A stretch of 64,000 nt of DNA from Akkermansia muciniphila (GTDB lineage Bacteria > Verrucomicrobiota > Verrucomicrobiia > Limisphaerales > BJHT01), in assembly GCA_945861535.1 (NCBI GenBank), contig CAMAUZ010000001.1:124001-188000 (forward strand), read 5' to 3'. The translations under genes were made by a program, and so were the position numbers. Shown here one piece after another: positions 1 through 64,000 of the stretch (its first letter is position 1; each line of letters opens with the position of its first letter). Under the pieces are notes generated by a model. That model saw only the letters and a program-made list of their open reading frames with translations, made no database searches and was not told where the DNA came from.

Positions 1-388
1 AGCCGTCAATTTTGAATCTGTCCGACAAGGTTTTGTTGGCTGCCTTGAGTGCGTCGGGCTGCGGGTGGTTCATCGGGAAATCCACTTCCACGAGCACCAA
101 GGCGGTCTTGGCATACGCGGCGAACTCCGCGCTGGTGAGCACTTTCTTCTTGATCGCCTTGCACGCCGAGCACCAGTCGGAGCCGGTGAAATCGAGGAAG
201 ATGCGTTTGCTGTCGGCCTTCGCTTTTGCCTGTGCGGCGGAGAAATCGGTGAGCCACTCGGCCGCGTCGCCCGCGACGGCAGCGGCCGGAGCGTCGCCTT
301 TCGCAGCCGGCGTTTCGCTGTTGTCGCAACCGGTCCAGGCGAGGCACGCGGCGAGGCTGGCGAGGAGAATGGGGCGCTTCATTTTCAT
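1..388 (-). CDS. Thioredoxin-like secreted/lipoprotein, partial (cut by window edge)
   Basis: The reading frame enters from the left edge, so the C-terminus is missing; about 129 residues are visible. It starts with a basic, hydrophobic signal region (MKMKRP, then an Ala/Leu-rich stretch) ending in WTGC, which could be a lipobox although the residue at -3 is unusual. A thioredoxin fold follows: IFLDFTGSDWCSACK carries a CxxC pair (C-S-A-C), as in the thioredoxin_7/DsbD-gamma-like group. It is probably an envelope thiol reductase. Its ATG overlaps the pyrC stop in an ATGA junction, so the two genes are translationally coupled. The substrate cannot be told. Confidence 0.8.
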   Translation of the reverse strand, partial: MKMKRPILLASLAACLAWTGCDNSETPAAKGDAPAAAVAGDAAEWLTDFSAAQAKAKADSKRIFLDFTGSDWCSACKAIKKKVLTSAEFAAYAKTALVLVEVDFPMNHPQPDALKAANKTLSDRFKIDG

Positions 389-1782
389 GCGAGGGTAATG
401 TTGTGGGCGAGGCTCGGATCGCGCCAGACGACGCGGCCGCCGACGATGGTGACGACGGCCTTGCCTTTGAGCGGCCAGCCGTAAAAGGGGTTGTTGAGCG
501 ATTTGCTGGCAGTGTCCGCGCGCTCGAAAACCCAGTGCGCATCGGCGTCGATCACGGTGATGTCCGCGATGGCGCCGGGGCTGAGCGTGCCGCGTTCGAG
601 CTTGAGCAGGCGGGCGGGGGCGAGGGTGTATTTCTCGATCACCTTGGCGAGCGAGAGGCGCCCGGCGTGGTAGAGCTGCATCAGCGAGATCGCGAGTTCG
701 TTCTCCAAACCGGTGATGCCGAACGGCGCGGAATCGAACTCGACCTCCTTCTCGAAATCACAATGCGGCGCGTGATCGCTGCACAAGATTTCCAGCGTGT
801 CGTCCGCCAGCCCCGCTAGAATCGCCTCGCGATCGTGCGCCGACCGGAGCGGCGGATTCATTTTGAAATTGGTGTCGTAGGACGGCCACGCCGGACGGCG
901 GCTCGGGTCGGGTTCGTAGCCGAAGAGGCTCTTCCCGTCCTTGGCCCAGAAGGCCTCGCTTCCCGCAACCGCGGCGTCGGTGAGCGTGAAATGATGCGGG
1001 CAGGCCTCGCCGGAAATGGGCACGCCGCGCTGCTTGGCTTCGCGCAGCAGGCGGATGCTCCCCGCCGTGCTCATGTGCTGGCAATGCACCGGAGTACCCG
1101 TCAATTCGGCCAGCAGAATATTGCGCTGCACGATCGCCTCCTCGCCCACCGCCGGCCAGCCCCGCAGGCCCAGCGCCGTGCTCCAGTAGCCCTCGTGCAT
1201 CACGCCGTCCATCGCCAGCGCGTAGTCCTGGCAATGATCCATCGCGGGCAATCCGAACATGCGCGCGTATTCGAGGGCGCGGCGCATGAGGTCGTTGTTC
1301 TGCACGCAATGACCGTCGTCCGTGATCGCGACGATGCCGGCCTTGAAGAGCTGCCCGATGGGCGCGAGTTCCTCGCCCGCGATGCCCTTCGTGATCGCGC
1401 CGGTGACGAACACGTTGACCGAGGCTTCCTTTTCCGCCTTCTCCCGCAGCAACGCGACCACCGACGTGCTGTCGATGGAGGGCGTCGTGTTGGGCATGCA
1501 CACGACGGTGGTGAAGCCGCCCTTGGCCGCCGCCTTGATGCCGGTGGCGATGGTCTCCTTGGCCGACTGTCCGGGTTCGCGCAGGTGGACATGCAGATCG
1601 ATAAAGCCGGGGCAGACGACTTTGCCGCGGGCATCAATGCGGACGACATCGGCCGGCGCGGCCGCGCCGGCGTCACGCCCGACCGCGACAATGCGGCCGG
1701 CGGCGACCAGCACGTCGGCGGTTGTGTCCAGATGGTTGGCGGGGTCAATGACGCGGCCACCGGTGAGCAATAGAGAACTCAT
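385..1782 (-). CDS. pyrC: Dihydroorotase (class I)
   Basis: Cytosolic amidohydrolase that cyclises carbamoyl-aspartate to dihydroorotate in pyrimidine synthesis. It has 465 residues. The metal-binding HVHLREPG motif lies at about 64-71, typical of class I enzymes, and the late CSDHAPH motif near residue 330 carries the catalytic aspartate. FGITGLE follows, as in functional enzymes rather than the inactive pseudo-DHOases. The ATG at 1782 is chosen because it is immediately followed by the expected LLLTGGRVIDP amidohydrolase start; a longer in-frame extension to 1821 lacks family similarity. It overlaps the downstream thioredoxin-like gene by 4 bases. No other pyrimidine gene is visible. Confidence 0.93.
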   Translation of the reverse strand: MSSLLLTGGRVIDPANHLDTTADVLVAAGRIVAVGRDAGAAAPADVVRIDARGKVVCPGFIDLHVHLREPGQSAKETIATGIKAAAKGGFTTVVCMPNTTPSIDSTSVVALLREKAEKEASVNVFVTGAITKGIAGEELAPIGQLFKAGIVAITDDGHCVQNNDLMRRALEYARMFGLPAMDHCQDYALAMDGVMHEGYWSTALGLRGWPAVGEEAIVQRNILLAELTGTPVHCQHMSTAGSIRLLREAKQRGVPISGEACPHHFTLTDAAVAGSEAFWAKDGKSLFGYEPDPSRRPAWPSYDTNFKMNPPLRSAHDREAILAGLADDTLEILCSDHAPHCDFEKEVEFDSAPFGITGLENELAISLMQLYHAGRLSLAKVIEKYTLAPARLLKLERGTLSPGAIADITVIDADAHWVFERADTASKSLNNPFYGWPLKGKAVVTIVGGRVVWRDPSLAHNITLA

Positions 1783-1848
1783 GGGGCGGAAAGAATACCG
1801 GCGCGCGAATTGACAACGCAAGCGCCCTCGCTAATCTGCCTCCCGGTT

Positions 1849-1922
1849 GCGGGCGTAGCTCAATGGTAGAGCCTCAGTTTTCCAAACTGGCCACGAGGGT
1901 TCGATTCCCTTCGCCCGCTCCA
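1849..1922 (+). tRNA. tRNA-Gly (anticodon TCC)
   Basis: The acceptor stem GCGGGCG pairs with CGCCCGC at the 3' side and the CCA end is encoded. The D arm is GCTC/GAGC. The anticodon stem TCAGT/ACTGG closes loop TTTCCAA with anticodon TCC. The T arm is GAGGG TTCGATT CCCTT. All four arms fold with standard lengths. Confidence 0.96.
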
Positions 1923-1987
1923 CTTCCCTCCAAAAATCTTCGCGGGACCACCCAGCGGCGCGGTTGCGCCCGAATTCTGAATTCTGG

Positions 1988-2094
1988 GTACCGCAGCCGT
2001 CTCGGCTGCGAGTTAACGGGGCGTCTCGCCCCGTTCCGCAGGACTGGCGGCGCGACGCCGTCAGAACTCTCAGGCGGGGACGCCTGTGGTAGCC
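1988..2094. repeat. Stacked palindromic repeat, family E (copy 1)
   Basis: A run of adjacent hairpins: GCAGCCGTCTCGGCTGC, then AACGGGGCGTCTCGCCCCGTT, then GGCGGCGCGACGCC and GGCGGGGACGCC. A closely related copy in the same orientation is at 36343-36447. It lies between the tRNA and the CDGSH gene and has no coding signal. Confidence 0.75.
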
Positions 2095-2128
2095 GAAACC
2101 GCTGTGCGGCGCGGACGGCACATCGAGA

Positions 2129-2368
2129 TCACAGCTTGCTGTGACTGCCGTCGCACAGCGCGCCGTTGCCGCTGTGTTTGCAGCCGCAGAAGTAAACGGT
2201 GGCAGTCTTTTCCGCTTTGAACGGCGTCGGGTTGAAGCCGGTGCCTTTGTGCGAACCATCACACAGCGGCTGCGATTTGCTCTGGCCGCACGAGCACCAG
2301 TAGTAGGTCTTGCCGGCTTCGACGGCGACGGGGTAGGGGGCTTTTTGGGCGACAGTGGGTTGGTTCAT
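2129..2368 (-). CDS. CDGSH iron-sulfur domain protein
   Basis: Small 79-residue protein with two complete CDGSH motifs. The first has C25-x-C27, C36 and H40 (ending PLCDGSH); the second has C61-x-C63, C72 and H76 (ending ALCDGSH). Each three-Cys/one-His set is the known ligand pattern for a 2Fe-2S cluster. Tandem-motif bacterial CDGSH proteins are thought to handle redox or Fe-S cluster transfer; the role here is not known. The ATG at 2368 is preferred to an upstream in-frame ATG because the upstream 24 residues are unlike the family. It stands alone. Confidence 0.9.
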   Translation of the reverse strand: MNQPTVAQKAPYPVAVEAGKTYYWCSCGQSKSQPLCDGSHKGTGFNPTPFKAEKTATVYFCGCKHSGNGALCDGSHSKL

Positions 2369-2530
2369 GACGGGAAGGCGGTTGCTTGAATTGGTTTGCT
2401 GCAATGCTCCTCGCTGCGAAGAGCTGCGGCAGTCATGCACGATTTCCGGCGGTGCGCGAAGCTAATCCGCCCCGTCCGGCGCCAACCGCCTCCGCACACG
2501 ACTCCTCCCACCGCGTCCAGTCGCCCAAAC

Positions 2531-2552
2531 TCGTGTTGCATATGCAACACGA
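2531..2552. repeat. 22-bp perfect palindrome (GTGTTGCATATGCAACAC core), copy 1
   Basis: TCGTGTTGCAT is followed directly by its exact reverse complement. The core TGTTGCATATGCAACA recurs at 2725-2740. The symmetry and lack of a loop suit a dimeric regulator site better than an RNA hairpin, but no regulator is identified. Confidence 0.6.
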
Positions 2553-2715
2553 ATTCGGGTGCCGCCGGGGATTGCATCCCGGCGAATTTGATGGCCGGAC
2601 GCAATGGCGCATCTCCGGCGGATGGACGCCCTCAGTCCCTGTTTGCAGCGGCTTTCGCAGTGTCAGTCCCGCCCGCATCCGCCTCGAATCCAGTCTGAGC
2701 GGGTTCCGGGGAAGA

Positions 2716-2749
2716 CCAATTGCGTGTTGCATATGCAACATGGAATTGG
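2716..2749. repeat. Palindrome copy 2 with outer CCAATT/AATTGG arms
   Basis: The 16-bp perfect palindrome TGTTGCATATGCAACA at 2725-2740 is bracketed by CCAATT and AATTGG, giving a symmetric element of about 34 bases. It lies some 160 bases before the lactonase start. Copy 1 has partly similar outer sequence. Confidence 0.6.
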
Positions 2750-2905
2750 GCAAGGGCGATCACGTTCGTCCGGCGGGGGAACCTGGAAGTTTCCTGCGAG
2801 TCAGGCGGCACTCCTGTCGAGTTTCCGTCCGGCGCTCGTGCCTTGCCTGCCTGCCACCCCGCGCCTACGGTCGCCGGAAATAATTTCTCCTCACTCCACT
2901 CACCT

Positions 2906-4009
2906 ATGTATCTCCTCCCCGCCGCCCTGACCATCACCCTCGCCACCGCGTGCTTGTTCACGCTCGCCGCGCCCGTCGCAGCGGCAGAAACCGTGCCGCC
3001 CTCGTTCATCGTTTACATCGCCGCCAGCGGGGACAACGCCATCGGCCGCTACCGCCTTCAGCGCGACACCGGCGATCTGGTGCATCTCGACAACACCCCG
3101 CTCCCCGGCGCGCCCGGCTCGCTGGCGTTGAGCGCCGACAAACAATTCCTCTATGCCGCCGTGCGCTCCGTGGAATCCGTCGCCAGCCTCCGCGTGAATC
3201 CTGGCGACGGCGCGCTGAAGCTCCTCGGCACCACCAAGGTCGCTGGCAACCCCGTGTACCTCACGCCGGACCGCTCGGGAAAACATCTCCTCACCGCTTA
3301 CTACTCCGGCAACAAAACCGCCGTGTATCCCATCGCCAGTGACGGCACCGTGCAACCCTCCGCCACGAGCCTGCTCGGCACCGGTGCCAATCCCCACTGC
3401 ATCGTGCCCTCGCCCGACGGCCGGTTTGTCCTCGTCCCGAACACCGGCGCGGACAAAATCCTCCAGTTCCAATTCGATCCCGCCACGGGAAAACTCACCC
3501 CGAACGCCATCCCGGAAATTCTCACCCCCAAAGGCGACGGCCCGCGCCACCTCGTCTTCCATCCCTCGGGAAAATTCCTCTACGCCGTCAACGAAAAGGG
3601 CAGTAGCACTACCGCCTTCCAGTTCAACTCCTCCACCGGGACGCTGACCGCCCTCCAAACCCTCCCGACCCTCCCCGCCGATTTCACCGGCAACAACAGT
3701 TGTGCCGACATCGAAATCACGCCCGACGGCAAATTCCTCTACGGCTCCAACCGCGGCCACGACAGTCTCGCCCGCTACGCCATCGACGCCGCGACCGGCC
3801 GCCTCACCGCCCTCGGCCACACGCCCACCGAGAAGACGCCGCGCGAATTCGCCATTGATCCCACCGGCCGCCTCCTCCTCGCCGCCGGCCAGTCCTCCAA
3901 CCGTCTCGCCGTCTATCGCCTCGATCCTGCCACCGGCGCTCTCTCGCCTCTCGCCGCACATCCATGCGGCAAAAGCCCTGCGTGGGTTTTGATTACTGCG
4001 CTGCCGTAG
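2906..4009 (+). CDS. Secreted beta-propeller lactonase (6-phosphogluconolactonase-like)
   Basis: A 367-residue protein with a signal peptide (MYLLPAALTITLATACLF through about residue 28), so probably periplasmic or exported. The rest is a seven-bladed propeller of the YkgB/lactonase family, with repeated blade phrases such as PDGRFVLVPNTGADKI, PSGKFLYAVNEKGSS and PDGKFLYGSNRGHDS. Family members hydrolyse sugar lactones, but secreted versions have untested substrates. The ATG at 2906 is chosen because it opens the signal peptide; the longer frame upstream runs through the palindrome region. Neighbouring MFS and dehydratase genes suggest a role in sugar-acid use. Confidence 0.85.
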   Translation: MYLLPAALTITLATACLFTLAAPVAAAETVPPSFIVYIAASGDNAIGRYRLQRDTGDLVHLDNTPLPGAPGSLALSADKQFLYAAVRSVESVASLRVNPGDGALKLLGTTKVAGNPVYLTPDRSGKHLLTAYYSGNKTAVYPIASDGTVQPSATSLLGTGANPHCIVPSPDGRFVLVPNTGADKILQFQFDPATGKLTPNAIPEILTPKGDGPRHLVFHPSGKFLYAVNEKGSSTTAFQFNSSTGTLTALQTLPTLPADFTGNNSCADIEITPDGKFLYGSNRGHDSLARYAIDAATGRLTALGHTPTEKTPREFAIDPTGRLLLAAGQSSNRLAVYRLDPATGALSPLAAHPCGKSPAWVLITALP

Positions 4010-4057
4010 TTTTCTGTCGCGTGCCCTCGGAACCAAGCAGGCACAGAGGGGACTTCT

Positions 4058-4136
4058 GACAGAAAAATTGAGGACAGAAAAATGGAGCCGAGCCACGCAG
4101 TCCCTCTCCCATTTTTCTGTCCATAATTTTTCTGTC
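4058..4136. repeat. Inverted repeat, family K (tandem-in-hairpin element)
   Basis: Each arm holds two tandem copies of a short word: GACAGAAAAATT then GGACAGAAAAATGG on the left, and their complements on the right (4109-4136). The same architecture with a different core word occurs at 34755-34815 and 49164-49252, with half elements at 9928-9949 and 14625-14652. It lies between the lactonase and the transporter and might also act as a hairpin in RNA. Confidence 0.7.
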
Positions 4137-4272
4137 TTCAATTTCTTGTACTCCAACCGGTCCGCAGGCGCCCACGGAAGGCGCCCGCCTATTTTTGTTG
4201 CCCGTTTCGCACGCAAGCTCGTCGGATTTGCGCTCTGGCGTGCGCCGTCCCGCTCTGGCAGCGTCTCGCGCC

Positions 4273-5700
4273 GTGAATCCATCCGCCGCGCCCGCCACGC
4301 CTCCCACACGCACCCGCTTCGGCGTGCTCGCTTGGCTCTGCGCTGCCGCGGCGCTCGCCTACATCAGCCGCAACGCCATCGCCGTCGCCGAGAGCACCGT
4401 TCGCACCGATCTGAACCTGACCAAGGACCAGACCGGCATGTTGATGAGCGTTTTCTTTTTCTCCTACGCGCTCTGCCAGATTCCCACCGCGCAACTCTCG
4501 CAGCGCTGGGGCAGTCGCAAGGCGCTCCCCATTTTCATGGTCATCTCGTCGATTGCCACCGCGCTGACGGCCTTCTCGGGCAGCCTGTGGGCGCTGACGA
4601 TCACGCGCGGTTTCAAAGGCATTGGGCAGGCCGGCCTGTTCCCCGCCTGCACCATGACCATCGCGAAATGGTTTCCGAAAACCGGCCGCGGCTTCGGCAC
4701 CGGCGCGCTCGGTGGCTTCATGTCGGTCGGCGGTGCGATCGGCGCGTGGCTCACGGGGTTGATGCTCGAACTGCTCGAACCCGCCGTCGGCCGCGGCTGG
4801 AGCTGGCGGCTGGTCTTCCTCGTGTTCAGCCTGCCCGGACTGCTCTGGGCCGCAGGCTTCTGGCTTTGGTTCCGCAATGAACCCGAGCAACATCAATCTG
4901 TAAATGCCGCCGAGCTCGACCTCATTCGCGGCCCCACCGAAACGCCCCCGGCCTCCTCCGCCTCCGTAGCCGCCGCCCCCGTAGCCGCCGACGTGAGGAG
5001 GCGGCCCCCCGCACCGCCCGAACGCACTCCCTGGCTCGCTCTCTACTCCAGCCCTGCGCTCTGGTGGATTTGCGGCCAGCAAACCTTCCGCGCCGCGGGC
5101 TACATGTTTTTCACGAGTTGGTTCGCCACCTACTTGCAAGAGACGCGCGGCGTCACCATTGCGCGCTCCGGTTTCCTCACGATGCTCCCGCTCCTCGCCA
5201 CCGTCATCGGCAGCCTCCTCGGCGGCGCGACTTCCGACCTGATTTTGAAACGCACCCACAGCCTGAACCTCGCGCGCAAAGGCATGGCCGTCGTCTGCCA
5301 GACGGTGTGCGCGGCCCTGATCGGCGTGGCGTTTTTCATCCAGGAAACCAACCTCGCCGTCCTGATCATCAGCCTCGGCTCCTTCTGCGCCGCGCTCGCC
5401 GGACCTTGCGCCTACACCATCACCATCGACATGGGCCAGAAGCACGTCGCCACTGTGAACAGCACGATGAATATGTGTGGCAACCTCGGTGCCTGGGCGT
5501 TCCCCATCGCCGTGCCGGTGTTGTTGCGCCAGTTCGGCAATTGGGACGCTGTGTTGCTGGTCTTCGGCGGCACCTACCTCGTCTCAGCGGTTTTCTGGTT
5601 GCTCCTCAATCCCAACGGCAACATCGTCGATCAATCCTTGATTCGCGAAACCCCGGATGGAATCCGAAAACCGCGGATAGACTCGGATAAACACGGATGA
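4273..5700 (+). CDS. MFS transporter, probably anion:cation symporter type
   Basis: About 475 residues with twelve hydrophobic segments in two halves. The first half carries YISRNAIAVAESTV and the loop RWGSRKALP; GFKGIGQAGLFPACTMTIAKWFP is the helix 4-5 region typical of the ACS family (hexuronate, galactonate and similar organic anions), though the motif itself is only partly matched here. The start is uncertain: GTG 4273 is used, while TTG 4195 would add 26 residues without similarity. The loop between the halves (residues about 232-245) is encoded by a dispersed repeat, and the last dozen residues and stop codon lie in another repeat. It stands ahead of a ceramidase-like and a galactonate-dehydratase-like gene. 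Confidence 0.82.
   Translation: MNPSAAPATPPTRTRFGVLAWLCAAAALAYISRNAIAVAESTVRTDLNLTKDQTGMLMSVFFFSYALCQIPTAQLSQRWGSRKALPIFMVISSIATALTAFSGSLWALTITRGFKGIGQAGLFPACTMTIAKWFPKTGRGFGTGALGGFMSVGGAIGAWLTGLMLELLEPAVGRGWSWRLVFLVFSLPGLLWAAGFWLWFRNEPEQHQSVNAAELDLIRGPTETPPASSASVAAAPVAADVRRRPPAPPERTPWLALYSSPALWWICGQQTFRAAGYMFFTSWFATYLQETRGVTIARSGFLTMLPLLATVIGSLLGGATSDLILKRTHSLNLARKGMAVVCQTVCAALIGVAFFIQETNLAVLIISLGSFCAALAGPCAYTITIDMGQKHVATVNSTMNMCGNLGAWAFPIAVPVLLRQFGNWDAVLLVFGGTYLVSAVFWLLLNPNGNIVDQSLIRETPDGIRKPRIDSDKHG
4970..5004. repeat. Family A repeat inside the MFS transporter gene
   Basis: GTAGCCGCCGACGTGAGGAG, the family A core, begins at 4981, preceded by a partial copy. It falls in the cytoplasmic loop between the two transporter halves and is read in frame as an Ala/Arg/Pro-rich linker. 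Other copies of this core are all intergenic or in gene leaders. Confidence 0.8.
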
Positions 5701-5794
5701 AAAACGAGACCACTCGCCACCTTCACCGGATGAATTGTGCCACCGCAAACTGGCCTTTCCTATTCGTGTCCAGCTGTGTCGATCCGGGGTTCAA
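5667..5794. repeat. Inverted repeat, family L, at the MFS gene end
   Basis: The left arm (5667-5705, with CCGCGGATAGACTCGGATAA) and the right arm (5756-5794, with GTGTCGATCCGGGGTT) are imperfect inverted copies. The left arm encodes the last residues of the MFS protein and its TGA stop. Confidence 0.6.
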
Positions 5795-5830
5795 TTATGT
5801 TTTTCTGTTCGATTCAACCCACGCCAACCC

Positions 5831-7276
5831 ATGAACACCCACGTTGACACCCCGCAAAGCCGTTGCCGCTTCGGCCTCGCCTCCGGCGACATCACCCCGC
5901 CCGCCAATATCTATCACCGCATGTGGGGCGCGGCCAAACACGAGCGCGCCACCGGCATCCACCGGCCCCTGCGCGCCACCGTCATCGCCTTCGCCGCCGA
6001 CGCGGGCGACGACACTCCCGCCACCGAACAAATCCTCGTCGCCCTCGATCACTGCGTCCTCGGCGCGCTCGAACTCACCAATCTCCTCGACCACGTCTCC
6101 GCCGCCACCGGCTGCCGGCGCGAAACCATCGCCGTCGTTTTCTCGCACACCCACGCCGCCGGCCTGATGGGCCTCGACCGCGTCGGCCTGCCCGGCGGCG
6201 ATTTGATCCCCGACTATCTGAACCAGCTCGGCCGCATCGTCTCCGAACTCACCTCCCAAGCCCTGTCGCGCCAAACCCGCGCCAGCATTGTCTATGGCAC
6301 CGGCCGCTGCTGCCTCGCCGGACATCGCGATTTCTGGGACGAGACCACCCAGCAAACCATCTGCGGCTTCAATCCCGCCGGCCCCGCCGATGACACCGTC
6401 CTCGTCGCGCGCGTCACCAACGAGCACGGCGCGCCCCTCGCGACCTTCGTGAACTACGCCTGCCACCCCACCACGCTCGCCTGGGACAACACCCTCATCA
6501 GCCCCGATTTCCCCGGCGCGATGCGCGAGGTCGTCGAGCAGGCCACCGGCGCGCCGTGCGTCTTCCTGCAAGGTGCCTCCGGCGAACTCGGCCCGCGCGA
6601 AGGCTACGTCGGCGACCCCGCCGTCGCCGACCGCAACGGCCGCGAACTCGGTTACGCCGCCCTCTCCGCCCTCACCGCGCTGCCCGCCGCCGGCACGCGT
6701 TTCGTCTTCACCGGCGCCGTTGTTTCCGGCGCGACCCTCGGCGCGTGGGCGCACCAACCGCTCACGCCCGCCGAGCTTTCCGCTTCCTCCCGCTGGCAGC
6801 TCGCCCGCTGGCACGAACCCCTCGCCTACCGCCCCGGCCAGCCGAGGAAAGAAAACGTCGCCGCCGAACTCCAGCAGTTCCAACACGACGAACGCGCCGC
6901 CCGCGCCGACGGCGACCTCCCCCGCGCCGCCGAATGCCGCGCCATGGCCGAGCGCAAAATGCGCCTCCTCCACCGCCTCGCCCAACTGCCCGCCGGCGAA
7001 CACTTCCCGCTCCAAGTCGTCCTCTGGCGCATGGGCGACGCCTTCTGGCTCGTGGCCCAGGGCGAGATGTACAGCGTGTTCCAAACCGAACTCCGCCGCC
7101 GCTTCCCCGGCACCCCGATCATCGTCGCCACCATTGCCGCCGACTGGGGCGCCTCCTACCTCCCGCCCGCCGGTCTCTACGACAAAAAGATCTACCAAGA
7201 ATCCATCGCCGTCGTCGCCGCCGGCAGCCTCGAACAACTCCTCGACTCCATCTCCACCCGCATCACCGCCCTGTAG
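5831..7276 (+). CDS. Neutral ceramidase-like hydrolase
   Basis: A 481-residue protein related to the N-terminal domain of neutral/alkaline ceramidases. Seen motifs: GDITPP at the start, VFSHTHAAG at about 100 (candidate zinc ligands), FVNYACHPTTL near 205 and LQGASGELGPREG near 245. True ceramidases cleave N-acyl-sphingosine; many bacterial relatives of this size have no known substrate, and no signal peptide is seen here. The ATG at 5831 precedes the conserved start; 32 extra upstream residues are not family-like. The TAG stop lies inside a family A repeat. Between an MFS transporter and a sugar-acid dehydratase, a carbohydrate-related amidase or hydrolase is as likely as a lipid enzyme. Confidence 0.7.
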   Translation: MNTHVDTPQSRCRFGLASGDITPPANIYHRMWGAAKHERATGIHRPLRATVIAFAADAGDDTPATEQILVALDHCVLGALELTNLLDHVSAATGCRRETIAVVFSHTHAAGLMGLDRVGLPGGDLIPDYLNQLGRIVSELTSQALSRQTRASIVYGTGRCCLAGHRDFWDETTQQTICGFNPAGPADDTVLVARVTNEHGAPLATFVNYACHPTTLAWDNTLISPDFPGAMREVVEQATGAPCVFLQGASGELGPREGYVGDPAVADRNGRELGYAALSALTALPAAGTRFVFTGAVVSGATLGAWAHQPLTPAELSASSRWQLARWHEPLAYRPGQPRKENVAAELQQFQHDERAARADGDLPRAAECRAMAERKMRLLHRLAQLPAGEHFPLQVVLWRMGDAFWLVAQGEMYSVFQTELRRRFPGTPIIVATIAADWGASYLPPAGLYDKKIYQESIAVVAAGSLEQLLDSISTRITAL

Positions 7277-7297
7277 CCGCCGACGTGAGGAGGCGGA
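7273..7297. repeat. Family A repeat overlapping a stop codon
   Basis: A full copy of the family A core. Its first TAG is the stop codon of the ceramidase-like gene. Confidence 0.8.
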
Positions 7298-7321
7298 CCA
7301 TCCGCCCCGCCCGCTCCCCAA

Positions 7322-7610
7322 CTAACTACTAATCACTAATTACTAATTCCTGATCCGTAACCGCGGAGTAGGACCAATCCCGATTAACCACAGAGACACG
7401 ATGAACACAGAGAAGACAAAGCATAGAATGGGCGGGGCTTTTTCCCTAAATGTTACCCGCTTTGATCCTATGCCGCCCCTTGCAGGCCTCTGTGTTCATC
7501 GTGTCTCTGTGGTCTAACTAAAACGGCTCGACTGAATTGTTACGGCTTAATGGTTCCATCGGCCTATTCTCAACTGATTACTAATTACTAATTACTAATC
7601 ACTAATTACT
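7322..7610. repeat. AT-rich CTAATTACTAAT repeats flanking an inverted repeat
   Basis: Short tandem ACTAATTACTAAT-type runs occur at 7322-7352 and 7574-7610, bracketing the family H inverted repeat. They are much AT-richer than their surroundings. The 356-base gap 7277-7632 holds no gene; the second run ends 22 bases before the dehydratase start and may contribute to its promoter. Confidence 0.6.
7387..7513. repeat. Inverted repeat, family H
   Basis: ACCACAGAGACACGATGAAC (from 7387) returns inverted at 7488-7513 as a near-perfect arm of about 26 bases with a 75-base centre. A single further arm is at 37065-37090, just after the lipoprotein gene stop. Confidence 0.8.
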
Positions 7611-7632
7611 TTTCCTCTCCCTTCTCTCTCCC

Positions 7633-8811
7633 ATGAAAATCAAAAAAATCGAAACCCTCGTCTGCCACGCCCGGATGCGAAACTGGGTCTTCGTCAAAGT
7701 CACCACCGACCAACCCGGCCTCATCGGCTGGGGCGAAGCCACCCTCGAATGGCACACCCGCAGCGTCGTCGGCGCGGTCCAGGACCTCGCCGAGTTGCTC
7801 ATCGGCGAAGACCCCACCCGCGTCGAACACCTCTGGCAGATGATGTATCGCCAGCACTTCTGGCACGGCCACGGCATCGTCCGCTCCACCGCCATCGCCG
7901 GCATCGACATCGCCCTCTGGGACATCGTCGGCAAAGTCGCGAATCTCCCATGCTCGAAACTCTGGGGCGGCCCCGTGCGCGATTACGTCCGCACCTACTG
8001 CCACCTCGGCGGCGGCAAGATGGAAGACTTCTACGAGACCCGCGCCGACGACGCCAAACGCTTCGGCGACCTCGCCCGCCAGGCCGTCGCCGACGGCTTC
8101 ACCGCCTTCAAGAGCATGGCCGTTCCCCCGACCATGCCCATCGAAGGACTCAAAGCCATCCGCACCGCCGAAGCCTGCGTCGCCGCCATGCGCGACGCCG
8201 TCGGCGAAAGCATCGACATCATGGTCGATTGCCACGCGCGCCCCTCGCCGGCGATGGGCCTGAAATTCGGCAAAGCCCTCGAACCCTACGGCCTCTACTT
8301 CTTCGAGGAACCCTGCTGGCCCGAATCCATCGACGGCCTCGCCATGATCAACGCCGCCCTCGTCACCCCCGTCGCCACCGGCGAACGCATGACCCACCTC
8401 GCCGCCTTTCGCGACCTGTTCGCCAAACGCGGCTGCGAAGTCTGCCAGCTCGACATCACCCACGTCGGCGGCTTCACCGAAGCCCGTCGCATCGCCGCCC
8501 TCGCCGAAGCCCACCGCATCGCCCTCGCGCCGCACAATCCGCAAGGCCCCGTCAGCACCGCCGCCTCGCTCGAATTCGGTTTCTCCCAGCCCAGCTACAT
8601 CATCTGCGAAACCGTCCACGCCGACGTCCCCTGGCGGCAGGACGTCGTGGACGAAGGCTTCACCGTCGAGAAAAAAGGCCGCCTCGTCCGCCCCAACACC
8701 CGCCCCGGCATCGGCATCACCATCAACGAAAAAGCCGTCAAGAAACACCCCTTCCAACAAGAGATCGCCCAACGCGTCTTCTACCCCGACGGCAGCGTCG
8801 GCGACTGGTGA
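7633..8811 (+). CDS. Enolase-superfamily sugar-acid dehydratase, D-galactonate dehydratase-like
   Basis: A 392-residue cytosolic enzyme of the mandelate racemase/muconate lactonising group, close to DgoD in length and order of motifs. Seen: GWGEATLE near the start, [15 protein letters not shown] (about 90-105), the metal ligands in VDCHARPSP (about 197-205), FEEP (about 222) and ATGERM (about 250), and the catalytic His in APHNPQGP (about 300). DgoD removes water from D-galactonate to give 2-keto-3-deoxygalactonate. The substrate is inferred from resemblance, so a related aldonate is possible. The neighbouring transporter and SDR enzyme fit sugar-acid catabolism. Confidence 0.83.
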
Positions 8812-8816
8812 ACCTT

Positions 8817-8841
8817 GTAGGAGACGACGTGAGGAGACTCT
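8817..8841. repeat. Degenerate family A repeat
   Basis: GTAGGAGACGACGTGAGGAG differs from the family A core mainly in its paired arms, as if the stem had changed while staying complementary. It begins six bases after the dehydratase stop codon. Confidence 0.6.
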
Positions 8842-9082
8842 GACATTTCCCCCCGCCCGGGCCGCTCGGACTCGCCACCCATGTGATCCCAACGTGCAAA
8901 CCACGAGCGTTCCGGGCGGTGACAACCAATGGGCGAATCCGAGCATCAGACGGGAAACTCGTCCCCGCCTTTGGAATTCACACCGCTTTACCGTCCGACC
9001 GTCGCAGCGCGTTCGCACCCGTGCCGACGAACCACGCTGAAGCGGCATGAAAGCCGCGCCCCGGAAAGCGGGCGGTCCCTGC

Positions 9083-9841
9083 TCACTGCGCCGTCCAGCC
9101 GCCGTCGATCACAATATCGGTGCCGGTGATGAACTCGGCGGCGTCCGAGCAGAGATGCGCGGCGAGTGCGCCGATTTCTTCGACTTTGCCCCAGCGGCCG
9201 AGGGGGATGCGTTCGGTGAATTGGCGGCTGACTTCGGGGTTGTTCAGGATGGGTAGGTTGATTTCGGTCGCGCAGGGACCGGGGCTGATGCCGTTCACGG
9301 TGATTCGGCGCGGGGCCATTTCGAGTGCCAGCGCCTTGGTGAAACCGAGCAGGCCCGCCTTGCTAGAGGAGTACGGCACTCGCCCCGGAAGGCTGATGTG
9401 ACTCATCATCGAAGTGAGATTGATGATCCGTCCGCCGCCGTTGCTGACGAGATGCGGGATGAACGCGCGGGACATCAGGAATGCGCTGGTCAGGTTCGTG
9501 TCGAGCACCAGCCGCCACTCGGCCAGCGTGAAATCGGCCAACGGTTTGCGCAGATTCATCCCGGCGTTGTTGATCAGGATGTGGACTGATCCGAACCGCG
9601 CGATGACTTCGGTGCGCAGTTGTTCCACCTGCACTTCGTCTGCGACATCCGCTGTGATTGTCAGGGCCTCGACGCCCAGCGCGCGCACCTCGGCTGCGGC
9701 TTCCTCCAGCGGTCCGGCATTGCGTGCGATCATCACGATCTTCGCGCCTTCTGCCGCCAGTGACAGAGACATGGCTTTGCCCAATCCCTTGCTCGCGCCC
9801 GTAATTACCGCCACCCGTCCGTTTAATTTCTTGTCACTCAT
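9083..9841 (-). CDS. SDR-family oxidoreductase
   Basis: A 252-residue classical short-chain dehydrogenase. TGASKGLG (14-21) binds the nucleotide, NNAG is at 91-94, and the catalytic set S144, Y157 and K161 is present; PGP after the active site and a C-terminal DGGWTAQ complete the fold. Resemblance is to gluconate 5-dehydrogenase/KduD-type enzymes acting on sugar acids, which fits the opposite-strand dehydratase nearby, but substrate cannot be read from sequence. It is convergent with the dehydratase; 271 bases between them hold only a degenerate repeat. Confidence 0.88.
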   Translation of the reverse strand: MSDKKLNGRVAVITGASKGLGKAMSLSLAAEGAKIVMIARNAGPLEEAAAEVRALGVEALTITADVADEVQVEQLRTEVIARFGSVHILINNAGMNLRKPLADFTLAEWRLVLDTNLTSAFLMSRAFIPHLVSNGGGRIINLTSMMSHISLPGRVPYSSSKAGLLGFTKALALEMAPRRITVNGISPGPCATEINLPILNNPEVSRQFTERIPLGRWGKVEEIGALAAHLCSDAAEFITGTDIVIDGGWTAQ

Positions 9842-10345
9842 AACTCGAATTGTCTCTCTGGTTTGATGTTTGCTAAAACTTAGTCTTGCTCTGACTGTTC
9901 CCTACTCCCGACTCGGTGCAGAACAAATGGGCAAAGGAATGGAGGCAATTGAATATCAGTCGTTGCGAAAGTTTGTGTCGGAGCCGCTGTAACGAGTAGC
10001 GCGTCCGTCTCCCTCGCCCCGTGAGGCACGAACGGGGAGAGGGTAGGGGCGAGGGGTGCCTCGCCCATGCAACCCATGTCATCATTGCGGGGCGCCTCCT
10101 CTCTCCGCCCCTCTCCTCCGTTCCGAACGGAGGAGAGGGAGCCGGCGGCCACGGTGCGGACCGCACGATCTTTCGTGATGACTGATAGGAACAGATATAT
10201 TCCCCCATTCCTTTGCGAATGCCGGTTGGTGGAAATCCCTGCCTTGCCAAGCGCACGCTCGTGGCCCCGCCCCAACCGCAACCCTTGCCCCGGCTTGCTT
10301 CGGGTTTCTGCGCCTTTTTGCGCTTTTTGCGGCCATCCCTCCCCC
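9842..10345. other. Intergenic region of 504 bases filled mostly by repeats
   Basis: Contains a family K half element (9928-9949) and the composite repeat at 9955-10190. Open frames across it read through palindromes and are not credible genes. Confidence 0.7.
9955..10190. repeat. Composite palindromic element of about 235 bp (copy 1)
   Basis: Begins ATCAGTCGTTGCGAAAGTTT, carries CCCTCGCCCC with a later GGGGAGAGGG, then GGGGCGAGGGGTGCCTCGCC, then CTCCTCCGTTCCGAACGGAG, and ends near GATGACTGAT. A copy in the same orientation and module order is at 33018-33244 inside the DUF4139 array. Confidence 0.8.
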
Positions 10346-11818
10346 TCACAGCGACTCCTCCAGACTCCTGCAGATCGTCTTCAGTATCTGTATCCGCGCG
10401 AACTTCTTGTCGTTCCCCGCCACCAATGTCCAAGGGGCTGACTTAGTGCTGGTGCGGCGCACCATCTCGTTCACCGCCGCTGAGTATTGATCCCACTTCC
10501 CGCGGTTTCGCCAGTCGTCCGGGGTGATCTTATACCGCTTGAAACTCACTGCCTCGCGCTGCTTGAAGCGCCGCAACTGCTCCTCTTTGCTGATGTGCAG
10601 CCAGAATTTCCCCAGCACCATCCCGTCCTCCACGAGCTGTTCCTCGAAATCATTGATCTCGCGATACGCCCGCCTCCATTCGTCCTCGCGCGCATAGCTC
10701 TCGACGCGCTCCACCAGCACGCGCCCATACCACGAGCGGTCGTAGATGCGGATCATTCCGGCGCGCGGCAGATGCCGCCAGAACCGCCACAGGTAATGAT
10801 GCGCCCGTTCCTCATCCGTCGGCGATGCGACGGGAAAGATCCGAAACAACCGCGGATCAATCGCCTCCGTCACGCGCCGGATGGAACTGCCTTTGCCCGC
10901 TGCGTCCCAGCCCTCGAACACCAGCACCGTGGAGCGTCGTTTCTCATACGCCGCCCACGTCAACCGGTTCAGCTTGGTCTGATATTTCTCCAGCTTCCGC
11001 GCATAGTCGTCGTCCGCCAGGGCCTGCGATAGATCAACCCGATCCAGCACGGTTACTCCCGCCGCCACGGGCGTTCGTTTCGCGGTCACGCTCGGGCCGT
11101 GTGTCACCTGCTGTTTGAGCGCCGCCCGGAGCGCGGTGAGCACAATTTGTCCCACGGTGAGATCGCGATACCGGTCATCCCCGGCCTCGACCACCTGCCA
11201 TGGTGCCGCGGCGGAATCGGTGTGCCGCACCGCGCGCTCGCTGATTTCGCGGAAGCGCGAATGCAGCTTCGGGCTGTGCCAGTCCGTAGGCAGAATGCGC
11301 CAATGTTTTTCTGGGTTTTTCTCCACATCGCGAAACCGCCGGGCCTGTTCCTCGACGGAAAGATGCAGCCACAGTTTGATGATCACCGCACCGTCCTCCG
11401 CGAGCATCCGCTCGAAGCCCGCGATGCGGTCCAGTTCCGCGTCGAGTTCGCGACTCTTCAGCTTGCCCGCCAGCCGTCGCACGATGGGCCGTGTGTACCA
11501 CGAACCGAAGAAAACCCCGATGCGCCCGCGGGCCGGCAGCACCCGCCAGAACCGCCAATACGGCGGCCGCTCCGACTCCTCGTCCGAGGTCAGCCAAAAT
11601 GCCTGCGTGTCGATGCCGCGCGGATCGAGCCACTCATTGAGCCGATGCACCACGTCGCCTTTCCCCGCGCCATCCGCGCCGGTGACGATGATGATGACCG
11701 GGACCTTGCTCGACCGCAGCCGGAACTGCGCCTCCAGCAGACCCGCGCGCAGTTTTGGCACCTGCGCTTCGTAGTCTTCTTTGGAAACGGACCGGCCCAG
11801 TTCAGCGGCTTCGAACAT
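10346..11818 (-). CDS. pap: Polyphosphate:AMP phosphotransferase (two-domain PPK2)
   Basis: A 490-residue cytosolic kinase with two fused PPK2 domains. The first has a Walker A loop GADGAGKGD at 47-55 and the lid-type phrase FFGSWYTRP; the second has FEGWDAAGKGS near 302-312 and YDRSWYGRVLVERVE. The two-domain form is class II PPK2 (Pap), which uses polyphosphate to turn AMP into ADP. Single-domain PPK2 enzymes are about 260-300 residues, so the length supports the call. The ATG at 11818 directly opens the domain. It stands alone, with repeats on both sides. Confidence 0.93.
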   Translation of the reverse strand: MFEAAELGRSVSKEDYEAQVPKLRAGLLEAQFRLRSSKVPVIIIVTGADGAGKGDVVHRLNEWLDPRGIDTQAFWLTSDEESERPPYWRFWRVLPARGRIGVFFGSWYTRPIVRRLAGKLKSRELDAELDRIAGFERMLAEDGAVIIKLWLHLSVEEQARRFRDVEKNPEKHWRILPTDWHSPKLHSRFREISERAVRHTDSAAAPWQVVEAGDDRYRDLTVGQIVLTALRAALKQQVTHGPSVTAKRTPVAAGVTVLDRVDLSQALADDDYARKLEKYQTKLNRLTWAAYEKRRSTVLVFEGWDAAGKGSSIRRVTEAIDPRLFRIFPVASPTDEERAHHYLWRFWRHLPRAGMIRIYDRSWYGRVLVERVESYAREDEWRRAYREINDFEEQLVEDGMVLGKFWLHISKEEQLRRFKQREAVSFKRYKITPDDWRNRGKWDQYSAAVNEMVRRTSTKSAPWTLVAGNDKKFARIQILKTICRSLEESL

Positions 11819-11938
11819 GATTTTGGTATTTCGCTCCGTTGAAACTCAGCAGCAGCAAGCACGATGGCTCTCACGGGGCGAACGGCCGCGAAGCTAGCGG
11901 CGTGCCCCGAGCAAACAACGGCAAAATTCGGCGGTGGA

Positions 11939-12077
11939 TGTGGGGCAGGCTTCCAGCCTGCCAGTTCGGGCGGCATCCTGCCGCCCGTACCCACTTTCCG
12001 ACGGTGGGCAGATCACCATACCGGAACACGGGGCACGGATGCCCCGTGAACTGGCAGGCAGGGATGCCTGCCCCACA
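11939..12077. repeat. Stacked palindromic repeat, family D (copy 1)
   Basis: Four hairpins in a row: GGCAGGCTTCCAGCCTGCC, GGGCGGCATCCTGCCGCCC, CGGGGCACGGATGCCCCG and GGCAGGCAGGGATGCCTGCC. Outer ends TGTGGGGCAGG and CCTGCCCCACA are complementary. Copy 2 at 45989-46126 matches in the opposite orientation except for a differing centre of roughly 35 bases. Confidence 0.85.
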
Positions 12078-12110
12078 TTTGCAACTCGGGCGGCCCGTCC
12101 GTGAGTTCAA

Positions 12111-14549
12111 TCATTTCTCGACTGCGCGGTAGAGGAAGGGGCGGCGGAAGATGCCGCCGAAGTGGTGGGGGTTGTGATAGCGGAGGGTGATGGTGTTCGC
12201 GCCGGGCTTGAGGTGACCGGCGATGTCCACGTCCCACTCGAATTTGTAGTCGCCATACCACCACATGGCTTTGGCGGGGCGATGGCTGACGAGATAGCCA
12301 TTTACGTAGAGCCAGCATTCGTTGAAGAGACCGGGGAACATAAGATGTAGCTTGCCGTTAGTCTGGTCGGCGGTGAGTTCGAGCTGGGTGCGATACCAGG
12401 CGAAGCCGGTGTAACTATGGTAGTCATAGGTGAGGACGCCCTGGGCTTGCGAGTAGAGATCGGTGCGGAGCATTTCCCAGTGGCCGGGATTGCGGCGGTG
12501 GATGTCCGGGGAGTTTTTGTCAGGCTGGGAATTCCACCAGGTAAGATCGACGATGTTATCGCGATAGGCCCAGCCGCTGGGCAGGCCGGTGTCACTGGGA
12601 TCGCGGCGGAAGGCCCATTCGGCAGGGGTTTTGGCGACGAGTGTGCCTTTGGTGCCGTCGGTGAGGGCGAGGAGGTCGCGGTATTGTTTCACTTCGCCGG
12701 GCCACCAGGCGGGGCCGCTGTTGTCGCTCTCGGCGGCGACCCCGACGACGCGGGTGGTGAACATGGGGTTGAGTTTGGCGAGTTCGAGGCGGGCGGCGAG
12801 GCCGCGTTCGCCGGCGGCGGTGGCGGTCTTGAAATCAGTCTGCGCCGCGGCGGCGGTGACCATCGTGATGTAGTTATCGAGCACCTCGAAGCCGAGGCGG
12901 GTGAAGCTCATGCGGTCGGTGAGTTTTTTGGCGTCGGCGGGGGACAGGTTTCGCAAAGCGGCGGGTTCTTTGATCGCGGCTTCGGCGGCGTCGAGGTGGC
13001 GTTTGAGTTCGGTAAGAAGGGCAGGCGTGTAGATGGCGGGGGCGACGAAATACTCGTGCTCGGTGACGATGGTGTCATCCCAGGCTTTGAAGATAGCGGA
13101 CCAGTATTTGGCCATCGCCGGGCCGGCGGGGCCGTAGAATTTAGGATAGAACTCGGCCAGGAGTGCATCTATGTCAGCATCGGGATTCCAATAGAGTTGC
13201 TGGCGGATAAATAGGTTGAGGAAGGTGGTGGCGAAGGCGCCGCGGCTCTCGGTGGAAATGCCCAGGATGCCGGCTTTGCGGTAGTGATGGATGTCTTGGC
13301 GGAGAGCGGTGAGTGCGGGGTTGGGAATATCGCGCCAGACTAACATGCCTTGGTCGTAGTCATAGATGACGAGGCGGCCCTGCATGACTTTGGCCCAGCG
13401 ATAGAGGATCTCGCGGTATTCCTGGCGCGGCGGCGAGCGGGGGTCATCCATGCCGTGGTTGGGGTCGATGTCGATGGGAGCGAGGTAGCCGACAAGGGGT
13501 TTCTCGGCGACCAGGTTGCGCTGGGGCGGGAGGGTGATGTTGGCATAGACTAGGAAACCGATGCGGGAAGCACTGTCGGGATGTTGCTTGGTTAGGATGC
13601 GGCTGACGTTGTTATAGAAAGTCAGGAAGGCATCGGTCATGGAGGGAGTTAGGAAGTACTTATCCGTGAAGCCGGACATAAGTTCCTTGTCCTTGGGGGA
13701 AGCGGATTCGTAGAGGCCGTCTTCGAGGCCCAGGCTGATATTTAACCCTTTGCTGAAATTGGTGCTGATGAGGCGGGCGACGTGTTCGGCGGTGGCGTCC
13801 TCGGCGATGGGGACGTTATAGACGGTTTTGCCGGCGGGCACGAGTGACTTGGTGTAGTGGGCGAGGGCGTGGCCGTTGGGGACGTTGAGGTTGTTGCCGA
13901 AGTTGCGGCGTTGGAATTCGGGCGCGCCGGTGTTGTTGGCGTTCCAGGCGAGCCAGAAGTTGCGGACCTCGAACGGGGGCGCGTAGGTGAAGTCGAGTTC
14001 GCCGACTTTCAACGTGGCGTGGTGTGGGATGCACTCGCCGAATTCGCCGGGGAAATACCAGCGACAGCCCCAGAGTTGGAGCAGGTGGGCGACGGCGTAG
14101 TAGTGCGCTTCGTCGTTGGTGCCGGCGATGAGGACGCGGTTGCCTTTGCGGCGGATGACGATGGCGTCGGCGCGGAGGACGGGGTCTTTGCGGGCGACTT
14201 TGGCGAGGGCTTCGCGGAGGGACGGCTCGGCGTCGAGGGCTTCGGAACCGATGAGCAGGGCGGGGGCGTCGGCCTTGAGGGCGGCGACGATGGCGGCGGG
14301 TTTGTCGGCGAGGGCGGGTTTCGCCCCGGTCATGGCTTCGAGATATTTCGCAAGATCGGTGGCGGCCTGAAGCTCCCATTTTCCTGCCATCGGGGAGACG
14401 ACGATGACGGCCTTGGTCCCGGAGGCATCGGCGAGGAGGAGGTCGGTGGTGGTGGATTTGCCGGCGACTTGCGCGGGTACGGGCGCGGCGGCGAGGCAGA
14501 GGAGGGCGAGGGTGAGCGCGAGGGGCAGACGGAAGGAGGGGAGGTTCAT
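12111..14549 (-). CDS. Secreted DUF4838 protein, probable carbohydrate-active enzyme
   Basis: An 812-residue protein with a signal peptide (about 1-27, ending PVPAQ). An N-terminal domain of the type found before alpha-glucuronidases and hexosaminidases (AATDLAKYLEAMTG, then DEAHYYAVAHLLQLWGCRWY) is followed by the DUF4838 barrel region, and the C-terminus (from about 660) looks like a beta-jelly-roll binding module with WLYVNGYLV. DUF4838 proteins are common in Verrucomicrobiota and Bacteroidota next to glycan-degrading genes, but activity is unproven. The ATG at 14549 opens the signal peptide. It is followed within 35 bases by a family D repeat. Confidence 0.8.
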   Translation of the reverse strand: MNLPSFRLPLALTLALLCLAAAPVPAQVAGKSTTTDLLLADASGTKAVIVVSPMAGKWELQAATDLAKYLEAMTGAKPALADKPAAIVAALKADAPALLIGSEALDAEPSLREALAKVARKDPVLRADAIVIRRKGNRVLIAGTNDEAHYYAVAHLLQLWGCRWYFPGEFGECIPHHATLKVGELDFTYAPPFEVRNFWLAWNANNTGAPEFQRRNFGNNLNVPNGHALAHYTKSLVPAGKTVYNVPIAEDATAEHVARLISTNFSKGLNISLGLEDGLYESASPKDKELMSGFTDKYFLTPSMTDAFLTFYNNVSRILTKQHPDSASRIGFLVYANITLPPQRNLVAEKPLVGYLAPIDIDPNHGMDDPRSPPRQEYREILYRWAKVMQGRLVIYDYDQGMLVWRDIPNPALTALRQDIHHYRKAGILGISTESRGAFATTFLNLFIRQQLYWNPDADIDALLAEFYPKFYGPAGPAMAKYWSAIFKAWDDTIVTEHEYFVAPAIYTPALLTELKRHLDAAEAAIKEPAALRNLSPADAKKLTDRMSFTRLGFEVLDNYITMVTAAAAQTDFKTATAAGERGLAARLELAKLNPMFTTRVVGVAAESDNSGPAWWPGEVKQYRDLLALTDGTKGTLVAKTPAEWAFRRDPSDTGLPSGWAYRDNIVDLTWWNSQPDKNSPDIHRRNPGHWEMLRTDLYSQAQGVLTYDYHSYTGFAWYRTQLELTADQTNGKLHLMFPGLFNECWLYVNGYLVSHRPAKAMWWYGDYKFEWDVDIAGHLKPGANTITLRYHNPHHFGGIFRRPFLYRAVEK

Positions 14550-14624
14550 GGGGGAGGTGGTGTGTGGATTGATTTTATGGCCGCGCTTGGACCGGGGTGG
14601 GTGGGCGGGGCTTCATGGGGAGTC

Positions 14625-14652
14625 GGCAGAAAAATGGGGGCAGAAAAAAGGG
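14625..14652. repeat. Family K half element
   Basis: GGCAGAAAAATGGGGGCAGA is a tandem pair of the family K word without its inverted partner. It lies between the DUF4838 gene and the 3' end of the Fic gene. Confidence 0.55.
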
Positions 14653-14698
14653 AGGGTAGTTTGCGCGCGAGCGTGTGGCGGGCGGGGCAGAGCCATGT

Positions 14699-15305
14699 TC
14701 ACTCGGGTTTCCCGGCGGCGGCCAGACGCTGCCGCCACAATTCCTCCAGCGGGCGGTAATCGAGTCGGTCCGCAGCGCGCAACGCTGCCAGATAAGCGCG
14801 GACCGCCGTGGGTTCGTTCGATATCAGGGAAACCGGCGGAAGGCGCAGGCGGCGCATCAATTCCCAGAGCCATAGGCGCGAGGCGTCCGTTGAAATCCGC
14901 GAACGGATGGATGGAGAGGAGCCGGCCCTCGGCGAAGGCGAGTGCTTCGGGCACTTGCTCGACTGGGAGCGGATCCTCCAGTCGCGCCTGCAAATCCAAG
15001 GCGTATTGGCGCATGTGTTCGGGCACGCGCGGCGGGGCCGGCGGTTCGTGCGCGCCGACGCGCACCGCCACTGTGCGCCAGCGTCCGGCCCAGTCGGGGA
15101 CCAAGTCGCCGCAGAAATCGCGGTGCAGCGTGAGAATCAATACTTCCGCGACGGGGCAGTCGGCATAGCCATCGGTCTCGATGCGTTCCTGCACCCGCAG
15201 GACCCGTTCGGCCAGCAGCGGTGCTAGCTCCGAGTAGGAGAGAATTCCCCGGCTGGTTTCGAGCCAGCGAGTGGAGGAATCGGGGGATGCAGTTTCGTCA
15301 GCCAT
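14699..15305 (-). pseudogene. Fic-domain toxin with a frameshift just after its catalytic motif
   Basis: The N-terminal frame runs from ATG 15305 and reaches the Fic motif HPFADFNGR at residues 133-141 (canonical HxFx[DE]GNGR, here with F in place of the first G). Right after it the frame turns into low-quality sequence. A shifted frame from about 14875 gives LWLWELMRRLRLP, then NEPTAVRAYLAALRAADRLD, and stops at 14699, as expected for the missing Fic C-terminus. A one-base gain or two-base loss near 14865-14885 explains this. Fic enzymes transfer AMP to target proteins. It is either a recently killed toxin or a sequencing error. The antitoxin gene upstream overlaps it by 82 bases. Confidence 0.78.
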
Positions 15306-15436
15306 ACGGCGTCAACCGGCTCACCTTCGAACGCCATGCTCTCGGCCACCTGCCGGGGGATGGCCTGCCAGCGCAGTCGCTGTTGCCGTCCCGCTGGCAG
15401 CGCGCGCCAGTGCTGGATGACTTCGAGATAACTCAT
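15224..15436 (-). CDS. Small antitoxin of the Fic toxin (class I-type inhibitor)
   Basis: A 70-residue protein encoded just upstream of, and overlapping, the Fic gene. It contains SMAFEG at 33-38, which fits the [S/T]xxxE[G/N] inhibitory helix motif whose glutamate (E37 here) blocks ATP binding in Fic enzymes. In class I systems this motif sits on a separate small antitoxin encoded next to the toxin, as here. The frame is intact although the toxin frame is broken. Function is inferred from the motif and position. Confidence 0.68.
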   Translation of the reverse strand: MSYLEVIQHWRALPAGRQQRLRWQAIPRQVAESMAFEGEPVDAVWLTKLHPPIPPLAGSKPAGEFSPTRS

Positions 15437-15748
15437 GTGCCGCAGGTTACGGCAAGCGCGGCTCGCGTTCCAAGCCTTTCCAAAATCGTGAGGAAAGACA
15501 GCGGCTTCCGCCTGGTTCTCACGCCTTCGGGTGGGCGATTATTTTGCTGACTTCACCGCGGAGAAATGAACGAGGCTTGCGGTCGCGAAAGGTAGATCAA
15601 CCTTGTTGGCGAGGATGGAAGGCGAGGCAAAGGCTGTCGCGTTCGTGGGCGCATCTGAGGCGCGGCTGCAGGATTGTGAAGAGCAAGTTCGCGCTCGAAG
15701 GGAGCGGGTTTGTCTCGAGATTTCTTACGCTGTCCCAATCCCCGAGGA
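15437..15748. other. Intergenic region of 312 bases
   Basis: No gene, repeat family or clear terminator recognised. It separates the antitoxin start from the 3' end of the DUF1186/SEC-C gene on the same strand. Confidence 0.5.
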
Positions 15749-16741
<993 letters not shown>

Positions 16742-16979
16742 TGGGGAGGAAAGGGGTAGCGGATGGCGGTCGGTTTGGGTGGATGCGATGTGTGTTATCG
16801 GACGCGGGGAGAGTGTTCGGGCAAAGCGGCGCGGGTTGCCAAACAATTTGTCGCGTGGAACAGGATGGGTTTCCGTGGCAAGGCCGGGCTGGGAATCCAG
16901 ACCAGATGGCAACGCGAGGTTGACCCGGTGGGATCGGAGGCTCATTTTGTGGCTGCATTTCACGCCGATCATTTGGTTT

Positions 16980-17702
16980 ATGAAAACATCTGTCCATCGC
17001 AGCGGGGGAGGGTTCACCCTCATTGAACTGCTCGTGGTCATCGCGATTATCAGCATTCTGGCGTCGATGCTGCTGCCGGCGCTCGCCCAAGCCAAGGCCA
17101 AGGCCAAGGGGACCAAGTGCTTGAACAACGTCCGGCAACTGGCGCTGGCGGCCACGTTGTACAAGGATGATTTCGAGAGTTATCTGCTGCCCTATTACCT
17201 CGGCAGCCCGACGTCGCCCGTGCCGGCGCCAGCCGGCGCGCTGTGGGGGCCGGATCCGATTTACACGCGCTGGCCCGACCTTGCCCGGCCCTATCTGGGG
17301 GACACCAATGTCTTTCACTGCGCGGGGAACCAGCCGGGGGCGCTCTTCAACATTGGGATCAATTTGACGGTGAGCATCCTGACCTTGAACCGCGGCTATC
17401 ACGAGACAGCCATCGCCAAACCCAGTGCCACGATACACTTCTTGGACACCACAATGGCGGCCAATCCCTTCGAGCCGGACCCCGACCGGGTCATTCCCAT
17501 CACCGGCGCGGGTGACCGCACGATCCATTTTCGTCTGCCGACGGATGGTCTCTATATCAGTCATCCCACCCGCGTTTATGGCCGCCATAACGGCAAGGCC
17601 AATGCCGTGATGGTCGATGGTCACGTCGAGTCGCTGGCCGCCCGGTCGGTGGGAACGATGCAGTCCAGTGGCGACCCGCGGAGTCTTTGGGATCAGTTTT
17701 GA
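16980..17702 (+). CDS. Pseudopilin-like secreted protein ([14 protein letters not shown]-terminus)
   Basis: A 240-residue protein with a type IV prepilin signal: basic leader, G11 before F12, glutamate at +5 (E16) and a hydrophobic helix to about 40. The helix ends [18 protein letters not shown]. The C-terminal part has [18 protein letters not shown], the H-x9-DG signature of the planctomycete/verrucomicrobial pseudopilin group. These proteins are processed by prepilin peptidase and are thought to be surface or secretion-associated. No secretion ATPase or peptidase gene is nearby. A second gene of the family follows 82 bases downstream. Confidence 0.88.
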
Positions 17703-17784
17703 ACGCCACCAACAACGCACGGGCTGCATCTTGAAAGGCGCTATCTTCCATTTCCCCGGCAGAAATTTGTTCCCGAACCCAGCT

Positions 17785-18555
17785 ATGAACTTCACCTCCC
17801 AACCGCGGCGTTTCGCCCGCGCCTTCACGCTCATCGAGTTGCTCGTCGTCATCGCCATCATTGGTATCCTCGCGTCGCTGTTGCTGCCGGCGCTGGGGGC
17901 GGCGAAGAAGAAGGCGCACCAGACCAAGTGCGTGTCGAATCAGAAGCAGCTCAGCCTGGCGATGCTGGTGTATGCGGGGGATTTCAACGACGCGTTCTTG
18001 TGCGGAAATTTCGCGGCCAACGCGCCGTTGGGGACCGACCCGACGAGGTGGTTCAAGCTGCTGCTCCCCTACGTGGCCACAACCAACATGTACAAATGTC
18101 CGGGCGTGCTGGATAGTGTGCCGAAATATGCGGACCTCCCGTACCCGTTGGATTATGTCGTCAACTCGCACATTATCTGGCCCAACGCCAACGGCCCGGC
18201 GGTGCGGGTGTCGTCGGTCGAGCCGGCGTCGGATTTTCTGCTCACGACCGAGGATTCCCGCAAGATGAACAACTTCAATTGGAGCGGCAGCGACTTCAAC
18301 TGGACGCGCACTAATTGGAATTTTGGCAGCACTTACGGCGAGGGGTTGACCCGGCATGGGCGCACGGCGGTGGCCAGCGCGGCGGACGGGCATGTGGTGA
18401 TTGTGAAGGTTCCGACCCGCGACCCCGCCGCGGCCTCCTCCGCCGTTCCAGACCTGGGCGAGATCGCCGATTGCCAACAGGGCACGCCGCTCTGGACTCC
18501 GAGCCTTAATCCAGTGCTGTACGTGCGCAAGACATCCGTGGGTGGCGGCTTCTGA
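17785..18555 (+). CDS. Pseudopilin-like secreted protein, second copy
   Basis: A 256-residue relative of the preceding gene. Leader [13 protein letters not shown] is followed by [20 protein letters not shown]; the residue before the cleavage site is A13, not the usual G, which may slow processing. C-terminal [18 protein letters not shown] is the H-x9-DG signature. The globular domains of the two proteins differ a lot, so they are paralogues with distinct partners rather than duplicates. The ATG at 17785 is the only start that places the leader correctly. Confidence 0.88.
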
Positions 18556-18759
18556 GTCCAAGCACGCTAAATCCAAACAAGCGGCGAATACTGGCTTGTC
18601 ACTGGGAGTCTTTGACCGCGCTCCCAGAATCGCCGGGCGCACCGCGTCGGGCGTCGCCTCCCCAGTTGGTGGAGACCGTCTTTCGCAGCGGCTCCAGCAG
18701 GCGTGAGACCACGGTCGTTTGACCGGTCGGCGAAACGGCGCTGGGGAGACAAAACATTT

Positions 18760-21700
18760 ATGAATCGTATTTCGTTCGTTGTTGCTTTGACCGCTGTCAT
18801 GGCCGTTCCGCTGCCGGCCCGCGCCGCCGCTCCCGCCGCCAAGACGGAGGAGAACAAAGGGCCGGTCAGTTACTACAAGCAAATCCGCCCCATTTTTCAG
18901 GCCCAATGCCAGGGCTGCCACCAGCCGGCCAAGGCGCAGGGCGGGTACGTGATGACCGATTTCGCCAAGTTGCTGGCGGGTGGTGACAGCAAGGACAAGA
19001 CCCCGGCCGTGCGCGTCGGTAAGCCGGAGCAAAGCTTGTTGGTTCAGCAATTGATCCCCAACAAAGCTGGGGAGGTCGAGATGCCTAAGGGCAAACCGCC
19101 GCTGCCTGAGACAGAGGTTGCGCTCATCAAAAAGTGGGTGGCCGAAGGCGCGAACGACGACACGCCCGCCAATGCCCGCCAGCGCTACGATCAGGATCAT
19201 CTGCCGGTGTACACCATGCCGCCGGTGGTTACGTCACTGGATTATTCGCCGGATGGGAAGCTCATTGCCGTCGCCGGATTTCACGAGGTACTGCTCCACA
19301 AGGCGGATGGCTCGGGAGTGGCAGCGCGCCTAGTGGGGCTTTCCGAGCGCATCGAGGCCGTGCGTTTTTCGCCGGATGGCAAGTTGCTCGCGGTCGCGGG
19401 CGGTCAGCCGGCGCGCATGGGGGAAATCCAGATTTGGGAGGTCGAGAAGCGCAAGTTGAAGCTGTCGCTGCCGGTGACTTACGACACGGTTTACGGCGTG
19501 AGTTGGTCGCCCGATGGCGCGTCCGTCGCGTTTGGCTGCTCGGACAACACCGTTCGCGCGATCAATGCCCAGACCGGCAAACAATTTCTCCAACAAAACT
19601 CGCACAGCGACTGGGTGCTCGACACGGCCTTCTCGGTGACGGGCGAGCATCTCGTCTCCGTCGGGCGCGACATGACGACCAAGCTCACCGAGGTCGCCAC
19701 GCAGCGGTTCGTGGACAATGTCACCTCGATCACGCCCGGCGCACTGCGCGGCGGCATCCACTCCATCGAGCGGCATCCCGAGCAGGACAACATCCTCGTG
19801 GGCGGCTCGGACGGCGCGCCGCAGGTGTTCCGCATCTTCCGCCAGACCGCGCGGCAGATCGGCGACAACGCGAATTTGATCCGCAAATTTCCCGACATGC
19901 CGGGTCGCATCTTCAGCGCGCGCTACAGCCGCGACGGGAAAAAATTCGCCGCCGCCAGTTCGCTCGACAACAGCGGGCAGGTCGTCATCTACGCGGCCGA
20001 CCTCAACGTGAAAATTCCCGACAACATCAAGAAGATCATGGAGAAGCGGTTCGCCTCGCAGACCCCGGCGGAGCGCATGGAGCTGGAGAAATTTCAGACC
20101 AGCGGCACCAAGCTCGTCGCGCAGTGGGATCTCGCGACGGCGGGTGTTTACGCCGTGGCGTTCAGCCCGGACGGGAAGACCGTCGCGGCTTCAGGGCAGG
20201 ATGGGCTGCTGCGGTTCATCGACGCGACGACGGGCAAGGTTGCCAAATCCGTTCCTTCCGCGCCGGTGATCGCCGCCAAGACCGCACCGTCCGGACCCGC
20301 CACCGCTGCCGCGCTGCGGCCCGCCGCCAATCTCTACACGCTCAATCCCGCCGATCAGGAAACCCTGCCGAAAGGCGCGCAGGTCGTGTCGCTCGATGTT
20401 CAACCGAAGTCCATCAAGCTCGGCAAGAGCACCGAGTACAACCAGGTCGTCGTCAGCGCCAAGCTCGCCTCGGGCGACACGGCGGACGTGACGCGCATCG
20501 TCAATTTCAGCGTGGACGCGAAGATCGCGGACATCACGCCGCGCGGGCATTTGCACCCGATCGCCAACGGCACCACGCAGCTCAAGGTCAGCCTCGGCGA
20601 CAAGACGCTGATGGTGCCGGTGCAGGTCTCCGGCCTCACGCCAGACATCGCGGTGGACTTCATTCGCGACGTGAATCCCGTCCTCTCCAAGCTCGGCTGT
20701 AACGCCGGAACGTGTCACGGCGCGAAGGACGGCAAGAACGGTTTCAAGCTGTCGCTGCGCGGCTACGATCCGATCTACGACGTGCGCGCTTTCATTGATG
20801 ATCTGGCGTCGCGCCGCGTGAATTTCGCCTCGCCCGACGACAGCCTGATGTTGCTCAAGTCCACCGGGGCTGTGCCGCATGAAGGCGGCCAGCGCACGCG
20901 CACCGACGAGAAATATTATCAAATCCTCCGCGCGTGGATCGCCGACGGGGCCAAGCTCAACCTCGCCGCGCCGCGGGTGACGCGCATCGAAATCCTCCCG
21001 CACAATCCAGTTGTCCAAGCCGTTGGCGCGCGGCAGCAAATCCGCGTCGTGGCGTTTTTTGCTAATGGCGATTCCCGCGATGTCACTGCTGAGTCCTTCA
21101 CCGAGAGCGGCAACACGGATGTCGCCATTGACGAGGGCGGTGGCCTGCTGAAGGTGCTCCGGCGCGGCGAAGCCCCCGTGCTCGTGCGCTACGAGGGCGC
21201 TTACGCCGCGACGACGATCACCGTCATGGGCGATCGCACGGGCTTCACGTGGAAAGACCAGCCGGCCAACAACAAGATCGACGAACTCGTCGCCGCCAAG
21301 TGGAAGCGGATGAAAACGCTGCCGTCGGACCTCTGCTCCGATGCCGACTTTGTCCGCCGCGTTTATCTCGATCTCACCGGCCTGCCGCCGACGGCGGATG
21401 ATGTTCGCACCTTTGTCGCCGACAAGGCCGACACCCGTGCCAAGCGCGAGGCGCTGATCGACAAGCTCGTGGGCAGCCCCGATTACGTGGATCACTGGGC
21501 GAACAAGTGGGCCGACCTGTTGCAGGTGAATCGCAAGTTCCTCGGGGCCGAAGGCGCGCAGGCGTTCCGCGAATGGATTCGCAAGGAAATCGACGCCAAC
21601 ACCCCCTACGACCAGTTCGTGAAGAAGATCGTCACCGCCGTCGGCTCGAATCGTGAACACCCCGAGGCCTCCTACTTCAAGGTTCTGCGCACGCCGACCG

Positions 21701-23907
21701 AGACGATGGAGAACACCACGCACCTCTTCCTCGCCACGCGCTTCAACTGCAACAAGTGCCACGACCATCCCTTCGAGCGCTGGACGCAGGATCAGTATTA
21801 TCAGATGACCGCGTTCTTCGCCCAGGTGGACCTCAAAAAGGATCCCGAGAGCAAGGACAAGAACATCGGGGGCACCGCCGTCGAGGGCGCGAAGCCATTG
21901 TATGAAATCATCAGTGACAAAACCGACGGCGACGTGAAGCACGACCGCACCGGCAAGGTGACGCCGCCTGATTTTCCGTATCCCGCCAAGTTCGAGTTGA
22001 AGAAGGAAAAGCCGTCCCGCCGCGAGAAGCTCGCCGAGTGGCTGACCTCGCCCGACAACCGTTACTTCGCCGCCAGCTACGTCAACCGCCTCTGGGGTTA
22101 TCTCCTCGGCGTCGGCATCATCGAGCCTCTGGACGACATCCGCGCCGGCAATCCCGCGACCAACCCCGAGCTGCTCGAATATCTCACGCAGGAGTTTGTG
22201 AAGAGCCAGTTCAACGTGCGCCATCTCATCCAGCTCATCTGCAAATCGCGCACCTACCAGCTCACGCTCGCGACCCACAAATGGAACGAGGACGACAAGA
22301 TCAATTACTCGCACGCGCTCGCCCGGCGTCTGCCCGCCGAGGTGCTCTACGACGCCGTCCTGCGCGTCACCGGCGCTGCGCCGAATTTCCCCGGCGTCAA
22401 GGCCGGCACCCGCGCCGCGCAGTTACCCGACTCGGCCATCGACGTGCCCAGCGGCTTCCTCGCCAACCTCGGCCGCCCGCCCCGCGAGAGCGCCTGCGAA
22501 TGCGAGCGCAGCAATGAGATCCGCCTTGGCTCGGTCATGTCCCTCCTGACCGGCCCCGCCGTGGCCGACGCCGTCGGCGACACCAACAACGCCATCGCCA
22601 AACTTGTAACCGCCGAGAAGGACGACCGGAAAGTGGTGCAGGAACTTTACCTGCGCGTCCTCAACCGCCCGGCCACCGACAAGGAAATCGACAAGGCCCT
22701 CAAGACTGCCCAGGACATCGACAAGGATCACACGCAGCTCGCCGCCGCGCTCGACGCCTCCGAAAAGAAACACGCCCCCGACATCGCCCGCCGCGAAAAG
22801 GAACGCCTCGACGCCATCGCCACCGCCGAGAAAACCCTCGCCGCCTACGAGAAGGAACGCGCGCCGATCAATGCCGCCGCCGAAAAGAAACGCCTCGATA
22901 GAATCGCCGCGGACGAGAAGGCACTGAAGGATTCGGATGCCGCGTTGGCAACGCGTCAGTCCGAGTGGGACAAGAACCTCCCCGTCAGCCGCACTTGGAC
23001 CGCGTGGACGATGCTCGAGTTCAGCGAGATCAAGGCCAGTCCCAACATGAAGCTCGCCAAGCAGAAGGACGGCTCGCTCCTCGCCACTGGCACCGGCGCG
23101 ACCATTGACTACAACCTCACCGCCGAGACCAAGCTCACCAACATCACCGGCGTGCTGATCGAGGCGCTCCCCGACCTGAGCCTCCCCGACTTCGGCCCCG
23201 GCCGGAGCAAGGGGAACTTCGTCCTCACCGAGCTGACCCTCGCGTGGAATCGCAAGGGCAAGGCCGACGAGAAAACCAACGTAACCTTCTCCGACGCCCG
23301 CGCCGATTTCTCGCAGAAGGACTTCGACGTGAAGCTCGCCATCGACGGCAAAAATGACAACGGCGGCAAGGGCTGGGCCATCGGCGGCGCGCCGGTCGGA
23401 CAGCCGCACTTCGCCACGTTCCAGCTCGCCAAGCCGATCGCCAACACCAGCACCAATGCCACCGAGCTGCGCTTCGTGTTGTCGCAGAAGTTCGGCGAGG
23501 CTTTCACCCTCGGCCGCTTCCGCGTCTGGGTCACCACCTCCGCCGACCCGCTGAACTTCGGCCTGCCCGCGCCGGTGATCGAAGCCGTCAAGCTCCCGCC
23601 GCCGCTCCGCTCGAAGGAGCAGGTCGCCGCGTTGACCACGTACTATCGCGGCGATGATGCCGACCTGCGCAAGAAAGAGCAGACGCTCTTCACCAGCAAG
23701 CTGCCGCTCCCCGCCGATCCCAAGCTCGCCGAACTCAAGGGCGTCGTGGTCACGGCGACCGAGCCGATCAAGCTCGATCCCAAGCTCGTCCAGCTCCGGC
23801 AGGACACCACGATGAGCACCAAGCAACTCACCGACAAACGCCTCACCACCGCGCAGGATCTCGCTTGGGCGCTCATTAATAATCCGGCCTTCCTGTTTAA
23901 CCGCTAG
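18760..23907 (+). CDS. Planctomycete-type cytochrome / WD40 / DUF1549 / DUF1553 protein
   Basis: A 1,715-residue exported protein. In order: signal peptide (1-24); cytochrome-like region with one CQGCH haem motif (C50, C53, H54); WD40-like blades (about 150-500, with SPDG phrases); a Big2-like Ig region; a domain with CNAGTCHGAKDGKNGF (about 645-660); DUF1549 (about 830-1050, with CNKCHDHPFERW); DUF1553 (from about 1080, ending INNPAFLFNR). A charged coiled-coil insert (about 1325-1405) and a beta-rich insert (about 1410-1600) interrupt DUF1553. Such proteins are usually paired with DUF1501 partners, as here, and are proposed to act in extracellular degradation of complex substrates; no biochemical role is established. 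ATG 18760 opens the signal peptide. Confidence 0.85.
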   Translation: MNRISFVVALTAVMAVPLPARAAAPAAKTEENKGPVSYYKQIRPIFQAQCQGCHQPAKAQGGYVMTDFAKLLAGGDSKDKTPAVRVGKPEQSLLVQQLIPNKAGEVEMPKGKPPLPETEVALIKKWVAEGANDDTPANARQRYDQDHLPVYTMPPVVTSLDYSPDGKLIAVAGFHEVLLHKADGSGVAARLVGLSERIEAVRFSPDGKLLAVAGGQPARMGEIQIWEVEKRKLKLSLPVTYDTVYGVSWSPDGASVAFGCSDNTVRAINAQTGKQFLQQNSHSDWVLDTAFSVTGEHLVSVGRDMTTKLTEVATQRFVDNVTSITPGALRGGIHSIERHPEQDNILVGGSDGAPQVFRIFRQTARQIGDNANLIRKFPDMPGRIFSARYSRDGKKFAAASSLDNSGQVVIYAADLNVKIPDNIKKIMEKRFASQTPAERMELEKFQTSGTKLVAQWDLATAGVYAVAFSPDGKTVAASGQDGLLRFIDATTGKVAKSVPSAPVIAAKTAPSGPATAAALRPAANLYTLNPADQETLPKGAQVVSLDVQPKSIKLGKSTEYNQVVVSAKLASGDTADVTRIVNFSVDAKIADITPRGHLHPIANGTTQLKVSLGDKTLMVPVQVSGLTPDIAVDFIRDVNPVLSKLGCNAGTCHGAKDGKNGFKLSLRGYDPIYDVRAFIDDLASRRVNFASPDDSLMLLKSTGAVPHEGGQRTRTDEKYYQILRAWIADGAKLNLAAPRVTRIEILPHNPVVQAVGARQQIRVVAFFANGDSRDVTAESFTESGNTDVAIDEGGGLLKVLRRGEAPVLVRYEGAYAATTITVMGDRTGFTWKDQPANNKIDELVAAKWKRMKTLPSDLCSDADFVRRVYLDLTGLPPTADDVRTFVADKADTRAKREALIDKLVGSPDYVDHWANKWADLLQVNRKFLGAEGAQAFREWIRKEIDANTPYDQFVKKIVTAVGSNREHPEASYFKVLRTPTETMENTTHLFLATRFNCNKCHDHPFERWTQDQYYQMTAFFAQVDLKKDPESKDKNIGGTAVEGAKPLYEIISDKTDGDVKHDRTGKVTPPDFPYPAKFELKKEKPSRREKLAEWLTSPDNRYFAASYVNRLWGYLLGVGIIEPLDDIRAGNPATNPELLEYLTQEFVKSQFNVRHLIQLICKSRTYQLTLATHKWNEDDKINYSHALARRLPAEVLYDAVLRVTGAAPNFPGVKAGTRAAQLPDSAIDVPSGFLANLGRPPRESACECERSNEIRLGSVMSLLTGPAVADAVGDTNNAIAKLVTAEKDDRKVVQELYLRVLNRPATDKEIDKALKTAQDIDKDHTQLAAALDASEKKHAPDIARREKERLDAIATAEKTLAAYEKERAPINAAAEKKRLDRIAADEKALKDSDAALATRQSEWDKNLPVSRTWTAWTMLEFSEIKASPNMKLAKQKDGSLLATGTGATIDYNLTAETKLTNITGVLIEALPDLSLPDFGPGRSKGNFVLTELTLAWNRKGKADEKTNVTFSDARADFSQKDFDVKLAIDGKNDNGGKGWAIGGAPVGQPHFATFQLAKPIANTSTNATELRFVLSQKFGEAFTLGRFRVWVTTSADPLNFGLPAPVIEAVKLPPPLRSKEQVAALTTYYRGDDADLRKKEQTLFTSKLPLPADPKLAELKGVVVTATEPIKLDPKLVQLRQDTTMSTKQLTDKRLTTAQDLAWALINNPAFLFNR

Positions 23908-23962
23908 ACTCCCGCACCCGAAAAGCTTTTAGTCACGCAACCATCAACCAAAAGACAAACCT

Positions 23963-25432
23963 ATGATTCGTGTTCCTGGTCAACCCGGCAGAGACCTCTG
24001 CGATACCCATCTCGGCGTCACCCGCCGCGACCTCATCCGTGTCGGCGGCTCCGCGCTGCTCGGCCTCACCCTCGGCTCCATGTTCGAGCTGAAAGCCCGC
24101 GCTGGCGTCTCGACCGCCAAAAAAGCCCCCGGCTGGGGCAAGGCCAAGAGTATTATCATGGTCTATCTCCAGGGTGGCCCGAGCCACATTGACCTGTGGG
24201 ATCCCAAGGAAAATGTCTCCGACAAATTCCGCAGCGTTTTCAAGAGCATCCCGACCAAGATTCCGGGGGTGAACTACACCGAAATCCTGCCGCAACTGGC
24301 CAAGGTGAACGACAAGTTCAACATGATCCGGTCGATGAGCTACACGCCCAACGGCCTGTTTAATCACACCGCCGCGATCTACCAGATCATGACCGGCTAC
24401 ACGACCGACAAGGTCAGCGCCTCCGGCCAGCTCGAACCGCCCAGCCCGAAAGACTTCCCGAACTTCGGTTCCAACATCATCCGCCTCAAGCCGCCCACCG
24501 AGCCGATGCTGCCGTTCGTCATGCTCCCGCGGCCGTTGCAGGAATCCAACGTCGTCGGCAAGGGCGGCACCGCTGGCTTCCTCGGCAAAGGTTTCGATCC
24601 CTACTATCTCTTCCCGGACGGTGACGACATGGACTTGACCAAGATGAACCGGATTAAGATCGACGATCTCAAGCTCCGGCCCGACGTCTTCTCGGTCCGT
24701 CTCCAACGCCGCGCCCGCCTCCGCGACGCCGTGCATGAAGCCATGCCGGAAATCGACAAGGCCGTGGAGCAATACAACCTCAACGAGTATTACGACCGCG
24801 CCCTGAACCTCATCGTCTCCGGCCGCGCGCGCGACGCCTTTGCCATCGAACGCGAAGACACCAAGCTGCGCGAGCGCTACGGCATGAACACCTTCGGCCA
24901 GAGCTGTCTTCTTGCCCGCCGCCTTGTCGAAGCCGGCACCCGCGTCGTCGAAGTCATCTGGCCCAAGGTCGCCAACTCGGACAACCACTCTTGGGATCAC
25001 CACGCCGGTCTGACCGACCGCATGAAGACCCGCTCCGGCCCCATGCTCGACCAGGGCCTCTCCGCGCTCTTCGAAGACCTCGATCAACGCGGACTCCTCG
25101 ACGAAACCCTCGTCGTCTGCCTCGGTGAATTCGGCCGCAGCCCCGAGAAAGGCGTCAGCACCTCCGGCAACGGCAACAGTGCCGACGGCCGCGATCACTG
25201 GCCGTATTGCTACACCGCCATCACCGCCGGTGCGGGCATCAAGCGCGGCAACGTCCACGGCAAGTCCGACAAGACCGGCTCCAGCCCGACCGAGGACCCC
25301 GTGCATCCCACCGAACTGCTCGCGACCATCTATCACGCGTTCGGCATCGACCCCGAAACCATCGTGTACAACCACCTCAACCAACCCCGCGAACTGGTGA
25401 AAGCCAAAGCCATCACCAAGCTTTTCGCTTGA
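23963..25432 (+). CDS. DUF1501 family protein (sulfatase-fold), Tat-exported
   Basis: A 489-residue protein 55 bases downstream of the DUF1549/1553 gene and surely in its operon. The N-terminus has [19 protein letters not shown], a twin-arginine signal. The body matches DUF1501, a family with an alkaline-phosphatase/sulfatase-like fold: [15 protein letters not shown] near 70, DNHSWDHH near 340 and GEFGRSP near 390. The pair DUF1549/1553 plus DUF1501 is a known fixed couple in Planctomycetes and Verrucomicrobiota; its substrate is unknown. A strong terminator follows. Confidence 0.9.
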
Positions 25433-25462
25433 GCGGCCGAGCAGGGCCGTCACGAATTCATA

Positions 25463-25500
25463 ACGCGCCTGGGCCGCCAAGTCCGGGCGCGTTTTTGTTT
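25463..25500 (+). terminator. Rho-independent terminator after the DUF1501 gene
   Basis: ACGCGCCTGG and CCGGGCGCGT pair around the loop GCCGCCAAGT and run straight into TTTTGTTT. It lies 30 bases after the stop and ends the cytochrome/DUF1501 operon. Confidence 0.88.
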
Positions 25501-25977
25501 CCCCCACTGGTAGGCGACGACAGGGGACTCTCACTCTTTCCTATCTTGGCGGGCGTTAAAACACCGTCCCGCCAGATTCAAGCCTGCCCTCCAAGGGTGC
25601 TCGGTGCGAAAACTCTCTCCGGCCGGATTGTCCGCCGAACTCACTTTGTTTCTGCCCCTCTCTGCGTCCCTTCCGATCGCTGCGGTGTTCTGTGGAGAAT
25701 TGAGATGGAACTGAGCCGCCCAACAAAATACCGCAGGGATAAGAAGGGACAGGACGCGAGGGGAACTATGGACATCTTCCCGACGCGCAAAGATTCGGAA
25801 CGGTAGCGATACCCGGAAACACCCTCCGACTGCCAAACCTTCCGGATTTTCTACGGCTGTCTATTTGTCGCGGGAGTCGAGAGCGCCGCACAGCGGCCGG
25901 TCTTGCGCCATCACACAGTCCCAGCAGCGCACCCACCGTCCCGACCTGGAGTTATCAACCCGCACCCCGCCGTTGGC
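25501..25977. other. Intergenic region with a degenerate family A repeat
   Basis: A degenerate family A copy lies at 25510-25531 (TAGGCGACGACAGGGGACTC). No credible gene is seen in the rest. Confidence 0.5.
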
Positions 25978-26880
25978 TTAGAAATCGTAGCGGCGGAATT
26001 TTCCGGTCGAGACGACCTCGATCCAGTCCACATCCACCGTCTGCGCTTGCATGGGCAGGTACAGCCGGATCATGCCATACGGTCCGGGGTACGGGATCGG
26101 GACATTGACTTCCTGCCAGTCGCCACCCGTGGTGGTGAATGGCATTGTCTTCATCCCGGTTGGGTCGCTATCCGTCCCGGAAGGCAGCAACTCCACCTTG
26201 CCCGGACCACCGGCGGCGCTGCGGACGCGGAACTTGATCGCGCCGGGGCCGACGCTGAACTTGCTGCCGTAGGAGGCCAGGAACGGGCCGGTGATGCTGG
26301 GATTCTTCTTGTTGAGCGCCTTGCCCGTCACCGTGACTATCCCGTTGGCGACGGTGGCGGCGCAATACCGCTCCCGCCAGCCTTCGAGGGGATCATTTTC
26401 CGTCGCGGGCGCGCCGGGCTTGGCCGCCGGTTTTTTTGAGGTTGGGGTGACTTTTGGTTCGAGGTTGACCATCTCCGGGGCATTCGGGGCGGGTTTGAAT
26501 TTCGCATCGCCCGTTGTCGTGGCTTTCTCCTTGGGCTCGGCCGGCTCCACCTCCGCCACCTTGAGAATGACGTGGGCGGCGACGAAGGAAACCCCCAGGA
26601 CGAGCATCACTTTCAAGATCAGCATCCCGTGTTTCTCGAACACCCACTTTCTCAACTGGCGCCCAATCGTCGGGCGCAGGTGATGGGTGCAGGAAATGCA
26701 ACGGGGACTGGCCCGCAGGTTCTCATGCCCGCAGACCGCGCAGTTGATGTACAGGCTCTGCTTGCAAGCCTTGCACGCACGGGCGTCGTCCGTGTTCTTC
26801 TCGCCGCATTTCGGGCACACCAGAACCCCGCCCGGTTGGCTGGGCTTGGACCGGCTGGATTTCAGTTCTTCGAGTCGCAT
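25978..26880 (-). CDS. Zinc-ribbon membrane protein with C-terminal beta-sandwich
   Basis: A 300-residue protein. Four CxxC pairs at C22/C25, C36/C39, C47/C50 and C61/C64 form two zinc ribbons on the cytoplasmic side. One membrane helix follows (about 86-108, LILKVMLVLGVSFVAAHVIL). After a proline/lysine linker comes a C-terminal beta-rich domain (about 170-300), ending DVDWIEVVSTGKFRRYDF and resembling a carbohydrate-binding-like sandwich on the outer face. The ATG at 26880 gives the first zinc ribbon directly. Function unknown; such layouts suit envelope sensors or assembly factors. It diverges from the DUF4139 array. Confidence 0.75.
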   Translation of the reverse strand: MRLEELKSSRSKPSQPGGVLVCPKCGEKNTDDARACKACKQSLYINCAVCGHENLRASPRCISCTHHLRPTIGRQLRKWVFEKHGMLILKVMLVLGVSFVAAHVILKVAEVEPAEPKEKATTTGDAKFKPAPNAPEMVNLEPKVTPTSKKPAAKPGAPATENDPLEGWRERYCAATVANGIVTVTGKALNKKNPSITGPFLASYGSKFSVGPGAIKFRVRSAAGGPGKVELLPSGTDSDPTGMKTMPFTTTGGDWQEVNVPIPYPGPYGMIRLYLPMQAQTVDVDWIEVVSTGKFRRYDF

Positions 26881-27275
26881 TTCGATCTTTCTCTGGTTCG
26901 GTTTGGGCGGTGTGTCCGTTTGGCCGGACCGCAAATCTCCACGGCCGACATCCGCCAGCCGAACTGCCAGAGGATAGTTCACAGTGCGCCAGTTTTCAAA
27001 AACGGCGCAACTTTTTTCCTGCCTCGGGATTGCGCAAACGCCGGCACCTTCCCGAAAACACGGCCCTCGCCCGCCTCCGTCAGCGCCTCGCAGCGTGCCG
27101 ACGCGGGCCGGTCCCTTCGTGGTCTGGCTCGATCTGCCGTGGGGGCACCCCCGCAATCGGGGCCCCGTTTTCGCGGGAGCATTCTGCTAGTCCGCCCGTC
27201 TAACCCCTCCGTAACCAGCGAAATTGTCGCGACTTTGGTGTCCGTTGCCCTAGAACTTTTTCACACAACCAACCT
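26881..27275. other. Divergent intergenic region of 395 bases
   Basis: Separates the zinc-ribbon gene from the DUF4139 array and must hold both promoters. No confident -35/-10 pair or repeat family could be picked out. Confidence 0.45.
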
Positions 27276-28475
27276 ATGAAGGCTGCCATGAATCCTCGTC
27301 ACCTCCTCACCACCCTCGCCGTCCTCACCCTCGCCGCCGCGTCTGCGCAGGCGCGCGTCAAACTCGTCGCCCTGCCCGAGCGGGCGCGCGTCGTCGTCTC
27401 CCTCGCCCACCCCAACGCCACGCTGGTCGAGGAGGAGCGCATCCTCACCCTCCAGAAAGGCGTCAACCAGGTGGACTTCTCCTGGCGCGGCGTGAACATT
27501 GATCCCGCCTCGATCCAGGTCCGCATGTTGAGCCAGCCCGACAAGGTCATCATCCTCAACACCAGCTATCCCCCCAATGAAAACGCCCTCATCTGGGCCA
27601 TCAGCAGCCCCGACGCCAAGGAGGAGCGCATGCGCATTTCCTACCTGCTGCAGGGCCTCGGCCGCGATGTCGTCTATCGCGCCGTCGCCGAACCCGATGA
27701 AAAATCGCTGAACCTCCGCAACTACCTCCGCCTCCGCAACGACTCCGGCGAAGACCTCACCGAGGCCGAGGTTGGCATCGGTTACGGCGCCAATTTCAAG
27801 AAAAGCATCGCCGCCGGGGAAGTCCTCGAACTCCTCTCCGAACGCGTGGACGCCCTGCCCATCCGCAAAGTCCTCAATTGGGACGCTGCGAAACAGCCGT
27901 GGGACCCCGAGTACCAAAAGAGCACCATCGGCCTCCCGCTCACCTACATCATTAAGAACGACAAGGAATCCAAGCTCGGCACCCACACGCTCCTCCCCGG
28001 CAAGGTCCGCATCTTCATCAAAACCAAGGAACAGGCCGAAGCCCCCGGCGGCAAGGCCGGCGAAGGCGTCGCGTTCACCGGTGAAGACTGGGCCACGCTC
28101 ACCCCGGCCGACCGCGAGTTGAAGCTCTTCATCGGCGAAAGCCGCGAGGTCAAAGTCACCCAGCGCAAAATGAAGGACGAACGCACCGACATGCGCCGGA
28201 ACACCGGCAACCAGGTCGTCGTATGGAACACCGACGAGATTTACAAAATCGAGATCGAGAACTTCAAAAAAGTCCCCGCCGAACTCGTCATCACCGAGCA
28301 CATCCCCGGCTACTGGAAGATGGTCGAAAGCACCCACAAGTACGACCGCAAGGACGCCTTCACCATCGAGTACAAGTTGACTCTCCCCGCCGAGAGCACC
28401 GGCACGAAGAAGACCACCGTCAACTTCCAGCTCAACCGCATCAACGTTCAGGGCAACGAACCCACCAGCTACTAA
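27276..28475 (+). CDS. DUF4139-like secreted protein, divergent first member of the array
   Basis: A 399-residue protein with a signal peptide (about 1-26, ending AAASAQA). It keeps the plan of the five genes downstream: an N-terminal strand-rich region (ATLVEEERILTLQKGVNQVD, then FSWRGVNIDPASIQV), a central YLLQGLGRDVVYRA with NDSGEDL, and a C-terminal EIENFKKVPAELVI domain, which match the DUF4139/mucoidy-inhibitor-A-like pattern. It is much less similar to the others than they are to each other and lacks their hypervariable segment as such. ATG 27276 or the in-frame ATG 27291 could start it. Role unknown; probably periplasmic or surface. Confidence 0.75.
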   Translation: MKAAMNPRHLLTTLAVLTLAAASAQARVKLVALPERARVVVSLAHPNATLVEEERILTLQKGVNQVDFSWRGVNIDPASIQVRMLSQPDKVIILNTSYPPNENALIWAISSPDAKEERMRISYLLQGLGRDVVYRAVAEPDEKSLNLRNYLRLRNDSGEDLTEAEVGIGYGANFKKSIAAGEVLELLSERVDALPIRKVLNWDAAKQPWDPEYQKSTIGLPLTYIIKNDKESKLGTHTLLPGKVRIFIKTKEQAEAPGGKAGEGVAFTGEDWATLTPADRELKLFIGESREVKVTQRKMKDERTDMRRNTGNQVVVWNTDEIYKIEIENFKKVPAELVITEHIPGYWKMVESTHKYDRKDAFTIEYKLTLPAESTGTKKTTVNFQLNRINVQGNEPTSY

Positions 28476-28510
28476 GCGCCACCGCTTCCTAGCCGACCGG
28501 AGTTCCTCCT

Positions 28511-29845
28511 ATGAAAACCATCCGCCCACTGTCCCTCATTCTCGCCGGCCTCGTCCTCGGCGCTTCCCCGAGCCACGCCCGCATCAACGTCGTCTCCCTT
28601 CCCGGTCGCGACTCCGTCCAGCTCACCATCTATAACTCCGCCGACCTTACCTTGGTCAAAGAGACTCGCGCCCTCACCTTCCGCAAGGGCCTCAATAAAC
28701 TCGAATTCTCCTGGGCCAACACCCTCATCGACCCCACCTCCGTCGAGTTCCGCGCCCTCACCGCCGCCGACCAGGTCGAAGTCCTCGACGTCAGCTTCCC
28801 CCCCCGCGTCACCAACACCCTGGAGTGGCGCATCAACTCCGAGTTCGCCGGCGAAGTTACCGTCGAGATTCGCTACTTCACCAGCGGCATCAACTGGTCT
28901 GCCGATTATGTCGCCGAGGTCAACCAGACCGAGAAACTCATGCAACTCGCCGGTTACGTCCGCGTGAACAACAACTCCGGCGAAGACTACGAAAACGCCC
29001 AGGTCCGCCTCGTCGTCGGCACCATCCGCCTCGTCGAGGACATCGCCCAACTCGCCCGCCAGGGCCGCCCCGGCGGCCAGCCTGCGCCCACCGTCACCAG
29101 CGCCCCCGCCGCGCCAGCACCGGTCGTCATGTTCCGCCGCGAATCCGGCATGGCCCTCGCCAAAGCCACCGCCGCTTCCGAAAGCCGGCCTCGCGAGGTT
29201 GTGAAGGAAGGCCTCTCCGAATATTTCCTCTACACCGTCGAAGGCCGTGACACGATCCCCAACGGCTGGGCCAAACGCATGCCCTCCTTCCGCACCCCCG
29301 GCGTCACCATCGCCAGCTATTACAAATTCGAGACCGAGCAATGGGGAAACCAGGCCATGCGCTTCCTCCGCTTCAAAAACGACAAGGACAGCAAACTCGG
29401 CAACGAACCCCTCCCCGACGGCGCCGTACGCGTCTTCCGCGTCGCCACTGCCGATCAGCTCTACGCCTATGTCGGCGCGACCTCGGTGAAATACATCCCC
29501 ATCAACGAACAGGTCGAACTCGAACTGGGAGCCGACCAGGACGTACTCATCAAGCCCACTCTGATGAACTGGGAGAAAACCAACCTCGCCTTCGATCAAT
29601 CCGGCAACGTGAAAGGCTGGAACCTCAAGGAAACCTGGAAACTCGAACTCCAGAACTCCCGCGACATCGACGTCACCGTCGACATCCGCCGCAATTTTCA
29701 AGGCGACTGGACCCTCACCACCACCGTCGCCAACGAGAAAGTGGACGCCCGAAAAATCAAGTTCGTCGTCCCCCTCAAGTCCCGCGAAAAGCGCGACATC
29801 ACCTACGACGTCGTCACCCGCCACGGCAGCAACGCCACGCGCTGA
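28511..29845 (+). CDS. DUF4139-type secreted protein, array copy 1
   Basis: A 444-residue protein with a compact signal peptide (MKTIRPLSLILAGLVLGA, cut near 23), the only one of the five close copies without a repeat-derived leader, so it probably shows the ancestral start. Conserved N-half: RINVVSLPGRDSVQLTIYNS through GTIRLVEDIA. Variable segment about 29060-29193 (Pro/Ala-rich). Conserved C-half from LSEYFLYTVEGRDTIP to VTRHG(S/T)xATR. The motif pair YFTSGxxWSADYVAEV and NNSGEDYEN matches DUF4139. The 35-base gap from the previous gene indicates one operon. Confidence 0.82.
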   Translation: MKTIRPLSLILAGLVLGASPSHARINVVSLPGRDSVQLTIYNSADLTLVKETRALTFRKGLNKLEFSWANTLIDPTSVEFRALTAADQVEVLDVSFPPRVTNTLEWRINSEFAGEVTVEIRYFTSGINWSADYVAEVNQTEKLMQLAGYVRVNNNSGEDYENAQVRLVVGTIRLVEDIAQLARQGRPGGQPAPTVTSAPAAPAPVVMFRRESGMALAKATAASESRPREVVKEGLSEYFLYTVEGRDTIPNGWAKRMPSFRTPGVTIASYYKFETEQWGNQAMRFLRFKNDKDSKLGNEPLPDGAVRVFRVATADQLYAYVGATSVKYIPINEQVELELGADQDVLIKPTLMNWEKTNLAFDQSGNVKGWNLKETWKLELQNSRDIDVTVDIRRNFQGDWTLTTTVANEKVDARKIKFVVPLKSREKRDITYDVVTRHGSNATR

Positions 29846-29872
29846 GTTACAGCCAACTCCGCGCCCGCCGCT

Positions 29873-31330
29873 ATGAATCCCGCCACCACCGCGCCTGCCT
29901 CGGACCTCCCTCTCCCGTCAATGGGGAGAGGGAATGAGGGTGAGGGGTGCTTCCATCCAAGACACACCTACTCGACAACAACGCCCTCCCGCCATCTCCC
30001 CCTCCCTCTGTCCCTCTGTCTCTCCCTCCTCCTCCTCGCCGCCCCCGCCTCCGCCCGCATCAACGTCACCTCCCTCCCCGGGCGCGACTCCGTGCAACTC
30101 ACCATCTATAACTCTGCCGACCTCACCCTGGTCCGAGAAACCCGCCTGCTCACCTTTCGCAAAGGTCTCAACAAGCTCGAATTCTCCTGGGCCAACACCC
30201 TGATCGATCCCACCTCCGTCGAGTTCCGCGCCCTCACCCGCCCTGACGAAATCGACGTCCTCGACGTGAGCTTTCCCCCACGCGTCACCAACACCCTCGA
30301 GTGGCGCATCCAGAGCGAGTTCGCCGGCGAAGTCACCGTCGAGATTCGCTACTTCACCAGCGGCATCAGTTGGTCCGCCGACTATGTCGCCGAAGTCAAC
30401 CAACCCGAGAAACTCATGCAACTCGCGGGCAACGTCCGCGTGAACAACAACTCCGGCGAAGACTACGAAAACACCCAGGTCCGCCTCGTCGTCGGCACCA
30501 TCCGTCTCGTCGAAGACATCGCCACCCTCGCCACCCCCCGCGCCGATTCCGAGCGCGGACAAAGAGTTCCCCAACCAGTAATCCGCTCATTCTCCGTCAT
30601 GGAGAAGGCCAAGAAAGACATGAGCGATCTTTCCCTCGACGTTGAGCGCCTTGCCGACGCCAAAGGGGAGAAACAGAAAGCCATCGCCAAAGAGAGTCTC
30701 TCCGAATACTTCCTCTACACCGTCGAAGGCCGCGACACGATCCCCACCGGTTGGGGCAAACGCCTGCCCTCCTTCACCACTCCCGGCGTTCCCATTGTCT
30801 CCCTCTACAAATTCGAGCGCGAACGCTGGGGCCAGCAGGTCATGCGCTATCTCTCCTTCACCAACAGCGCCGCCGCCCAGCTTGGCAAAGAGCCGCTCCC
30901 CGACGGTCGCGTCCAGGCCTTCCGCGCCCGCACCCCCGACCGCCTCCTGGCCTATCTCGGCGCCACCGCCGTGAAATACATCCCCATCAACGAAAGCGTC
31001 GAACTCGAACTCGGCCCCGACCAGGAAGTCCTCGTCAAACCCACCCTGATGAACTGGGAGAAAACCAACCTCGCCTTCGACGCCAACGGCAATGTCAAAG
31101 GCTGGAACCTCAAGGAAACCTGGAAGCTCGAACTCCAAAACTCCCGCGACATCGACATCACCGTTGACCTCCGCCGCTCCTTCCGCGGCGACTGGACCCT
31201 CACCACCACCGCCCGTTACGAGAAAGTCGATGCGAACAAAGTGAAATTCCTCATCCCCTTGCAGCCCCGCGAAAAACGCGAACTCACCTACGACCTCGTC
31301 ACCCGCCTCGGTAGCAACGCAACGCGCTGA
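29873..31330 (+). CDS. DUF4139-type secreted protein, array copy 2
   Basis: A 485-residue frame from ATG 29873, 28 bases after copy 1. The hydrophobic signal core (LPLPLSLCLSLLLLAAPASA) starts only near residue 42; the leader before it includes a family B repeat read as LPLPSMGRGNEGEG. The ATG inside this repeat is a second possible start. The halves match copy 1. The variable segment (about 30530-30680) is charged and lysine-rich, with EKAKKDMSDLSLDVERLADA. C-half phrases (ERERWG, VMRYLSFTNS) pair it with copy 4. Confidence 0.8.
   Translation: MNPATTAPASDLPLPSMGRGNEGEGCFHPRHTYSTTTPSRHLPLPLSLCLSLLLLAAPASARINVTSLPGRDSVQLTIYNSADLTLVRETRLLTFRKGLNKLEFSWANTLIDPTSVEFRALTRPDEIDVLDVSFPPRVTNTLEWRIQSEFAGEVTVEIRYFTSGISWSADYVAEVNQPEKLMQLAGNVRVNNNSGEDYENTQVRLVVGTIRLVEDIATLATPRADSERGQRVPQPVIRSFSVMEKAKKDMSDLSLDVERLADAKGEKQKAIAKESLSEYFLYTVEGRDTIPTGWGKRLPSFTTPGVPIVSLYKFERERWGQQVMRYLSFTNSAAAQLGKEPLPDGRVQAFRARTPDRLLAYLGATAVKYIPINESVELELGPDQEVLVKPTLMNWEKTNLAFDANGNVKGWNLKETWKLELQNSRDIDITVDLRRSFRGDWTLTTTARYEKVDANKVKFLIPLQPREKRELTYDLVTRLGSNATR
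29905..29949. repeat. Family B palindromic repeat in the copy 2 leader
   Basis: CTCCCTCTCCCGTCAATGGG then GAGAGGGAATGAGGGTGAGG forms a hairpin plus tail. Same-orientation copies are at 31475-31522 and 33281-33326, each at the same place in its gene. Confidence 0.85.
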
Positions 31331-31357
31331 TCCGCCGCAACCTCCCCACCCGCCGCC

Positions 31358-32902
31358 ATGAATCCCGTCGCTCGCTTCCTATCCAGCCCCGTCCGCCGGC
31401 GCGCGAGCGTCTTGGACTGCGGTGGTCCTCCGCCGCTCTCCGCGGGTGTGATTGCAAGAAACGCGCCCGCATCCGGCCTCCCTCTCCCCTCAATGGGGAG
31501 AGGGAATGAGGGTGAGGGGTGGTCCAACCCACGACGTCCATTCTCGCCGTCCCTCTGTCTTCTCTTCCTCCTCGCCCTTACTTCCCTCGTCCACGCCCGC
31601 ATCAACGTCACCTCCTTCCCCGGACGCGACTCCGTCCAGCTCACCATCTACAACTCCGCCGACCTCACCCTCGTCAAAGAAACCCGCCTCCTCACCTTCC
31701 GCAAAGGGCTCAACAAGCTCGAATTCTCCTGGGCCAACACCCTCATCGACCCCACCTCCGTCGAGTTCCGCGCCCTCACCCGCCCCGATGAAATAGAGAT
31801 TCTCGATGTGAGCTTCCCCCCGCGCGTGACCAACACCCTCGAGTGGCGCATCCAGAGTGAGTTCGCCGGCGAAGTCACCGTAGAAATTCGCTACTTCACC
31901 AGCGGCATCAGTTGGTCGGCTGACTATGTCGCCGAGGTCAACCAGCCCGAAAAACTAATGCAGTTGGCAGGCAACGTCCGCGTGACCAATAAGTCCGGCG
32001 AAGACTACGAAAACACCTCCATCCGCCTCGTCGTCGGGACCATCCGCCTCGTCGAAAACATCGCCGACCTTGCCCGCCGCGGTGAGGAAGGCCGTGACAA
32101 AGATGGCGAAAAACTCAGTCGGCTCCGGGACGAATCGAAAAAGATGGATGGGATGAAACGGCTCGAACCCGCCGATTCGCTTGCCTTCGGCAACGCCGCC
32201 CGCAAACGCAGTGGTGTCGCCAATGGTCTGGAGCTTGAGGACCGCCGGCGCGAAATCACCAAGGAAGCCCTCTCCGAATATTTCCTCTACAGCGTCGAAG
32301 GTCGCGACACCATCCCCACCGGCTGGTCCAAGCGCCTTCCCTCCTTCAGCACCCCCGCTGTTCCCCTTGTGTCACTCTACAAATTCGAGGCCGAGCAATG
32401 GGGCGCAACCGTCCAGCGCTTCTACGCCTTCACCAACAACACCGCCAGCAAGCTCGGCAAAGAGCCGCTGCCCGACGGTGCCGTCCGCGCCTTCCGCACC
32501 ATCACCGACGACCGCCTCCTCGCCTATGTCGGCGCGACCGCCGTGAAATATATCCCCATCAACGAGCGCGTGGAAATGGGCCTCGGCCCCGATTCCGAAA
32601 TCCTCGTCAAACCCACGCTCATGAATTGGGAGAAGACCAATCTGGATTTCGACGCCAACGGCAACGTGAAGGGTTGGGACCTCAAACAGATTTGGAAACT
32701 CGAACTCCAAAACTCCCGCGACATCGACATCGCCCTCGACATCCGCCGCAACTTCTCCGGCGATTGGACCCTCACGACTCCCGATACCTATGAGAAGGTG
32801 GATGCCAACAAGGTGAAATTCCTAGTCCCCCTAAAGCCCCGCGAGAAACGCGAACTCAACTACGAGCTGCTCACCCGCCTCGGCACCAACGCCACTCGCT
32901 AA
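31358..32902 (+). CDS. DUF4139-type secreted protein, array copy 3
   Basis: A 514-residue frame from ATG 31358. A long leader, part of it a family B repeat, precedes the signal core SPSLCLLFLLALTSLVHA (about residues 64-81). The conserved halves match the other copies; NKSGEDYEN and the C-half EAEQWGA, RFYAFTNNTASKLGKEPLPD pair it with copy 5. The variable segment (about 32080-32258) is highly charged, with EEGRDKDGEKLSRLRDESKK. No ATG, GTG or TTG close to the signal core other than the one in the repeat was found, so the leader start must be upstream of or within the repeat. Confidence 0.8.
   Translation: MNPVARFLSSPVRRRASVLDCGGPPPLSAGVIARNAPASGLPLPSMGRGNEGEGWSNPRRPFSPSLCLLFLLALTSLVHARINVTSFPGRDSVQLTIYNSADLTLVKETRLLTFRKGLNKLEFSWANTLIDPTSVEFRALTRPDEIEILDVSFPPRVTNTLEWRIQSEFAGEVTVEIRYFTSGISWSADYVAEVNQPEKLMQLAGNVRVTNKSGEDYENTSIRLVVGTIRLVENIADLARRGEEGRDKDGEKLSRLRDESKKMDGMKRLEPADSLAFGNAARKRSGVANGLELEDRRREITKEALSEYFLYSVEGRDTIPTGWSKRLPSFSTPAVPLVSLYKFEAEQWGATVQRFYAFTNNTASKLGKEPLPDGAVRAFRTITDDRLLAYVGATAVKYIPINERVEMGLGPDSEILVKPTLMNWEKTNLDFDANGNVKGWDLKQIWKLELQNSRDIDIALDIRRNFSGDWTLTTPDTYEKVDANKVKFLVPLKPREKRELNYELLTRLGTNATR
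31475..31522. repeat. Family B palindromic repeat in the copy 3 leader
   Basis: Reads CTCCCTCTCCCCTCAATGGG and continues GAGAGGGAATGAGGGTGAGG. It is translated in the same frame as in copies 2 and 4. Confidence 0.85.
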
Positions 32903-32918
32903 ACACTCCCCCGCGTCA

Positions 32919-34688
32919 ATGAACACTACCGTCTCTGCCCCTGCCCGTAGCCGCCGACGTGAGGAGGCGGATCGGCTGTCGTGCGGACACTCACCCTCGC
33001 TCCCTGAACCCGCTATCAATCGTTGCGAAAGTTCGTCCCGGGACCGGGGCAACAAGCAGCGCGTCCTTCTCCCTCGCCCCGTGAGGCACGAACGGGGAGA
33101 GGGCAGGGGAGAGGGGTGCTTCACCATTACGAACGGCCCAACCTTGCGGAGCGCCTCCTCTCCACAACCCGCTCCTCCATTCCGAATGGAGGAGAGGGAG
33201 CCGGAGGCACCGGCGCGGACAGCACGCATTTTCGCAAGAACTGATGCGGGTGCGATTGCGAGAAACGCCCCCGCATCCGGCCTCCCTCTCCCCTCAACGG
33301 GGAGAGGGAATGAGGGTGAGGGGTGGTTTAACCCACGACGCCCATTCTCGCCGTCCCTCTGTCTCCTACTCCTCCTCGCCCTTACTTCCATCGCACACGC
33401 CCGCATCAATGTCACCTCCCTCCCCGGCCGCGAATCTGTCCAACTCACCATCTACAACTCCGCCGACCTCACCCTGGTCAAAGAGACCCGCCTCCTCACC
33501 TTCCGCAAAGGCCTGAACAAACTCGAATTCTCCTGGGCCAACACTCTCATCGACCCCACCTCTGTCGAGTTCCGCGCCCTCACCGCCGCCGATCAAGTCG
33601 AAGTCCTCGATGTGAGTTTCCCGCCGCGAGTCACCAACACCCTCGAGTGGCGTATTCAGAGCGAGTTTGCCGGCGAAGTCACCGTAGAAATTCGCTACTT
33701 CACCAGCGGCATAAGCTGGTCGGCTGACTATGTCGCTGAAGTCAATCAACCCGAGAAACTCATGCAGCTCGCGGGCAATGTCCGCGTGACCAATAACTCC
33801 GGCGAAGACTACGAAAACACCTCCGTCCGCCTCGTCGTCGGCACCATCCGTCTCGTCGAGAACATCGCCGACCTCGCCCGCCGCTGGCAGGAGCGTGCGG
33901 AGGCAGAGGGTCAGAAGGCCTCCAGTCCAAACCGAAATCTTGTGCGGGCCGTACTTGAACTCAGTGACAGCCTGGCGGAAGAAGCCGCACCTTCCGCCAA
34001 GGATGGCCGGTTGGGGGCGAGACAGGAGCGCCTCAAAGCCGTCGCCAAGGAAGCCCTCTCTGAATATTTCCTCTACACCGTCGAGGGCCGCGACACGATC
34101 CCCACCGGCTGGTCCAAGCGGCTTCCCTCCTTTACTGCGCCCGGCGTGCCGATCACGGCGCTCTACAAATTCGAGCGCGAGCGCTGGGGCGCCCAAGTCA
34201 TGCGCTACCTCTCCTTCACCAACAGTCCCGACGCCAAGCTCGGCAAGGAACCGCTCCCCGACGGCCGCGTCCAAGCCTTCCGCCTCGACACCCCCGACCG
34301 CCTGCTGAGCTACCTCGGCGCGACCGCCGTGAAATACATCCCCATCAACGAAAGCGTCGAACTGGAACTCGGCGCCGACCAGAACGTGTTGGTGAAACCC
34401 ACGCTGATGAACTGGGAGAAGACCAACCTTGCCTTCGACGACAACGGGAATGTCAAAGGCTGGAACATCAAGGAAACTTGGAAGCTGGAACTTCAGAACT
34501 CCCGCGACATCGCCGTCACCGTGGACCTTCGCCGCAACTTTCGCGGGGACTGGACCCTCACGACTACCGATACCTACGAGAAGGTGGACGCCAACAAAGT
34601 GAAGTTCCTGATCCTCCTGAAGCCCCGCGAGAAACGCGAACTCACCTACGAGTTGCTGACCCGCCTCGGCACCAACGCCACCCGCTGA
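32919..34688 (+). CDS. DUF4139-type secreted protein, array copy 4 (longest leader)
   Basis: A 589-residue frame from ATG 32919, 17 bases after copy 3. About 145 residues of leader precede the signal core (SPSLCLLLLLALTSIAHA). That leader is almost all repeat: family A at 32947, the composite element 33018-33244 and family B at 33281. The N-half phrase TAADQVEVLDVSF is shared with copy 1, but the C-half (ERERWG, VMRYLSFTNS, RVQAFR) is shared with copy 2. The variable segment spans about 33880-34037. Whether the whole leader is translated is unclear; a start inside it is likely. Confidence 0.75.
   Translation: MNTTVSAPARSRRREEADRLSCGHSPSLPEPAINRCESSSRDRGNKQRVLLPRPVRHERGEGRGEGCFTITNGPTLRSASSPQPAPPFRMEEREPEAPARTARIFARTDAGAIARNAPASGLPLPSTGRGNEGEGWFNPRRPFSPSLCLLLLLALTSIAHARINVTSLPGRESVQLTIYNSADLTLVKETRLLTFRKGLNKLEFSWANTLIDPTSVEFRALTAADQVEVLDVSFPPRVTNTLEWRIQSEFAGEVTVEIRYFTSGISWSADYVAEVNQPEKLMQLAGNVRVTNNSGEDYENTSVRLVVGTIRLVENIADLARRWQERAEAEGQKASSPNRNLVRAVLELSDSLAEEAAPSAKDGRLGARQERLKAVAKEALSEYFLYTVEGRDTIPTGWSKRLPSFTAPGVPITALYKFERERWGAQVMRYLSFTNSPDAKLGKEPLPDGRVQAFRLDTPDRLLSYLGATAVKYIPINESVELELGADQNVLVKPTLMNWEKTNLAFDDNGNVKGWNIKETWKLELQNSRDIAVTVDLRRNFRGDWTLTTTDTYEKVDANKVKFLILLKPREKRELTYELLTRLGTNATR
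32947..32971. repeat. Family A repeat in the copy 4 leader
   Basis: Full GTAGCCGCCGACGTGAGGAG core, 28 bases after the putative ATG of copy 4. Confidence 0.8.
33018..33244. repeat. Composite palindromic element (copy 2)
   Basis: Same module order and orientation as 9955-10190: ATCAATCGTTGCGAAAGTTC, CGCCCCGTGAGGCACGAACG, GAGAGGGCAGGGGAGAGGGG, CTCCATTCCGAATGGAGGAG, ending near ACTGATG. It sits inside the open leader of copy 4. Confidence 0.8.
33281..33326. repeat. Family B palindromic repeat in the copy 4 leader
   Basis: As in copies 2 and 3, but CAACGG replaces CAATGG with compensation kept in the stem, so the internal ATG is lost. Confidence 0.85.
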
Positions 34689-34704
34689 TTACCCACCCGC
34701 GTCA

Positions 34705-36213
34705 ATGAACCCCACCGACGCCCTACACCCACCCACGCTCCCGGAAGCCGATATGGCAGACGAATGGGGGCAGACGAATACTGCGTCTCCATTCGTCTGC
34801 CCCCATTCGTCTGCCAATCCCGCCCCCACACCCTCACACTCTCACACTCTCACGCGCCGTCTCTCCCTCCCTCGGTCTCTCTGTCTCTCCTTCCTCCTCG
34901 CCCTCACTCTCGCCGCCCCCAGCCACGCCCGTATCAACGTCACCTCCCTCCCCGGCCGCGACTCGGTCCAACTCACGATCTATAACTCGGCCGACCTCAC
35001 ACTTGTCAAAGAAACCCGTCTTCTCACCTTCCGCAAAGGCCTGAACAAACTCGAATTCTCCTGGGCCAACACCCTCATCGACCCCACCTCCGTCGAGTTC
35101 CGCGCCCTCACCCGCCCGGATGAAATAGAGATTCTCGATGTGAGCTTCCCACCGCGCGTGACCAACACTCTCGAGTGGCGGATCCAGAGTGAGTTCGCCG
35201 GCGAAGTAACCGTCGAGATTCGCTACTTCACCAGTGGCATCCGTTGGTCCGCCGACTATGTCGCCGAAGTCAACCAACCCGAGAAACTCATGCAGCTCGC
35301 CGGCAACGTCCGTGTGACCAATAAGTCCGGCGAAGACTACGAAAACACCGCCGTCCGCCTCGTCGTCGGCACCATCCGCCTGGTCGAGGACATCGCCGGT
35401 TTAGCCCGGCGCGGGCAGGAACTGGACAAGGAACTGGCTAGCTCGCTGCGGAACCGGGGCAACCTCGGCCTCGTTACCAGCGATTTCGCCACTACTTCCG
35501 GCACCGTTTGGTTCGGCGGAATTGCCGGCGGCGGCGCCGGTGGCAAAGAACAAAAGCTGCGCGAGGTCGTAAAAGAGAGCCTCTCCGAATATTTCCTCTA
35601 CAGCGTCGAAGGCCGCGACACGATCCCTACCGGCTGGTCCAAGCGTCTCCCTTCCTTCAACACTCCCGCGGTCCCGCTTGTGTCACTCTACAAATTCGAG
35701 GCCGAGCAATGGGGTGCGAACGTCGTGCGCTTCTACGCCTTCACCAACAACACCGCCAGCAAGCTGGGCAAGGAGCCGCTCCCCGACGGTGCCGTCCGCG
35801 CCTTCCGCACTGTCACCGAGGACCGCCTGCTTGCCTACGTCGGCGCGACCACCGTGAAATACATTCCCATCAACGAGCGCGTCGAGATGGACCTCGGCCC
35901 TGACGCCGGCGTCTTGGTGACACCCACGCTGATGAACTGGGAGAAAACCAACCTTGCCTTCGACGCTGCTGGCAACCTCACCGGTTGGACCACCAAAGCC
36001 ACCTGGGAGATCGAGCTTCAGAACTCCCGCGACATCGACATTCGCCTCGATATCCGCCGCAACTTCTCCGGCGACTGGTCGTTGGATACCCAGACACCCT
36101 TTGAAAAGATGGACGCCAACAAAGTGAAGTTCCTCCTCCCGCTCCAGCCCCGTGAGAAACAGAAACTCACCTACACCCTCACCACCCGCCACGGCACGAG
36201 TGCCACGCGGTGA
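34705..36213 (+). CDS. DUF4139-type secreted protein, array copy 5
   Basis: A 502-residue frame from ATG 34705. The leader carries a family K inverted repeat (34755-34815), read as DEWGQTNTASPFVCPHSS, before the signal core SLPRSLCLSFLLALTLAAPSHA. The halves match the other copies, closest to copy 3 (RPDEIEILDVSF; RFYAFTNNTASKLGKEPLPD). The variable segment (about 35408-35567) is glycine-rich, with SGTVWFGGIAGGGAGG, unlike the charged ones of copies 2-4. The C-terminal domain is the most diverged (TGWTTKATWEIELQNSRDID). Confidence 0.8.
   Translation: MNPTDALHPPTLPEADMADEWGQTNTASPFVCPHSSANPAPTPSHSHTLTRRLSLPRSLCLSFLLALTLAAPSHARINVTSLPGRDSVQLTIYNSADLTLVKETRLLTFRKGLNKLEFSWANTLIDPTSVEFRALTRPDEIEILDVSFPPRVTNTLEWRIQSEFAGEVTVEIRYFTSGIRWSADYVAEVNQPEKLMQLAGNVRVTNKSGEDYENTAVRLVVGTIRLVEDIAGLARRGQELDKELASSLRNRGNLGLVTSDFATTSGTVWFGGIAGGGAGGKEQKLREVVKESLSEYFLYSVEGRDTIPTGWSKRLPSFNTPAVPLVSLYKFEAEQWGANVVRFYAFTNNTASKLGKEPLPDGAVRAFRTVTEDRLLAYVGATTVKYIPINERVEMDLGPDAGVLVTPTLMNWEKTNLAFDAAGNLTGWTTKATWEIELQNSRDIDIRLDIRRNFSGDWSLDTQTPFEKMDANKVKFLLPLQPREKQKLTYTLTTRHGTSATR
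34755..34815. repeat. Family K inverted repeat in the copy 5 leader
   Basis: GGCAGACGAATG is doubled with a GGGG joint, then its exact inverse doubled copy follows after 11 bases. Arms of 25 bases are perfectly complementary. The core word (GACGAA) differs from that at 4058-4136 (GAAAAA). Confidence 0.88.
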
Positions 36214-36240
36214 TTGCGTGAACACTCCCCGCCCGCCTGC

Positions 36241-37065
36241 ATGATCTTTCCCACCGTAGCCCGTAGCCGCCGACGTGAGGAGGCGGATCGGTTGCCATGC
36301 GGACGCGTCCGCCTCCTCACGTCGGCGGCTACGCCGCGCGAGGTACCGCAGGTGTCCTCGCCTGCGAGTTCGCGGGGCGTCTCGCCCCGAGTTGGTACTG
36401 GCGGCGAGACGCCGCCCGAACTCGCAGGCGAGGACGCCTGCGGTACCAAAAGCCCGCCTTTCCCGCGTATCGAGGCTCTTTCTTTTTCCCTTTGTCTCCC
36501 CGTCCTCCTCCTCGTCCTGCTCACCGCCTGCTCCCCATCCAAATTCCCCGAGCCGCCCAAGCCCGCCGCACCCGCTCCCGCCGCCACCAACGCTCCCCCC
36601 GCCGCCCAAGCCCTCTTCGACCGCACCGTCAAAGAGTTCCACCTCCCCTCCGCCGAAGCCTCGGGCGCGCGCCGTAAGGAGCTTCTCGCGCAGGCCGCCG
36701 CCGGCTACGAGCAACTCCTCCGCGAACACCCCACCCACACCAAACTCTGCGCCCAGGCCCTCCGCAGCCTCGCCAACATCCGCGCCACCGAAGGCCGCCT
36801 CGACGACGCCATCTCCCTCCACGCCAGCGTGGCGCAGCGCTATCCGTCCGAGGAATGGGAAGTCCTCCAATCCTGGAAATCCGCCGCCGACCTCCTCGCC
36901 GACGCCCAGCGCACCGCCGAAGCCGCGCCGTTCTACCGCCAGATCATCGAGCGCTTCGACCGCACCAACGCCGCGCCGGTCGTGCAGATTATCGTCCGCT
37001 CCGCGCGCAAGCGTCTCGCCACCCCGCGTCGCCGCCCGCGCCGGTTTTGGGCCGCCGGAATGTGA
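36241..37065 (+). CDS. TPR-like lipoprotein with a repeat-encoded leader
   Basis: A frame of 274 residues from ATG 36241. The hydrophobic core SFSLCLPVLLLVLLTACSPS has a good lipobox (LTAC, C96), so the mature part is a lipoprotein of about 180 residues with tetratricopeptide-like helices (ELLAQAAAGYEQLLREHPTH; AICLHAS-like repeats). Residues about 7-70 are read entirely from family A and family E palindromes. I find no ATG, GTG or TTG between these repeats and the lipoprotein signal, so translation must cross them or the gene is damaged. It is 27 bases after copy 5 and likely in the same operon, possibly as an assembly or anchoring partner. Confidence 0.72.
   Translation: MIFPTVARSRRREEADRLPCGRVRLLTSAATPREVPQVSSPASSRGVSPRVGTGGETPPELAGEDACGTKSPPFPRIEALSFSLCLPVLLLVLLTACSPSKFPEPPKPAAPAPAATNAPPAAQALFDRTVKEFHLPSAEASGARRKELLAQAAAGYEQLLREHPTHTKLCAQALRSLANIRATEGRLDDAISLHASVAQRYPSEEWEVLQSWKSAADLLADAQRTAEAAPFYRQIIERFDRTNAAPVVQIIVRSARKRLATPRRRPRRFWAAGM
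36263..36332. repeat. Family A inverted pair (hairpin)
   Basis: Two full family A cores face each other (36263-36287 and 36308-36332) with a 20-base centre, giving a perfect 25-bp stem. It lies in frame in the lipoprotein leader. Confidence 0.9.
36343..36447. repeat. Stacked palindromic repeat, family E (copy 2)
   Basis: Outer GGTACCGCAGG and CCTGCGGTACC pair; inner hairpins GCGGGGCGTCTCGCCCCG and GGCGGCGAGACGCCGCC. Same orientation and plan as 1988-2094. Confidence 0.85.
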
Positions 37066-37090
37066 CCACAGAGACACGATGAACTCAGAG
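37065..37090. repeat. Family H repeat, single arm
   Basis: ACCACAGAGACACGATGAAC, as in both arms at 7387-7513; it overlaps the lipoprotein stop codon. Confidence 0.75.
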
Positions 37091-37210
37091 AACTGCCCCG
37101 AAGAGAACTCGGTACTACAACTCTTCAAAATCCCCGCGGGCCGCGAGGATTTTGCCGTTGCTCTGGTCGCCACCAGACCACCAGAGAATGGTCGCCGCCG
37201 CCTGGCTCTT

Positions 37211-37531
37211 CGTCCCGGAGGGACACCGCAGGAAATTAGCCGGGGGCAAGCCCGCGCCAGAGGGCGCGGCCCCCGGTTGCCACGCCGAACGGGCCATGCC
37301 CCAGCGGGGCATCGGAGAAGTTTTTGGCGTCACCCGCCCCGCAGCATCGCCGCCACCACCGTCGCCTCGGGCAAACCGGGCCGCGAGCGCTCGTCCAGCA
37401 ATCCCGGGCCATTTCTTCGATGCCCCGCTGGGGCACGGAGTAACTCAGCACTGTTTCCGGGGGCGGCGTCCGCGGGCGCGGACTTGCCCCCGGCTAATCT
37501 CCTCCGGCGTCCCTCCGGGACGGGAAACCGG
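37211..37531. repeat. Long nested inverted repeat, family I
   Basis: Outer arms CGTCCCGGAGGGAC with AATTAGCCGGGGGCAAG (37211-37250) return inverted at 37481-37531. An inner pair, CCCCAGCGGGGCATCGGAGA near 37300 and its inverse near 37410-37432, is nested between them. It fills most of the 672-base gap between the lipoprotein and the giant gene. No gene is seen there. Confidence 0.8.
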
Positions 37532-37737
37532 GCGGCCCGGAAAGTTCCGTGGGAGGCGGCGTTGCCAGCATGCTGCGGCTGGTGCTCGGCGCCTACAGCC
37601 GCGCTCTGGAGCAGCGCGCCGGCCCGCACCATCTCGTTCAACCGCTAAAGAATTAACCTGATTCCCTCGTGCCCCACATCCTGCCACCTTCGCCACCGTT
37701 CATCGCCAATCCGGTTTTTCACCAACGCCCACTGCCT

Positions 37738-40700
37738 ATGAAATCTTCCACCGCCGCGCACTCCGTCGCTCTCGCGCCCAGTTTCACGTCCGCGCGTTCC
37801 GCCACTGCCCCGCTACCGCTCCGGCTCGCTCGCGCCGCGAGCTTCATGGTAGGGCGCGTCTGTCCTCAGCGCGCCGCTTGCGCATCCACACGGTCGGCGG
37901 CGCGCTGGGGACAGACGCGCCCTACCAGCGCCTGCCGGTTCTCGGATTTCCTGCGAAATAATTGGCTTCTGGGAATTCTCGCGCTGCTCCTCCTCACCAC
38001 CACCGCCTCCGCCCAGGTCCTCCTCAACGTCGATTTCGGCGTCGGCACCACGAGCGCGAAGACCGGTTTCGCGGCCACGGGGCAGGGGACCAACGACCAT
38101 TGGAATCTCTACCGCCATTACTCGCCGAAATATCTCCCCGGCATGGCCCTCGTCGCCGACGGACTGCTCGAAAATCTGAAACTCGCCGACGCCTCCGCCT
38201 CGAAGGTCAGCCTCGCCGTCTCGAACGCCCCCGGCGTCTGGGGCAACGCCACCGGCGACCCGATGTACGACGGCTACATCTTCCCGCTCAACGGCAGCAA
38301 CATGACGGTCACCGTCCGCAATCTCGACCCGGGCAACTACCACTTCTTCCTCTACGGCCACGCTGACGCCGACGTCACTGGCGAACAAAACAGCGTCTTC
38401 ACCCTCACCAGCGGCGCCCTCAGCTCCGGCACCAACACCTTCGGCCCGCTCACCGCGCTCGGCTCCGCGGGATGGAAAGCCACCGCGCCCTGGCAGGAAC
38501 GCCAGCAATACGTCGTCTTCCGCGATGTCACCGTGTTCGCCGGCAAGCCCGTCCGCATCGACGTCGCGCCCGGCCCGAATGGCGTCGCCGTGTTGAACGG
38601 CCTGCAAATCTTCTCGCGCGGCACCAGTCCGCCGAAACTCGCCGTCCCGCTCGCGACGAAGGCCTCGACCGTCTCGACCAACCTCTTTTTCCACCAACTC
38701 CGCTATGACGGGAAAATCAGCGACACCGAGGCGCGCTTCAGCGTTTTCCTCCAGGCTGAATCCATGACCACCAACGTCATCTCCGCGCCCCTCTTCACCG
38801 GCGACGTCGCCGTGCTTGCGCCCGCCCTGCCCGAGGGCGTGCGCATCGTGAATGCCGCGCGCCAGTTCCGCCTCGTCGCCACGCAGCCCGGCATCTACGA
38901 CCTCGAGTTCGAGATCATCGCCAAGATCACGCGGCAGGAACCGTGGAACCACATCTCCTTCACCGGCCCCGCCGCCGCGCTCGCCGAGGTCACCGCCAAG
39001 TCCACCGTGCCCGGCGTCGAGCTCCAGTTGCTCTCCGGCACGCCCGCGCTCGAGGAACCCGGCAAAACCAACGCCCGCGCCCCCGGCATCATCAGCGGCT
39101 TCCTCGGCGCGGACCGCACGCTCGCCCTGCGCTGGCAGGGCAAAACCGTCGAGGTCGCCCGCAAATCCCTCGTCACCGTCGATACCGTCGCCCGCGCGCA
39201 CCTCACGCCCACCGTCATCAAATACACCACCGACCTCACCTACGATGTCGTGCAGGGCAGCGTCCCGCGCCTCGTTATCACGCTCCCGGCCAACCAGACC
39301 ATCACGCAAATCTCCGGCGGCACGCAGGTCCGCGACTGGCAGGTGAAACCCGACGGCGCGCGCCAGACGCTCACCATCGAGTTCATCAAGCCGCTCGAAA
39401 AATCCGCCGTGATCAAAATCTTCTCCGAGCAACCCCTCGACGCCGCCACCGCCGCGCTGCTCCCGCCCGAGCCGACCGGCGTGGACCGCGAGTCCGGCTC
39501 CTTCACCGTGTCCGCCGAGGAACTGCTCGTCGAGGTCGATACCGCCACCGGCCTGCGCCAGGTCAACGCCACCGGCGGCGCGCTCGCGGCGTATCGTTTC
39601 TACGGCCGCCCTTTCGCGCTCTCGGTCAAGGTCAAGCGCCTCGAACCCATCGTCAACGTCAATGACCGCGTCACCGTGCGCCTCGAGGAGACGCGCCTGC
39701 TCGTCACCCACACGCTCAGCCTCAACGTCGAGCGCGCCGGAATTTACGGCCTCGATCTCGTCACGCAGACGAACTTCACCGTCGCCGACGTGCGCGGCGA
39801 GGGCGTCGATGACTGGAAAATCACCGACGGCAAACTGCGCGTGAATTTCAAAAACCAGGTCCTCGGCGCGCGCCGTCTCGAGGTGCAGCTCGAACAGCCG
39901 CACAAACAATTCCCCGCGCAACTCGACCTCGCGCCGTTGCGCGTCACCGGCGCGACCAAGGAAACCGGCCGCATCGGTGCGGCCGCCGCGCAGGGCATCC
40001 GCCTCAAGACCGTCACCCTCGCCGGCCTGCGCGAAGTCCCCGTGAACCTCATCGGCCCCGTCGGCGACGAAATCCTCGGCTACCTCCTCGATCAGCCCGA
40101 CTGGAAGCTCTCGCTCGCCCCCGAGCGCCTGCCCGCGCGCGTCCTCGCCGAGGTCTTCAACCTGATCACCATCGGCGACGGCCAGATCGGCGGCAGCGCG
40201 ACGATCCGCTACGGCATCCTCAACCAGGGCGTGCAGCAGTTCCGCGTGAAACTCCCGGCGCACTGGAAAAACGTCGAGTTCACCGGCCCCAACATTCGCC
40301 GCAAGGAATCCGCGACGAATATCTGGACCATCAGCCTCCAGGACAAGGTCTGGGGCGGCTACACGCTCGTCGTCACCTACGATCACCAGTTCAATCCCAG
40401 CCGCGCGACGCTCGACGCCGCGGGCGCGCACGTCCTCGATGTCGAGCGCGAGACCGGCTCCGTCGCCATCACCACCGCCGCCAGCCTCAAGCTCGAGCCG
40501 CAGCCCGTCGCCGAGCCGCTGCGCAAGATCGACCCCACCGAGCTGGCTGACACCGACCGCGCGCTCATCACGCGCCCCGTGCTGCTGGCCTACCGCTACA
40601 CCGGCGGCGACTTCGCGCTCGGCCTCGAACTCACGCGCCACGAACAGGCGCAGGTGCTCTCCGCCGTCACCGACCGCACGCAGATCACCAGCGTCCTCAC

Positions 40701-43700
40701 CGAGGCGGGCGAGATGCTCACGCAGGCCTCGTTCATGGTGAAAAACAACGACAAGCAGTTTCAAAAATTCCAGCTCCCCGGCGGCGCGGCGCTCTGGGGC
40801 GTCTATGTGAACGGCGAACCGGTCAAGGCCGAGCGCGACGCCGAGTCGCTCCTCGTCTCGCTCCCGCGCACCGCCAACCGCGACCAGGCCTTCGCCGTGG
40901 ACATCGTCTATGCGCAGACCTTCGCCTCGCTGAAAAAGCTCCTGCCCAGCCGTCTCCACCTCGAAGCCCCGCGCACCGACGTGCCCAACACCTACGCCGA
41001 ATGGACCCTCTACGCGCCCTTCACCCAGCGCCTCTCGGGCTTCGATGGCAGCATGACGGCGGCGCGCGGGACGACGTATGGGTGGCGTGATGCGTGGGGG
41101 CAGTTCGTCGAGCTTTACAGCAACCTGTGGGATCAGGGATTTGGTTTCGTCGTCGGCCTGCTGGTGTTCGGTGTGGTCGTTTGGGTTCTTGTTTCCGCGG
41201 CGCGAAAGCGTGGCGCGGCGGGCCTGTTGACCGCCTTGGTGCTCTTCGCATTCGCCGGCATTCTCGCTTCGATGCTGCTCCCCGCGCTCGGCAAGGCGAA
41301 GGCCAAGGCGTCGAGAATAAAGACGGTCAATAACCTGAAGCAGGTCGCGATGGCGGCGCGGGTGTTTCATTCCGAACACGGCCGCTTCCCGCTGAGTTTC
41401 GAGGAGATGATGAGCGAACTTGGCTCGGACAAAGTCCTCTACGATGCCGAGACTGGTGAGCGTTTGATCTATGTCGGCGCGGGCAAAACCGAGGGTGACG
41501 CCAGTGCCTTGCTGGCCTACGCAGTGCGACCCGGCGGGAGAAACGACGCCGCATTTGCCGACGGCTCGGTTCAGCAACTGACCGCGCAGAGCTTCGAGCA
41601 GGCGATCCAGCGAGACTTGCAGCGCTCGATGAACCCGATGGCTGTCGGCGGCGATCGTTCCGGGGCCGTGGACATGCCATCCACTGGCCTTCCGGTTGGA
41701 GGGTCAACACGACAGCCAATGCCGGCCGGCAAACCGATGTCCGGCCCCGTGGCCACGCCACCCCGGCCGACCATGCCGATGTCGCCGCCGCCCGCGGAGC
41801 CCGCAACCCGGCAGCGCGTATTGGCGGAGGCCCGCAAAGAGATGGCGGCGCGGGATGGCGAGCTAAAGGAGCAATTGGCGAACCCAAGTCGTCCCGGTGT
41901 CAGTGCTGCCGCCAAACGGGCGCAGGAGGCGCTCAACGAACCGGCGGTGAGGAATCAAACGGTAACCATCATCGACAATACCATGGTGACAGATTCCGAC
42001 GCGGGCGCCCTGAATTTCCAAAAAGGAACGAGCGCAGGCACATTCGGTTTTGTCACGGGTTTGGGCGCAAATGGCGCGGTTGCTCGCTCTGGCGAGGCAG
42101 CGGGAACTCCGACTGTGAATTTCTTCACCGCCAACAGCACGAGCGTCTCCGGCGCCGCCTACGCCCCCACCGCCACCGGCATCCGCTCCATCCGCATCGA
42201 CATCCCGAAGACCGGGCAGAGCTTCAACTTCACGAAAGTCCTGAACGTCGGCCGCGAGCCGCTCTCCGTGCAGGCCACCGCGATGCGCACGAAAGTTTTC
42301 TCCATCGTGCAAATGATCCTCCAGCTCGCCGCGTTCCTCATCGGCCTCGGCGTTTGCTGGCATCAATGGAACAAGCCCGACCGCAGCAGCCTCGCCCTCA
42401 CCGTCGGCGCGGTGCTCGCGCTCGGCGCGGTCATCAACCTATTCCTCGCGCTCCGCATGTTGCACGTCGTGCTCGTGCTCGTGACCGGCGTGCTCGCACT
42501 CGTGCTGCTCGTCGCCCTTTTCCGCCGCCTGCTCCCGCGCCGCAAGCCCGCCGCGCCCGCCGACAACGCCCCGTCCTCACCCGGCGACTCCGAACCGCCC
42601 GCCCCTTCCGCTCCCGCGCCGTCGCCGTCATCGTCCTCGCCCGCCGCGCCCACGCCCGCCGTCACCGCGCTGCTGTTGCTCCTCTCGCTCGCGTCTGCGT
42701 CCGCGCAGCCGCTCGACTCCGCCGCCGCGCGCGTCAGCTACGTTCCCGCCGGAGCCGTGCCTTCCGCCACGATTGTCTCCGCGAAATACGTCGGCCGCGT
42801 CGGCGAGAAGGTCGCGCAGTTCAACGCCACGTTGCAGATTCTCAGCGTCGCCACCAACCAGACCGTGCGCCTCTTCGGCGATGACGTCGCGGTGCAGTCC
42901 TTCGTGGCCGACGGCAGCGCCAAGCTCGTCCGCGACGGCGACACCGTCAGCGTGTGGCTGCCCGAGAAGGGCGAGTTCACCTGCGAACTGAAACTGCTCG
43001 TGCGCCTCGGCGGCGACGTGACGCGCCGCCTGCTCGCCTTCGGCAGCCCGAGCGCGCTGGCCAGCACCTTCACCGCGGACCTCGATGAACCCGACGCGGA
43101 TGTCGAATTCCCGAGCGCGGTGTCCTTCAAGCGCGTCACGCAGGGCAAGCAGACGCACGTCGAGGCCGTGCTCGGCGCGACCGATCGCGTCGAGCTGCAA
43201 TGGACGCCGCGCGTGAAACGCGTCGCGGACATGGAGGCGACGATCTTCTGCGTGAACAGCTCGCTCATCACGATTGGCGGCGGCGTGGTCCACACGCGCA
43301 CGATTTTGAATTACCAGATCAGCCAGGGCGAACTGCGCCAGGCCAAGGTGCGCCTGCCCGCCGGCCAGCGCCTGCTGCGTGTCGCCGGCGACGGCATCCG
43401 CACGTGGGAACTCATCTCGGAAGGCGCGAACGAAGTCGTCGTCGTGGATCTGCTCAAGGGCGTCGCGCCCGAGTGGAAGGTGACGGTCGAGACCGAGAAG
43501 CCGCTGCCCGCGCTGCCCGCGGCGCTCAAGCTCGAAGTCCCGCACGCCGGCGACGTGAAGCGCGAGAACGGCCTCGTAGCCGTGCGCGGGAGCGAGGAAC
43601 TGAGCGTGTTCGTGGATGGCGCGCCGGGCTTGCAGCGCGTGGACAATGGGGAGTTCAGCCGCGGCGCTTCACCACCCGTCGGCGAACTGGTGAGCGCGTA

Positions 43701-45984
43701 TCGTTTTCTGAAACCGGGCTTCGCACTCGCCGTGCGCGTCGAGGCCGTCACGTCGCTGATCGAGGCGAGTTTGCGGAATCATTTCTTCATCCGCGCCGAG
43801 GGTTTGCAGGTGCTCGGCGTGGCGGAATACGAGGTCAAGCGCGCGGGTGTCTTCGGCTTCAAGCTCGTGCTGCCGCCGGGCCTGCGGCTCGACACGGTGC
43901 TCTGCGCCAGCGACACGGGCGACAAGGTCAGCCAGTGGAACGAGCGCACCGAAAACGGCGTGCGCGTACTCGACATCGCGCTCAAGGAACGCGTGCTGGG
44001 CCGCGTGTTCGCGCAGGTCAGCCTGAGCACGAACTACTCTGCGCCGCCGCGCTCGCTGCCCCTCGTGGGCGTGCATCCGCTCGGCGTGCAGAAGCTCACC
44101 GGCTACGTCTCCGTCAACGCCGAGCCGGGCGTGAGCGTGAAGACGGATGTGTTCGATGGCTTGAGCGAAGTGCCCGCGGCGAGTCTGTTGACGGCCTTCA
44201 AGCCGGTGCAGCAGAACATCAATCCCCAGGGCCAGCAGCAGGTGATGATGTCGCGCATGCAGCCCTACATGCCTCCGCCGGGGCAGACGCCGTCGCTGGC
44301 TTACAAGCTGATCAGCGCCGAACCCGGCCCGCTGCCCGCGTGGAAGCTCACCGTCGCGACCGAACCGATGGAATCATGGGTGCGCGCCGAGGTGGTGAAC
44401 GTGCTGACGTTGAGCGAGACGCTGCTCTCCGGCCGCGCCGTGGTGCGCTACGACATTCAGAACGCGCCGGTGAAGGAGTTCCGCGTGCGCGTGCCCGCAG
44501 GCGTGAAAAATGTCGAGCTGCTCGGCGCGGCCATCCGCCGCCGCGACGAGACGAACAGCGAATGGCGCGTCGAGTTGCAAAACAAGGTGCGCGGCACCTT
44601 CACGCTGACCGTGACGTGGGAAAATCCACGCGACGCGAAGACCAACCAGCTTGATTTCGCCGGCGTGCAGGCGCTCGGCGTCGAGCGCGAATCCGGCGCG
44701 CTGGCCGTGCTGGCCAAGGCTCCGCTGCAAGTCGTCGAGAAATCCGCGAGCGAGGAATTGATCAAGATCGACGCGCGTGAACTGCCCGACTGGGCGGGCG
44801 TGACCGGCATCGCCGCGCGCTCCGGCGCCGAGGCGGCGGTGATGGCCTATCGCTACCTGCGGCCTGGCTACAAGCTGACTTTGGATGTCCGTCGTTACGA
44901 CGAGGCCGCCGTGCTGCAAGCCCTCGTGGACAGCGCCACCCTCACGACCGTCGTCGCCGACGACGGCCAGATGATGACCGAGATGAAGCTGGCCGTGCGC
45001 AACAACGGCCGCCAGCACCTCGAAATCAAACTGCCGCCCGGCGCGCACATCTGGTCCGCCTTCGTCGCCGGCCAGCCCGTGCGCCCCGGCCAGCGCGATG
45101 GGAAATTGCTCCTGCCGCTCGAACGCTCCGGCGCGGATGAAGCGCCGGTGCCGGTCGAGCTGGTCTTCGTCGGCACCAACAAATTTCCCCGCGCCCGCGG
45201 CGAGGTGAACCTCGCGTCGCCCGAGCTGGACGTGCCGTTGAAGAACGCGCGCTGGGATTTGTATTTGCCGCTCGATTACGAGTATCGCGATTTCGAGGGA
45301 AGCATGACGCACAGCAGCGAAGTGGCCGCGGCCGTGGCGACTTCCTACACGCTGGCGGATTACACGCGACAGGAGGTTTCCGCGCAGGTGGCCAATCGTG
45401 GCAATTTTGTCAGCTCGCTCAGCAACGCCCGCAGCCAGTTGAGCGCGGGGAATTACAAGGACTTCAACGGTGCGCTCAAACAGGCGGCCGCGAATTCCTA
45501 CCGCGATGAATCCACCGTGCAGGAGTTGAAGAAACTCGAGGACGACGTGCGCAAGGTGCAGGGCAGCAACCTGCTCCAGGCGCAACAACGCTACGTCGCG
45601 AAAAACAACGAGCAGGCGGATTCGCCAGGATGGCAATCGCAAGGACAGCGCGAGCAGCAACAGGTCGCCCAAGCCGCCCAGCCCGCGCAGCAGGCGGGCG
45701 AGTACGATCTCAAGGTAGCCGAGCAGCAATGGGGCAAACTCCAGCAAGCACAGGAAATCGCTGAGGTCACCGTGCAGCCACTGCGCGTGAACCTGCCCAC
45801 GCGCGGCCTGCGCCACTCCTTCACGCAGGTCCTCCAGACCGGCGTGCAAAAGCCCATGACCATCAAGTTCGCCGCCACCAACACCACGCGCCCCGGGTGG
45901 TTCAAGACGCTGCTCTTTGCCGTCGGTGGCTTCCTGGTGCTGTGGATCATCGCCGCCTCCCTCCCCGAGCGGCGGCGCAACTGA
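37738..45984 (+). CDS. Giant duplicated membrane/surface protein with embedded pseudopilin-like segment
   Basis: One unbroken frame of 2,748 residues from ATG 37738 (a GTG at 37669 would add 23). Leader 1-73, including a family F repeat; signal core 74-93 (LLGILALLLLTTTASAQ). A CBM-like domain (about 93-290, LNVDFG to VLNGLQIFS) opens a long beta-rich first half ending in FDGSMTAARG and a membrane helix near 1130-1150. Next, [18 protein letters not shown] at 1174-1191 starts a pseudopilin-like stretch to about 1281 (FADGSVQQL). Three helices follow (about 1521-1598), then a proline-rich linker and TALLLLLSLASASA (1643-1656), a second signal-like core. The second half repeats the plan, with FEGSMTHSS, a coiled region rich in Gln and a C-terminal anchor (about 2720-2742). 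Function unknown. Confidence 0.8.
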   Translation: MKSSTAAHSVALAPSFTSARSATAPLPLRLARAASFMVGRVCPQRAACASTRSAARWGQTRPTSACRFSDFLRNNWLLGILALLLLTTTASAQVLLNVDFGVGTTSAKTGFAATGQGTNDHWNLYRHYSPKYLPGMALVADGLLENLKLADASASKVSLAVSNAPGVWGNATGDPMYDGYIFPLNGSNMTVTVRNLDPGNYHFFLYGHADADVTGEQNSVFTLTSGALSSGTNTFGPLTALGSAGWKATAPWQERQQYVVFRDVTVFAGKPVRIDVAPGPNGVAVLNGLQIFSRGTSPPKLAVPLATKASTVSTNLFFHQLRYDGKISDTEARFSVFLQAESMTTNVISAPLFTGDVAVLAPALPEGVRIVNAARQFRLVATQPGIYDLEFEIIAKITRQEPWNHISFTGPAAALAEVTAKSTVPGVELQLLSGTPALEEPGKTNARAPGIISGFLGADRTLALRWQGKTVEVARKSLVTVDTVARAHLTPTVIKYTTDLTYDVVQGSVPRLVITLPANQTITQISGGTQVRDWQVKPDGARQTLTIEFIKPLEKSAVIKIFSEQPLDAATAALLPPEPTGVDRESGSFTVSAEELLVEVDTATGLRQVNATGGALAAYRFYGRPFALSVKVKRLEPIVNVNDRVTVRLEETRLLVTHTLSLNVERAGIYGLDLVTQTNFTVADVRGEGVDDWKITDGKLRVNFKNQVLGARRLEVQLEQPHKQFPAQLDLAPLRVTGATKETGRIGAAAAQGIRLKTVTLAGLREVPVNLIGPVGDEILGYLLDQPDWKLSLAPERLPARVLAEVFNLITIGDGQIGGSATIRYGILNQGVQQFRVKLPAHWKNVEFTGPNIRRKESATNIWTISLQDKVWGGYTLVVTYDHQFNPSRATLDAAGAHVLDVERETGSVAITTAASLKLEPQPVAEPLRKIDPTELADTDRALITRPVLLAYRYTGGDFALGLELTRHEQAQVLSAVTDRTQITSVLTEAGEMLTQASFMVKNNDKQFQKFQLPGGAALWGVYVNGEPVKAERDAESLLVSLPRTANRDQAFAVDIVYAQTFASLKKLLPSRLHLEAPRTDVPNTYAEWTLYAPFTQRLSGFDGSMTAARGTTYGWRDAWGQFVELYSNLWDQGFGFVVGLLVFGVVVWVLVSAARKRGAAGLLTALVLFAFAGILASMLLPALGKAKAKASRIKTVNNLKQVAMAARVFHSEHGRFPLSFEEMMSELGSDKVLYDAETGERLIYVGAGKTEGDASALLAYAVRPGGRNDAAFADGSVQQLTAQSFEQAIQRDLQRSMNPMAVGGDRSGAVDMPSTGLPVGGSTRQPMPAGKPMSGPVATPPRPTMPMSPPPAEPATRQRVLAEARKEMAARDGELKEQLANPSRPGVSAAAKRAQEALNEPAVRNQTVTIIDNTMVTDSDAGALNFQKGTSAGTFGFVTGLGANGAVARSGEAAGTPTVNFFTANSTSVSGAAYAPTATGIRSIRIDIPKTGQSFNFTKVLNVGREPLSVQATAMRTKVFSIVQMILQLAAFLIGLGVCWHQWNKPDRSSLALTVGAVLALGAVINLFLALRMLHVVLVLVTGVLALVLLVALFRRLLPRRKPAAPADNAPSSPGDSEPPAPSAPAPSPSSSSPAAPTPAVTALLLLLSLASASAQPLDSAAARVSYVPAGAVPSATIVSAKYVGRVGEKVAQFNATLQILSVATNQTVRLFGDDVAVQSFVADGSAKLVRDGDTVSVWLPEKGEFTCELKLLVRLGGDVTRRLLAFGSPSALASTFTADLDEPDADVEFPSAVSFKRVTQGKQTHVEAVLGATDRVELQWTPRVKRVADMEATIFCVNSSLITIGGGVVHTRTILNYQISQGELRQAKVRLPAGQRLLRVAGDGIRTWELISEGANEVVVVDLLKGVAPEWKVTVETEKPLPALPAALKLEVPHAGDVKRENGLVAVRGSEELSVFVDGAPGLQRVDNGEFSRGASPPVGELVSAYRFLKPGFALAVRVEAVTSLIEASLRNHFFIRAEGLQVLGVAEYEVKRAGVFGFKLVLPPGLRLDTVLCASDTGDKVSQWNERTENGVRVLDIALKERVLGRVFAQVSLSTNYSAPPRSLPLVGVHPLGVQKLTGYVSVNAEPGVSVKTDVFDGLSEVPAASLLTAFKPVQQNINPQGQQQVMMSRMQPYMPPPGQTPSLAYKLISAEPGPLPAWKLTVATEPMESWVRAEVVNVLTLSETLLSGRAVVRYDIQNAPVKEFRVRVPAGVKNVELLGAAIRRRDETNSEWRVELQNKVRGTFTLTVTWENPRDAKTNQLDFAGVQALGVERESGALAVLAKAPLQVVEKSASEELIKIDARELPDWAGVTGIAARSGAEAAVMAYRYLRPGYKLTLDVRRYDEAAVLQALVDSATLTTVVADDGQMMTEMKLAVRNNGRQHLEIKLPPGAHIWSAFVAGQPVRPGQRDGKLLLPLERSGADEAPVPVELVFVGTNKFPRARGEVNLASPELDVPLKNARWDLYLPLDYEYRDFEGSMTHSSEVAAAVATSYTLADYTRQEVSAQVANRGNFVSSLSNARSQLSAGNYKDFNGALKQAAANSYRDESTVQELKKLEDDVRKVQGSNLLQAQQRYVAKNNEQADSPGWQSQGQREQQQVAQAAQPAQQAGEYDLKVAEQQWGKLQQAQEIAEVTVQPLRVNLPTRGLRHSFTQVLQTGVQKPMTIKFAATNTTRPGWFKTLLFAVGGFLVLWIIAASLPERRRN
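37849..37925. repeat. Family F 77-bp inverted repeat (copy 1), inside the giant gene leader
   Basis: GTAGGGCGCGTCTGTCCTCA at one end and GGGGACAGACGCGCCCTAC at the other. It is read in frame as residues 38-66 of the giant protein. The reverse complement of this element matches 48134-48210 with about seven differences over 77 bases. Confidence 0.88.
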
Positions 45985-45988
45985 GGCA

Positions 45989-46126
45989 TGTGGGGCAGGC
46001 ATCCCTGCCTGCCGGTTCACGGGGCATCCCTGCCCCGTGTTCCAAGCCCCTATTCGGCGTACGTCCCCAGCTGAAACGGGCGGCAGGGATGCCGCCCGAA
46101 CCGTCAGGCTGGAAGCCTGACCCACA
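45989..46126. repeat. Stacked palindromic repeat, family D (copy 2)
   Basis: Starts four bases after the stop codon of the giant gene. Same four hairpins as 11939-12077 in reverse order, with a different centre. Confidence 0.85.
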
Positions 46127-46177
46127 GGTCGCGCTTTGTTTTGCCTCGCGGCGCGGGCGGTCGCTAGTGTCGCCTGC

Positions 46178-47545
46178 ATGAAACAAGTTTTGGAATATCT
46201 GGCGGCAAACGAAGAGCGGTTCATCCGCGAGCTGTGTGAATACGTGAGTTTCCCGAGCGTATCGGCGCAGCCGCAGCATCGTGGCGATGTCGAGGCGTGC
46301 GCGAAATGGGTGGTCGCCCACTGTCAGCAGATCGGGCTGGAGGCGCAGCTTTGCCCGACGAATGGGAATCCCATCGTGCTCGCGCGCACGCCGCGCGATC
46401 CGGCGAAGCAGCGCCCGCATTATCTGGTTTACGGGCACTACGATGTGCAGCCGGCGGAGCCGTTCGAGCTGTGGAAATCGCCGCCGTTCGAGCCGCGCAT
46501 CCAGGGGCGGTCGCTGTTCGGCCGCGGCGCGAGCGACAACAAGGGACAGAACTTCGCGCATCTCAAGGCGGTTGAGGCTTATCTGAAAACGGGCACGCCG
46601 CTGCCGTGCGACCTGACGTTTGTGATCGAAGGCGAGGAGGAGGTCGGCTGCGAGAATCTGCCGCCGTTTCTGAAGAGTCATCGCGAGGAGCTGCGCTGCG
46701 ACGGCGTGGTGATTTCGGACACGGGGATTCTGGACTTGCAGCATCCGGCGCTGACTTACGCGCTGCGCGGGATCGCGGCGGTGGAGGTGACGTTGCACGG
46801 GCCGTCGCGCGATCTGCACTCGGGTCTGTATGGCGGCAGCGTGGATAATCCGGCGATGGCGTTGTCCCAGATGCTCGCGAGTCTGCGCGACAAAAACGGG
46901 CGCGTGGCGATTCCCGGATTCTACGAGGACGTGGTGAAGCTGACGGCCTACGAGCGCAAGGAAATGGCGCGGCTGCCGTTCAAGGAAAGCGCGTATCGGA
47001 AGTCACTCGGCGTTTCGGCGTTGTTTGGCGAAAAAGGTTTCACGCCGAACGAGCAGCGCGCCGCGCGGCCGACGGTCGAGATCAACGGCCTGACGAGCGG
47101 CTACCAAGGTGAGGGCAGCAAGACCATCGTGCCGTCGTGGGCGCGGGCGAAGCTGACCTTCCGGCTCGTGCCGAATCAAAAGCCCGAGAAAATCCTGAAG
47201 CTGGTGGCGAAACATCTGCGCAAGGTGTGCCCGCCGTCGGTGCGGATCGAGGTGTCGCAGGGACACGGTGGCGAGCCGTATCTGGTGTCGCCGCGGAGCG
47301 AGGCGGCGCAGGCGGCGTTGCGCGCGCTCGGGCAGGCGTTTGGCCACGCGCCCGTGCTGCTGCGCGAGGGCGGATCGATTCCCATCGTGAACGATTTCAA
47401 AAAAATCCTCGGCGTGGACACTCTGCTGGTCGGCCTCGCCCTCCCCGACGACAACCTGCATTCGCCGAACGAGAAATTCAGCCTGGATGCCTTCGCCGCC
47501 GGGATGCGGCTGGGGGCGCATTTGTGGAGGGAGCTGGGGGCGTGA
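46178..47545 (+). CDS. M20-family dipeptidase
   Basis: A 455-residue cytosolic metallopeptidase. Zinc ligands are recognisable: H87 and D89 in VYGHYDVQP, the aspartate of GRGASDNKGQ (about 119), the pair in EGEEEVGC (about 153) and a histidine near the end (LHSPNEKF). The lid domain with LHGPSRDLHSGLYGG sits in the middle. This arrangement fits the M20 dipeptidase/carnosinase-type subfamily, which cuts dipeptides or modified amino acids. The ATG at 46178 is used since the family begins close to this point; the frame upstream overlaps a repeat. No operon partner. Confidence 0.92.
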   Translation: MKQVLEYLAANEERFIRELCEYVSFPSVSAQPQHRGDVEACAKWVVAHCQQIGLEAQLCPTNGNPIVLARTPRDPAKQRPHYLVYGHYDVQPAEPFELWKSPPFEPRIQGRSLFGRGASDNKGQNFAHLKAVEAYLKTGTPLPCDLTFVIEGEEEVGCENLPPFLKSHREELRCDGVVISDTGILDLQHPALTYALRGIAAVEVTLHGPSRDLHSGLYGGSVDNPAMALSQMLASLRDKNGRVAIPGFYEDVVKLTAYERKEMARLPFKESAYRKSLGVSALFGEKGFTPNEQRAARPTVEINGLTSGYQGEGSKTIVPSWARAKLTFRLVPNQKPEKILKLVAKHLRKVCPPSVRIEVSQGHGGEPYLVSPRSEAAQAALRALGQAFGHAPVLLREGGSIPIVNDFKKILGVDTLLVGLALPDDNLHSPNEKFSLDAFAAGMRLGAHLWRELGA

Positions 47546-47634
47546 CGGCGAGCGAGCGTGAGAGGGTGTGAGGGCGTGAGGGTGCGATGGGGCGGTTGGA
47601 TGGGACGAGGAAATCTATCGCGCGGCAGCAATGT

Positions 47635-47835
47635 TCATGGGCGGCCCGCCGCGATTCCGTCCTTGATGTCCCGGTCGGAAATCCGGCGGCCTTTGCGGCG
47701 ACGGGCTATGAGTGCGCGGCCCGCGCGGAGATCGGCTACGGCCTGCCGGGCGGTGGCGTTCTCCTCACTTTGCAACACTTGGTCGGGGAGTTCGCGGCAC
47801 TGGGGCTTGGATTGGGAGGCAGTGTTGGCAGGCAT
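47635..47835 (-). CDS. Small basic protein, possible orphan antitoxin remnant
   Basis: A 66-residue frame, Arg-rich at the end (LIARRRKGRRISDRDIKDGI). Its codon use looks gene-like and its stop overlaps an ATG in an ATGA junction, as in toxin-antitoxin pairs, but the following frame ends after seven codons. It may be the antitoxin of a pair whose toxin was lost. No domain is recognised. Confidence 0.35.
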   Translation of the reverse strand: MPANTASQSKPQCRELPDQVLQSEENATARQAVADLRAGRALIARRRKGRRISDRDIKDGIAAGRP

Positions 47836-47972
47836 GGTGGGAATTCAGATTGGTTGTAGATGGTTGAGTTTAGGAGTGCTCCGAGAGCCTGACAACGTGC
47901 ATTTGATGGGCGGGCACATCGCGGTTGCTGGCGACGATTGGTGCGCGTTGGCCCAGTCCCGCAGGGACGACT

Positions 47973-48008
47973 GACAATAGCCCAGCACTCAAGTGCTGGG
48001 CTATTGTC
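47973..48008. repeat. Perfect palindrome with 17-bp arms
   Basis: GACAATAGCCCAGCACT, two bases, then the exact complement. A T-rich end (TTGTCTTT) could make it a terminator, but no gene points into it closely, so a dispersed repeat is more likely. Confidence 0.7.
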
Positions 48009-48133
48009 TTTCGCCCGCTGGGCTGGAACGGCGTACCGGGGCATGTGCATGAACTGAGATGCGTACTTCACGGACTGACATGGCGTGGTGAACCGGAGTT
48101 GTTTGCGGCGGCGAGCGAGATGGGATCGGGTGG

Positions 48134-48210
48134 GTAGGGCGCGTCTGTCCCCAGCGCGCCGCGTGGCGTGTGGACGCGCAGGCGGCGCGCTGAGGACAGG
48201 CGCGCCCTAC
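48134..48210. repeat. Family F 77-bp inverted repeat (copy 2)
   Basis: Opposite orientation to 37849-37925, same length, about seven differences. It lies downstream of the ABC-2 permease gene on the other strand. Confidence 0.88.
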
Positions 48211-48306
48211 CTTGAACTGCCGGCCCGTGGCTGGCTCCGTTTCGTTTCGGCGGTTGTTTCCTGCTGCCTCCTGACTTCTGTCTCCTGCCTCCTGTCCGTT
48301 GCTCCC

Positions 48307-49161
48307 TCACGAACTCGCGCTCGTGTACCGCCGGAGCGAGAGCCGCCAGACCCATTCGGAGAGGGCGAAGCAGACGATGCTGAGGCTGGCGAGGAGCAGC
48401 ATTTCCAAGGGGCTGTCGAGTTTTTGCACGAGGAGTTTCACGGGGACGTTGGCGACGAGGAGCATGGGGATGACGAGGGTGAAGAAGGCTTTGAAGAAGC
48501 CCTGGAAGGCCGAGTCGGGCAGGCGCGCGATGTTGAACAGATTGTAGTAGGCCCAGACGACGCCTTGCGCTCGGACGGTCCAGAAGCTGACGGTCGCGAG
48601 CAGGAACAGGAGCGAGTAGTGGATGAGGATGCCGAGGGCGCAGAGGAGGAGGAAGCCGAGGATTTGGAGGGGGCTGGGGACGAGGTGGAGCTGGCGCGCG
48701 GCGTAGATCATCACGGCGACGGCGGAGGCAGCGTTGATGAAGCCGCCGAGGTCCACCTGGCGGAGGGAGACGAGGAAGCGGAGGTTCACCGGGAGGAGGA
48801 GCATGAAGTCGAGTTTGCCGGTGCGGATGTGTTCGGAGAGTTGCGAGCAGTTGACGAGGAAGAGGGCGGTGAAGATTTGCTGGATGAAATGGCTCGCGCC
48901 GACGAGCAGGACAACTTCCCAGCGGGTCCAGGTGCCGATGCTGTCGGTGTGGGAATAGATGACGGCCATGAAGGTGAGTTGCAGCGCGAACCAGAGCAGT
49001 TCGACAATGATCCAGAGGAGGAAGTTGGATTTGAAACCCATCTCGCGGACGATCGAGTTGCGCCACAGCGCGGCGTAGATGGCGGCGTAGCTGCGCAGGG
49101 TGTGGGGCGGGAGGACGAGGGGTTCGTGTGGGGCGACGGGGGGTGGGGGAGCAGGGATCAT
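48307..49161 (-). CDS. ABC-2 type transporter permease
   Basis: A 284-residue inner-membrane protein with six hydrophobic segments (FLLWIIVELLWFALQLTFM first; MLLLASLSIVCFALSEWVW last) and the cytoplasmic phrase LSEHIRTGKLDFMLLLPVN, typical of the ABC2_membrane_6/DUF990 permease group. The ATG at 49161 precedes a short proline-rich tail and the first helix. A second permease of the same group lies upstream on the same strand; such pairs form a heterodimer exporter with an ATPase that is not present here. Confidence 0.85.
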   Translation of the reverse strand: MIPAPPPPVAPHEPLVLPPHTLRSYAAIYAALWRNSIVREMGFKSNFLLWIIVELLWFALQLTFMAVIYSHTDSIGTWTRWEVVLLVGASHFIQQIFTALFLVNCSQLSEHIRTGKLDFMLLLPVNLRFLVSLRQVDLGGFINAASAVAVMIYAARQLHLVPSPLQILGFLLLCALGILIHYSLLFLLATVSFWTVRAQGVVWAYYNLFNIARLPDSAFQGFFKAFFTLVIPMLLVANVPVKLLVQKLDSPLEMLLLASLSIVCFALSEWVWRLSLRRYTSASS

Positions 49162-49163
49162 TT

Positions 49164-49252
49164 GGCAGGGGAATTTAGGGCAGGGGAATGGGGTGAAGGA
49201 ATTTTCGCGGGTGATTTTTTTGTCTTCATTCCTTTGCCTCCATTCCTTTGCC
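49164..49252. repeat. Family K inverted repeat, imperfect
   Basis: GGCAGGGGAATTTAGGGCAG on the left and CATTCCTTTGCCTCCATTCC on the right, separated by about 35 bases. It lies immediately upstream of a permease start codon. Confidence 0.65.
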
Positions 49253-49320
49253 AACTCGGGTTCGTCTTGAGTTGCCAAGTTCGGTGGAGTCGGGCGCGAA
49301 ATGGGACCGTGAGTCGCGGT

Positions 49321-49387
49321 GGAGCGCCGAGCATTGCTCGGCTTGGGCGGGGGCGGGCGGTTCGTGCCGAGCAATGCTCGGCGCTCC
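49321..49387. repeat. Family G inverted repeat
   Basis: GGAGCGCCGAGCATTGCTCG and CGAGCAATGCTCGGCGCTCC form a perfect 21-bp stem around 25 bases. Each arm contains a smaller palindrome, CGAGCATTGCTCG. It lies between the two permease genes. Confidence 0.88.
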
Positions 49388-49461
49388 GGCACTTGCAACG
49401 CGCGCAGCGGTTGGGGCAATCGCGTCGGGTTTTTGCATGGGAGATTTCACAGCGTACGTTT

Positions 49462-50268
49462 TTAACCGCCGACGGCGGAGTATTTGCGAATGCCGCGGTT
49501 CCAGACGAAGCGGGCGAGGCCGTAGGTGATGGCGACCCAGGCGGCTTGGATGAGCAGGCCTTGCGCGAGGGCGGGGCCGGTGGTTTTGCCCATGTAAACG
49601 CTGATGGGGAAGAAGCAGAGGTAGGGGAAGGGCAGGTAGTTAATGACTGTGGCGGCGGCGGGCGGGAGGATGTCGAGGGGGAAGAGATGTCCGCCCGCGA
49701 GATATTCGAAGGCGAAGGCGATGAAGATGAAGGTGGCGACTTCGAGCACCCAGAAGGCGAGCAGCGCCATGGTGTAGGAGAGGAAGAATTGCAGGAGTGC
49801 GGTGAGGGCGAGCGAGAGGAGGAAAAGGCCGAAGGTCGCGATGTCAGGCGGCGCGACGAAGTGCTCGCGTTGGAGCGTGATGAACACGGCGACGGGGATG
49901 ATGGCGACGGCGGTGTAGATGATGCGTCCGGCGAAAAAGAGGCAGAGGCGGTAGCTGAGGTAGTCGATGGGTTTGAGGAGAAACTGGCTGATGTTGCCGT
50001 CCTTGATGTCGGCGGCGACCTGCCAGTCGTCCTCGGTCACGGAAGTGAGGGCATCGACGATGGTGATGAGGAGGTAGTAGGAAATCATCTCCCCCAGCGT
50101 GTAGGCACCGACGGTGGTGCCGTCGCCCTTGCCGGCGTAGATGGTTTTCCAGAGGAGGATGGTGGCGGTAAGCGGGACGAGGCCAAACGTGGCACGGAAC
50201 AGGAAGTTCACCCGGTAAACCAGGGTGTTCTGAATGCCGATGCTGATGACTTGCCAGTATTTTCCCAT
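49462..50268 (-). CDS. ABC-2 type transporter permease, second subunit
   Basis: A 268-residue six-helix membrane protein. GNISQFLLKPIDYLSYRL is the conserved loop before the third helix in the ABC2_membrane_6 group and matches TGKLDFMLLLPVN of the downstream permease in position. The ATG at 50268 starts a short cytoplasmic tail (MGKYWQVISIGIQNTL). Both permeases are transcribed in the same direction but are 300 bases apart with repeats between. The nucleotide-binding subunit normally found beside them is absent from this window; upstream lies a divergent gene. Confidence 0.85.
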   Translation of the reverse strand: MGKYWQVISIGIQNTLVYRVNFLFRATFGLVPLTATILLWKTIYAGKGDGTTVGAYTLGEMISYYLLITIVDALTSVTEDDWQVAADIKDGNISQFLLKPIDYLSYRLCLFFAGRIIYTAVAIIPVAVFITLQREHFVAPPDIATFGLFLLSLALTALLQFFLSYTMALLAFWVLEVATFIFIAFAFEYLAGGHLFPLDILPPAAATVINYLPFPYLCFFPISVYMGKTTGPALAQGLLIQAAWVAITYGLARFVWNRGIRKYSAVGG

Positions 50269-50304
50269 GATTGCGCTGCGGGTTCGGGCGTGGTGCGCGG
50301 GGCC

Positions 50305-50380
50305 GTAGCCGCCGAAGTGAGGAGGCGGATGGTTGCGCCATTCGCACGCGTGGCCTCCGCCTCGTCACCTCGGCGGCTAC
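50305..50380. repeat. Family A inverted pair between divergent genes
   Basis: Cores at 50305-50329 and 50356-50380 pair as a 25-bp stem with one mismatch (GAAGTG against CACCTC). The variable centre is 26 bases. It occupies most of the 165-base region between the permease and the spermidine-synthase-like gene. Confidence 0.85.
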
Positions 50381-50433
50381 GGGTTCACCCGTTTTCGTTT
50401 TCCATCCCGCGGAACTGTCAGTACAAGAACCGG

Positions 50434-52017
50434 GTGCAAAAGAAACAAGCCCCTTCGAGCGTTGACGCGCTTTCCCCCAGCCTCCGCCGGTATTTGTATT
50501 TCACCGCGGCCACGACGGGCGCGGTGGTGTTGGTGATCGAGATTCTGGGGGCGAAAATGCTCTCGCCGTACTTCGGCACGTCGCACTTCGTGTGGACGGC
50601 GCAGATCGCGGTGACGCTGGTGTCGCTGGCGTTCGGGTATTACGTGGGCGGCTGGATCGTGGACCGGACGCCGAAGCTGGGGCGGATTTATGGGAGCCTC
50701 TTGGTCGCGGCGATTTATCTGTGCTTCAGCGTGCTGGCGGTGGAGGCGGTGGCGTATCGGTGCCTGAAATTCAAGCTGGCGCTGGGGTCGCTGCTGGCGT
50801 CGGCGTTTCTGTTTTTTGTGCCGCTGTTTTTGCTCGCGATGGTCGGGCCGTTTTTCATCCGCGTGCTGACGGTGTCTGTCATCGGCGTGGGCGGAAATGC
50901 GGGACGGCTGTCGGCGATCAGCACGTTGGGGAGCGTGCTGGGGACGGTGTTGATTGGTTACGTGCTGATCCCGTTTCTGCCGAATTCGCAGACGATGTTC
51001 ATCACCGCGGGGCTGCTGATGGCGTTGGCGGTGGTTTATTTTTTTGGTTGGGGGCGCAAGACGCGGCAGCAGCCGGGCGTGGTGGTGGGCGTGGTGGCGG
51101 CGCTGCTGTTCGGGTGGGCGGGCGTGACGCGGGATCAACGGACGCAGTTTTCGTTCGGTTCGCAGGTGTTTCGCAGCAACTCGAACTTCGGCCAGTTGCA
51201 GGTGATTCAGGACAACTTCGGCGAGCGGTTGTATTACCTGAACGATTACCTTGTGCAGAATACCTACGACCCGACGGAGAAGCAGAGCGCGTCGATGTTC
51301 ACCTTCATGCTGCACGATCTGGCGGCTGCGTATGCGCCGCGCGTGGACGACGTGCTGTGCATCGGCATGGGCGTGGGGATCGTGCCGATGCAGTTCGCGC
51401 GCGAGGGGGCGAAGGTGGATGTGGTCGAGATCAACCCGGCGGTGGTGCCGGTGGCGGAGCAGTTTTTTGATTTCGACTCGAAGAAACTCAACGTGATTGT
51501 GGGCGACGGGCGCTACGTGGTGAACAGCAGCGCGAAGAAATACGACGCGGTGGTGCTCGACGCGTTCCTCGGGGATTCGTCGCCATCGCATCTGATGACG
51601 CGCGAGGCGTTCGCGGCGATGCGGCGGGTGCTGCGGCCGGACGGCGTGCTGGTGATCAACAGTTTTGGCGAGAACGACGTGGCGAAGGATTTTTTCGGGG
51701 CCTCGCTGGAGAAGACCTTGCGCGCGGTGTTTCGCAACGTGCGGACGCATCTGTCGGGCAATGGCAACGTGTTCCTGGTGGCGACGGATCAGGCGGAGTT
51801 CACGGTGCGTCGCCAGCCGAATTTCGACGCAATGCACCCGATTGTGCGGCATTCGGCGCGGCAGGCCTACGAGGGGATTCGCACGCCGGACGCGAAGCAC
51901 GGGATCGTGCTGACGGATGATTTCAATCCGGTGGATTTTTACGACGCGGCCAATCGCGAATCGATCCGGCGCAATCTCGCCCAGTCGATGGCGCAGAAGC
52001 CGGCGCGGGAGGAGTGA
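50434..52017 (+). CDS. Fused MFS/spermidine-synthase-like membrane protein
   Basis: About 527 residues. The N-terminal half has seven or so membrane helices (YFTAATTGAVVLVIEILGAK; GNAGRLSAISTLGSVLGTVL), and the C-terminal half is a Rossmann methyltransferase-like domain of the spermidine synthase family with VLCIGMGVGIVPMQFA near 308, the acidic VVEINPA and YDAVVLDAFLGDSSPSHL. Such fusions are widespread and their reaction is not established; a true polyamine synthase is uncertain. The start is a guess: GTG 50434 is just before the first helix, and the open frame continues far upstream antisense to the permeases. No partner gene. Confidence 0.78.
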   Translation: MQKKQAPSSVDALSPSLRRYLYFTAATTGAVVLVIEILGAKMLSPYFGTSHFVWTAQIAVTLVSLAFGYYVGGWIVDRTPKLGRIYGSLLVAAIYLCFSVLAVEAVAYRCLKFKLALGSLLASAFLFFVPLFLLAMVGPFFIRVLTVSVIGVGGNAGRLSAISTLGSVLGTVLIGYVLIPFLPNSQTMFITAGLLMALAVVYFFGWGRKTRQQPGVVVGVVAALLFGWAGVTRDQRTQFSFGSQVFRSNSNFGQLQVIQDNFGERLYYLNDYLVQNTYDPTEKQSASMFTFMLHDLAAAYAPRVDDVLCIGMGVGIVPMQFAREGAKVDVVEINPAVVPVAEQFFDFDSKKLNVIVGDGRYVVNSSAKKYDAVVLDAFLGDSSPSHLMTREAFAAMRRVLRPDGVLVINSFGENDVAKDFFGASLEKTLRAVFRNVRTHLSGNGNVFLVATDQAEFTVRRQPNFDAMHPIVRHSARQAYEGIRTPDAKHGIVLTDDFNPVDFYDAANRESIRRNLAQSMAQKPAREE

Positions 52018-52479
52018 AGTTGATGGCGGCGGTTGGCTGGGAGCGGTGGCGTCTTTCGGAGTGCGACTGGCCGCGGTCGCGTCGGGTGGGGCGGGGAACG
52101 GGGGAGAACGCTTGCGCACCGATGCGCGTTCGGGGCTGTTGCTGGCGGAGACCGTCCGTGCGCCGGGTGCCGGCGCCTGGCCCCGGAGCGCGATGGAGCC
52201 GCGGTCGCAGCGGTTGGAGAGGGGCGGGGGCATCCGAAAATCTCCCGGCGCCTCGGCGAACTCCGGGGGGCGCCGCAGGCCGGCGGTGCTGGCTGGGCGG
52301 CGTTGGATTGCCGGAGGCGACCTTGATTGCGCTAGGCGCATGTTCCGCGACTCGAACCTCAGGAAACCGCCTCGCCAAGACAGATTGATCTTTCTGCCGC
52401 AGCGAAAGAAACTGGGCCAGAATTACGGTTTGACAACCCGAGTCCAAACCATAACATACGTAACATAACTAAGACACTT
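52018..52479. other. Intergenic region of 462 bases before cysI
   Basis: Very GC-rich up to about 52330 with a decayed palindrome (GCGACTGGCCGCGGTCGC near 52062) and no credible gene; the last 50 bases are AT-richer and hold the cysI promoter candidate. Confidence 0.5.
52430..52457 (+). promoter_or_regulatory. Candidate sigma-70 promoter of cysI
   Basis: A perfect -35 box TTGACA at 52430-52435, a 16-base spacer and TAACAT at 52452-52457 as -10 (four of six). The leader would be about 16-20 bases. The symmetric TACGTA just after could be a regulator contact. Confidence 0.55.
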
Positions 52480-54168
52480 ATGATTGAAACCGCCGCGCCA
52501 GCAAAGCTCACGCACAACGAAGTCATCAAGGACGCCATCCCCACGCTCGCCGGCAACATTGCCGCGACCGTCGCCTCCGGCACCGACCAGTTTTCCGCCG
52601 ACGACCAGCAATTCATCAAGTTCCACGGCATCTACCAGCAGGACGACCGCGACGCGCGCAAGACCCAGAAGAAGTTCATCATGATGATCCGCGGGCGCAT
52701 CCCCGGCGGCATCATGACCCCGGCGCAGTGGATCACCTTCGATGACCTCGCCTCGACTTACGGCAACAACACGCTGCGGATCACGACGCGGCAGAGCATT
52801 CAGTTTCATGGCGTCGTGATGTCCGGCCTCGGCCCGCTCATTAAGAAAATCAACGAGGCGCTCCTCTCCACGCTCGCGGCGTGCGGCGATGTGAACCGCA
52901 ACATCACCGCTTCACCCACGCCGGCACAAATCGCCGCGCGCGCCGAAATGGTGGCCGATTGTCACCGCGTGGTCGCCGCGCTCGCGCCCCAGACCAAGGC
53001 CTATCACTCCATCTGGATCGACGGCGTGCAGTTGAAAATCGACGAAACGGAGAACAAGGACTTTGTCGATCCGCTCTACGGCAAGACCTACCTGCCGCGC
53101 AAATTCAAGACCGCCTTCGTCCTCCCGCCGAACAACGACATGGACGTCTTCACCAACGACCTCGGCTTCATCGCCATCGTCGAGAACGGGAAGCTGCTCG
53201 GCTACAATCTCACCGCCGGCGGCGGCATGGGGCGCAGCCACGGCAATGAGATGACCTATCCCCGCCTCGCCGATGTGCTCGGTTATTTCCCGCGCGAGCA
53301 CGTCGTGGAAATCGCCAAGGCCGTGCTGACCGTCCATCGCGACTTCGGCGACCGCACCGATCGCAAACACGCGCGGCTCAAGTACGTCTTGCAGGAACGC
53401 GGCGTGGACTTTGTCCGGGGCGAAATTGAAAAACGCGCCGGCTGCAAACTGGAGCCGGCACGTCCCTATAAATTCACCACGAGCAATGACACCTACGGCT
53501 GGCAACACGCCCTCGATGGCACCCATTTTCTGACGCTGTTTGTCGAAACTGGCCGGATCAAAGACACGCCTGACGCGCGCCAGAAGACCGCCCTGCGGCA
53601 GGTGGCGGAAAAATTCCCTGCCATCGAATTCCGGCTCACGGGGAATCAAAACGTCCTCCTCGCCAACATCCGCCCTGCCGACAAAACGGCCATCACCGCG
53701 CTGCTCGCCGAGCACGGCGTGCGCACCGAAAACCAGACCACCCTTCTCCACGGCAACTCGATGGCCTGCCCGGCGCTGCCCACCTGCGGCCTCGCGCTGG
53801 CCGAGTCCGAACGCATGTTGCCCGGCCTCGTGGACCGGATCGAAAAGCTCTGCGCCGACCTCGGCCTCGACCGCGAGGAAATCATCATCCGCTCCACCGG
53901 CTGCCCCAACGGCTGCGCCCGTCCCTACATGGCGGAGATCGCCTTCGTCGGCAAAGCCCCCGGCCGCTACCAGCTCTGGCTCGGTGGCAACGCCGCCGGC
54001 ACGCGCCTCAACCGCCTCTTCAAGGACGTGGTCAAGGATCCTGAAATCGAGGCCGAACTCCGCCCCCTGCTCGCGCGCTTCGCGACGGAGCGCACCGCCG
54101 GCGAACGCTTCGGGGATTGGTGCTACCGGGTGGTGTTGAAGGAACAGGGTGGAGTGTTAGTGAACTAA
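52480..54168 (+). CDS. cysI: Sulfite reductase, haemoprotein (beta) subunit
   Basis: A 562-residue cytosolic enzyme reducing sulfite to sulfide with a sirohaem and a 4Fe-4S cluster. The cluster ligands are all present: C430-x5-C436 (CPALPTC) and C475-x3-C479 (CPNGC), with the spacing of E. coli CysI. The N-terminal half has TTRQSIQFHGV, the sirohaem-site region. Length matches the CysI family. The flavoprotein partner CysJ is not in the window, so electrons may come from elsewhere. The 3' neighbour is a foreign-looking gene 15 bases on; sulfate uptake genes resume at 57704. Confidence 0.92.
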   Translation: MIETAAPAKLTHNEVIKDAIPTLAGNIAATVASGTDQFSADDQQFIKFHGIYQQDDRDARKTQKKFIMMIRGRIPGGIMTPAQWITFDDLASTYGNNTLRITTRQSIQFHGVVMSGLGPLIKKINEALLSTLAACGDVNRNITASPTPAQIAARAEMVADCHRVVAALAPQTKAYHSIWIDGVQLKIDETENKDFVDPLYGKTYLPRKFKTAFVLPPNNDMDVFTNDLGFIAIVENGKLLGYNLTAGGGMGRSHGNEMTYPRLADVLGYFPREHVVEIAKAVLTVHRDFGDRTDRKHARLKYVLQERGVDFVRGEIEKRAGCKLEPARPYKFTTSNDTYGWQHALDGTHFLTLFVETGRIKDTPDARQKTALRQVAEKFPAIEFRLTGNQNVLLANIRPADKTAITALLAEHGVRTENQTTLLHGNSMACPALPTCGLALAESERMLPGLVDRIEKLCADLGLDREEIIIRSTGCPNGCARPYMAEIAFVGKAPGRYQLWLGGNAAGTRLNRLFKDVVKDPEIEAELRPLLARFATERTAGERFGDWCYRVVLKEQGGVLVN

Positions 54169-54183
54169 GGCAAGAGTGCTAAA

Positions 54184-55338
54184 ATGTTCGATCCGACGCT
54201 ACAATTGGCTGATTCGTTAGAATCGCTCCCTAATGATAAGCGGAGCGTCTTTGCGCGGCTGGTCGAAAACCAATTCAGCCAAGAGAGCGCCTTGGTTCTT
54301 TTTGATGAGGGAATTCAGGAGGAGACAAGGGGTGAAGTTCAGTGGCTAGAATCCGAAATGAGTCACGTCTTGCTTACTCGGTCTGGTAAGCTGGATTTGG
54401 AGTCGATCAGCCTTACCAAAAGGCCTCCAGTAATGGACATCTTGGCGTCCATTGCCAACCGGATCAATGCAACCAACTCTTACCAACTCCCAAGACCGAA
54501 TGCGTTCGTGTTTAAGGAGCAGTTTTTGCGAGTAGTTGTGAAGATGGAAGGAAACCTTGTCACCGTGATGGCAATCGCCAACGCACAGATAAACCCACTG
54601 AGAAAGATTTGGCGGTATTTCAAGCAATCCAGAGCAGAGTCCATTATCCGGTCGAGTGAGCTTTATTTCTGCAGGGCAGATCTATTGACCGCAGACCCTT
54701 ATGAGTGTCGTCTTCCCGTCAAGGTTGCCGAACGAACACGGAAGGCGCTTGAGTTTGTGTATCCCGGTAAAAGCGAAGGGTTCGTTCCGAGCTTCGAATT
54801 GCCTCGCAAGTCGTCTTACGTTTGCTGCTGGAGGATGCAGGAACACGAGTCGTATCTGGCTTGGAAGCATTATTGCCAACAGAAGGAGCAGGACGGGACT
54901 TCCGCGGAAGGTGGATTTGCGCTGCAAACGACTCAAAGACGGATGTTCCATCTTCACGGAAAGTTAAGAACTTCCCACGATGTTTACTGCCGCCAAGTGG
55001 AATACCTTGACCACTGGAACGACGATCTTCCTTCACACGATATTGGAGAAGTAGTGTTCTGGAAAGCATACTGGTTTTCCGACGAGCGTGAGCTTCGCCT
55101 GGCGTTATTACGGCATTATCCGTGGTCAAGTTCACCTGATTGGAATCCTTCTCAACTTCGCAAAGGTGAACCGGTGCATGTTGATCTTGAGGCGCTGGTT
55201 GAAACCATTGTCCTCAACCCGTTTGCGTCAAACTCACAACTAGAGCAACTCCGTAAGCTAATTGGAGAGCATCGCAGACAACTTGAAAGTCGTGTTCGCG
55301 AATCAGTGATACTTAGAAAGCCACCGTTGGAAGCGTGA
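54184..55338 (+). CDS. DUF2971-like protein, probable foreign gene
   Basis: A 384-residue soluble protein. The middle part resembles DUF2971: ELYFCRADLLTADPYECRLP, then YVCCWRMQEHESYLAWKHYC with the W-x-HY phrase, and GFALQTTQ. DUF2971 proteins often sit in phage-defence or mobile regions; their activity is unknown. The first 150 residues do not match anything I recognise. Base composition is strikingly lower in GC than all neighbours, with codons such as TTA, AGA and ATA that neighbours avoid, which points to recent transfer. It begins 15 bases after cysI and is followed by toxin-antitoxin genes. Confidence 0.65.
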   Translation: MFDPTLQLADSLESLPNDKRSVFARLVENQFSQESALVLFDEGIQEETRGEVQWLESEMSHVLLTRSGKLDLESISLTKRPPVMDILASIANRINATNSYQLPRPNAFVFKEQFLRVVVKMEGNLVTVMAIANAQINPLRKIWRYFKQSRAESIIRSSELYFCRADLLTADPYECRLPVKVAERTRKALEFVYPGKSEGFVPSFELPRKSSYVCCWRMQEHESYLAWKHYCQQKEQDGTSAEGGFALQTTQRRMFHLHGKLRTSHDVYCRQVEYLDHWNDDLPSHDIGEVVFWKAYWFSDERELRLALLRHYPWSSSPDWNPSQLRKGEPVHVDLEALVETIVLNPFASNSQLEQLRKLIGEHRRQLESRVRESVILRKPPLEA

Positions 55339-55398
55339 GCCACAGCACAAGCGAGGGAGTCTCGCTAAACTCAGAAGCCTCATTGCCCACCAAAACGC

Positions 55399-55632
55399 AT
55401 GAAAACTTCACTCGTTCTAACCAAGCGCTCCAGCCGTCTCCCCGTCTGCGTTGATCCCGAGGTGCGCGGCGGCGAGCCGTGCTTCACCGGCACGCGGGTT
55501 CCTGTGGGCAGCCTGTTCGTGAACCTCGCAGGCGGCGTGAGCCTCGACGAATATCTCGACGCCTTCCCCGCCGTGACGCGCGCCCAAGCCATCGCGGTGC
55601 TCGAATCCCCACGGAAGAAAGAGGCTTGGTAA
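55399..55632 (+). CDS. DUF433 antitoxin-like protein, without an adjacent toxin
   Basis: A 77-residue DUF433 protein: PVCVDPEVRGGEPCFTGTRV, then VGSLFVNLAGGVSLDEYLDAFP, and a C-terminal helix VTRAQAIAVLE. DUF433 proteins have a winged-helix-like fold and usually precede a DUF5615 PIN-like toxin. Here the next gene is an unrelated small protein, so its toxin seems lost. A second DUF433 gene with its toxin intact is 690 bases downstream. Confidence 0.82.
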   Translation: MKTSLVLTKRSSRLPVCVDPEVRGGEPCFTGTRVPVGSLFVNLAGGVSLDEYLDAFPAVTRAQAIAVLESPRKKEAW

Positions 55633-55674
55633 CTCGTTGAACCCCATTTTCAAAACGCGCATTATCGCACCGCA

Positions 55675-55878
55675 ATGCCGAGAGTCATTCAACCGATCGT
55701 CACCCGCTACGCCTCGTTCGCCGAGGCCGAGGCGGCGGACCGCGCCTGGTGGCGGTCGCTCTCTCCGCTGGAGCGATTGCGGCAGCTCGAACTCGCCCGC
55801 CAATACGCCTATGGCCCCGACGCATCTAAGCGACGACTTCCGCGACTTCCTAATCTGTCTAAACGAAGCTGGCGTTGA
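55675..55878 (+). CDS. Small partner protein of the AbiEii-like nucleotidyltransferase
   Basis: A 67-residue protein with YASFAEAEAADRAWWRSLSP then LERLRQLELARQYAYG, a pattern I know as the usual small upstream partner of DUF6036-type nucleotidyltransferases. Its 3' end overlaps the nucleotidyltransferase start by 68 bases, which supports a coupled pair. Likely the antitoxin of the pair, by inference from position. Confidence 0.6.
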   Translation: MPRVIQPIVTRYASFAEAEAADRAWWRSLSPLERLRQLELARQYAYGPDASKRRLPRLPNLSKRSWR

Positions 55879-56269
55879 ATACCTCATCGTGGGCGGGCAC
55901 GCGGTGGCTTACTACGGCTACGTCCGCCCGACGCGCGACATCGACGTGTGGATTGCGGTTTCGCCCGACAACGCGGAGAAGTTGGTGCGGGCGGTGAACG
56001 CTTTTTTCGGGACGGCCTTGCAAGGGCTGGTCAAGGAATGGTTCCTCGATCACGACAACGTGACGCGCTTTGGCGCGGTTCCTAACCTTATCGAAATCGT
56101 GCCGACAATCTCCGGCGGCAATTTTCAGGAAGCCTACGCACGCAAAGTTGTCGCAGAAATCGACGGGCAGAAGACGAATCTGATTTGCTTTCAGGATTTG
56201 ATCGCCAACAAGCAGGCCAGCGGTCGTGCCAAAGACCTGGCCGATGTCGAAAACCTGCCTGAACCATGA
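55811..56269 (+). CDS. AbiEii/DUF6036-type nucleotidyltransferase
   Basis: A 152-residue MNT-fold protein. VGGHAVAYYGYVRPTRDIDV (27-46) carries the GG motif and the catalytic pair D43 and D45; a third acidic residue is expected in EIVPTISGG. The C-terminal phrase DLIANKQASGRAKDLADVEN is typical for the family. Relatives are toxins that transfer nucleotides to tRNA or other targets, or housekeeping enzymes of unknown use. The ATG at 55811 is chosen because family members start shortly before the helix leading to GG. Confidence 0.8.
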   Translation: MAPTHLSDDFRDFLICLNEAGVEYLIVGGHAVAYYGYVRPTRDIDVWIAVSPDNAEKLVRAVNAFFGTALQGLVKEWFLDHDNVTRFGAVPNLIEIVPTISGGNFQEAYARKVVAEIDGQKTNLICFQDLIANKQASGRAKDLADVENLPEP

Positions 56270-56321
56270 ACCCGGAGTACGAAGCCATGACAATCGGCAC
56301 TCTGGCCCGTACCATTTGCCC

Positions 56322-56561
56322 ATGAACGAAGACGCGTTGCTCCCCAACGCCGAGCAGCCGCTGATCTGGATCAATCCGGGGCGGCGCAGCGGTGCGCCGT
56401 GCTTTTACAAGACACGCCTGCCCATCGACAGCCTGTTCGATAATCTCGAAGACGGCGTGAGCCTCGACGAGTGGCTGGACGCCTTCCCCGACATCACGCG
56501 CGTCCAGGCGCAGGCCGTGCTCGCACATGCCAAACACGCCATGCTGGCCGGGGCCAAATGA
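56322..56561 (+). CDS. DUF433 antitoxin
   Basis: A 79-residue protein: LIWINPGRRSGAPCFYKTRL, then PIDSLFDNLEDGVSLDEWLD. Similar in plan to the DUF433 gene at 55399, but PxxxGxPCF is preceded by NPGRRSG rather than DPEVRGG, so the two are not recent duplicates. The stop overlaps the start of the DUF5615 gene (ATGA), the standard layout of this toxin-antitoxin pair. Confidence 0.85.
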   Translation: MNEDALLPNAEQPLIWINPGRRSGAPCFYKTRLPIDSLFDNLEDGVSLDEWLDAFPDITRVQAQAVLAHAKHAMLAGAK

Positions 56562-56869
56562 AGGTGCGGTTCGATGTCAACATGCCGCGTCCGCGGCGCC
56601 GGGAGTTGCCCGGCCACGAAGTCGTGACCGCGCAGAAGATGGGCTGGGGCGAATTGGAGAACGGCGATCTGATCGACGCCGCCGAGAAGGCCGGCTTCGA
56701 CGTGCTGGTTACGGCAGACCGCAACTTGCGCTACCAGCAAAACCTCCTCGGGCGAAGACTTGGCATCGTCGTGCTGCCGAGCAACAAGCTACGGGTGTTG
56801 AGAACCATTGCGCCGGACATTCGCCACACGCTCGATGCGTTGAGGCCGGGCGACTATGTCGAGCTCTGA
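56558..56869 (+). CDS. DUF5615 PIN-like toxin
   Basis: A 103-residue protein of the DUF5615 (PIN-like) family: RFDVNMPRPRRRELPGHEV at the start, GWGELENGDLIDAAEKAGFD in the middle, and VLVTADRNLRYQQN with the second acidic residue. Family members normally begin LLDENLPxxL with adjacent D and E; here it reads FDVNMP, so one acidic residue is missing while D6 stays. A ribonuclease role is inferred from the fold family. Coupled to the DUF433 gene by a 4-base overlap. Confidence 0.82.
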   Translation: MKVRFDVNMPRPRRRELPGHEVVTAQKMGWGELENGDLIDAAEKAGFDVLVTADRNLRYQQNLLGRRLGIVVLPSNKLRVLRTIAPDIRHTLDALRPGDYVEL

Positions 56870-57073
56870 TCGCAAAGTTTCCTGCTCCCATGCCTCAAGA
56901 CAGACCCTGCCGCAGCCTCGTCAAAGCAGGCTCCAGCGCCGGCCGGCGGCTGGTTGCCACAGCGCATTGAAGGTACTGCTCGATCAATGCGATTTCAAAT
57001 CGCCGCGGTCGGCGTGAGAACAAGGCGTTTCCATCACCCCATCACGCGGTGGCAAAGGCGGCGCAGCCGGTGC

Positions 57074-57538
57074 TCAGATCGCATAGTCTAGGATGTTCGC
57101 CTGCACGCCCTGCAGCAGCTTCACGCGTTCGCACAACTGCGCCAGCGTCACGTTTTCCAGAATTTTCACCACGGCTTCCCGCACTTCCTTCATCACGCTG
57201 CGGATGCCGCATTTCGCCTCGTCGGGGCACGAACATTTCTCGTAAAACCGTTCGCTCACGCAGCTCACCGGAGCCAGCGCGCCGTCCATGTGGCGGATGA
57301 CGGTCGCGAGCGTGACCTCGTGCGGCGGGCGGGCGAGCCGATAGCCGCCCGTCACGCCGCGCCTGCTCGTCACCACACCCGCCGACTTCAGGTCGTTGAG
57401 GATTTGTTCCAGGAAGCGCTTGGGAATGTTCTGCTGCTCGGAAATCGCCTGGATGCGGAGGACGGCGTCGGCGGAGTAGCTGAGGCCCAGCACCACCAGC
57501 GCGCGCAGCGCGTATTCGCCACGAACGGTTAGTTTCAT
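57074..57538 (-). CDS. Rrf2-family transcriptional regulator
   Basis: A 154-residue regulator. The helix-turn-helix is MKLTVRGEYALRALVVLGLS with ISEQQNIPKRFLEQILNDLK, and RRGVTGGYRLARPP is the Rrf2 wing. A cysteine-rich stretch CVSERFYEKCSCPDEAKCG (C-x7-C-x-C-x5-C) may bind an Fe-S cluster or sense thiols. It is divergent from the YezD-porin-sulfate transporter operon, so it most likely controls it, like the cysteine regulator CymR in Firmicutes. The ATG at 57538 opens the DNA-binding helix. Confidence 0.92.
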   Translation of the reverse strand: MKLTVRGEYALRALVVLGLSYSADAVLRIQAISEQQNIPKRFLEQILNDLKSAGVVTSRRGVTGGYRLARPPHEVTLATVIRHMDGALAPVSCVSERFYEKCSCPDEAKCGIRSVMKEVREAVVKILENVTLAQLCERVKLLQGVQANILDYAI

Positions 57539-57642
57539 GGCGGGAGCCTAGAATCCCCACTGAAACAATCAAGTTTAAGTATTTCACGGAGGGAATCGCC
57601 TAAATCGCCAAATAAAAACGGCCTGAAAAGATTTTTCTAAAT

Positions 57643-57661
57643 CTCTATTGATTTAGTAGAG
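57643..57661. promoter_or_regulatory. Candidate Rrf2 operator in front of the sulfate operon
   Basis: CTCTATTGATTTAGTAGAG is an imperfect inverted repeat (CTCTA/TAGAG) in an AT-rich stretch between the divergent regulator and yezD genes. TTGATT inside it could be a -35 box, so a bound regulator would block the operon. Confidence 0.5.
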
Positions 57662-57703
57662 TATAGGAGTAAAACTGTCTGCGTTACGAAACAACAACGT
57701 CGA

Positions 57704-57886
57704 ATGAACAGCGCGAACCACAACGAAAAATCCCAGCCGCCGGAGTGGCTGGCCATCGTGGTCCAGCAGGTGGAATCGGTCCGCTTCGGGGTCGTGCAAG
57801 TCGTGATCCACGAGCACCGCGTCGTGCAGATCGAACGGACGGAGAAGGTGCGCTTCGACCACCCGGAGAAGCTCCGGGAGAAATGA
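57704..57886 (+). CDS. YezD family small protein (DUF2292)
   Basis: A 60-residue protein with EWLAIVVQQVESVRFGVVQV then VIHEHRVVQIERTEKVRF, the full-length YezD/DUF2292 pattern. Members appear in sulfur-starvation regulons across bacteria; biochemical role unknown. First gene after the candidate operator and probably the leader of the sulfate operon. Confidence 0.9.
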   Translation: MNSANHNEKSQPPEWLAIVVQQVESVRFGVVQVVIHEHRVVQIERTEKVRFDHPEKLREK

Positions 57887-57982
57887 TTTTGCCCACCCGG
57901 CGACGGGCGGCTTAAACCAAAAACAAAAACCAGAAGACCGACCGTCACCCCGGAGGTTGCCTAAGAATGAAAACAAAGCTGA

Positions 57983-59503
57983 ATGAACCGCACTTGGATC
58001 CTCGTGATTTCCGCGACAGCCCTCCACTTGGCGACGCTCCACCCCAGTTCCGGACAAGCCCCAAGCACTGAGGTGTCTTCCAATCCCACAACCGCTGTGA
58101 ACCCGGCTGGACGGCCGCCTGAGCCGCCCAAGTCCTACTATCGGGATGCCCGGAGTTACAGCACCCAGCGCGATCCAGATCCGCCTCGGTATGTCCGCGA
58201 ACTCAGCAAATCTGGTGTGGGCGCGTTCAAGGAACTGACCTGGCTGGACGTGGGGCTGGACTATCGGTTCCGCTACGAATACCGGCAGGACGACCTCCGG
58301 CGCAACCAACTCGGGATCGACCAGCCCCTGCTGCTCCGCACCCGCGCCTATCTCGGCATCAAGGAAATCGCGGACCCGTTCCGCTTCGCCTTCGAGCTGA
58401 CGGATTCGCGGCGCTACAACAGCGGATTTGTCCGCGACAACCGTGATGTGAACGAGTTCGAGCCCACCATGTTGTATGCGGAGCTTTATCTCGCCTCCCT
58501 GTTGGGTCACGACCGCCTGGGCAACCCACGGCCGTTAAGCGTGCGGGCGGGGCGTATGAACTTCGAGTTTCTGGACCGTCGGCTCTTGGGCAACAACCAG
58601 TGGCGCAACACACCGAACACCTTTGACGGCTTCCGTGCGGCCTTGGGCCGCCCAGAGAATGACTGGCAGTTGGACCTGCTGGCAGTGCAGCCCAACCTGC
58701 GGCTGAAATACAACGTGGACGAACCCACCGAGGGCCAGTGGATTTACGGTGCCATCGGACATTGGCGCGGCTGGTCCGACAGCATCACCCTGGAGCCTTA
58801 CTACCTGATGCTGCGGCAGGCCGCCACCGGACCTACGCCGAACCAGCCCGCAGCCCAGTTGGAGCGCGAGGTTCACTCCCTGGCTCTGCGCGGTCATGGC
58901 CGGGTGGGCCAGACGGCGTTTGATTACGACTTCGATACGGTTTACCAGTTCGGCTATCAAAACACCGCGACCGGCTCCCAATCCACGCGTGCCTTCGGCC
59001 TAACCAGCGAGGTGGGTTACACGTTCACGCACGCCTGGAAGCCTCGGTTGAGTGCCTTCTACGGTTACGCCACCGGGGACCGCGACCCCACTGACAATCA
59101 GAACCAGCGCTTTGAGCGTTTCTATGGATTCGCCCGCCCATGGTCGGCGAACGACTACATCGTGTGGGAAAACATCAGCACCCCCAAGGTCCGCCTTGAT
59201 TTCCAGCCCCACAAGAAAGTGAGCGTGGATGCCGGCCATAGCTTCTACTGGCTGGCCAGCGGCACTGATCGCTTAAACAACCTCCGGGCCACGGGCGGCA
59301 CCGACACCGCCCATCGCGACCGGGCCGGTCGCAGCGGCACCTACATCGGCCACGAATTTGACATTCGTTTCCGGCATCAAGTCACCAGCAAGGCGGAAGT
59401 CACGGTAGGCTATTCGCACTTCTTCGCTGGCGGCTTCACCCGCAGCGCGGGCCATCGAGACTCAGACTTCTTCTATCTCGAAATCCTCGTGAACGCATTC
59501 TGA
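57983..59503 (+). CDS. Outer-membrane porin, alginate-export family
   Basis: A 506-residue protein with signal peptide ([20 protein letters not shown], ending near GQA) and a beta-barrel body of the alginate_exp family: [46 protein letters not shown] and a final aromatic strand [14 protein letters not shown]. These barrels form outer-membrane channels. In this operon it likely lets sulfate or an organosulfur compound through the outer membrane; that is inferred from context only. It follows yezD by 96 bases and its TGA overlaps the next possible ATG. Confidence 0.82.
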
Positions 59504-59565
59504 TGACGCGCCAACCATTCCCAATCCCAGCCACGCTGAACCGGTCCCACTGGAATCCATCGCCC

Positions 59566-60570
59566 ATGAAATCATCACTCCCCCATCTGCTGTCCGCCGC
59601 GCTGACACTGGCAATCGCCTTCACCGCGTCCGCCAAGGACATCAAGCTCCTCAACGTCTCCTACGACCCGACTCGCGAGTTGTATCAGGAGTTCAACACG
59701 GCCTTCGCCAAACACTGGCTGGCCAGGATCGGCGACAAGGTCACGGTCCAGCAGTCGCACGGCGGCTCCGGCAAGCAGGCCCGCAGCGTGATTGACGGCC
59801 TCGAAGCCGATGTCGTCACGCTCGCGCTGGCCTACGACGTGGACGCCATCGCGGAGAAGGGCCGCCTGCTGCCCGCCGACTGGCAGAAGCGCCTCCCGCA
59901 GAACAGTTCGCCCTACACCAGCACGATTGTCTTCCTCGTGCGCAAGGGAAACCCCAAGGGCATCAAGGACTGGAACGACCTCGTGAAACCCGGCATCGGC
60001 ATCATCCCGGCGAACCCGAAGACCTCCGGCGCGGCGCGCTGGACGTATCTCGCGGCGTGGGGCTACGCGCTGAAGCAGAACAACGGCGACGAGGGCAAGG
60101 CGAAGGAGTTCGTCGCGAAGTTCTACAAGAACGTGCCCGTGTTCGACACCGGCGCGCGCGGCGCGACGACCACGTTCATCCAGCGCGGCATCGGCGACGT
60201 GCTCGTGGGCTGGGAGAACGAGGCTTTTCTCGCGCTCAAGGAACAGTTTTCGGGCGGCTTTGAACTGGTCGTGCCCTCCGTCAGCATCCTCGCCGAGCCG
60301 CCCGTGACTCTCGTGGACAAGGTCGCGAAACGGCGCGGCACCACCGACGTGGCGAAGGGCTACCTCGACTATCTCTACTCGGACGAAGGCCAGGAAATCG
60401 CCGCGCGCAACTACTACCGTCCGCGCTCCGCCGCCGTGGCGGCCAAGTTCGCCGACAAGTTCCCGAAGCTGCAACTGTTCACCATCGATGAAGTCTTCGG
60501 CGGCTGGCAGAAAGCGACCAAGACGCACTTCGCCGATGGCGGCACCTTCGACCAAATCCAGCGCAAGTAA
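59566..60570 (+). CDS. sbp: Sulfate ABC transporter, periplasmic binding protein
   Basis: A 334-residue periplasmic protein. Signal peptide 1-23 ([16 protein letters not shown]). The mature start [19 protein letters not shown] is the hallmark of sulfate/thiosulfate-binding proteins, and [35 protein letters not shown] and YYRPRS are further family motifs around the sulfate site. The ATG at 59566 opens the signal peptide; the in-frame ATG at 59503 overlapping the porin stop would add 21 residues. Between porin and permease genes in one operon. Confidence 0.93.
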
Positions 60571-60632
60571 TTTGGTTCCACCCGGCGGCGGCCAGCGTGC
60601 CTTCCAGCCGTCGCCCCAACTGCAAAAATCCA

Positions 60633-61463
60633 ATGAAAACCACACTTCTGAAAAACCACTCCGTCACGGTCGCGAGCCCGCTTCCCGAACGGCGGTCCAT
60701 GGACCGGCTGCTGGCGCCGCTGGACCAGTTGGCGGAAAATTCCAGCCATCTCCTCAGCAGGTCGCTCGGCCAGTTTGAAAACCACGGGCACACTTACAGC
60801 CTGCCGCGGTACCTGTATCTCGGCCCCAAAGGCGGCGGCGACACCATCCGCATTGGCATCTTTGCCGCCATTCACGGCGACGAACCGGAAGGGGCGCTGG
60901 CGCTCACACGCTTTGTGGCGGCGCTCGAACGGAATCCGGAAATCGCCAAGGGCTTTGCTCTGTTCCTCTACCCTATCTGCAACCCGACCGGTTTTGAGGA
61001 CAACACCCGCCGTTCACGCAGTGGGAAGGATCTGAATCACGAGTTTTGGAAGCAATCGAGCGAGCCTGAAGTCAGCTTTCTCGAAGCGGAAATCTGCCTG
61101 CACGCCTTCGATGGCATCATCACGCTGCACAGCGACGACACGAGCGATGGGCTGTACGGTTTCGTCAACGGAGCGGTCCTGTCCGAGAATTTGATCGAGC
61201 CGGCCCTGCGCGAAGCCGAACAGTTTCTCCCGCGCAACCAACGCCGGGTCATTGACGGATTTTCGGCGCACCGCGGCATCATCACCTTGGGCTATCCAGG
61301 GGTGTTGCAGGCGGTGCCCGGCGTGTCGCGGCCGCCATTTGCAATCACCCTCGAGACCCCGCAAAAAGCGCCGCTGCACCGGCAGGTCGAGGCGTTTTCC
61401 AGCGCGTTGCAGACCATTCTGGTCGAATACCGTTATCTCCTCGCCATCGCGCAAAACATCTAG
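60633..61463 (+). CDS. M14-type zinc carboxypeptidase / succinylglutamate desuccinylase-like
   Basis: A 276-residue hydrolase. Zinc ligands H81 and E84 in AAIHGDEPEG, a later H in TLHSDDTSDG (about 167) and the catalytic Glu in ITLETP are present; RSGKDLNHEFW is the substrate-arginine loop region. Its closest type is succinylglutamate desuccinylase/aspartoacylase. It lies inside the sulfate transport operon, which is unusual: it might release cysteine or a sulfonate amine from an N-acyl conjugate, but that is inference. The ATG at 60633 fits; no signal peptide is seen. Confidence 0.75.
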   Translation: MKTTLLKNHSVTVASPLPERRSMDRLLAPLDQLAENSSHLLSRSLGQFENHGHTYSLPRYLYLGPKGGGDTIRIGIFAAIHGDEPEGALALTRFVAALERNPEIAKGFALFLYPICNPTGFEDNTRRSRSGKDLNHEFWKQSSEPEVSFLEAEICLHAFDGIITLHSDDTSDGLYGFVNGAVLSENLIEPALREAEQFLPRNQRRVIDGFSAHRGIITLGYPGVLQAVPGVSRPPFAITLETPQKAPLHRQVEAFSSALQTILVEYRYLLAIAQNI

Positions 61464-61642
61464 CCCTCCACCCCGTTCCCCCATGGCCCACCAACGCAGG
61501 TTCCTGTGATGCCAATGACCACTCACCCGAACCATGAAGACGCGAATCGGATTCCGCACCCCGCCACCCGCCTCCACCATGGCAACGGCGGATTCTAAGA
61601 TTGTTCCCAACCAAGTGCGCGAGCTAACCTCACTCCTTGCGA

Positions 61643-62467
61643 ATGGCTGAGAAACAATTCCGGGTCCTGCCCGGGTTCGGACTGACGATGGGCTTCACGC
61701 TCTTTTACCTGAGCGTGCTCGTCCTCGTGCCCATCGCCGGGCTGTTCCTCAAGGTGCTCAACCTCTCGTGGGCGGACTTCTGGAAACTCGCCACCACGGA
61801 CCGCGCGCTCGCCGCCTACCAGCTCACGTTCGGCGCGTCGCTCGCCGCCGCCGTCATCAATGCGGTGTTCGGTACGCTGCTGGCGTGGGTGCTCGTGCGC
61901 TACAACTTCCCAGGCCGGCGCTTTATTGACGCGCTCGTGGACTTCCCCTTCGCGCTGCCCACGGCGGTCGCGGGCCTGACACTGGCGAGTCTGTTTGCGG
62001 AGAACGGCTGGCTCGGGAAATTCCTCGTGCCGCTGGGCATCAAGGGCGCGTTCACGCCGCTGGGCGTGGTCATCGCGCTCACGTTTGTCGGGATGCCGTT
62101 TGTCGTCCGCACGCTGCAACCGGTGCTCGAACACCTCGACCGTGATGTCGAGGAAGCCGCCGCAACCCTCGGCGCCGGACGCCTGCGCACCTTCCTCAGC
62201 GTGATCGCGCCGACGCTGCTGCCGCCCGTGATGACGGGCTTCGCGCTCGCCTTCGCGCGGGCCATCGGCGAATACGGCTCCATCGTTTTCATCTCCGGCA
62301 ACCTGCCGATGAAGACGGAGATCGCTCCCTATCTCATCGTCATCCGGCTGGAGGAATACGACTACCTCGGCGCGATGGCGCTCGCCGTGGTGCTGCTCGT
62401 CATCTCCTTCGCCCTGCTCGCCGTCATCAACTTGCTCGAACAGTGGGCCAACCGTTTCTCGCGCTGA
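61643..62467 (+). CDS. cysT: Sulfate ABC transporter permease CysT
   Basis: A 274-residue inner-membrane protein with six helices, EKQFRVLPGFGLTMGFTLFY at the start and the EAA-type loop EEAAATLGAGRLRTFLSVIA (about 170). IGEYGSIVFISGNLPMKTEI is conserved in CysT/CysU. Paired with CysW next in the operon. The ATG at 61643 is preferred to TTG 61637. The 180 bases before it hold no gene. Confidence 0.95.
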   Translation: MAEKQFRVLPGFGLTMGFTLFYLSVLVLVPIAGLFLKVLNLSWADFWKLATTDRALAAYQLTFGASLAAAVINAVFGTLLAWVLVRYNFPGRRFIDALVDFPFALPTAVAGLTLASLFAENGWLGKFLVPLGIKGAFTPLGVVIALTFVGMPFVVRTLQPVLEHLDRDVEEAAATLGAGRLRTFLSVIAPTLLPPVMTGFALAFARAIGEYGSIVFISGNLPMKTEIAPYLIVIRLEEYDYLGAMALAVVLLVISFALLAVINLLEQWANRFSR

Positions 62468-62468
62468 C

Positions 62469-63371
62469 ATGTCCGCCATTCCCAAACGCACACTCACTGC
62501 CGGCCAGCGCAAGTCGCAGCGTGGCACGGAGGAATCGCCCGTCGTCAAGTGGTTGCTCATCACCGTCGCGCTGCTCTTCTCGTTCGTCTTCCTGCTGCTG
62601 CCGCTGGTCAACGTCTTCGCCCAAGCCTTCGCGAAAGGCTTCACGGTCTATTGGGACGCGCTCAAACATCCCAACACCCTCTCCGCGATGAAGCTCACCC
62701 TGCTCGTCACGGTCATCTGCGTGCCGCTCAACGTCCTCTTCGGCCTCGCCGCCGCGTGGGCCATCACGAAGTTCGAGTTCCGCGGCAAGTCGCTCCTCGT
62801 CACGCTGATTGACCTGCCGTTCTCCGTGTCGCCGGTCGTGGCCGGCCTCATGTTCATCGTCCTGTTTGGCCTGCAAGGCTACTTCGGCGAATGGCTGGCT
62901 GACCGCGAAATCCGCATCATCTTCGCCGTGCCCGGCATCGCGCTGGCGACCCTCTTCGTCACCTTCCCGTTCGTCGCCCGCGAACTCATTCCCATCATGC
63001 AGGCCGCCGGCTCGGACCAAGAGCAGTCCGCACTCACGCTCGGCGCGAACGGCTGGCAGACCTTCTGGTATGTCACCCTGCCCAGCGTGAAAATGGGCCT
63101 GCTCTACGGCACCATCCTCTGCATCGCGCGCTGCGTCGGTGAGTTCGGCGCGGTCAGCGTCGTCAGCGGCCACATCACCGGCAAGACCGACACCGTCCCG
63201 CTGCACGTCGAGAAGCTCTACAACGAATACCAAGGCGCCGCCGCCTTCGCCGTGGCGAGCATCCTCGCGCTCGGCGCGCTGCTGACGCTGGGCTTGAAGA
63301 CCTGGCTGGAATGGCGTGAGGCGAAGCTGGAAGAACTGGCGCAGCAGGCGGAGCAGGCAACCACGCAATGA
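62469..63371 (+). CDS. cysW: Sulfate ABC transporter permease CysW
   Basis: A 300-residue permease with the EAA-type loop QEQSALTLGANGWQTFWYVT and CVGEFGAVSVVSGHITGKTD, characteristic of CysW. It starts two bases after the cysT stop and its own stop overlaps the cysA start, so the transporter genes are co-translated. The basic N-terminal 26 residues are somewhat longer than usual. Confidence 0.95.
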   Translation: MSAIPKRTLTAGQRKSQRGTEESPVVKWLLITVALLFSFVFLLLPLVNVFAQAFAKGFTVYWDALKHPNTLSAMKLTLLVTVICVPLNVLFGLAAAWAITKFEFRGKSLLVTLIDLPFSVSPVVAGLMFIVLFGLQGYFGEWLADREIRIIFAVPGIALATLFVTFPFVARELIPIMQAAGSDQEQSALTLGANGWQTFWYVTLPSVKMGLLYGTILCIARCVGEFGAVSVVSGHITGKTDTVPLHVEKLYNEYQGAAAFAVASILALGALLTLGLKTWLEWREAKLEELAQQAEQATTQ

Positions 63372-64000
63372 GCATCGAGCTTAAGAACATCACCAAACAG
63401 TTCGGCGGCGTTTCCGCCGTCAACGACGTGAGCTTCACCGTCGCCGACGGCCAGCTCGTCGCGCTGCTCGGCCCTTCCGGCTGCGGCAAGACCACCGTGC
63501 TGCGGATGATTTCCGGTCTCGAAGCGCCGACCGCCGGCGAGATTTTCGTGCGCGGCAAACGCGTCAACGACGTGCCCGTGCAGAAGCGCAACATCGGCTT
63601 CGTCTTCCAAGGCTACGCACTCTTCAAGAGCATGAGCGTGGCGGACAACATCGCCTTCGGCCTCAAAATCAAAAAATGGTCGAAGCCGGACCGCACCGCG
63701 CGCGTGGAGGAGTTGATTGAACTGCTCGGCCTGAAAGATTTGGAGAAACGCTTTCCCCATCAGCTTTCCGGCGGCCAGCGCCAGCGCGTCGCCCTCGCCC
63801 GCGCGCTCGCGCCCAAGCCGGACGTGCTCCTGCTCGACGAACCGTTCGCCGCCGTGGATGCCAAAATCCGCCAGGAGCTGCGCGAGATGCTCGTCAGCCT
63901 CCACCACGAACTGAACGTCACGACCATCTTCGTCACGCACGACCAGGAGGAAGCGATGGAGGTCAGCAACCGCATCGTCATCTTCGACAAGGGCCACCTC
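63368..64000 (+). CDS. cysA: Sulfate ABC transporter ATP-binding protein CysA, partial
   Basis: The first 211 residues are visible before the right edge. Walker A GPSGCGKTT (35-43), the Q loop VFQGYALF, the signature LSGGQRQRVALARAL (about 132) and Walker B VLLLDEPFAAVD are intact, and FVTHDQEEA completes the site. It powers the CysT-CysW permease. The start overlaps the cysW stop by 4 bases. Confidence 0.94.
   Translation, partial: MSIELKNITKQFGGVSAVNDVSFTVADGQLVALLGPSGCGKTTVLRMISGLEAPTAGEIFVRGKRVNDVPVQKRNIGFVFQGYALFKSMSVADNIAFGLKIKKWSKPDRTARVEELIELLGLKDLEKRFPHQLSGGQRQRVALARALAPKPDVLLLDEPFAAVDAKIRQELREMLVSLHHELNVTTIFVTHDQEEAMEVSNRIVIFDKGHL

Follow-up and report, generated by a model that had tools for sequence, protein, structure and literature searches.

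Five open reading frames lie in tandem on the + strand at positions 28511-36213 of the window, the whole 64,000-nucleotide stretch of DNA that was analysed. They encode DUF4139 proteins with near-identical N- and C-terminal halves and dissimilar centres, here called cassettes. Judged by their signal sequences, the copies are probably secreted. Genes of the type of u, which precedes them, adjoin cassette-bearing copies at most other loci. An extra cassette-bearing copy, unlinked to the array, is found on a different contig of the same genome. The cut-off of the DUF4139 family (PF13598), 31.8 bits, is passed by copies 1, 2, 4 and 5; copy 3 and u (30.2 bits) fall just under it, and copy 3 reaches 33.1 bits when scored with its neighbours in frame. 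The features of the locus are collected in Table 1.

Table 1. Genes and parts of the array and its surroundings (window coordinates; bit scores are against DUF4139).
Feature	Position	Strand	Description
DUF1501 gene	23963-25432		Neighbour of the array
u	27276..28475	+	Divergent DUF4139 paralogue without cassette; first gene of the array; 31% identity to copy 1
Copy 1 (W1)	28511..29845	+	Probably secreted DUF4139 protein, 43.9 bits; signal sequence 28511-28576
Cassette of copy 1	29048..29212	+	55 aa, Pro/Ala-rich, begins QLARQGRPGGQP
Leader of copy 2	29846-30052		Repeat elements, open in the gene's frame
Copy 2 (W2)	29873..31330	+	41.2 bits; mature part from 30053
Cassette of copy 2	30524..30697	+	58 aa, charged
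Leader of copy 3	31331-31594		Repeat elements, open in the gene's frame
Copy 3 (W3)	31358..32902	+	31.4 bits (cut-off 31.8); mature part from 31595
Cassette of copy 3	32066..32269	+	68 aa, charged
Leader of copy 4	32903-33398		Repeat elements, open in the gene's frame
Copy 4 (W4)	32919..34688	+	40.7 bits; mature part from 33399
Cassette of copy 4	33870..34055	+	62 aa, charged
Leader of copy 5	34689-34926		Repeat elements, open in the gene's frame
Copy 5 (W5)	34705..36213	+	35.4 bits; mature part from 34927
Cassette of copy 5	35398..35580	+	61 aa, Gly-rich
TPR protein	36214-37065		Neighbour of the array
2771-aa open frame	37669-45984		Downstream of the array

The mature N-halves (157 codons, ARINV...LVE[DN]IA) are 89-97% identical among the five copies and the C-halves (210 codons, from LSEYFLY...) 66-88%, in agreement with a preliminary description of five tandem genes with near-constant halves. 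The cassettes of the paralogues share 22-45% identity in a gap-rich alignment, and the core of the copy 1 cassette matches those of copies 2-5 no better than shuffled sequence (z of 1.4 or less). The same description had placed 45-60 unrelated residues between the halves; unrelated they are, while three of the five cassettes are longer than that range. The compositions it reported are as given in Table 1. The borders fall at the same place in all five copies, as it had also stated, with the exact edges moved a few residues inward: the constant part extends about 3 residues further on the left (xLA) and 3-5 on the right (xKE). The TPR, 2771-aa and DUF1501 neighbours gave no clue to the function of the array. 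No Pfam family scored above cut-off in the 2771-aa frame, and an Rfam search of positions 27000-38000 detected no RNA.

Structural searches were carried out with AlphaFold models of copy 1 (window 28577-29842, model ma97941702a14) and copy 3 (31595-32899, model m7996da7ed32d). In both, pLDDT is about 35-60 across the cassette and mostly above 80 in the flanks. The copy 1 model has a low-confidence insert at residues ~151-213; in that of copy 3 the cassette is a low-confidence helix followed by disorder. The cassette is thus predicted to be mostly disordered, between ordered beta-structure, and to form an exposed loop, a point that the preliminary description had proposed to check by modelling. 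The N-domain aligns with the N-domains of M1 peptidases at Z ~6. Since the strand that follows the insert lies inside the M1-alignable range (model residues 2-234), the insert looks like a loop inside an N-terminal beta-domain. In Foldseek searches with both models, all seven matches with E <1e-3 were oligosaccharyltransferase chains, which we take to be Ost1/ribophorin I, followed by M1 aminopeptidase N-domains. The Ost1 matches (E ~4e-7) have TM-scores <0.2 over the whole chain and are absent from the list of the second aligner; with scores this low, the likeness is only a lead for domain-by-domain comparison. For Ribophorin I/Ost1 and the M1 N-domains alike (TM <0.2, Z <8) the likeness is structural, short of established shared ancestry. 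A sequence search of the PDB returned no relative.

The search for relatives covered 58 genomes of the order as well as GTDB species. Going by record titles, those gathered belong to Verrucomicrobiota, Planctomycetota, Lentisphaerae, Kiritimatiellales and some other bins, and are mostly PVC bacteria. All 104 aligned relatives carry an insert of 45-79 aa at the same point. Column entropy is ~3.5 bits in the insert and ~0.3-2 over nearly all remaining columns; the length is conserved and almost no residues are. At loci showing a single cassette-bearing copy the insert is equally variable. In 16 canonical DUF4139 (MuiA-type) proteins of the phylum, a gap-filled Pro/Ala/Met-rich stretch occupies the corresponding place, so that the array copies share with these 16 members a domain interrupted at a single position by a variable insert. 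These results show that the cassette is the usual variable insertion of the DUF4139 family, and its supposed novelty is not supported. The array is an operon-like tandem set of probably secreted MuiA-like DUF4139 envelope proteins that occurs across PVC bacteria. With MuiA it shares the Pfam domain, the low-complexity insert site that splits this domain, and export. It differs in lying far below the cut-off of the MuiA family (TIGR02231; scores of 36.6, 32.7 and 20.4 bits, none reaching 112.6) and in that several copies stand in tandem beside a cassette-less sister gene.

A stretch of the type KVPLLGDIPxxGxLF was seen in the cassettes of five planctomycete copies (L078:4789-6681, L082:584-2542, L103:6535-7962, L129:1152-3497 and L131:7953-9335). 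In the four pieces tested it resembles part of the secretin domain PF00263, below cut-off (E 7.7e-4 to 0.16), which may reflect convergence, a docking mimic or chance.

The cassettes were compared with those of one congener, represented by a fragmented MAG (LBMAG_Verrucomicrobia_hypo.bin2), dN/dS being the pairwise average over this single species pair. Counterparts were found for copies 1, 2, 3 and 5 and for the unlinked copy; neither of two short congener fragments could be identified as the missing copy 4. Cassette identity and dN/dS are 75% and 0.42 for copy 1, 70% and 0.19 for copy 2, 84% and 0.20 for copy 3, 68% (gapped) and 0.21 for copy 5, and 74% and 0.34 for the unlinked copy. With dN/dS of 0.02-0.14 in the flanks, the cassettes evolve several times faster, yet under purifying selection, and between the two species each stays with its own copy. 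None of the five orthologous pairs shows positive selection (dN/dS <0.5 in all).

A cassette search of the whole genome of the window (96.6% complete) returned only the five copies and a weak match at E=0.028. A translated search of the same genome found no template repeat of a diversity-generating retroelement matching the cassettes. The idea of a mobile or template-copied element was rejected, as the genome holds no other copies. An assembly artefact in the window was likewise rejected: the window lies in a 225-kb contig, and the congener cassettes agree.

The preliminary description had read the array as a diversified surface protein family in which a hypervariable cassette is swapped or evolves fast between constant flanks. 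Tandem paralogues with a variable module between constant flanks are indeed present; fast or positive evolution is not supported, orthologous cassettes being 68-84% identical at dN/dS 0.19-0.42, and no reservoir of cassettes was found elsewhere in the genome. The outcome that the description itself had named as counting against it, cassettes that correspond between relatives under purifying selection, was largely seen, in one congener rather than among strains. As to swapping, the cassettes keep to their copies in the congener, with a single mosaic as exception. The 496-nt leader of the congener third copy, on contig BJHT01000368, matches the copy 4 leader at 88% over its full length and can be aligned to the copy 3 leader only over the last 153 nt, whereas the cassette and C-half of this gene match copy 3. 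Either recombination inside the shared N-half or a mis-joined MAG contig would produce such a gene. Exchange between copies is therefore at least occasional, unless the contig is an assembly chimera; as exact repeats shared by the copies reach 72 bases at most, a mis-join is possible but not favoured. The hypervariable, swapped surface cassette is mostly not supported. Homogenisation of the flanks around a loop under weak constraint accounts for the sharp borders better than exchange of the loop would.

To what extent the flanks have been homogenised was judged from silent sites and trees. N-half dS is 0.37-0.55 among the array paralogues and 0.37-0.52 between array orthologues, rising to 1.1-1.9 in comparisons with the unlinked copy. 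For the cassettes, the poor alignment makes dS between paralogues unreliable. A nearly star-like tree was obtained for the N-half; C-half trees separate the copies better. At multi-copy loci of Verrucomicrobiota, tandem copies come out in flank trees as closest to others of their own genome or genus. Planctomycetota and allies are mixed, with flanks that group by genome at some loci and position-specific clades at others. The cassette of copy 1 resembles first-copy cassettes of four other genera (z 8.3, 7.3, 5.6 and 5.1). No such likeness between genera is seen for second-copy cassettes (z ~0.5), so second copies may stem from a recent lineage-specific duplication. A linked block, RPEI versus AAQV, is common to copies 2, 3 and 5, and in copies 2 and 3 it differs from the congener counterparts, as conversion would give. 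GENECONV-like permutation tests on window and congener copies gave suggestive tracts, none significant (best Bonferroni value 0.15), and the best silent-site tract in the window array and congener (0.21) did not survive correction. A clear conversion tract is carried by a planctomycete pair, p1/p2 of locus L084. Silent differences between these two copies number 16/198 in the C-half and 49/144 in the N-half (p=1.8e-9); the C-halves show none over ~100 codons, and in comparison with the orthologous C-half the count is 51/193. With paralogue N-half dS equal to orthologue dS and the copy 1 cassette resembling first copies elsewhere, the flanks seem homogenised while the cassettes keep their identity. 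On the evidence of dS, trees, cassettes and L084 together, homogenisation of the flanks with spared cassettes is taken as most likely.

Gene order was compared at 79 loci. Two sets are usual: a cassette-less gene followed by cassette genes, and, in Planctomycetota and allies, a cassette gene, a cassette-less gene and further cassette genes. The window holds the longest run of cassette genes after a cassette-less gene among these loci, several of which are truncated at the end of a contig. In the second set the first cassette gene usually has ~165-320 extra N-terminal residues. An HxxxCxxC-like motif is present in 22 of 25 such long first copies and a hydrophobic segment before the DUF4139 domain in 24; zf-HC2 scores above cut-off in two. 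An ECF sigma gene lies directly upstream of 21 of the 25 (with Pfam confirmation in three loci). Judged from these motifs, such a first gene is arranged like that of an anti-sigma factor, with a DUF4139 paralogue as its putative outer domain. The likeness to known pairs of ECF sigma and zinc-finger anti-sigma factors lies in the zinc-binding-like motif, the hydrophobic segment, the outer domain and the place beside an ECF gene, all in Planctomycetota and allies. The differences are that the outer domain of the PVC copies is a cassette-bearing DUF4139 domain followed by secreted paralogues, and that the window array is without an anti-sigma-like first gene. In one locus (L105:2506-7368) the first copy shares a single open frame of 1620 aa with two kinds of domain upstream of it, FAD oxidoreductase and F5/8 type C; this would be either a fusion or a frame artefact.

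The ECF sigma factor SbrI drives transcription of muiA in Pseudomonas aeruginosa (PMC10418997), in parallel to the sigma factor beside the PVC operons, and MuiA is linked to swarming and biofilm formation (PMC7603352). By analogy, the family may act in envelope sensing or maintenance. No ECF sigma gene of the relatives' type was found in the window, and its array has no long first gene, so that a signalling role would extend to the window array by analogy with other phyla only. Cassette composition varies with the place in the operon. Among Planctomycetota and allies, more Pro, Ala and Met occur in the first cassette that follows the cassette-less gene than in the cassette preceding that gene (Pro p=8.8e-8). 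First cassettes of Verrucomicrobiota likewise contain more Pro+Ala+Met than later ones (p=0.00023); the loci share ancestry and are not independent, so both p-values overstate.

Taken as a whole, concerted evolution of the flanks around copy-bound cassettes of a family-wide type, in envelope proteins of PVC bacteria, is the best explanation, and we consider it probable. The near-identical halves would allow ectopic gene conversion or unequal crossing-over to homogenise the flanks, those of the window array included. The cassettes, already too diverged to pair, would be skipped, and sharp borders would result. The main rival, which we hold to be fairly unlikely, is lineage-specific duplication without conversion: copies 2-5 would have arisen shortly before the species split, with a burst of cassette change after duplication, the cassette of copy 1 being the ancestral one. 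It would account for flanks that group by genome, for the lack of a significant conversion tract in the window array, and for the fact that only the copy 1 cassette is recognisable in other genera, the later ones being charged and without cross-genus similarity. However, as N-half dS is equal for paralogues and orthologues, it needs near-instant divergence of the cassettes, then a slowdown to only 16-32% change since. The N- and C-halves also give different ages, and conversion is demonstrated in a relative (L084). Antigenic or phage-driven diversification of an exposed module, with diversifying selection and exchange between copies, appears very improbable. A variable loop flanked by constant parts, the signal sequences and the congener gene that joins a copy 4 leader to a copy 3 cassette and C-half speak in its favour. 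It is opposed by dN/dS <0.5 in every orthologous cassette and by cassettes that keep to their own copy; the genome search found no silent cassettes elsewhere, and the insert is equally variable at loci showing one cassette-bearing copy.

Concerted evolution of the flanks leaves the function of the cassettes to be weighed separately. They may be plain linkers without a copy-specific role that drift within limits of length and disorder, a serious possibility that falls somewhat short of an even chance; it concerns function only and is compatible with the evolutionary account preferred here. The low-confidence loop in the models, the kept length with almost no kept residues and dN/dS of up to 0.42 are in its favour, while copy 1 cassettes still recognisable between genera, the dependence of composition on operon position (the Pro result above, with shared ancestry in the data) and the secretin-like motif in one group of planctomycete cassettes argue against it. 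Tentatively, the copies could instead be extracytoplasmic subunits of like fold in a system for envelope sensing or maintenance, with loops that tell the subunits apart. The link to signalling is drawn because the operon of the relatives opens with genes for an ECF sigma factor and for an anti-sigma factor bearing a paralogous outer domain. A more specific version, a mixed envelope-sensing assembly in which the loop is a subunit address or ligand reader, conversion keeps the scaffold interchangeable and one subunit is the anti-sigma factor in many PVC bacteria, would be a speculative and rather unlikely extension.

The mosaic outer membrane proteins FhuA, LamB and OmpC of E. coli (PMC12175518) also combine a conserved scaffold, highly variable loops and local recombination. 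In those proteins, recombination between strains affects the variable regions, which can be under positive selection; here, recombination seems to act on the constant parts, between paralogues, and the variable part keeps its place under purifying selection. Our literature search returned nothing close on the DUF4139 family of this kind or on concerted evolution that spares a disordered segment in bacteria. What looked like a hypervariable cassette is a likely case of concerted evolution that spares one segment, a conversion tract being directly seen in a relative. It serves as a warning that constant flanks around a variable centre need not mean antigenic variation. A functional lead for the PVC proteins comes from the conserved operon, which pairs an ECF sigma factor with a DUF4139-bearing anti-sigma factor. 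As a member of its family the cassette is ordinary; what merits further attention is the homogenisation around a spared segment, together with the sigma/anti-sigma context.

The start codons of copies 2-5 are uncertain, as a repeat-bearing leader of 60-160 residues, signal sequence included, precedes each mature part. The leaders are open from an ATGAA start, 16-27 nt past the preceding stop, through the signal sequence. That of copy 4 is a repeat-rich open stretch of 480 nt with 0 in-frame stops (7 and 2 in the other frames). It has no indel relative to its congener counterpart, and its dN/dS is 0.58 (control frames ~0.8). Repeats may have entered a translated N-terminus without disturbing its frame. 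Five occurrences of a 42-bp repeat (CTCCCTCTCCCCTCAATGGGGAGAGGGAATGAGGGTGAGGGG), with <=3 mismatches, were located in the genome (G000:C1:155478, 153906, 157282 and 31195; C150:4006), and three of these occurrences precede copies 2, 3 and 4.
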